From the IMG/VR virus record IMGVR_UViG_3300017963_000726, positions 1 to 24,527 of that record: DNA of 24,527 nt, one strand, 5' to 3'. The notes beneath the pieces are model-generated. The model was not told where the DNA came from, ran no database searches, and worked only from the letters and a program-made list of their open reading frames with translations. Origin of the DNA: a virus. A program made the translations under genes and the position numbers. Shown here one piece after another: positions 1 to 24,527 of this stretch; positions within the stretch are counted from its first letter, which is position 1; every line of letters begins with the position of its first letter.

Positions 1-311
1 CCACGCGCATTCATGGCCCGTGCAACCGCGTTCTGGTCCTGTGCAAGCATTCCCGAGTTAGCCGGGTCCGACATCAGCAGGTTCTGCGCCGCGTCGCGCG
101 CTTCCATCCCGTTGATGCCAAGGAGGTCGGCATACATCCCCTGGCCGGCAGCGCCCGACTGCGTGTAAGGGTCAAGCCCCTCGATCGCGGCGCCGTAGCC
201 CTCTTCGAAGTAGGGCTGCGCCTGATCGCGACCAGCTCGCAAATAGTTGCGATATTGCCGATACCCCTTGCTGATGTCGCTCTTGCCGGGATTGAGAAAG
301 TCACCGAACAT
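1..311 (-). CDS. N-terminal part of a phage DNA-ejection/internal virion-type protein (cut by window edge)
   Basis: The reading frame opens at an ATG (309-311) with GGAG seven bases upstream, and runs off the left edge with no stop, giving 103 visible residues. The start reads MFGDFLNPGKSDISKGYRQY and continues with a Gln/Tyr/Gly/Ala-rich stretch (QPYFEEGYGAAIEGLDPYTQ). Such N-termini are typical of podovirus DNA-transfer or internal ejection proteins that follow the tail genes and are injected with the genome. This is a resemblance judged by eye, supported by position: it is the last visible gene of the tail module, three bases after the preceding stop. The C-terminal bulk, which would decide the function, is outside the window. 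Confidence 0.55.
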   Translation of the reverse strand, partial: MFGDFLNPGKSDISKGYRQYRNYLRAGRDQAQPYFEEGYGAAIEGLDPYTQSGAAGQGMYADLLGINGMEARDAAQNLLMSDPANSGMLAQDQNAVARAMNAR

Positions 312-314
312 CGA

Positions 315-935
315 TTATCTCCAGGTCGCGAGACAACGGGCAGCGTTCCCGTTGGTTGGGTTTTCGGTGAGCGTACCTGAACTCAGTTCTTCGCCCGAAG
401 CAGAGGCAAATCGCACACCCTCGTTTGTATCAGAATAGTCAAGGTTTAGCGTGGTCAGTCCGCTAATTACGCCAGTGCCAGCGCCGTATAGCGACATAAT
501 CGCCACACTGCTATCGAGGACCGTTACCGACTGCGAACCTGTTCCCGTGTCCGTATCTCGGACGGTCGTCGATTCCAGGTTGTAGAGCGCATAAACGCCA
601 ATGCCGGTTGTGATGAAGTTGTTGGCGCTGGTGATCTCGATCGTTGCCGTCGTTCCGCTGTTGACCACCCGCGCATAGATTGCAGCTAGGTCGTTCGTAT
701 TGGGCCGCACCCATGCAATCTGAGTTGCAGCACCACCCGCAATCGTCATGGAGGTGGCCAGGGTCGCAATCGAGGCGCCCAGCGTCACCACAACCAGCCG
801 ATCACCCGTCACCGGCTCGTCACCAATGGCGCGATCCGAATACGTGATCGTCGTGTTGTCGGTCCCGGACGTTGCCGAGTCTGTGAATTGCAGGTCCGGG
901 AGGCGCTGGCCGCCGATGACGGTGAGAAGCATCAT
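315..935 (-). CDS. hypothetical beta-rich virion protein
   Basis: This 206-residue protein is rich in Thr, Ser, Gly, Ala and Val, with few charged residues and no signal peptide or membrane segment. The pattern of alternating hydrophobic and Thr/Ser residues (for example SGTTATIEITSANNF and GVISGLTTLNLDYS) points to an all-beta fold as in phage decoration or fibre-tip proteins. It starts with tandem ATG codons; the first overlaps the stop of the preceding gene in an ATGA, so the two are translationally coupled. Its place between the gp10 homologue and the ejection-type protein suggests a tail or surface component. I do not recognise a family. Confidence 0.75.
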   Translation of the reverse strand: MMLLTVIGGQRLPDLQFTDSATSGTDNTTITYSDRAIGDEPVTGDRLVVVTLGASIATLATSMTIAGGAATQIAWVRPNTNDLAAIYARVVNSGTTATIEITSANNFITTGIGVYALYNLESTTVRDTDTGTGSQSVTVLDSSVAIMSLYGAGTGVISGLTTLNLDYSDTNEGVRFASASGEELSSGTLTENPTNGNAARCLATWR

Positions 936-1405
936 GTCGCGAACGTCCTTGTTCCCCGCAGCGTCACGGACAGATTCTCCGGCGCACTCGCCGATGAAAC
1001 CGTGATCGTGATGTCCTGCTCGGCGGACAGCTCGTTGCCTTGCGTGTAAGTCTCCGTGTTCTGCGTTGTTGATGCACTCAATGCCCCGTCGATCAGCGGG
1101 TTGCCGTCAATAGAGATCGTGACCGTGCACGTTCCGGTTGTGGTGACAACCGTGATTTCATCAATCGTGCCGTCGTGGCCCACCCTCGGGAAGTTATAAG
1201 CCTTGTCGGCTGGCACTTCGATCAGGACGCCACTCGACCACGTCTGAGACGCCGCAGCCTTGCCGCTCGACAGCGTGCCTGTCGTTTCCGTCAGTGTCTT
1301 GCCAAGGCGCCAAATCTCCCGCAGAAACTTGTTCCACACGGGGTCGATCCTGCCGTTGCTGTCAACGACGCGGCTGGATGCCTCGGGTGGGACGTTGGCG
1401 GTCAT
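932..1405 (-). CDS. hypothetical virion-associated protein
   Basis: The product has 157 residues. The first 40 residues (MTANVPPEASSRVVDSNGRI, then PVWNKFLREIWRLG) form a short extended stretch and an amphipathic helix, a layout often seen at the N-terminus of small proteins encoded just after tail genes. Residues 45-157 are beta-rich (TTTGTCTVTISIDG, ITITVSSASAP) like a jelly-roll or Ig-like decoration domain. The start ATG overlaps the gp10 stop as ATGA, and its own stop overlaps the next start in the same way. The function is unknown; a minor tail or fibre-associated role is inferred from context only. Confidence 0.75.
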   Translation of the reverse strand: MTANVPPEASSRVVDSNGRIDPVWNKFLREIWRLGKTLTETTGTLSSGKAAASQTWSSGVLIEVPADKAYNFPRVGHDGTIDEITVVTTTGTCTVTISIDGNPLIDGALSASTTQNTETYTQGNELSAEQDITITVSSASAPENLSVTLRGTRTFAT

Positions 1406-2862
1406 GCGGCCCGCCTTTCGATGTCAACCGCGACACCCATCATGATCCGCTTGACGCCGGGCGAATACGCGAACTTGAGCACAGCACCTTGCCTCGGGAT
1501 CGGGCCGCAGCCCCACCACTGAATGGTTTGCAAGGTCTGGCCCTGGGCGCCGACCGTTCGATGGCGCTCGGTGCCGAACGTCTTGCCGCCGTCTCGGCTG
1601 ACCGAAAACACGACTTCGGGGCTTGCCAGGTCGTCATCGGTCGAATTCAATCCGACGCCGGTCACCGCATCGAGCAGCACTCGGTTCAAGCTCATCTCGA
1701 ACGGGAAGGCGTGCGTGATCGGGACTTGGACCTCCATCTGAATGGACTCACCATCCGCCTGATAGAGATCAATATCCGACCGGTAGAGGTAGGCGCCGGA
1801 CGAGTCCGAGATACAGTCTCCAAATATGTTCTCGCCGTTGAAAGTCGCGTGAGCGCAGGCGCGCCAGTACGAATAGGTGCGGGATTTGCGGGTGTGCCAT
1901 GATCGTTCCACCGTGTCGAAGGTGTAGCTGTAGGTCGAGCCCGTGATCGTATAGAACACGTGCCCGTTCTCACTCCACGCAAAACCTCGAATGCCGGCGG
2001 GGTTCGCATCAGCTTCAACCGCGCGATCTATCTCGTAAGTGCTGATCTTGTTGGCCTCATATCCGGCCAGAAGATAGACGCCCGTAAACTTGCCGTTTTC
2101 GTCCGTCGCGGCCCAGATCACGCTATCGACCATCCGGCCATCGACCAGGGCCGTGATCTCATCGACGGAGCCGGCGGCATAGCAGCCATATCCGCGATAC
2201 GCTTGCAGCTCGAACGGAAAGTCGGCGTTGCCCGTGTTGACCCAGAATTCCGTTGACCGTTCGCCGAAGATCAACAGGTCGGTGCCTCGGGTGGCCAGCG
2301 CCACGCCCTTGTCGGCGCTCGTCTGGGCATTTGCGAAGTCGAGCCCGTCGATTGTGGTGTCGTCAATCCCGGAGATCGTGAACCGGCCCGACTCTGACAG
2401 GAATACGAAGTAACCGTCCTTTTGCGTCACGAAGATCGGCGATTCGAGGTCTGGGTCGCTGCCTTCGGTCAGCACGCCGGACTGATAAATCCACCATGAG
2501 CCATCGGCGACAATCACGCATTGCGGATCAGGCGCCTGGCGGTTGCGCGCCATCGTGACGTAGCCGTCCGACGGCAAACCGTCGATCAACGTGACATCCT
2601 GCGCGGGCGACACCGCATAGACCTGCCGGCCCGATACGACGAGGAGTTCGTTGTCGAGGTTGATCATCGCGCGGACGCCGCCGGTCGATCCGGTCAGGGT
2701 CGCGTAGTCTTCCCACCCGTTGACGGCGACCAGCGAAAACTGGTTCTTGGCGTCCCCGCCTTCCGTTTCCCTGTAGCAGTTGACCAGCGTGGTTGAGGCC
2801 ACGAGCCCACTGCGGGACTGGTTCTGCGCTGACGGCAGAGATATAGGAACGAGTTCGCCCAT
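1402..2862 (-). CDS. packaged DNA stabilisation protein, P22 gp10-like tail accessory factor
   Basis: The 486-residue protein matches the P22 gp10 (Phage_stabilise) family in length and character. It opens with the family-like MGELVPISLPSAQNQSRSGL and NCYRE region, where the N-terminal segment assigns parts of the native virion sequence, and then shows repeated propeller-like beta segments (WWIYQSG, GYFVFLSESGRFTISG, LLIFGERSTEFW, HVFYTITGSTYSYTFDT). In P22, gp10 forms a hexameric ring below gp4 and closes the portal channel after packaging. The start overlaps the tail-fibre stop by one base (TGATG). Together with the gp4, portal and coat homologues in the same operon this makes the assignment secure. 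Confidence 0.9.
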   Translation of the reverse strand: MGELVPISLPSAQNQSRSGLVASTTLVNCYRETEGGDAKNQFSLVAVNGWEDYATLTGSTGGVRAMINLDNELLVVSGRQVYAVSPAQDVTLIDGLPSDGYVTMARNRQAPDPQCVIVADGSWWIYQSGVLTEGSDPDLESPIFVTQKDGYFVFLSESGRFTISGIDDTTIDGLDFANAQTSADKGVALATRGTDLLIFGERSTEFWVNTGNADFPFELQAYRGYGCYAAGSVDEITALVDGRMVDSVIWAATDENGKFTGVYLLAGYEANKISTYEIDRAVEADANPAGIRGFAWSENGHVFYTITGSTYSYTFDTVERSWHTRKSRTYSYWRACAHATFNGENIFGDCISDSSGAYLYRSDIDLYQADGESIQMEVQVPITHAFPFEMSLNRVLLDAVTGVGLNSTDDDLASPEVVFSVSRDGGKTFGTERHRTVGAQGQTLQTIQWWGCGPIPRQGAVLKFAYSPGVKRIMMGVAVDIERRAA

Positions 2863-4799
2863 CAGATGCCAATCACCGTCCAGTTCGTGCCGTTGTACCA
2901 GACCAGATACGGTGTCGCGCCGGCGCCCGAGTTCACCACCGTCTGGCCATGCGTCAACGCCGCGTCACCGTCTGTCACGCGAGCGATCATGCCCCCCGTC
3001 GGGCTGCCGGGAAGCGTTGCAATCGTGTAATCGTTGGTAAGGCTCAACACAGACCCGAAGTTGTGCTGAACCTTGCTGTCAACACCACTGGAACGAACCG
3101 AAAGCGAGTTCGTGCTGTTTGCAACCAGGTTCAGGTTGTTCGACGTAACGCTTAAGCCATAGGTCGTGCCGAACAGCGCGAGATGCTCGGAAAGGTCTGT
3201 CGCGCCTGATGCCGTCGTTGATCCGAACGAGGCGCCCGCAAGCGTGGTGGCGCCGGCCACTGTCAGATCGCCCGTCATCGTGGCGTCTTGGTCGTCGGAA
3301 TAGAACCGCGTCCCGCTTGATACGCCCAAGGCGCTCGCCCCGAAGTCGGTATCGCCAGGCGTGCTCCCGAAAGCGTCCACGTAGCGATAGACGCCCGACA
3401 GGGACGTAAACTCCCCGCTGCCGGTCTCGATGACCTTCAAGAATGGTGTCGCGTTGTCGCCCTGATCGAACTGCGTTGAAACGTTATCGACGATCGAGAT
3501 ACCACCCGTCAGCGTTGTTGATGCATTCTCGGTTTCGAACGTGATCACGCCCTCGCCGCTGGTAATCGGCGCATAGCCCTCGATCCGGTTGTGGGCAACG
3601 ATGATGTTGCGGAATGAAGTCTCGGCGCCGTGCGTTGGCGAGTTCGCCGTGATGCCAGAGCTGTCCAGATAGCCCGCATTCGTGAACTTGAAGACGCCGC
3701 CGTCTACGTCGTTGTTTAGCAATGTGATCGCGCGGGGATCGCGGAAGATCGCGGCGTAACGCCGGTTATCTGGAGTCCCGAGGTTGTTGACGAAATGAAC
3801 ACGGTCCAATGTCACCGAACCAATATGAAAGTCCATCGGGCCGGTGAAGTCTGACCAGCCGCCCTCCACGAGGATGTCACCGCAGTAGGCACGGATCGGC
3901 GTGCCGCTGTGCTGCGTGCCATTGATGCAGGCGAACCGACATGACTCGAACGTCGCGCCGTTGTCGTCGGTATACGATCCGTTATTGTCCTGAGAGGACA
4001 GAAACACCCCGATCTCGGTGCCGAAGTCGATGAACATGCAGTCCTTGAACTTGGCATGATAAAAGTTCGAGATTTCGAGGCAATTGATGTTGTAGCCGGT
4101 GCCGCCGCCGCCGGCGTCAAACCGAAACGACTCGAAACCGGGCTCCTTGAATGCCGCCTCAGACGAAATCGCCACCGGGCACGTCATCGACAGCATCGAG
4201 GTTCCAGCCGCGTCCGGGCCGAGCCAGCGAATGCCGCCGTTGACAATCCGTTTTGAGAAGTTCTTCGGCGCCGATGGCGTGCTCGTGAACCCGTCCACAC
4301 CGCAAATCAGCTCAATCTGGCTCGAAATCCCGACCATCTGGCCCTCGAAGTCCAGATGCGTCACGTCCTCGTCGAAGAAGTCGATGAATGCCTGCTTGAG
4401 CTGCGTGCTCTGATCCACGTAGCTGCTGCTCGTGGTCATGTAGCTCGTGATCTTGATGGAACCGCGCGTCGTGTTGACGTAGGGGACCGTAATCCCGCCG
4501 TTGGCCTCGGCCGCAAGCGTGATGAACACCTCGGCGGCGCCTAGCAGGCTGATCTGGCTGCCGGACGCGGTCGAGCTGTAGACCGTGGTTCGTGTCAGCG
4601 TCGGCCCGGTGCTGGAATACGTGCCCTGGCCGACTTCGCGCTCGTCGCCCTCCTCGATCGCATACGTGACAACGTCGCCGTTGCTGATGCCAGCGTCGGC
4701 GAACGTCAGATAGCCGGCAACAGCCGAACCAAGCGTGATCGTGCCTGATCCGGTCGTTGCCGTCGTCATGCGGGCGATGTTGGCGAGAGCTGTTGTCAT
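2862..4799 (-). CDS. tail fibre/tailspike-like protein with right-handed beta-helix
   Basis: The 645-residue protein begins with an adaptor-like region (about 1-110: ATTGSGTITLGSAVAGYLTF, then TYSSTGPTLTRTTVYSS), a pattern common at the N-terminus of phage fibres that dock on the tail. Residues about 140-430 have short repeating segments (CLEISNFYHAKFKDCMF, ATFESCRFACING, SVTLDRVHFVNN, NIIVAHNRIEGY) typical of parallel beta-helix or pectate-lyase-like folds. The C-terminal part ends with ARVTDGDAALTHGQTVVNSG and LVWYNGTNWTVIGI, a module seen at the ends of many phage fibres. It likely recognises host surface polysaccharide; whether it is also an enzyme cannot be told. Start and stop are each fused to neighbours by one-base overlaps. 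Confidence 0.82.
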   Translation of the reverse strand: MTTALANIARMTTATTGSGTITLGSAVAGYLTFADAGISNGDVVTYAIEEGDEREVGQGTYSSTGPTLTRTTVYSSTASGSQISLLGAAEVFITLAAEANGGITVPYVNTTRGSIKITSYMTTSSSYVDQSTQLKQAFIDFFDEDVTHLDFEGQMVGISSQIELICGVDGFTSTPSAPKNFSKRIVNGGIRWLGPDAAGTSMLSMTCPVAISSEAAFKEPGFESFRFDAGGGGTGYNINCLEISNFYHAKFKDCMFIDFGTEIGVFLSSQDNNGSYTDDNGATFESCRFACINGTQHSGTPIRAYCGDILVEGGWSDFTGPMDFHIGSVTLDRVHFVNNLGTPDNRRYAAIFRDPRAITLLNNDVDGGVFKFTNAGYLDSSGITANSPTHGAETSFRNIIVAHNRIEGYAPITSGEGVITFETENASTTLTGGISIVDNVSTQFDQGDNATPFLKVIETGSGEFTSLSGVYRYVDAFGSTPGDTDFGASALGVSSGTRFYSDDQDATMTGDLTVAGATTLAGASFGSTTASGATDLSEHLALFGTTYGLSVTSNNLNLVANSTNSLSVRSSGVDSKVQHNFGSVLSLTNDYTIATLPGSPTGGMIARVTDGDAALTHGQTVVNSGAGATPYLVWYNGTNWTVIGI

Positions 4800-5086
4800 T
4801 AGGCTTCGTCTCGCGCCCAGACCGCCAGGAGGGCATTAGGATAGGGGCACTTCGCGAACAGCTTCTCGCCGTCCTCGACCAGCACCGTCGCCACCGGGTT
4901 GGCGAGCGTGACAAACTCCTGCCCCGTGTAGCCTGCCGGGATGTTCGCGGAGGCATCATCCGATGCAAACCGCATGTTTTTGCCGCGCAGCAGTTCGACC
5001 GTAACGATACGGTTCGCGCCCGAGGCGGATGCCACTTCCGTCCAGCCCTCTTGGCTAACGGAAACCATGCTAGATGCTGTTGCCAT
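4799..5086 (-). CDS. hypothetical protein between gp4 and tail fibre
   Basis: The product has 95 residues, starts at an ATG four bases after the gp4 stop, and its TAA stop overlaps the fibre start (TAATG). It is predicted to be soluble and mixed alpha/beta, with MATASSMVSVSQEGWTEVAS at the start and a run of short strands (NRIVTVELLRGKNMRFASDD, EFVTLANPVATVLVEDGEK). Its size and position suit a small head-tail or tail-assembly protein, but I do not recognise a family and claim no function. Confidence 0.7.
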   Translation of the reverse strand: MATASSMVSVSQEGWTEVASASGANRIVTVELLRGKNMRFASDDASANIPAGYTGQEFVTLANPVATVLVEDGEKLFAKCPYPNALLAVWARDEA

Positions 5087-5090
5087 TGTC

Positions 5091-5699
5091 CTATCCGTTC
5101 ACGATGTCGTCGCTGCCGTCGTAGAACCTGCTCGAAGGCACTTCGACGAGGGCTCTATCAACCTGATCAACTGTTGGGATGTACAAGAACGCGCCGTCTA
5201 TTTCGGCTTGGCCACGCCGCGCATCGCGCGCAAGAATCGGCCCGACTTGCTGGCCAAAATCCTCGGCCAGACGCACCGCAAGAACAGATACAAGTGCTTC
5301 GGTTAGACTATCATCAAACGGAATCGGCGTGAACGATAGACTGACACCCGTGCCGCTTGCCGTCGCCGCCGTGTCCAACTCGATCCTGTCCTTGTCGATG
5401 ATCGCGAACACCGTCGTTCCAGACGCGATCCCGGTGCCGGATACGTTGGTCCCTGGAACGATCGCGCGCGCATTGTATAGGTTGGTCGAGTTGTCGAGGT
5501 CACTAACCGTGCGGCTGCCGTTCTGCGTGTTGCCAGTCAAGGTCACGGTTTCGGTCTGCAAGCCCCGCTCCCAACCCGTGATCATATCGTTGAGCACGTC
5601 AATGGCGTGACCCATCAACTCGCTCGGCGGGCTTTCGACGATGTCCACCATGCGGATGCGGCGCAGCGCACGGGTGACGATTTCGCGGGTTGTGGCCAT
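5091..5699 (-). CDS. P22 gp4-like tail accessory factor with an internal beta-domain insertion
   Basis: The 202-residue product has the gp4 hallmark at its N-terminus: a helix with TTREIVTRALRRIRMVDIVE, then a second helix (HAIDVLNDMITGWERGL). C-terminal helices follow (DDSLTEALVSVLAVRLAEDF, RDARRGQAEIDGA). In P22, gp4 (166 residues) binds the portal ring and carries peptidoglycan hydrolase activity. Here residues about 50-124 are a separate Gly/Thr-rich beta module (TLTGNTQNGSRTVSDL, VPGTNVSGTGIASGTTVFAI), like a widespread phage carbohydrate-binding or Ig-like insertion, which explains the extra length. The gene lies between a three-base gap upstream and a four-base gap downstream. Confidence 0.82.
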   Translation of the reverse strand: MATTREIVTRALRRIRMVDIVESPPSELMGHAIDVLNDMITGWERGLQTETVTLTGNTQNGSRTVSDLDNSTNLYNARAIVPGTNVSGTGIASGTTVFAIIDKDRIELDTAATASGTGVSLSFTPIPFDDSLTEALVSVLAVRLAEDFGQQVGPILARDARRGQAEIDGAFLYIPTVDQVDRALVEVPSSRFYDGSDDIVNG

Positions 5700-5702
5700 G
5701 GT

Positions 5703-5942
5703 CTAATCCGTTTGGGTTGTAAGTTCGGTGTCCAACGTCAACGCTGTTCCCGTCCCGCTTGATCCCGTGTTAACGTTGAGGGTGAACCCCTCGCCAGAAA
5801 GGGTGTCACCCAAGGTCACCGCGAACCCCGTGCCCGAAAGCACAAGGTTCGCGGTGTAGACAGGACTCGTCACGGCAGGAGCGGAGGGGACATCATCCAC
5901 CGCGCCGAGCGCCTGTTGCCCTATGGCCCAAAAGCCGAACAT
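5703..5942 (-). CDS. small hypothetical beta-rich protein
   Basis: The product has 79 residues, is low in charge and is dominated by Gly, Thr, Ser, Val and Leu. Two similar short strands are visible (NLVLSGTGFAVTLGDTLSGE and GFTLNVNTGSSGTGTALTLD), suggesting a small beta repeat. The hydrophobic start MFGFWAIGQQALGAV is short for a membrane segment. The start overlaps the upstream stop by one base (TGATG), and the TAG stop lies three bases before the gp4 start. It is probably a minor structural protein; no family is recognised. Confidence 0.65.
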   Translation of the reverse strand: MFGFWAIGQQALGAVDDVPSAPAVTSPVYTANLVLSGTGFAVTLGDTLSGEGFTLNVNTGSSGTGTALTLDTELTTQTD

Positions 5943-6157
5943 CAGTCCTCATAGCTCGATTTTGGCGGGCGACCGGGGCCACGCTTGGCGGCTTCGGCCA
6001 GCTTCGCGCCGGCTTCCTTCATGGCCGCTTCCTTGGCGTTAGCCTTGGCGATGCCGCGCCGCTCGTCGATTTCTTGCTGCACGTTCGGCCAACCGCTGCT
6101 TTCGCGGAACTGCCGCTTGAACTTGCCCGTGTCCATCTTTGAAAAATCTTCGCTCAT
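5942..6157 (-). CDS. small charged protein with AT-hook-like tail
   Basis: The product has 71 residues and is mostly helical and highly charged (KANAKEAAMKEAGAKLAEAA). Its C-terminus is KRGPGRPPKSS, where GRP flanked by basic residues resembles the core of an AT-hook that binds the minor groove of AT-rich DNA. The start ATG overlaps the glycosyltransferase stop as ATGA and is preceded by GAGG at seven bases. A head-internal or DNA-associated role is possible but is only inference; the protein could equally be a small assembly factor. Confidence 0.7.
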   Translation of the reverse strand: MSEDFSKMDTGKFKRQFRESSGWPNVQQEIDERRGIAKANAKEAAMKEAGAKLAEAAKRGPGRPPKSSYED

Positions 6158-6891
6158 TCTGCTGCCTCTCTTTGATCAACGCCCCGCCATTCGCCGAGGC
6201 ACCCTTGGAAAGCGTGTGTGCCGATGTGGGCCATCGGTATGGATGCATCCATCCAGACTTTGTGCCCAAGATCGCGCCACCGCTGACAAAATGCGTAGTC
6301 TTCCGATAGTGAATGCAGCCGCCCCTGCTCGTCCTTGAACCGAAGCGGGTCGAACATGCGGACCGTCTTCTCGCCCGGCACCGCGCGGTCGTAGATGCCG
6401 AGTTCAGGCTCGTAGTGGTTCCACATGGTTTCCAACATGCTGCGCGTGCACCGCATGAATCCACCCGGCATCCCCCAGACTTCGACGAGCCCCGTTTCGG
6501 GATCGCCCATCATCTGCTGATGACCATCCGGCCCGAGGTCTTGTTCACTCCTGAACATGAACTGGATTGGGTAATCCCGCTTGGGGTAGGCGCCCGCGAC
6601 CAGATCAACGTCGTGGTCCAAGAGCTTATGCAGCGATCCGGCCGGCCAGCCGACATCCGAATCAACGAACACCAGATCAGTTGGCTTGTCAGGATCGGCC
6701 AGGAAGTGCGCGACGATCTGAGCCCTTAAGGAATAGATGTCGGCGTGACCGCACTCGTCGAAGATTTTGACCTTGTGCCCAGCCAGAACCATCGGGAACA
6801 TGTCGTAGACGATGGATTTCATCGTCAGGCACGTGACCGTGGCCCCGTATGCCGGTATGGCAATCCAGACGTATTTCCCCTCATTTGACAA
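6154..6891 (-). CDS. GT-A-type glycosyltransferase
   Basis: The 245-residue enzyme has a GT-A/GT2-like layout. An N-terminal strand is followed by a helix, then LVFVDSDVGWPAGSL at about 73-87, where DSD is the metal and nucleotide-sugar binding DxD. After this come GAYPKRDYPIQF (about 104-115), an acceptor region with GMPGGFMRCTRSMLE, and a late SEDYAFCQRWRDLG resembling the catalytic ED motif. It probably transfers a sugar to a virion, DNA or host-surface acceptor. The start is a TTG (6889-6891) supported by GGAG eight bases upstream, inside the end of the preceding gene (11-base overlap). Its sequence motifs mirror those of the neighbouring fusion enzyme, so the two are probably paralogues. 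Confidence 0.8.
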   Translation of the reverse strand: MSNEGKYVWIAIPAYGATVTCLTMKSIVYDMFPMVLAGHKVKIFDECGHADIYSLRAQIVAHFLADPDKPTDLVFVDSDVGWPAGSLHKLLDHDVDLVAGAYPKRDYPIQFMFRSEQDLGPDGHQQMMGDPETGLVEVWGMPGGFMRCTRSMLETMWNHYEPELGIYDRAVPGEKTVRMFDPLRFKDEQGRLHSLSEDYAFCQRWRDLGHKVWMDASIPMAHIGTHAFQGCLGEWRGVDQREAAE

Positions 6892-8146
6892 TTGCTATAC
6901 TCCCCTCGAAGGCGATGTCCCGAGCCGCCCCTCGCGACCAGTCCATCAAGAACCGTGGATAGCCGTCCGTCAGTGCGTCGTCGGCGATGACGACATCACA
7001 GGCGTTGGCGTATCCGCCGGAAAAGAACCGCATCCGGCTGCCGAATGTCCGAGGCGGTCCATCACAGAACCCAAGCCGGAACCTATCAGGCAAGCCCTCC
7101 ATGTCTGCTGTATTGTACCATCCCGTTGCCGGGTCTATCGGTGCCAGGCATATGCCGATGTTGGTGACGTTAGCTTGGCGAGCCAGCCGCTTCGTCATCT
7201 CGGCATAGATCGGATCATGTTCGAGGCAATAGACGTAGTTGCCTGGAATAGCGGCTGCCATGAGGACTGTTGATAGCCCGCTTCCGGTTTCCAGTACGTG
7301 CCCAGGCTCGGCTTCCAGCACTTTGATGGCTGCGATCAATGATTCGGGAGGTGCTACCCATTCGTTGCCGACAGCTTGCGCCGCCTCGTCGAAGTCTTCC
7401 GGCTGCCATCTCCCGTCACGAATGCGATCTGTCACCCATTCCAGCGTCTTGCCGCTCTGGCGCCTGAGATACGCGCCAAGGCTGTCTTTGACGATCACCT
7501 TGGCTGCGTGCCCGAGGCGAAGCTCGCAGTCGGCGTGCAGGCTGAAACCTGCCTTGGCTGCCTTCAGGCAGAAATTGATGTCGCCGCCAACGCGGCCCAT
7601 GTCGTCGATGTACGTGCGCTCGAATATGATCGGCACAACGGTCAGGTCTTTACGGAAGGTCTGCGAAGCGCCTGCAAGCGTCTTGAGGACTGTGCGCCGG
7701 ATGCGCATGAACCCGGTCGGCAAGCCTTCGACTTCGAGCAGGCCGCGACCATCCGGGATCAACACGTCCGGCAGCATCCGAACCGGCATGTCACGGTGTC
7801 CAGTGGCACGCTTGGGATATATCCCGCCGACGACATCCACATTCTCATGGGTGCACAGCCGCACGAGCTGGTCCGGCGTGAACGACACGTCGGCGTCAAC
7901 GAAAACCAGGTCCGTGCAGTCCGAGCGCAGGAAGTCCGCGACGATCGTGTTGCGGGCATCATCGACGTGGCAGTTACCACTCAACAACGCATACGCTGAC
8001 CCGATGCCAGCCTCGGACAGCGCCGCACGGGCATGGGCTATCGATGCCGTGTGCGATGCGTCCGGGCTGTCATAGGCGGTGGTGGCGAGCAAAATTTTCT
8101 GCCCGCTCGCCACTCCCTGATCATCTGTCCAGTAAAGGAAGGACAT
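6881..8146 (-). CDS. GT-A glycosyltransferase fused to a SAM-dependent methyltransferase
   Basis: The product has 421 residues in two modules. Residues 17-225 are a GT-A domain: DDARNTIVADFL, LVFVDADVSFTPDQL with the DAD at 84-86, GGIYPKR at 107-113, GLPTGFMRIRR, and GGDINFCLKAAKAGF in place of the usual ED motif. Residues about 255-421 are a Rossmann methyltransferase: motif I VLETGSGLSTVLMAA (284-298), the acidic end of strand two at CLEHDP (307-312), and DVVIADD (384-390). The likely role is to add and methylate, or cap, a sugar. The stop of the next upstream gene overlaps this start (TAATG). A sugar-nucleotide and methyl acceptor cannot be named from sequence. Confidence 0.78.
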   Translation of the reverse strand: MSFLYWTDDQGVASGQKILLATTAYDSPDASHTASIAHARAALSEAGIGSAYALLSGNCHVDDARNTIVADFLRSDCTDLVFVDADVSFTPDQLVRLCTHENVDVVGGIYPKRATGHRDMPVRMLPDVLIPDGRGLLEVEGLPTGFMRIRRTVLKTLAGASQTFRKDLTVVPIIFERTYIDDMGRVGGDINFCLKAAKAGFSLHADCELRLGHAAKVIVKDSLGAYLRRQSGKTLEWVTDRIRDGRWQPEDFDEAAQAVGNEWVAPPESLIAAIKVLEAEPGHVLETGSGLSTVLMAAAIPGNYVYCLEHDPIYAEMTKRLARQANVTNIGICLAPIDPATGWYNTADMEGLPDRFRLGFCDGPPRTFGSRMRFFSGGYANACDVVIADDALTDGYPRFLMDWSRGAARDIAFEGSIAIVK

Positions 8147-8361
8147 TAACCACCCGTAGTGATGAGGCCGAGATTGACGAGCGCCGTTTCAATGCGCGCG
8201 ATCCGGGCCTCGTTGATGGTCGTGGTGGCAGTAGCCGTGGCCACAGCAGTGATTGCCTGCTGAACCACCGGCGTGGTGCCGAAAAATCCGACCTTGGACG
8301 TGGCGGCCTGCCCGAGGCAGGTGCCATCGTCATTGCCGTCATCGAGATAGTGCACAGCCAT
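8146..8361 (-). CDS. small head-associated protein (possible head fibre/decoration)
   Basis: I choose the ATG at 8359-8361 (71 residues), because AGGAG lies eight bases upstream; an in-frame TTG two codons earlier is too close to that site. The product reads MAVHYLDDGNDDGTCLGQAA then KVGFFGTTPVVQQ, and ends with an Ala/Thr-rich helix with IARIETALVNLGLI. The GFFGxTPVxQ motif recurs in small phage virion proteins encoded next to the coat gene, often annotated as head fibre or decoration proteins. That assignment is from memory of the motif and from position only. Confidence 0.65.
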   Translation of the reverse strand: MAVHYLDDGNDDGTCLGQAATSKVGFFGTTPVVQQAITAVATATATTTINEARIARIETALVNLGLITTGG

Positions 8362-8375
8362 GATCAATTCTCCTG

Positions 8376-9620
8376 TTAGCTGAGACGGGTAGCCAGGCGC
8401 GGGTCAAGCAACTTGCGCCCATAGAGCAGATCGAGACGCCATTTGCTGACATCGTTCACGCCGTCGTAGACCGGGACAACGCGCACGCTCATGTCCTTGT
8501 ACGACTCCCGAGCCCCGTTGACGGCGCCCTGCGGCATTTCCAGCGGCACGATCGCAAGCCCCATGCAGTTTTTATGGAAAACCATGTTTTGCTTGTACGC
8601 GGTCGATGCCGTGCCGACCGGGGTGATCGTCAGACCATCGGTCGTCGAGACACCCGAAAGCGTCACGGTCTGATGCGGACCCGAAAGGATGATCGGGGGC
8701 GAGATCGTGAGCGTGGTGTCGTTGGAGGTCGTTTCATCCGCCGTCACATCGGTGGTCGAGACGAACTGTTGCAGGATGCCCGTGGACTGCTTGGTCTTGG
8801 GGTTGACCATATATACTCCGTCCAAGGTAAATACGTCCCCTGCCTTTATGGTCGTGCTTGATGCCCAGCCATCCGTGATCAGCGTCTGCGTCCAAGTGTT
8901 CTTGGCCGTGTCATAGCTGACATTCTGGTTAATACCGTCGGTCAGCGGCGTGGAAGCCGTGCGCGAGCCGGTGGTGTGCGTCGGCGTGACTTGAGACATA
9001 TACGTGTCCACGCCGCCGATCATGCCAAGGCTGCCATTGGAGTAGGCAGACCGGGCCAAACCTTCGACGTACAAGGTCGTTTGGTTGCCGACGAGGCCCC
9101 AATGGTCAGCCGGTGACAGGAGCGCACAGCGATCCGACATCGGCACAGCCATTTCATCCAACCGTTCCGGCCCAAGCGCGAATTCGGCATAAGAGCCGAG
9201 TTCGTTACCAGGCGTGCCGACCCAGTTGTAAATGCCCTGGTACATCTGCGTTGCAACGTCGTTGGCCATGTAGTTGATAATATTGGTCATCGCTGGCCGC
9301 ATGACACGCTCTGCCAGGTCGGTAACTTCCAGCGTCAAATCCTGACTGTTGAAGCTGAAATCCACACCGATCTGCTGATCGACGGTCAGGGTCGTCTTGC
9401 CCTCGATCACGTCTTGCAGGTCCATCGTGGCGCCGGAACGCACGACGAAGTCTGCCGGCCGGCGGATGCTGATCGTGTCACCGATCTTGTACCCGTTGAC
9501 GCGGTTCGAGAATTCCGACTCGTGAGCCCTGTACAGCTTCTTGAGCCAGCCCAGTTCGTTGTCCAGGATCGCGAGTGCGGCCTTGGCAACGATGGAGGCG
9601 GTAAGCGTTGTATTCGCCAT
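8376..9620 (-). CDS. major capsid protein, P22 coat-like
   Basis: The 414-residue protein fits the P22 gp5 coat family (about 430 residues). It starts MANTTLTASIVAKAALAILD, with an N-terminal helix, followed by RVNGYKIGDTISIRRPADF, a characteristic early strand of this family. A long HK97-fold core follows (QTTLYVEGLARSAYSNGSLG, MYQGIYNWVGTPGNELGSYA). The Thr/Ser-rich region about 215-330 corresponds in place to the P22 insertion (I) domain. The C-terminus WRLDLLYGRKLLDPRLATRL also fits the family. The gene lies between scaffold and a small head gene, the standard head order, with 16 bases separating it from the scaffold stop. Confidence 0.92.
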   Translation of the reverse strand: MANTTLTASIVAKAALAILDNELGWLKKLYRAHESEFSNRVNGYKIGDTISIRRPADFVVRSGATMDLQDVIEGKTTLTVDQQIGVDFSFNSQDLTLEVTDLAERVMRPAMTNIINYMANDVATQMYQGIYNWVGTPGNELGSYAEFALGPERLDEMAVPMSDRCALLSPADHWGLVGNQTTLYVEGLARSAYSNGSLGMIGGVDTYMSQVTPTHTTGSRTASTPLTDGINQNVSYDTAKNTWTQTLITDGWASSTTIKAGDVFTLDGVYMVNPKTKQSTGILQQFVSTTDVTADETTSNDTTLTISPPIILSGPHQTVTLSGVSTTDGLTITPVGTASTAYKQNMVFHKNCMGLAIVPLEMPQGAVNGARESYKDMSVRVVPVYDGVNDVSKWRLDLLYGRKLLDPRLATRLS

Positions 9621-9636
9621 TTCCTATCGTCCTGAT

Positions 9637-10530
9637 TTAGCCCCGCTTGCCGTAGATCAAGGATTTGAAATCATCGACGGACGACCGTTGCGGGTCGAAT
9701 ACGCCGGCTGATCCCGAAGCCTGGATCGCACGGGGCGGGGGCGGTGCTTTGGTTGTCCGCCTCGGTGGTGGAGTCGATAGCTTGCTTTCCAGCCGAGCCA
9801 GTTCGACGCCTTTCCGGGCGGGTGGCATCGCCGCAATTCTCTGAGCCAGGGACGGGTGCTTGCCGAGGTGATGCGCGATCTGGGGACCAACTTCTGACTC
9901 AGCGAAGAAGGACACCATGTCGGCATCAATCGGCAATGACGGGTTGTTCAGAACGACCTGCTCGAAGTCCGGGAGCTGATCCCGCACATCTTCAAGCCGT
10001 TCGAAGAACATCGCCCGGTCGGCCTCGATCTGCGCCTCCTGCGACCTCTGTCGTGTGAGAGCGGTATCATGAGCGCGTTGCTCGGCCAGTGCGCGTCTGA
10101 CGGTCTCCTGTTGAAAGCGTGCCGGGTCCTCGAACTCTAGGTTCGGATCAACCTGCTGTTGCAGGTATTCGCGCAGCTCGTAAAGCTCCTGCTCTGCTTG
10201 CTGTGCGCGGGCCTCGGCTTCTTTCCTTTGGGCCGTCAATTGCGAAATCCGTTCCGATGCCTTGCGACGGGGCTTCGGGCGGTCTTCGCGCGCTTCGTCC
10301 TCTTGCTCGTCTACTTCACTGTCGCCAGCCTCTTGGGCGGCGGGGTCTTCGGATGCCTCTTCTTCGGCTACCGCTTCGAGATTTTCGTCGCTCTCGGGGG
10401 CGGACTCGTCACTCTTGGACGCAAAGCGACCGCTATCGTCACGCGGCTGCTGCACTGGCGCCGTTTCCGGCGGTGGAGCGGTTTCGGTCTGCTGAAACAG
10501 CTCGTGGTTGGCATACTCATTCTCTGCCAT
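9637..10530 (-). CDS. scaffolding protein
   Basis: The start is the ATG at 10528-10530, with GGAGGGG six bases upstream; the protein is then 297 residues. The N-terminal 110 residues are disordered and strongly acidic (for example EEEASEDPAAQEAGDSEVDE). A basic patch (KPRRKASERISQL) and a long coiled coil with many Gln/Glu/Arg (KEAEARAQQAEQELYELREY) come next. The C-terminal segment is Pro/Arg/Lys-rich and ends with VDDFKSLIYGKRG, comparable to the basic coat-binding tail of P22 gp8. The position between portal and coat is the canonical place. The start overlaps the portal stop by 14 bases, indicating coupling. Confidence 0.85.
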   Translation of the reverse strand: MAENEYANHELFQQTETAPPPETAPVQQPRDDSGRFASKSDESAPESDENLEAVAEEEASEDPAAQEAGDSEVDEQEDEAREDRPKPRRKASERISQLTAQRKEAEARAQQAEQELYELREYLQQQVDPNLEFEDPARFQQETVRRALAEQRAHDTALTRQRSQEAQIEADRAMFFERLEDVRDQLPDFEQVVLNNPSLPIDADMVSFFAESEVGPQIAHHLGKHPSLAQRIAAMPPARKGVELARLESKLSTPPPRRTTKAPPPPRAIQASGSAGVFDPQRSSVDDFKSLIYGKRG

Positions 10531-12721
10531 TGGATTCCCCTCCATTGGTACTTTCGCGGCGCTCATCGCGTCGCAGGTCTTGCTCCCGGTATTTGAGAGC
10601 AAATTCTTCGGCCGTATCCTCGCCCTTCATGACCAGCTCGGCGGGGGCCAATTCGGTTTCCATCGCAGTCTTTTCGGTCTGCGCGTAGGTGTGTCCGGTC
10701 TGGGCAAAGATGAGGTCCATCTTGGCCATTAGCTCTTGGATCGACACCATGATCTTCTGCGTGTCGGCTTGCGTCTTCTCGGCGTCCGCCTGAGCCTTGG
10801 CAGCCTGGCCCTGCTTGAGCGCAATCTCGGCTTCGGCGCCCTTCATCTGGAGCTGTGCCGCCGCTTCCTGCATCGGGTCGGGCTGCTGTTGCGGGGCGTC
10901 TTCGCCGAGGATTTCAGGCGGGATCGACCGCTTGAGACGTTCGGCGATCGCGTCAGAGCCGGGCCAGTCCATGGCCTTCGCAATAAGGTCGCCAGCGATC
11001 TGAGCCGCCGGCGGGTAAGCCTGGATAAATTGATACATCGACTCGGCAGCCTCGGCGCGCTTCGTGCTGTAGCTCGGCCCGATGGTCACCCGGCAATCAT
11101 AGTGTCCCTGGCTCAGATCGTTGATGTAGACGGGTTCGCCAGCTTCGTCGTAGCCGGCCGCCTGGTTGATCGGCACATAATATTCAGCGTCATCCTCGCC
11201 CAAAATCCTGATCACACGCTCGTTATCGAACACACGCGGGATCAACTCCACGAGCTGGCGGCCAGCAAACTCCAAAGCGCGCTTGAGGTTGTCCGAGTAG
11301 TGAAATGTGCCCGTATCGCCTTGGGCTTCACGTGCCAAGATGGCCTTGCCGCTATTCTCTGATGACCGCTCGCCAAGCTGTGGATCATAGATGCCTACGC
11401 TTGCCTTGATGTCCCCGTCGGCGATCTGGCTCTCTTGAAAGTAGGCCATCGGGATGTCGGGCGGCGGCTGACGAATCGGGCCTTGCGGCTGGTCCGGGTC
11501 CGGCATGTACGGCAGATAGGGCCGGAGCGCCTTGTGTGCCGAATCCCACACGTCCTTAAAAGGCTTGATCATCGCCGGCGTGACGAGCCAAGGCGATCGC
11601 GGCGCCTGCCCCATGCTCTCAGCGGCGCTCGTGCGCGCGAAGTTGTAGAGCTGCTGCGGATCGCGCGCGAACCGGATCAGGCCATGCCGCAAAACCTTGT
11701 CGTCTACCGGTATTTCCGAGCCGATGACCGGGATGATCGGGATGTCTGAGCCGGGCCACTCTTTTGGCCCTTCGAGGATTTCGACGCCGCTGACGATGTA
11801 GTGCTCGACCTTATGGGTTTGGACTTTCCGGGTTTGCAAGCCATTGGCGGCAATCTCCTCGTCGATGATAGCCCTGTCGGCTTTCGAGAACTTGCCCAGC
11901 TCAATCACTTCGCCGCCGGGCATCTGCACCAGCTCTTTCGTCACGGGTGTCTTGTGCCAGTATTCGGCAATGCGAACCGTGTCGCCTCGCGTCCAATAAA
12001 GTTCGCTTGATCGCTCCTCGAAGTGCTCGACATCGGTCGGCTTGGCGTCGGGGTAGCGTTCCTTAAATTCTTTCTCCGGCAGCAGGTCCGTGACGATGCA
12101 CCACCGCGCATCCGATCGATCGATCTCGACGGCTGCCGGATCCCAATAGACGCTCAGAGGCCGCTGGATCGGCTTGATGCGGATCGTCTGGTCCATAGAC
12201 GTGTCGGACACGTAGTCGGTCATCAGGCGGAAATGACCAATGCCACAGCTAACCTGATGCTCGGCGGCGGTGGCGTAGGCGTGCGAGGCGCTGGACTGAT
12301 ACTGGATTTCGCGGATCAGGCCATCCATCACGTCAGCCATCAGCATCGGCTTCTGTTGCGATGCCTGGGGCTGGTTGCTTTCGAGCGCCTTGCGCTCCTG
12401 ATCCAGATTGCGGACACGCTCAGCGCGGAGCACGGCGCCATCGGTCGGGCGAACGCGAATGGAAACGTCAGCCTGGCGAATGTCGTTGGTGACTTGGCGG
12501 ACGAACTGCGGCAGGCGGTTGATGGTGAGTGTCGGCCGGCCTTCCATCTCGCGCTGGCGGCGGACGGTGTCCGGCCATTGGTTGCCGGCCAAAAAGTTCA
12601 GGTCTTCGCTCGCTTCCACCCGGTTGTCGCGGTCGTGCTCGTAGGCATCGGCAAGGCAGCGGCGGACCTTGGTCACCACGTCGGGCTTGTCGGATTCGGT
12701 GTCGCGGTTGAGGTCAGCCAT
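10517..12721 (-). CDS. portal protein, P22 gp1-like
   Basis: The 734-residue protein matches P22 portal (about 725 residues). The start has the family pattern SEDLNFLAGNQWPDTVRRQR, then RPTLTINRLPQFVRQVTNDI, followed by the clip/stem core with FARDPQQLYNFARTSAAESM and LGERSSENSGKAILAREAQG. The last 150 residues are helical and rich in Gln, Ala and Lys (EIALKQGQAAKAQADAEKTQ), consistent with the C-terminal barrel of P22-type portals. The protein forms the dodecameric DNA channel and terminase dock. Its start overlaps the upstream stop by one base (TAATG), and its stop lies inside the scaffold gene. Confidence 0.92.
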   Translation of the reverse strand: MADLNRDTESDKPDVVTKVRRCLADAYEHDRDNRVEASEDLNFLAGNQWPDTVRRQREMEGRPTLTINRLPQFVRQVTNDIRQADVSIRVRPTDGAVLRAERVRNLDQERKALESNQPQASQQKPMLMADVMDGLIREIQYQSSASHAYATAAEHQVSCGIGHFRLMTDYVSDTSMDQTIRIKPIQRPLSVYWDPAAVEIDRSDARWCIVTDLLPEKEFKERYPDAKPTDVEHFEERSSELYWTRGDTVRIAEYWHKTPVTKELVQMPGGEVIELGKFSKADRAIIDEEIAANGLQTRKVQTHKVEHYIVSGVEILEGPKEWPGSDIPIIPVIGSEIPVDDKVLRHGLIRFARDPQQLYNFARTSAAESMGQAPRSPWLVTPAMIKPFKDVWDSAHKALRPYLPYMPDPDQPQGPIRQPPPDIPMAYFQESQIADGDIKASVGIYDPQLGERSSENSGKAILAREAQGDTGTFHYSDNLKRALEFAGRQLVELIPRVFDNERVIRILGEDDAEYYVPINQAAGYDEAGEPVYINDLSQGHYDCRVTIGPSYSTKRAEAAESMYQFIQAYPPAAQIAGDLIAKAMDWPGSDAIAERLKRSIPPEILGEDAPQQQPDPMQEAAAQLQMKGAEAEIALKQGQAAKAQADAEKTQADTQKIMVSIQELMAKMDLIFAQTGHTYAQTEKTAMETELAPAELVMKGEDTAEEFALKYREQDLRRDERRESTNGGESNGRE

Positions 12722-13467
12722 TATCGCTCATCCTCGTTTGTTCTCCATGCAAGCGGGATGGCACCGGCGAGCGGGTTGGCGTAGAATTCGGTGGAGTTCA
12801 TGCCGGGAGGCTCGACGCGGTAGACGTGGCCGCGTTCTTGATTGCCCGGAACGTACAGCGTGCCGTCCTTTGCTCGAACGGCTGCCGGGTTCTCAATGAC
12901 GTTGTACCCGTATTTCGGGAACATCTTGTCGTAGATCACCTGGGCATCAGGCGAGACGTACTTGTCCGAGCGAAATGGTACGCCAGCTTCCTCTGCCCAT
13001 TGGCGATAGAGCTGCCCGCCGAGCCCTTGGCCGCGTGCCGATTCTAGGACTTGCGATTGCGTGATCTGGGGATCGGGACCGCCTCGTCCTGAAACATAGC
13101 CAGCTGGATTGCTTGCCCGTATGCGATCGCCGGCATTCCTCGCGGCACCAGACCGCAGCGCACCCCTCGGCGCTCTAACTCCTAGCGATCCAACCGCTGC
13201 CGACCCTGCCAGTCCCTCGGCGCCACGCTGCAATGCGTTCTGGCTCACGTAGCCTTGCGGCGCTGCCGGGTCTTGTTCCCGACCGCCGGCATAGCCCACA
13301 GCGCGCACGGCATCGAGGAGCGGCTGCGGCAGACCGAAGCTGACCTGCTCGGTGCCGTCGGGCATCCTGTAGCGGCCAAACGGCAGCATTCCGGTGCCCT
13401 CGACCTGCGTGCCGGTCCAGGCTGGCGGAATGTAGGTCCACTGGCGCTTGGGTTCAGCCATCGACAT
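12721..13467 (-). CDS. phage protein with GNAT-like C-terminal region
   Basis: The 248-residue frame starts at 13467 (MSMAEPKRQW); a second ATG at 13461 is an equal candidate, and neither has a strong ribosome site. Residues 1-145 are Gly/Ala/Pro-rich and probably flexible (SVGSLG-type linkers, RGALRSGAARNAGDRIRASN). Residues about 150-210 show a GNAT acetyltransferase-like core: QVLESARGQGLGGQLYRQWA holds the acetyl-CoA-binding RGQGLG loop, then GVPFRSDKYVSPDAQVIYDK and FPKYGYNVIENP fit the later strands. The earlier GNAT strands are not obvious, so it may be a shortened or cryptic domain. It sits between HNH and portal, overlapping both. The function is unknown. Confidence 0.7.
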   Translation of the reverse strand: MSMAEPKRQWTYIPPAWTGTQVEGTGMLPFGRYRMPDGTEQVSFGLPQPLLDAVRAVGYAGGREQDPAAPQGYVSQNALQRGAEGLAGSAAVGSLGVRAPRGALRSGAARNAGDRIRASNPAGYVSGRGGPDPQITQSQVLESARGQGLGGQLYRQWAEEAGVPFRSDKYVSPDAQVIYDKMFPKYGYNVIENPAAVRAKDGTLYVPGNQERGHVYRVEPPGMNSTEFYANPLAGAIPLAWRTNEDER

Positions 13468-13924
13468 GAGCCCAGTTCTTGCCGTGCACAATCCGCCAAA
13501 TGGCGTGCTTTGATACGCCGTATCTGCGTGCAAGCGTTGTTTGCGGAAGTCGTGACCTCTTGATTCGCTTCACTTCCTGTTCGGTCAAAATTGAAATGGG
13601 ATTGCGCTCGCCAATGCAAGATCGGTTCTTGCTAACCATGTCTTCGCTGTTTTCCTTTGGCGTGCCGACGAACAAATGGTCGGGGTTGACACACCAACGA
13701 TTGTCGCACGAATGGCAGACAAATTCGTTTGTAGCCAGCTTGCGGCCCACTCGCTCCCGCATGATCAATCGCGTGGCCGATTGCGTCTTACCTTCCCAAT
13801 GCAATTGCGCCCGACCGTTCGGGAACTTAACCCCCTTCCAGCTCCAGCAATCGCCAGTCTTGTCGGTGTAATAGTCTATGCGCTGCGCCAAACTCATGCC
13901 GCGCGTTGGCATCTTTTCCGTCAT
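13454..13924 (-). CDS. HNH endonuclease (HNH_3-like) with C-terminal helix-turn-helix
   Basis: The chosen ATG overlaps the terminase stop (ATGA at 13921-13924) and has GGGGGA upstream, giving 156 residues. The nuclease core is VCHSCDNRWCVNPDHLFVGT followed by KENSEDM. It contains the paired cysteines and the H, N and H residues of the beta-beta-alpha-metal fold, preceded by a strand with a conserved CWSWKG. Residues about 112-150 (EQEVKRIKRSRLPQTTLARR, then YGVSKHAIWRIVHGKNW) are a helix-turn-helix, as in free-standing phage homing-type HNH enzymes. HNH nucleases next to large terminases can act in packaging; alternatively this is a mobile homing gene inserted between terminase and portal. 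No intron is visible. Confidence 0.85.
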   Translation of the reverse strand: MTEKMPTRGMSLAQRIDYYTDKTGDCWSWKGVKFPNGRAQLHWEGKTQSATRLIMRERVGRKLATNEFVCHSCDNRWCVNPDHLFVGTPKENSEDMVSKNRSCIGERNPISILTEQEVKRIKRSRLPQTTLARRYGVSKHAIWRIVHGKNWAHVDG

Positions 13925-15303
13925 GCCATCCATCCCCCGCCCTGCATTGAGCCAAATTCTTTGTAGTTCCATTCTTGTGTATCGTCTCGACGCACAATCC
14001 TTGGAAATAATTCAGTCAGAGCCCACACTAAACTGTCAACGCGGTCAGCCGAACCATCCCCTTCTATTCCGTATGCGGTAAATAAAACTTGCTGATCTTC
14101 TAACTCTGGAAAGCTGCCGACATGGCTGATGCGGCCCTGTTCATACAGCGCAGCGATCGGCTCGGCGCGGGTCACCTTCCCTCGGCTGGCGCGGACTTCG
14201 CGGATCGGAATACCGTCACGGGCAGAGCGCAAGGTCTGGACGACCATCTGTCCGCCCTGGTTCAGCTCGGCAACGATGCAGTCCGCGGAATGCAGGTCAT
14301 AGGTTGCGATCGCGCGCCTGGCCCAGCCGAGTGGCGACAGCCGGCAAGATTGGTCATCGAGGACATAGCCGCGACCATCGACGCCAAGCCCACAGGCGAT
14401 GATGCCTGTCTCACTGTGCCCGTCTTCGGTACCTTCGGCTGCCGGGTCAACGGCGACGACGACGCGCTGCATGTCTGGCAGGTCTTGAGGCTTCACACGC
14501 TTTTCATCGAGCATGGATCGAGACCAGAGCGCGCCGGGTGCGTCATCAAGGACTTCGGCGCTGATCTCTTGGCGGCCGAGGCGTGTTCCCTCATAGCGTG
14601 CCTCAATCGACTTGATGAATGACGGCGCCAGGTTCGACTTGTTGTCGTAGGTGTTGCCACGGGTGACGATCGTGTCCGGGTCGGCTATCAGGCGCTTGAC
14701 GATCGGGAGCGGGCGCGGCGTCGTCGTTATAATGACACGCGGGTGCTCGCCGAGACGCAGGCCGAACTGCATCATGTCCCATGTTTCAGCCGCATATCGC
14801 CACTTCGCCAGCTCGTCGCACCAGGCAAGATCGTGCTGCGGCCCGCGAAGCTGATCTGGTTCGGTGGCATTGTACAATGTAGCGACGGCTCCGTTGGGCC
14901 AGGTCAGGCGGCGTTTCGATGGTTCGTAGACCGGCTGAAACTCGGCCGGGTGCACTGCTATTACGCCACTGTCACCTTCCACCATGACGTCGCGCGCATC
15001 GGCTGCTGTCTCGGCGATCAACGCGATACGCTTGTATTTGCCGGGCGCCTCTGGTGTTGGCCCACACACAAGCTGGCGGATTGCTTCCGAGCCGGTGCGG
15101 GTTTTGCCCCAACCACGGCCCGCGAGGATCAGCCAGTTATTCCAGTCACCGTCGGGAACGTGTTGATCCTTGCGTCCCCAGAAACGCCAGTCGAACAACA
15201 TGTGCTGGCGCTGTTCGGGTGACATCTCCTTAAGTATCTGGCTCCTCGTCTCGGCGTCGAGCGATGCCATCAATTCGGCTGTAGATGAGTTCGAGCGTAG
15301 CAT
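13921..15303 (-). CDS. terminase large subunit
   Basis: The 460-residue packaging motor has both domains. Walker A is AGRGWGKT (61-68), Walker B and catalytic Glu are HDLAWCDE (157-164), and coupling motif III is ITTTPRP. The RuvC-like nuclease domain begins with VVVAVDPAAEG (Asp 285), then VAELNQGG (Glu 346) and ADRVDSLVWA (Asp 419/422). The overall sequence resembles the COG5323 terminases of alphaproteobacterial phages and gene transfer agents. The start at 15301-15303 has GGTGA nearby but makes a 74-base overlap with the small subunit. ATG codons at 15268-15270 and 15223-15225 are alternatives; the latter has AAGGAG too close to the codon. Confidence 0.93.
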   Translation of the reverse strand: MLRSNSSTAELMASLDAETRSQILKEMSPEQRQHMLFDWRFWGRKDQHVPDGDWNNWLILAGRGWGKTRTGSEAIRQLVCGPTPEAPGKYKRIALIAETAADARDVMVEGDSGVIAVHPAEFQPVYEPSKRRLTWPNGAVATLYNATEPDQLRGPQHDLAWCDELAKWRYAAETWDMMQFGLRLGEHPRVIITTTPRPLPIVKRLIADPDTIVTRGNTYDNKSNLAPSFIKSIEARYEGTRLGRQEISAEVLDDAPGALWSRSMLDEKRVKPQDLPDMQRVVVAVDPAAEGTEDGHSETGIIACGLGVDGRGYVLDDQSCRLSPLGWARRAIATYDLHSADCIVAELNQGGQMVVQTLRSARDGIPIREVRASRGKVTRAEPIAALYEQGRISHVGSFPELEDQQVLFTAYGIEGDGSADRVDSLVWALTELFPRIVRRDDTQEWNYKEFGSMQGGGWMA

Positions 15304-15709
15304 CGCCGTTCACCGTGGCATCGACTTTGGATTCGGACTTCTGTTCAGACTTATCGGACTGGTTCAAGTATTGCTTGCCGCACCAGATGGCCATTGAGGC
15401 GTTAGACTCGGCCATTTTGAGCTGTGTTCTTCGTAGAGACACGCAGCCTTCTTGGCGCCCGTACTCGAATGCTTCAAAACAATCCGTATGCAGCCGGAGA
15501 AAACTACTGAACGTGTCTTCATTTACTCCGAGTACTGCCGCCGCTTCCTTCCGTGTGCATTGAATCTGCCCGAGGCCCCGGATTTGCCGGACAAGTTCCT
15601 CAGAGTGCTGCAGTTTCGTTGCTCCCTTTGGGCGCCCACCTTTGTTCTTCTTCTTGCGCTTTGGCGGGTCGGTATCCTCGGGATGTTCAGGCGGCGACGT
15701 CTCTTCCAT
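15230..15709 (-). CDS. terminase small subunit
   Basis: The product has 159 residues. The basic, Pro/Lys-rich N-terminus contains KKKNKGGRPKGATK, an AT-hook-like motif. Residues about 50-72 (CTRKEAAAVLGVNEDTFSSF) form a helix-turn-helix for recognising the packaging site. The segment NASMAIWCGKQYLNQSDKSE, with its W-GKQ-L pattern, is typical of small terminases of this class. A variable acidic tail follows. The ATG has GAGG six bases upstream. It lies directly upstream of the large subunit and overlaps the methyltransferase gene by 23 bases. Confidence 0.88.
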   Translation of the reverse strand: MEETSPPEHPEDTDPPKRKKKNKGGRPKGATKLQHSEELVRQIRGLGQIQCTRKEAAAVLGVNEDTFSSFLRLHTDCFEAFEYGRQEGCVSLRRTQLKMAESNASMAIWCGKQYLNQSDKSEQKSESKVDATVNGDATLELIYSRIDGIARRRDEEPDT

Positions 15710-16982
15710 TTTGAGCCTCTACGCGATCGTTAAAACTTTCGCCTGTATCGGCGTGGATGGCCTGTTGGCCGGTGAAGTCCTGCCAGCGTTTGACGGCGAC
15801 ATCTACGTAGGCTGGATTTAGCTCTATGGCGTAGCAGTGTCTGCCGGTCATTTCGGCGGCGATGATGGTAGTTCCAGAGCCGGAGAAGGGCTCGTAGACG
15901 CCCTGGCCGGGGGATGAATTGTTTTCAATGGGGCGTTTCATGCACTCGACGGGCTTCTGGGTGGAGTGGCCGGTCTCAGACTTGCGTGGCTTGTCAATGT
16001 TCCAAACGGTGGATTGTTTGCGGTCACCGGACCAGTGGCCCTGCTTGCTGGATTTGACGGCGTACCAGCATGGCTCGTGCTGTGGGTGATAATGTCCACG
16101 GCTGATGACGAGATGGTTCTTGGCCCAAATGATCTGTGCTCGCAGGTCGAAGCTGCATTTGATGATAGACTGGGCGACTTCGTGTGATTTGTTGCCGGCG
16201 TGCCAAACATACATGACGTCACCGGGGAATAGCGCGTAGGCTTCGGACCAGTCGGCGCGGTCGTCGTTCTCGACTTTGCCAATTGCTCTACCGCCGCCGC
16301 CCTTCTTGCCATCCGCTCGTGGTTTTCCAGCCAAGGCTGCATTGCGCCAATCGGCGTTGTATTCCACCCCATAGGGCGGGTCGGTGACCATTAGGTGGGG
16401 CTTGACGGAGCCGAGGACGGCATCGACGTCGGTGGGGTTTGTGCTATCGCCACAGCGGATGCGGTGGTTTCCGAGTATCCAGGTATCGCCGACGACGGAG
16501 ACGGGCTCCTCGGGCGTTTCTGGTATTTCGTCGGGGTCTGTTAGCCCTTCGGTGGGGTCGTTGAGGAGGTTTGCGAGGAAGTCGTCGTCGAAGCCGATGA
16601 GGTCAAGGCTGAAACCTTCGCTGGCGAGTTCTCCGATTTCAACCTTGAGGAGTTCGGTATCCCATCCGGCGTTCAGGGCGAGCTGGTTGTCGGCGAGGAT
16701 GTATGCGCGCTTTTGGGCATCGGTCCATCCTGTTGCCGTCATCACGGGGACGTCGGTGATGTTGAGTTGGCGGGCGGCGAGGACGCGGCCGTGGCCGGCG
16801 ATGATGTTGCCGGTTTCGTCTATGAGGATCGGGTTCGTCCAGCCCCATTCGCGGATGCTGGCGGCGATCTGGGCAACCTGGGCATCGCTATGCGTGCGGG
16901 CGTTGCGCGCATAGGGGATGAGGTCTTTGACCTTTTTCCGCTCGATGGTGTCGGCGGGCCATGTTGTCACTTGATCAGCCAA
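15687..16982 (-). CDS. ParB-like domain fused to a beta-class DNA methyltransferase
   Basis: The product has 431 residues. Residues about 13-80 are a ParB/Srx-like nuclease domain (LIPYARNARTHSDAQVAQIA, IIAGHGRVLAARQL). The methyltransferase has the catalytic DPPYGVEY at 201-208 before the SAM-binding FSGSGTT at 366-372, with HSTQKPVECMKRP between, which is the motif order of the beta group that methylates adenine N6 or cytosine N4. Such fusions are common in phages and protect viral DNA or regulate packaging and transcription. The start is a TTG (16980-16982) with GGGGG four bases upstream; no ATG exists early in the frame. It overlaps the membrane-protein stop upstream and TerS downstream. 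Confidence 0.9.
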   Translation of the reverse strand: MADQVTTWPADTIERKKVKDLIPYARNARTHSDAQVAQIAASIREWGWTNPILIDETGNIIAGHGRVLAARQLNITDVPVMTATGWTDAQKRAYILADNQLALNAGWDTELLKVEIGELASEGFSLDLIGFDDDFLANLLNDPTEGLTDPDEIPETPEEPVSVVGDTWILGNHRIRCGDSTNPTDVDAVLGSVKPHLMVTDPPYGVEYNADWRNAALAGKPRADGKKGGGGRAIGKVENDDRADWSEAYALFPGDVMYVWHAGNKSHEVAQSIIKCSFDLRAQIIWAKNHLVISRGHYHPQHEPCWYAVKSSKQGHWSGDRKQSTVWNIDKPRKSETGHSTQKPVECMKRPIENNSSPGQGVYEPFSGSGTTIIAAEMTGRHCYAIELNPAYVDVAVKRWQDFTGQQAIHADTGESFNDRVEAQNGRDVAA

Positions 16983-17146
16983 TATGCCCCCGCAAGATAG
17001 GCTAGTTCGATGTGTCCGGGGGTTCTGATTGGGACGGTGACGCCGAAGATTTTAAGGATGGTGACAGCCAACACGAACAGCAGAGCAATGACGATGCCCT
17101 GCTTCAAGTATTTCGTGGCCTGAGCAACCAAGCTGTCGAGAGTCAC
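16967..17146 (-). CDS. 59-residue membrane protein (possible holin-like)
   Basis: A GTG start (17144-17146) preceded by GGGGGAG at five bases opens a 59-residue frame. The N-terminal amphipathic helix (LDSLVAQATKYLKQ) leads to one clear membrane segment at residues 18-35 (IVIALLFVLAVTILKIFG). A shorter hydrophobic stretch near the end (IELAYLAGAYWLIK) may be a second helix. The stop TGA lies inside the methyltransferase start, a 16-base overlap that signals coupling. Size and topology would allow a class II/III holin, but no endolysin is near, so a role in superinfection control or membrane signalling is equally possible. Confidence 0.75.
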   Translation of the reverse strand: MTLDSLVAQATKYLKQGIVIALLFVLAVTILKIFGVTVPIRTPGHIELAYLAGAYWLIK

Positions 17147-17161
17147 GGCGGCTCCCCCGCG

Positions 17162-17356
17162 TCAAACGCACCACCAAATGTTCTTTTGAATGATTTGGCG
17201 TATGCGGTCAAGCCTTGGCGTGTTGCTTTTTTGTGTCAGCGATTGTTGAGCGTGTGGAAAGCTTTCATACGGTCCATCTGCTTCCCACTCGCCCCACCTT
17301 GTTTCTCGGATGACCCAATATCGCTTTCCGTCCGTGTCCAGGGTGATGCGGATCAT
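17162..17356 (-). CDS. small hypothetical protein, paralogue of the 18049-18273 product
   Basis: The start is the ATG at 17354-17356, with AGGAG five bases upstream, and it overlaps the upstream stop in ATGA; the product has 64 residues. The core DGKRYWVIRETRWGEWEADG and PYESFPHAQQSL lines up with the 74-residue product encoded at 18049-18273, which has DTKEFFVITENEADSEIQVE and GPFDTAEDAQRAM. The shared pattern is D-K-aromatic-aromatic-V-I-E, then GP-aromatic-acidic, then AQ. It looks like a small beta-hairpin plus helix domain. I do not know its function. The C-terminus is basic and ends in IWWCV. Confidence 0.75.
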   Translation of the reverse strand: MIRITLDTDGKRYWVIRETRWGEWEADGPYESFPHAQQSLTQKSNTPRLDRIRQIIQKNIWWCV

Positions 17357-17760
17357 CTCAGCTCCTGTTGCAGTTTCAACATGAGTTCTTCCGTTCGCAG
17401 TTTCCTTCTTCTCTTTTCGATGTTGACTCGCTTGTGCCATGCTCGGCGTGCGATTGAGTTTGCGAGAGCTCTGTCGCCGTTTGGATCGAGCTGCGAGCTT
17501 GATCCGTATTTGATCCAATGTTCGATAGGTGACAGGCGGTTTTCCCTGCGCAGGCGGCTTGCCCTGCCGCACAACTCGCGAGCCCTTGCGGCAGACACAC
17601 CGATCGCTTCTCCCATCTCCCGGTATGTCATGCCAAGGGTTTCGCGCATGTGTTCGGCGGCAAGTGCTCTGTTGTAGGCGTCTTGGCGCTGTTGCACGTA
17701 TTCGGGGATCAGTCCCTCCTCCTCGGCGACAGCGCCGATTGTCCAGTATTTAGGCTTCAT
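17353..17760 (-). CDS. helix-turn-helix DNA-binding protein
   Basis: The 135-residue protein is helical and basic. Residues about 40-70 contain LGMTYREMGEAIGVSAARAR followed by ELCGRASRLRR, a clear helix-turn-helix similar to sigma region 4 or small phage regulators. The N-terminal part (KYWTIGAVAEEEGLIPEYVQ) and the basic C-terminus (WHKRVNIEKRRRKLRTEELM) flank it. It could be a late-gene regulator of the terminase/structural operon that follows, but that is inference from position. The start ATG overlaps the upstream stop by 11 bases. Confidence 0.75.
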   Translation of the reverse strand: MKPKYWTIGAVAEEEGLIPEYVQQRQDAYNRALAAEHMRETLGMTYREMGEAIGVSAARARELCGRASRLRRENRLSPIEHWIKYGSSSQLDPNGDRALANSIARRAWHKRVNIEKRRRKLRTEELMLKLQQELR

Positions 17761-18031
17761 TGATCTTCTCTAGTGCTCGATCTAGCAGAAAGTTCAGCTG
17801 TCGGATTTCGTCCTGTCGTTCGTTGATGATCCTGAGATAGGCGTCTCGGCTGGCCCTGAGTTCCTGCACCTCGAATATGGCGAGGTTCAGCGTTCCCTGG
17901 TCCTTGCCGGGCGGTGTCCTGTCGGAGAGCTCTTTCAGCTCGTTGACGACATCGCGCGGAGCCCATGCAGGCAGGTCGAGCTTTTCTAGTTCTGACTTGC
18001 CCATACCTCTGCTAATCGTCCATTCGGCCAT
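17750..18031 (-). CDS. hypothetical coiled-coil protein
   Basis: I prefer the ATG at 18029-18031, because GGAGGA stands eight bases upstream (93 residues, MAEWTISRGMGKSELEKLDL). An earlier ATG at 18050-18052, overlapping the previous stop as ATGA, would add seven residues and cannot be excluded. The first half has a conserved-looking LPAWAPRDVVNELKELSDRT. The second half is a coiled coil (FEVQELRASRDAYLRIINER, then QLNFLLDRALEKI). It is probably a small soluble oligomer; no family is recognised. Confidence 0.72.
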   Translation of the reverse strand: MAEWTISRGMGKSELEKLDLPAWAPRDVVNELKELSDRTPPGKDQGTLNLAIFEVQELRASRDAYLRIINERQDEIRQLNFLLDRALEKINEA

Positions 18032-18048
18032 TTTCCGAGTCCTCCACG

Positions 18049-18273
18049 TCATTGCATCGTCTCGTTGCCGTCGTGGCGGATGGCTTGGGTGCGTTCTGCC
18101 CATGCGTCCATGGCGCGCTGGGCGTCCTCGGCGGTGTCAAATGGACCTTCGACTTGTATCTCGGAGTCGGCTTCGTTTTCGGTGATGACGAAGAATTCCT
18201 TGGTGTCGGGGTCTTGGCCGATCCAAGTGTAGACTTTGACGTAGTCGGACAGGTCTATGATGTCAGCTGTCAC
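18049..18273 (-). CDS. small acidic hypothetical protein
   Basis: The product has 74 residues from a GTG start (18271-18273) with GGAG seven bases upstream. It reads MTADIIDLSDYVKVYTWIGQ, then DTKEFFVITENEADSEIQVE and GPFDTAEDAQRAMDAW. It is predicted as a small beta-sheet followed by a helix, and is acidic overall. It is clearly related in pattern to the 64-residue product encoded at 17162-17356, suggesting an old tandem duplication. It overlaps the upstream gene by 11 bases. Function unknown. Confidence 0.78.
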   Translation of the reverse strand: MTADIIDLSDYVKVYTWIGQDPDTKEFFVITENEADSEIQVEGPFDTAEDAQRAMDAWAERTQAIRHDGNETMQ

Positions 18274-18514
18274 GGGTCTTCTCCGGTGCTGGAGGTATCG
18301 GTATCCAGTGCGTTGGCTGGGGGTTCTTGAGGGTCAGCGTTGGTTCATGCCATCGGCTGCAATCGTAGCCAGCTATGATGTTCTCGAACTCGTTGCTGAT
18401 CCACTTGCACACATAGACAGTCGTCTCGTAGTCAGGCAGCGCGTTACCCCATTGCATGGCTAGAATCGGCGTGCCGTCCTTTGGTGCTGTTTCGATGGGC
18501 TGCCAGTCACCCAT
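18263..18514 (-). CDS. DUF551-like phage protein
   Basis: The 83-residue protein opens with WQPIETAPKDGTPILAM and closes with PTHWIPIPPAP. This pairing of W-PIETAPKDG and PTHW-P-P-PP is the hallmark of the DUF551 family and its relatives, small phage proteins of unknown function. It overlaps the upstream gene by eight bases (ATGGGTGA) and the downstream gene by eleven. No membrane segment or catalytic motif is visible. Confidence 0.82.
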   Translation of the reverse strand: MGDWQPIETAPKDGTPILAMQWGNALPDYETTVYVCKWISNEFENIIAGYDCSRWHEPTLTLKNPQPTHWIPIPPAPEKTRDS

Positions 18515-18746
18515 TGGTCTGCTCCGGGTATTTGCTGGCGATGTAGTCTCTGGCGATCTGCTGGCAGGCCAGGTCGCAGGTCGTCCAGCTTAGGCCGCCG
18601 GAATACTCCTTGGTGTGTCCACCTATGACGGCGGCGATCTTGACGCCGGAAGTTGTGTTGTGTGTAACGCGGACGATGTGGCTTGGCACCAGCGTCTCTA
18701 GACGCTGCTCGACGCGGTGGGCGAGTGTTCTGGTGGTAAGTTTCAT
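18507..18746 (-). CDS. hypothetical protein
   Basis: The start ATG (18744-18746) overlaps the RHH gene stop as ATGA; the product has 79 residues beginning MKLTTRTLAHRVEQRLETLV. The centre is beta-like (PSHIVRVTHNTTSGVKIAAV, IGGHTKEYSGGLSW) and the end is helical (CDLACQQIARDYIASKYPEQ). The ribosome site is weak, so translation probably depends on coupling to the upstream gene. I do not recognise a family. Confidence 0.7.
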   Translation of the reverse strand: MKLTTRTLAHRVEQRLETLVPSHIVRVTHNTTSGVKIAAVIGGHTKEYSGGLSWTTCDLACQQIARDYIASKYPEQTNG

Positions 18747-18946
18747 TTGCTGGCCCGCCTCTTCTCGTATCCGCCCTGGCGGTTGACGTACTGCTGCAAC
18801 GCGACATTGACGATCTCGGTGAAGCTTTCGCCCTGATTCCGCGCCTGCTTGGCCACGTCCTTCTTGAGTTCTTTGGTGATTCGGCACGCGATCATTTCGG
18901 TGCGGTTCTTGGGTTGGTCTGCTTTGGGTCGTCCGAGTTTAGCCAT
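18743..18946 (-). CDS. ribbon-helix-helix DNA-binding protein, likely repressor
   Basis: I choose the ATG at 18944-18946 (67 residues), with AAGGA nine bases upstream. The first residues are basic and AT-hook-like (MAKLGRPKADQPKN). The RHH fold follows: beta-strand TEMIACRI (16-23), helix A about 24-38 (KELKKDVAKQARNQG), and helix B about 42-55 (FTEIVNVALQQYV). Arc/MetJ/CopG-type proteins of this layout bind short palindromes as dimers of dimers. It is the first gene of the leftward operon and borders a region with two matching palindromes over both promoters, so autoregulation and control of the rightward operon are likely. Confidence 0.82.
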   Translation of the reverse strand: MAKLGRPKADQPKNRTEMIACRITKELKKDVAKQARNQGESFTEIVNVALQQYVNRQGGYEKRRASK

Positions 18947-18978
18947 CTCACTTGTCCTTCTGTGACTTACTTGCAACG

Positions 18979-18993
18979 AAATGTCTAACATTT
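18979..18993. promoter_or_regulatory. operator-like palindrome 1
   Basis: AAATGT-CTA-ACATTT is a perfect 15-base palindrome with a three-base centre. It covers the predicted leftward -10. It shares the AATGT/ACATT arms with the palindrome at 19031-19043, as expected for sites of one regulator. Confidence 0.65.
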
Positions 18994-19010
18994 GGAAAAA
19001 TGTATGTCAA
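18982..19010 (-). promoter_or_regulatory. predicted leftward promoter
   Basis: Reading the minus strand, a perfect -35 TTGACA (19010-19005) is followed after 17 bases by TAGACA (18987-18982), a weak -10. It would drive the RHH gene and the leftward operon. The -10 lies within the palindrome at 18979-18993. The weak -10 is the main doubt. Confidence 0.5.
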
Positions 19011-19024
19011 GCATGTTTTCCCGC

Positions 19025-19053
19025 TTGCGTAATGTATGACATTCGCTTATATT
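19025..19053 (+). promoter_or_regulatory. predicted rightward promoter
   Basis: TTGCGT (19025-19030), 17 bases, then TATATT (19048-19053) form a sigma70-like promoter with a good -10 and a partial -35. Transcription would start near 19060 and read into the rightward small-gene operon with a leader of about 130 bases. The spacer contains the second palindrome. Confidence 0.55.
19031..19043. promoter_or_regulatory. operator-like palindrome 2
   Basis: AATGT-ATG-ACATT is a perfect inverted repeat located exactly in the spacer of the predicted rightward promoter. A related half site, AATGTATGTCA, stands at 18999-19009, sharing AATGTATG with this one. Centres of the two full palindromes are 51 bases apart. 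Confidence 0.65.
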
Positions 19054-19189
19054 CAAATCACAGGCAACAAGACGGGTCACCCGGACAGCCAAGGTTGACG
19101 GAGCGGTCACCAGCTACTCGGAGCCCAAGCCAAGACACTGCACAACGTAGGGCGATCCTGCCCGGCGCAGCCTAACCCAGGAGGGAACA

Positions 19190-19417
19190 ATGGCTAACGT
19201 GATGGTCACCTACGGCAACCGCTACAACGGTCAAGTGCTGGATATGAACGCTTCCATCGAAGGAAGCGGACGCATCCAGGCTGAGGCTCGGTTCACCAGT
19301 TACGGCTGGCTAGTTGAACCTCGCGACCCTGAGCGGACCGACTTGTTCGAGTCGGTGGGCAGCGAGGCTGAAGCCGCTGAGGCGGTCAAGCGCGTTGCCC
19401 TCGCCGTCGGCGCCTAG
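19190..19417 (+). CDS. small hypothetical protein, first gene of the rightward operon
   Basis: The product has 75 residues from an ATG with a strong AGGAGG six bases upstream. It begins MANVMVTYGNRYNGQVLDMN, has a beta-like middle (GRIQAEARFTSYGWLVEPRD) and an acidic Ala/Glu-rich C-terminal helix (EAEAAEAVKRVALAVGA). No family is recognised. As first gene after the predicted regulated promoter it is a candidate early phage protein. Confidence 0.78.
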   Translation: MANVMVTYGNRYNGQVLDMNASIEGSGRIQAEARFTSYGWLVEPRDPERTDLFESVGSEAEAAEAVKRVALAVGA

Positions 19418-19423
19418 CGGCGC

Positions 19424-19443
19424 GGCGGTCCTTCGGGACCGCC
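19424..19443 (+). promoter_or_regulatory. UUCG hairpin after first rightward gene
   Basis: GGCGGTCC-TTCG-GGACCGCC is a perfect eight-pair stem with an extra-stable tetraloop, six bases after the stop. No T-run follows, so it is more likely an RNA processing or stabilising hairpin, or a weak terminator, than a full intrinsic terminator. The sequence leading to the next gene ends with ATGGAGATGGAAAC, as in the units further right. Confidence 0.7.
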
Positions 19444-19480
19444 CTACCTTGTGCAGCGTAACAATCATGGAGATGGAAAC

Positions 19481-19729
19481 ATGATGACGTTTACGATTGT
19501 GAAACGGCCGGTTGGTAGCAATGGCACGGACGGATTCTTCCGGGACGTGACGGTTGCCAGCCTGCGCGAGGCGGAGTTGATCGCCGAGGAATTGTTCAGC
19601 GTTTGGAAGCCGGATGATCGGAAGGCTTACAGCCTGCGCATCTACGGACCGCAGCGTTACGCGGGCGCGATCTCAAGCTTCTGTCATTTCTTTGGTGAGT
19701 GGAGTCACGCCCCTGATTGGGACGAGTGA
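19481..19729 (+). CDS. small hypothetical protein
   Basis: The product has 82 residues from the first of two tandem ATG codons, with GGAG eight bases upstream within the repeated leader ATGGAGATGG. It begins MMTFTIVKRPVGSNGTDGFF, has a helix with ASLREAELIAEELFSVW, and ends with an aromatic, acidic tail (CHFFGEWSHAPDWDE). The pattern of a strand, a helix and further strands suggests a compact alpha/beta fold. No family is recognised. Confidence 0.72.
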   Translation: MMTFTIVKRPVGSNGTDGFFRDVTVASLREAELIAEELFSVWKPDDRKAYSLRIYGPQRYAGAISSFCHFFGEWSHAPDWDE

Positions 19730-19730
19730 G

Positions 19731-19796
19731 ATTGTAGCGGTGTGGAGCCTGGCGACGGGCTCCCATCCCCTGCAATCCCGCAGGATGGAGATGGAA
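19731..19796 (+). repeat. intergenic RNA unit, copy 1
   Basis: The unit begins ATTGTAGCGGTGTGG, contains hairpin one (GGAGCC at 19744-19749 with GGCTCC at 19758-19763), then hairpin two (CCTGC-AATCCC-GCAGG at 19769-19784), and ends with the ribosome site ATGGAGATGGAA just before the next start. The same arrangement occurs at 20027-20093 and 20291-20361. Confidence 0.75.
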
Positions 19797-20027
19797 ATGA
19801 CTGAATCAGCAACCCACAACGATCTGACTGTTGAAGACGTTCTTGATCTTATCAAAAACGGTGTGCTTAGCCCTCGGACGGTGACTTTCGAAGGCGAGCC
19901 GCTGCCGACCACGCACACGCGCCGAGCATTGAAACGCAACGTGTTTGATCACTACGGTGACGATCAAGTCTACACGGTCACGATTTCAGATTACGGCAAC
20001 TCAGCCGCGATCGAACGGGCTAAGTGA
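19797..20027 (+). CDS. small hypothetical protein
   Basis: The product has 76 residues and starts at the ATG directly after the repeated leader (GGAG eight bases upstream... within ATGGAGATGGAA). It begins MTESATHNDLTVEDVLDLIK, continues GVLSPRTVTFEGEPLPTTHT with a basic RRALKRNVFDHYG, and ends with YTVTISDYGNSAAIERAK. It looks like a short helix followed by beta strands. I do not recognise a family; it belongs to the rightward accessory set. Confidence 0.72.
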   Translation: MTESATHNDLTVEDVLDLIKNGVLSPRTVTFEGEPLPTTHTRRALKRNVFDHYGDDQVYTVTISDYGNSAAIERAK

Positions 20028-20093
20028 TTTCGGCGGTGTGGCCATCGGCAACGGTGGCCCATCCCCCGCAATCACGTGGGATGGAGATGGACT
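20027..20093 (+). repeat. intergenic RNA unit, copy 2
   Basis: The unit begins ATTTCGGCGGTGTGG. Hairpin one is GGCCATC (20040-20046) with GGTGGCC (20053-20059), including one wobble pair. Hairpin two is CCCGC-AATCAC-GTGGG (20065-20080): compared with copy 1 both arms changed but pairing is kept. It ends ATGGAGATGGACT before the start. Confidence 0.75.
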
Positions 20094-20291
20094 ATGAAAG
20101 ATCATTATCAAGAACGTGTTCAGACGCTCAACAGGCTTATTGCGCAGCATTGCTACGATATGCAGCAAAGCTACGAACTCTGGAAATCCAGCCCGGAATG
20201 GTGGCCTGCCGTTCAGTCTACGATCCAGCGAAGGCTAGACCTTGCAAGAGATCAACGACGCTGGGCTTTGAAGTGTTTGTTGGATGACTGA
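20094..20291 (+). CDS. small helical hypothetical protein
   Basis: The product has 65 residues with GGAG nine bases before the ATG, inside the repeated leader. It is nearly all helical and rich in Gln, Arg and Trp (HYQERVQTLNRLIAQHCYDM, TIQRRLDLARDQRRWALKCL). The layout of two helices around SSPEWWPAV resembles that of the 76-residue product at 20515-20745, perhaps a distant paralogue. Function unknown. Confidence 0.7.
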   Translation: MKDHYQERVQTLNRLIAQHCYDMQQSYELWKSSPEWWPAVQSTIQRRLDLARDQRRWALKCLLDD

Positions 20292-20361
20292 TTGTAGCGT
20301 CTTGGGGATGGCTTCGGCTGTCCCCTTGGCCCTGCAATCACGCAGGATGGAGATGGAAACC
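20291..20361 (+). repeat. intergenic RNA unit, copy 3
   Basis: The unit begins ATTGTAGCGTCTTGG. Hairpin one is GGGGATGGC-TTCG-GCTGTCCCC (20304-20325), nine pairs including two wobbles. Hairpin two is CCTGC-AATCAC-GCAGG (20331-20346). It ends with ATGGAGATGGAAACC before the next start. Confidence 0.75.
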
Positions 20362-20445
20362 ATGACTATGCTGATCGTTTTGACTTGTATCGTTCCGACC
20401 CTGACCGTCGCTTTGTTGGTTATGGCGACAGATACGGAGTTGTGA
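20362..20445 (+). CDS. 27-residue membrane peptide
   Basis: Directly after the third repeated leader, an ATG opens a frame of 27 residues with a single hydrophobic segment (MLIVLTCIVPTLTVALLVMA) and a short acidic tail (TDTEL). The TGA overlaps the next ATG by one base (TGATG). The standard leader and coupling support translation despite the tiny size. It would sit in the inner membrane; function unknown. Confidence 0.6.
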   Translation: MTMLIVLTCIVPTLTVALLVMATDTEL

Positions 20446-20612
20446 TGGTCCCACTGGCCATCTTGGTCTTCGAAATCTTGCTGCTTCTGGCAGTGCTACG
20501 GATGAGGCTACGAGATGCAACGACGACGACTAGAACAGATCGACAAGTATCGGGAGTTAAGCCATCAGGCTCAAAGGGGTTTCGAATGGTATCGCGATCG
20601 AAACGATCCTGA
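20445..20612 (+). CDS. 55-residue single-span membrane protein
   Basis: The ATG overlaps the preceding TGA and has GGAG five bases upstream. Residues 2-18 are a membrane helix (VPLAILVFEILLLLAVL), followed by a basic segment (RMRLRDATTTTRTDRQ) consistent with a cytoplasmic C-terminus. The last two thirds overlap, in another frame, the gene starting at 20515, so the tail composition may be dictated by that gene. The start and membrane segment look real; the exact biological length is less certain. Confidence 0.5.
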   Translation: MVPLAILVFEILLLLAVLRMRLRDATTTTRTDRQVSGVKPSGSKGFRMVSRSKRS

Positions 20613-20745
20613 GATGGCTGAGTATCACTTGCAGATGAAAACCACGCTTCACAAGATGGCGGCGTGTTTGGCTCGGCGAGAAGAGCGTAAGGCGCGGGCT
20701 CTGGAGGCCCTCCAGAGGGCCAAGGTAGAAGATGTGTCTGTCTAG
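20515..20745 (+). CDS. small charged helical protein
   Basis: The product has 76 residues with GAGG seven bases before the ATG, and overlaps the 55-residue membrane protein by 98 bases in another frame. It is strongly helical and basic (RRRLEQIDKYRELSHQAQRG, then YHLQMKTTLHKMAACLARRE, RKARALEALQRAK). This is a coiled-coil-like pattern suited to nucleic-acid or protein binding. No family is recognised. Confidence 0.7.
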   Translation: MQRRRLEQIDKYRELSHQAQRGFEWYRDRNDPEMAEYHLQMKTTLHKMAACLARREERKARALEALQRAKVEDVSV

Positions 20746-20751
20746 CGTGTT

Positions 20752-20771
20752 GGGCTTGCTACGGCGAGCCC
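20752..20771 (+). promoter_or_regulatory. UACG hairpin before the last rightward gene
   Basis: GGGCTTGC-TACG-GCGAGCCC forms an eight-pair stem (one wobble) with a UNCG-class tetraloop, located seven bases after the preceding stop. It has no T-run. It continues the pattern of a stable hairpin in nearly every gap of this operon, although the following leader is AGGAGAGGTGAG instead of the repeated one. Confidence 0.65.
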
Positions 20772-20812
20772 TTCGCCCCGTACAGGCGTTGAAACACAAC
20801 AGGAGAGGTGAG

Positions 20813-21079
20813 ATGGATATCTTTGAAGCAATGAAGCAGCAGCGTGAGTTCGAGTTGGTCGTCGGGAGTTACTACCATGTCCCGGAGTGGGCCTGGCGAG
20901 TCGATCAGGCGCTTCGGGTGCATGGCCCGATGACCAATAAGGAGCTGGCGGCGATCGTTCGCCGGCCACCTCAGAGGACTCACGAGGTCGTCACCAAGAT
21001 GCAGCGCCTCGGGATGCTCACCAAGCATCGAGAGGGTCGTGAGGTGAAGCTAATGCTTCCGCATCATCATTGTGCGTAA
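20813..21079 (+). CDS. winged-helix DNA-binding protein
   Basis: The product has 88 residues from an ATG with AGGAGAGG upstream. Residues about 25-80 form a winged helix: WAWRVDQALRVHGPMTNKEL, then the recognition-helix region PPQRTHEVVTKMQRLGMLTK and the wing HREGREVKLMLP. The pattern matches MarR/BlaI-like or replication-type winged helices. As last gene of the rightward operon, directly before the terminator, it may regulate the phage switch or replication; its target is unknown. Confidence 0.78.
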   Translation: MDIFEAMKQQREFELVVGSYYHVPEWAWRVDQALRVHGPMTNKELAAIVRRPPQRTHEVVTKMQRLGMLTKHREGREVKLMLPHHHCA

Positions 21080-21236
21080 CGGGGGAGGCTTCGGCCTCCT
21101 CTTTTTTTGTTTCCGATTTTGAACGAAGTTCATCCCGCAGGGCCTTGTTCTCGATCTCAAGGTCGCGGGTGCGCAGCAGCGACTCGCGCAGCGTCTCAAC
21201 GAGGACGTCGTAAAGTTCGTGTGCTTGCATATTCAT
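21018..21236 (-). CDS. small coiled-coil protein, overlapping the terminator convergently
   Basis: The product has 72 residues. The first half (MNMQAHELYDVLVETLRESL, then DLEIENKALRDELRSKSE) is a convincing leucine-zipper-like coiled coil. The second half is acidic and is encoded through the rightward terminator hairpin and 62 bases of the winged-helix gene on the other strand. No good ribosome site is present upstream of the tandem ATGs; a TATACA sits four bases before the first. The N-terminal composition makes it probably real, but the C-terminal extent may be accidental. It resembles in type the coiled-coil product at 23181-23357. Confidence 0.55.
   Translation of the reverse strand: MNMQAHELYDVLVETLRESLLRTRDLEIENKALRDELRSKSETKKEEAEASPVTHNDDAEALASPHDPLDAW
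21082..21108 (+). terminator. intrinsic terminator of the rightward operon
   Basis: GGGGAGGC-TTCG-GCCTCCTC (21082-21101) with a TTTTTTT run (21102-21108) begins three bases after the stop of the winged-helix gene. It is a textbook rho-independent terminator in the rightward direction. On the minus strand the same hairpin has no trailing T-run. Confidence 0.92.
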
Positions 21237-21488
21237 AAGTTGTATATCCGATCCGAAAGGTTAACGATCCGGCGGATCGTATGATCCGCAACGATCCGCC
21301 GGACTGTTTGACGATCCGCCCTAATAAAATCAATGACTTAGCAAGAAGAACGGATTGAGCATAAGCCTTAGAGCGGATTGAGCACATGGTTAGGCCGGAT
21401 CGTTGCTAACCATCTGGTCGTTGTATGAGCCATGCAATGGGTTGGTGAGTGTCCTGATGCATTGGTGGCTCCTTGGTTGGTACGCGCA
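21237..21488. other. noncoding region with GATCCG repeats: candidate origin or operator array
   Basis: No gene is supported here. The left part has GATCCG at 21250, 21266, 21283, 21293 and 21313 and the inverted CGGATC at 21273, including the 17-base palindrome at 21264-21280. A further inverted copy is at 21396. Copies at 21281, 21291 and 21311 are spaced by 10 and 20 bases, one and two helical turns. CGGATTGAGCA is repeated directly at 21351 and 21374. GCAACGATCCG (21288-21298) and CGGATCGTTGC (21396-21406) form an 11-base inverted repeat around an AT-rich middle (21321-21345). The rest, to 21488, holds nothing I recognise. Confidence 0.6.
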
Positions 21489-22550
21489 CTAATGCTTGGG
21501 CTGGAGGCCGAATTCATCTTCCAGTTCTTTCATGAGCCGGGCGATGGCCTGGCTGTCGTGGCTGGCGCCGGTGCGGGAGTACACGACCGTATTGCTGGTG
21601 TGTGTGCCAGGCGGCGGTGCGATCGGTTCCGGCTTGAGCGGTATGGGCTGGGGCTCGTGGTTCTCGGCGGTGATGTAGCGGGCGCGCGGGCGGGGTGCAG
21701 GTTCAACCATGGCGGCCGCTTTGGTTTGGCCTAGCTCCCATCCGAGGATGGTGATGAGGCCAGTCAGGAGGACCGTAAGGTAGAGCATGATGCTCTTCCC
21801 CCCCCACCAATCAACCCCGTCTGAGCTTTCGCGGTCTAGGGTGAACCATGCGGTGATGGCGCGGGTCTGAGCCAGGGCCGGGTTGGTGAGCTTCTTGTTG
21901 GTTTCGGCCTCGGTGCGGGCTTGCTCTAGCTGCTGTCCGAGGGTTTTCAGCTCGGCGAGAATGACCTGCCGGCGGACGGCGTTGGCCTTCTGGGCTTCGA
22001 GGCGGGCGATCTCCCGGCATACCTGTTCGCTGATGGCCAGCGTGGTGTCTGTGCATCCCTTGGTGCGTCGATAGATGTTGGCGCCGCGATCGGTGCGGTT
22101 CTTTTGTTCGGCGATCAAAGCCTCGTAGGTTTCCGGGGCCTCGAATTTCGTCCGCCATGCCGTCTCCGCGCGGAGGTTCGCCATTGCCGTCTCGATGCGT
22201 TTGGCTTCGGCCACAGCGTTGTCATGCAATTGGTTGTCGTTGTAGACGCTGACCATGTAGCTGTCGCGCAGGATCGTGGCCGAGCTGTAATCGGAGACGA
22301 TGTTGAAGAAGATCGCGATGCCGGCCATGACGGACGCCATGACGAAGGAAACCCATTCGCCGCGCTGGAAGCGTAAGCTTGCCAGGCGAACGAGAAGGGA
22401 CACGAGGAAGGCAACGCTGGCGCAGACGGCGAACATGATGCCGGCGAAAGGCATCTCGCCTAGCATGAGGGAATACCCGTAGTATCCGCTCAAGAACATG
22501 CTGGCGCCGACCAAGATTGCGTTACAGATTCTGAGTTCGAGCTGGGCCAT
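21489..22550 (-). CDS. membrane protein with periplasmic coiled-coil domain
   Basis: The start is the ATG at 22548-22550 with AAGGGA upstream (353 residues). Three membrane helices lie at about 11-30, 35-58 and 66-85, and a fourth at about 253-272. The basic loop RLASLRFQRGEW between helices two and three should be cytoplasmic. That places residues 86-252, a long helical region with a cysteine pair (Cys166, Cys178), in the periplasm, and the Pro-rich C-terminal tail (PIPLKPEPIAPPP) in the cytoplasm. No enzyme motif is seen. Possible roles include superinfection exclusion or remodelling of the host envelope, but none is demonstrated. It ends the helicase operon. Confidence 0.75.
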   Translation of the reverse strand: MAQLELRICNAILVGASMFLSGYYGYSLMLGEMPFAGIMFAVCASVAFLVSLLVRLASLRFQRGEWVSFVMASVMAGIAIFFNIVSDYSSATILRDSYMVSVYNDNQLHDNAVAEAKRIETAMANLRAETAWRTKFEAPETYEALIAEQKNRTDRGANIYRRTKGCTDTTLAISEQVCREIARLEAQKANAVRRQVILAELKTLGQQLEQARTEAETNKKLTNPALAQTRAITAWFTLDRESSDGVDWWGGKSIMLYLTVLLTGLITILGWELGQTKAAAMVEPAPRPRARYITAENHEPQPIPLKPEPIAPPPGTHTSNTVVYSRTGASHDSQAIARLMKELEDEFGLQPKH

Positions 22551-22551
22551 C

Positions 22552-22686
22552 TCAAGTTCCCTTGGTTCGACGCACAACTCTCTGCTTCTTTGATTTCCGC
22601 TCGGCTATCCGCTTACTAACTGATTTGCGCGGCGTTGTCTTGATGACCTTGCCGTCCTTCAACCGGTAGCCGCTGGGGAGCTTCAT
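22552..22686 (-). CDS. 44-residue basic protein
   Basis: The ATG (22684-22686) overlaps the upstream stop as ATGA. The product starts MKLPSGYRLKDGKVIKTTPR and ends in an almost uninterrupted run of Lys and Arg (RIAERKSKKQRVVRRTKGT). Such a charge suggests nucleic-acid binding. Its stop lies one base before the start of the membrane-protein gene. No family is recognised with certainty. Confidence 0.7.
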   Translation of the reverse strand: MKLPSGYRLKDGKVIKTTPRKSVSKRIAERKSKKQRVVRRTKGT

Positions 22687-22925
22687 GGCATAGGACGCTC
22701 CAACCACGCCACCTTGGCGATCGGCACGTCCTTGGCCGGTTTGCCTTTGAGAGCCCGCTCTATGCTGACCTTGAGCCCCCGTTGCAAGTCGTGCGCCTTC
22801 TTTCGCTCTGGGGCGAATGCCCCTTTTCCCTTTGCCCGCATCCGCCGGTTCGAGTAGGTGACGGCGCACTCATGGCACAGGGCAGTCTTGACCGTTTTGC
22901 TGCCGCAGTCGTTACAGGTCGGCAT
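22683..22925 (-). CDS. small zinc-ribbon protein
   Basis: The product has 80 residues. MPTCNDCGSKTVKTALCHEC has two CxxC knuckles (Cys4/Cys7 and Cys17/Cys20), which would bind one zinc. The remainder is basic (RRMRAKGKGAFAPERKKAHD, ERALKGKPAKDVPIAKVAW). It is likely a nucleic-acid or protein-binding adaptor in the replication module. It starts inside the upstream gene (14-base overlap), with GGAGG nine bases before the ATG. Confidence 0.75.
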   Translation of the reverse strand: MPTCNDCGSKTVKTALCHECAVTYSNRRMRAKGKGAFAPERKKAHDLQRGLKVSIERALKGKPAKDVPIAKVAWLERPMP

Positions 22926-23184
22926 CGCCTAGTGCCTCCTTGCCCATATCTCTATCAAGCTTGGCGTCCTCGCGACCAGCATCATATCCGGCCAAATAAC
23001 CGGCATCGTATTCATCCTTTAGCGCCGCGCGAAGGCGAACGATTTCTTCTTGCTTCCACGCGCATGCGGAACAAAAATACTGCCCAGAGCGGACGATTCG
23101 TCCCAGGCGGCAAGTGCCTTGATGAATGTGGTCAGTGCCAGCACCAGAACACGCTGGACAGATAGGTTTGATTTCGTCACTCAT
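22912..23184 (-). CDS. small zinc-finger protein
   Basis: The product has 90 residues. The N-terminal part has CPACSGAGTDHIHQGTC followed by YFCSACAWKQ, giving CxxC pairs at both ends and His residues between, a probable zinc site. Residues 48-90 are a helical acidic tail with a repeated Tyr/Asp/Ala/Gly pattern (EYDAGYLAGYDAGREDAKLD). The start overlaps the upstream stop as ATGA. Function unknown. Confidence 0.75.
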   Translation of the reverse strand: MSDEIKPICPACSGAGTDHIHQGTCRLGRIVRSGQYFCSACAWKQEEIVRLRAALKDEYDAGYLAGYDAGREDAKLDRDMGKEALGDADL

Positions 23185-23357
23185 CGCCTGAGCCCTCCTG
23201 CCATCTCGTACTTGAGGTGTCGCAATTCCTGCTTGGCGAGGTCTAGCTCTTCGCGTAGGCGCTTGTTTTCATTCTTTAGGCGACTGTTTTGAATCGCCAG
23301 CTCGCCGAGCGTTTCAAGCTGTCGGACTTCTTCCTCTAATTTCAATCTCTTTTCCAT
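23181..23357 (-). CDS. small coiled-coil protein
   Basis: The ATG at 23355-23357 has GGAG six bases upstream, giving 58 residues; an in-frame TTG seven codons earlier lacks such a site. The product is a continuous charged coiled coil with regular leucines (MEKRLKLEEEVRQLETLGEL, LKNENKRLREELDLAKQEL). It begins one base after the helicase stop, so it may be a helicase partner or loader accessory, by position only. Confidence 0.75.
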   Translation of the reverse strand: MEKRLKLEEEVRQLETLGELAIQNSRLKNENKRLREELDLAKQELRHLKYEMAGGLRR

Positions 23358-23358
23358 C

Positions 23359-24525
23359 TCACTCTCCGTTGCTTCCAAGGATTTCGGCCGTCACCATCGG
23401 GCCTGTGTCGATGACTTCAAACGCGCCTGTGCTGTTCATGCTGAGTTTGCAATGGACTGGCTGGCCCATCACGTCCACGTCCTTACACTTATCGATATTG
23501 AGGAACGTGCGCCGGTCGGTCAGATCGGGGCGCCAGACAGTCCAGCCGATGTCCGCCTTGTTGCCGTAGTGGGCCGTATCTGCGCCGTCGTTGAGCGTGT
23601 AGATGTGGCTGGATGACCGGCGAGCGCCTGACTCCTTCGGCGGGTGCGCTGCGCAGATCATGAGCAGGTTGTGATCGTCGGCCAGGTGCTTCAGCTTCAT
23701 GATAAAGCGGCCCATGTAGTCGCTCTTGTTTTCGCCCTTCGCGATGACGTGATCCACCTCGTTGACCGGGTCAATAACGACCATGTCCACACCGTAAACG
23801 CGGCAGGCATAATCAATGCGATCAACAAGACGATCGACATCGAGCAGATCGTTGCGGCTACGGCGAAGTCCGCGAAACGCCTCGGATAGTTCGCTTGATA
23901 CGCGCTCGCCATTTGGATCAACATGGTGTCCAAGGCTATGCGCCAGATGATGCCGAAAATCTCTTTCAAACCGGCTCGGCTTTTCCTCGAAGGTCGTGAA
24001 GAGGCTGCGCCATCTGTGCTTGCGCCACATATTGACGGCGAGCTGGCGCAACAGCACAGACTTGCCCGATCCATAAGGGCCGATAACGGGCATGAAGGCT
24101 GACCGGACGAGGCGGAAGCCGTGGTCGTCGAGGAGCCTAAATCCGGTCGTGAAAGCCTCCTGCGGCGGCTCTGGCGGCAGGTCTCCGAAGGTGAAAACCT
24201 CATCGGCCCACATCCTTTTTGCGTTTTTGACTCGCTCGGCGAGCTGATCAACCGGGTAGTTCCAGGGATCGGACTCGATGTCTGCCCAGAAGCAGAATTC
24301 GTCTCCGAGGCTGATGGCAAGCTGATCGCGCAGGCGCTCGAAACCGGGCTCAAACACGAACACGTAGCCCTCATGGCCTACAACGTCGTCTCGCAGCGTC
24401 CACTCCTCGAAGCCGTGCTGTTCGTAGATGTCGGCGCCGTCATCGACGACCATGATCGCGTCGGTGGGGTTTACAACCTGGCGCAGGGTGGTTTGCGCGC
24501 CCTTGTTCGTTACGAAATACATCAT
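23359..24525 (-). CDS. DnaB/Twinkle-like helicase with degenerate N-terminal domain (possibly extends past window edge)
   Basis: The visible 388 residues contain a RecA-fold helicase. Walker A is GPYGSGKS (149-156), Walker B is VVIDPVNEVDH (249-259), motif H3 is ICAAHPPKESG (290-300), and H4 is YGNKADIGWTVWR. These are the order and spacing of DnaB, T7 gp4 and Twinkle helicases, which unwind DNA at the fork as hexamers. Residues 1-115 occupy the place of a Toprim primase domain (VFVFEPGFERLRDQLAISLG) but lack its acidic catalytic motifs, so priming activity is doubtful. The start at 24523-24525 follows a TG at the window edge, compatible with a TGATG overlap; an earlier start cannot be excluded. 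Confidence 0.85.
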   Translation of the reverse strand: MMYFVTNKGAQTTLRQVVNPTDAIMVVDDGADIYEQHGFEEWTLRDDVVGHEGYVFVFEPGFERLRDQLAISLGDEFCFWADIESDPWNYPVDQLAERVKNAKRMWADEVFTFGDLPPEPPQEAFTTGFRLLDDHGFRLVRSAFMPVIGPYGSGKSVLLRQLAVNMWRKHRWRSLFTTFEEKPSRFERDFRHHLAHSLGHHVDPNGERVSSELSEAFRGLRRSRNDLLDVDRLVDRIDYACRVYGVDMVVIDPVNEVDHVIAKGENKSDYMGRFIMKLKHLADDHNLLMICAAHPPKESGARRSSSHIYTLNDGADTAHYGNKADIGWTVWRPDLTDRRTFLNIDKCKDVDVMGQPVHCKLSMNSTGAFEVIDTGPMVTAEILGSNGE

Positions 24526-24527
24526 CA

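What the first reader, a model, noticed from the sequence alone, without database searches (positions are those of the whole stretch)
19424..20813. Repeated intergenic RNA units in a small-gene operon
Three gaps (19731-19796, 20027-20093, 20291-20361) share the same order: ATTGTAGCGGTGTGG-like start, a stable hairpin, a second hairpin with loop AATC(C/A)C, then ATGGAGATGG as ribosome site. Stem bases differ between copies but pairing is kept, which argues for a selected RNA structure. The gaps at 19424 and 20752 carry UUCG/UACG hairpins too. The coding sequences between are unrelated. Possible meanings: binding site of a phage RNA-binding regulator, RNase processing signals, or borders by which small genes are shuffled as cassettes.
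Basis: partly seen in the sequence, partly recalled or inferred. Interest (0 to 1): 0.82.

Follow-up and report, generated by a model that had tools for sequence, protein, structure and literature searches.

The report
Phage gene-junction RNA hairpin switch
Between small genes, this phage and dozens of unrelated phages carry the same foldable RNA joint; it starts at the stop codon of one gene, ends just before the start of the next, can take two competing shapes, and appears to be undescribed.

Summary
The three repeated gaps are real, and they belong to an RNA element that also occurs in other phages. The same middle strand can instead pair with GCAGG beside the ribosome site.

Pattern, BLAST and covariance searches found 63 distinct copies in 41 loci: T7-type Roseobacter phages, P22-type and HK97-type phages, and Rhodobacterales genomic copies that look like prophages or remnants. 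Pairing survives extensive double-sided change (92.6% of cells; 14 of 17 pairs; 0/500 shuffles). A stop codon lies within 5 nt of the stem base in 58 of 63 copies. In related phages, unrelated gene blocks are swapped with breakpoints between unit core and start codon. Rfam has no match.

My best mechanism is a stop-codon-anchored mRNA processing or stability junction resembling T7 RNase III sites, bistable and probably gated by terminating ribosomes; no cleavage has been shown. Existence as a selected RNA structure is near certain; the mechanism is about 0.4.

The parts
19730..19784 (+). unit 1: long stem GATTGTAG(19730-19737):CTGCAATC(19770-19777), capped by hairpin 1 (19744-19763, GCGA loop); 3' strand GCAGG (19780-19784) for alternative hairpin 2; starts directly after the TGA of ORF 19481-19729
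20026..20080 (+). unit 2: arms GATTTCGG / CCGCAATC, hairpin 1 20040-20059 (GCAA loop), 3' strand GTGGG; stop TGA 20025-20027 overlaps the stem base
20290..20346 (+). unit 3: arms GATTGTAG / CTGCAATC, hairpin 1 20304-20325 (UUCG loop), 3' strand GCAGG; stop TGA 20289-20291 overlaps the stem base
19785..19799 (+). ATGGAGATGG ribosome-site sequence and start codon after unit 1 (same motif at 20081-20090 after unit 2, 20347-20356 after unit 3 and 19467-19476 after the 19424 hairpin)
19424..19443 (+). simple UUCG hairpin after the stop of ORF 19190-19417; no long stem, not a model hit
20752..20771 (+). simple UACG hairpin after ORF 20515-20745; no long stem, not a model hit
19190..21079 (+). operon of small ORFs (19190-19417, 19481-19729, 19797-20027, 20094-20291, 20362-20445, 20445-20612, 20515-20745, 20813-21079); only the last, a winged-helix (HVO_A0114/MarR-like) protein, has a family match
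21081..21110 (+). intrinsic terminator closing the operon

Best explanation
Each unit is a cis-acting RNA joint between two genes of a phage operon. Shown here: (1) a ~20-bp irregular stem whose base overlaps or abuts the upstream stop codon is conserved by compensatory change across unrelated phages; (2) in many copies the middle strand can alternatively form a small hairpin with a strand just upstream of the next ribosome site, and the two folds are nearly equal in predicted energy. Inferred: the long fold is a processing/stability site of the T7 early-region type, cut by host RNase III or a similar enzyme on its 3' side above the basal stem. The upstream mRNA would then keep the tetraloop hairpin as a 3' cap, and the downstream mRNA would refold into hairpin 2 as a 5' cap next to a free ribosome site. 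Because the stop codon lies in or beside the stem, a terminating ribosome must open it, so the two folds are probably toggled by translation of the upstream gene. The unit therefore lets small genes be expressed and decay as separate messages and be exchanged as cassettes.
For: Covariation: long stem 92.6% of cells paired, 14 of 17 pairs changed on both sides, 0/500 shuffles, and 34-40% paired when slid; between the two classes all four basal pairs change (GC/UA/CG/AU at the base). Alternative hairpin 2: 95% of its cells paired, col 48-61 A-U 14 / C-G 4 (partly biased by the search pattern), and 12 of 27 class II copies found without requiring it (where one lies 17 nt away). Near-equal energies: median -1.7 kcal/mol, 34 of 41 within 5. 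Stop codon within 5 nt of the stem base in 58/63, mostly TGA; median 26 nt to the next start. T7 early gaps show the same layout: in the 0.4-0.5 gap the predicted stem begins on the GA of the stop TGA. Roseobacter T7-type phages carry it in the early small-gene region upstream of RNA polymerase. A mismatch separates basal and upper stem in 63/63, C.C in 61. An alphaproteobacterial RNase III does cut the T7 R1.1 hairpin (PMC6121014).
Against: No transcript or cleavage data. T7 sites do not match the model (L090), so likeness is architectural only. The stem is short and interrupted, and Sinorhizobium RNase III is reported to need longer dsRNA than the E. coli enzyme. Hairpin 2 is absent in roughly a third of copies (41 of 63 have it, in a partly biased sample), so the refolding step is optional at best. 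The strongly conserved C.C mismatch could equally be a protein-recognition feature; its conservation is partly fixed by the search patterns. Host of the window phage is unknown.
Confidence: 0.4

Rival explanations
1. Translation-gated RNA switch without cleavage: the ribosome that terminates at the stop codon opens the basal stem, the middle strand flips to hairpin 2, and this tunes initiation of the next gene.
For: Stop codon in or beside the stem; two folds with near-equal predicted energy and the 5' arm of one being exactly what a terminating ribosome would cover; in the window's own units hairpin 2 abuts the GGAG of the ribosome site.
Against: In most other copies hairpin 2 ends well short of the ribosome site (start 23-30 nt after the stem), so it would not mask it; many class II copies lack hairpin 2.
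Confidence: 0.25
2. Recombination border: the unit's main value is as short homology at which small-gene cassettes are exchanged.
For: L068 and L067: left flank 93% identical through the first unit up to the start codon, right flank resumes at the unit before the next shared gene, unrelated genes between. L077 and L067 are nearly identical through a unit core and then diverge, L077 continuing with the tail of another unit. Element present in unrelated phage types.
Against: Recombination needs sequence identity, but here sequence drifts while RNA pairing is kept; strand and stop/start register are strictly fixed. Best seen as a consequence rather than the selected function.
Confidence: 0.15
3. 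Binding site for a phage or host RNA-binding or antitermination factor (for example put-like cis antitermination), using the conserved mismatch as recognition point.
For: Mismatch C.C in 61/63 between freely varying helices, repeated copies along one operon.
Against: No candidate factor identified; copies lie at gene joints, not near promoters; conserved C positions were partly fixed in the search patterns. Comparison with put RNA is from memory and was not tested.
Confidence: 0.15
4. Chance similarity or simple duplicated intergenic spacer without RNA function.
For: The three window copies alone could be recent duplicates.
Against: Copies in dozens of other contigs with compensatory changes at nearly every pair.
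Confidence: 0.02

Closest known systems
Bacteriophage T7 early-region RNase III processing sites (R0.3-R1.3, model substrate R1.1)
   Same: Irregular ~20-bp hairpin with internal loop in gaps between small early genes; in the 0.4-0.5 gap the predicted stem begins on the stop codon; next ribosome site just downstream.
   Different: No sequence or model match; T7 sites show no conserved alternative hairpin 2 in the folds seen here; cleavage of the new element is unproven; it spans unrelated phage types.
Start-associated sequences (SAS/ESAS) of Cluster K mycobacteriophages (PMC3203893)
   Same: Repeated short element upstream of start codons of a subset of small non-structural genes, about half with an inverted repeat upstream; function unknown.
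   Different: SAS is a fixed 13-bp sequence (GGGATAGGAGCCC), not found in the right place here; ESAS is reported as a consensus inverted repeat of conserved sequence, not anchored to the stop codon.
Promoter-early-stem-loops (PeSLs) of T4-type phages
   Same: Intergenic stem-loop cassettes linked to shuffling of small genes (cited through PMC4503421; the primary papers are not held).
   Different: PeSLs combine an early promoter with a stem-loop/terminator; here no promoter-like site or T run lies in the gaps.

Membership tests
T7-type RNase III processing sites | irregular double-stranded hairpin of about two turns in an intercistronic gap of a phage operon | tested here: met
T7-type RNase III processing sites | stem abuts upstream stop codon, ribosome site follows | tested here: met
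   (58/63), compared with T7 gaps; this is an observed likeness rather than a formal defining feature
T7-type RNase III processing sites | homology to T7 sites | tested here: not met
   model R2 gives no match in the T7 early region L090
T7-type RNase III processing sites | specific cleavage by RNase III | not testable with these tools
   needs in vitro assay or end mapping
SAS/ESAS | 13-bp GGGATAGGAGCCC upstream of start codons on the coding strand | tested here: not met
   one near match lies on the opposite strand inside unit 1; total matches no more than chance
PeSL | early promoter within the cassette | tested here: not met
   sigma-70-type scan only; other promoter types not covered
intrinsic terminator | hairpin followed by T run | tested here: not met
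   (only 21081 and a chance-level site at 20444)
any Rfam 15 family | score at or above gathering cutoff | tested here: not met
   permissive search shows only noise

The most novel reading that the evidence does not exclude
A previously undescribed, horizontally shared phage RNA family acts as a universal gene joint: a bistable hairpin with the stop codon built into its stem, flipped by terminating ribosomes, which separates, protects and tunes neighbouring messages and at the same time lets any small gene be plugged in as a cassette.
Probability: 0.25. Interest if true: 0.86.

Novelty: new variant of a known kind. Interest (0 to 1): 0.74.

Why it matters
Phage early and accessory regions are crowded with small genes of unknown function, and how these are added, expressed and removed without disturbing their neighbours is poorly understood. 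A shared RNA joint with a fixed stop-to-start register offers a testable answer and a sequence tag for finding accessory-gene cassettes in metagenomes. If bistability under control of the terminating ribosome is shown, it would be an unusual form of coupling between neighbouring genes.

Tried and rejected
Nearest structural relatives of the window phage (L001 near identical but without the operon region; L002-L017, L021-L031 by terminase and KaiC-like protein) carry no unit. BLAST of the operon region, of the winged-helix protein, and a viral-contig search with the 76-aa ORF gave no relatives. The first strict pattern found nothing, a second gave only two chance hits. A homemade arm-pairing scan was too noisy to use and was replaced by covariance models. 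Genome-contig pattern hits L049-L059 were judged chance: none reached a strong model score (L049 only 0.02). Portal search in genome contigs found nothing. CM search of 397 genomes of the order of L051 gave none, but only 14 candidates per genome were scored, so that negative is weak; model hits L083 and L085 in the other order were judged chance on inspection. CsrA/RsmA binding was considered because of the GGA-rich ribosome site, but the GGA motifs are not conserved in other copies. A pseudoknot of the hairpin-2 loop with the 5' arm does not explain why arm positions 5-8 also covary.

Full report
Setting. The window is a 24.5-kb virus record with a P22-type portal, coat and terminase. A + strand operon of small ORFs runs from 19190 to 21079, divergent from an Arc-like repressor gene (18743-18946, -) and closed by a terminator at 21081. 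Except for the last, winged-helix, protein, no operon product matches a family (the weak Pfam hit to the 65-aa ORF is below its cutoff), and they are not similar to each other.

Observation. The three units are real repeats. Folding shows a single long hairpin as minimum-energy structure. GATTGTAG, TGATTtCGG and TGATTGTAG at the stop codon pair with CTGCAATC, CCGcAATCA and CTGCAATCA, and enclose the tetraloop hairpin. In unit 2 the middle strand changes T to C and both partners change A to G, so both pairings are kept.

Other genomes. A blastn search with unit 1 gave a sub-threshold match in Roseobacter phage CRP-114 (E about 2) that on reading proved to be a full unit directly before gp2. Using its consensus, a gapped pattern in viral contigs and a blastn search gave further copies, including CRP-227 and CRP-361. 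A second pattern added more, and a third found a second class. In class II, TGACGCAT pairs with ATGCGYCA, with the stop codon UGA inside the stem. Not every pattern hit is real: several are chance, and genome-contig hits L049-L059 are judged chance. The two covariance models gave 63 distinct copies in 41 loci. Sampled genomes of one alphaproteobacterial order (that of L053, Neomegalonema) contain a few copies: 4 of 391 by exact pattern, with none for the reversed-pattern control, plus one by the model (L080). Of the three genomic loci inspected, L089 reads as a prophage region, L087 has a terminase-like and a replication-type ORF nearby, and L088 only an integrase-like fragment; these are readings of translations, not family searches. 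The other genomic copies were not inspected for context. Rfam has no match. The phage types carrying the unit differ: 8 of 30 records have a T7-type RNA polymerase, 4 a P22-type portal (two of them weak), 2 an HK97-type portal.

Structure evidence. On 21 class I copies the long stem has 92.7% of cells paired and 13 of 20 pairs with double-sided changes. On 35 copies of both classes it has 92.6% and 14 of 17; no shuffle reached the observed covariation score, and slid structures fall to 34-40% paired. Hairpin 2 also covaries, but pattern 2 required GCAKG, which biases class I. The less biased evidence is that 12 of 27 class II copies, selected without it, have a perfect 5-bp partner nearby, one of them 17 nt away; I estimate about 6% per copy by chance, so about 2 expected. 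Units outside that selection (window unit 2, L068 6199, L078 569) keep both pairings with changed bases. Predicted energies of the two folds are close: median difference -1.7 kcal/mol, 34 of 41 within 5. A mismatch, C.C in 61 of 63, separates basal and upper stems; both C positions were fixed in the patterns, so only the dozen or so copies found by the model alone are free of that bias.

Position. A stop codon of an upstream ORF of at least 35 aa lies within 5 nt of the stem base in 58 of 63 copies, and 52 of 62 detected stops are TGA (the class II patterns did not require it). The next start follows at a median of 26 nt. A ribosome terminating there would cover the 5' arm, and folding with that arm blocked gives the two-hairpin state.

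Cassettes. Related phages L068 and L067 share 93% identity up to the start codon after one unit and 86% from the stop codon at a later unit onward, with unrelated genes between. L077 is nearly identical to L067 through a unit core and then continues with the tail of a different unit. So breakpoints fall between unit core and start codon. This rests on one phage group.

Mechanism. The closest working analogue is the set of RNase III sites between T7 early genes: same place, size and relation to the stop codon, and the Roseobacter phages carry the unit in the corresponding early region (their genome paper, searched for RNase III, hairpin and repeat, mentions none). A cut on the 3' side above the basal stem would leave hairpin 1 as a 3' cap and allow hairpin 2 to form as a 5' cap (fold of the putative product). 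This is inference. Against it, no cleavage is known, and an alphaproteobacterial RNase III prefers longer dsRNA (PMC6121014). The rival of a ribosome-gated switch without cleavage is nearly as good, and the two can hold together.

Verdict. Not an artefact: a conserved, apparently undescribed RNA element of phages. Absence from Rfam 15 and from the few open-access papers searched is not proof of absence from the literature. I class it as a new variant of a known kind (intercistronic phage RNA elements), with a moderately supported mechanism.

Noticed in passing
window 18980-18992 and 19031-19043: Two AATGTnTnACATT palindromes (0 expected by chance) lie between the Arc-like repressor gene (18743-18946, -) and the operon, around a TTGCGT-17-TATATT promoter-like sequence: likely operators of a divergent control switch.
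   Followed up: partly
window 5817-5856 (-): 18-bp near-perfect hairpin with a UUCG-type loop on the minus strand among the structural genes; function not examined.
   Followed up: no
L004 502-523, L005 502-523, L009 285-306, L010 93-114: A strong hairpin inside the terminase gene (GGGATCGCGTCCGCGCGATCCC-like) recurs in several terminase relatives; may only reflect protein conservation.
   Followed up: no
window 20081-20287 (+): A second open frame starting at the ATG inside the ribosome site overlaps ORF 20094-20291 almost completely.
   Followed up: no
L001 (IMGVR_UViG_3300028840_000647): 99.99% identical to window 3924-16749, a second assembly of the same phage; it ends before the operon.
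   Followed up: partly
L103, L105, L106, L109: These related contigs carry several further weak partial model hits (upper stem only) on the same strand as full units, suggesting degenerate or shorter relatives of the unit.
   Followed up: no
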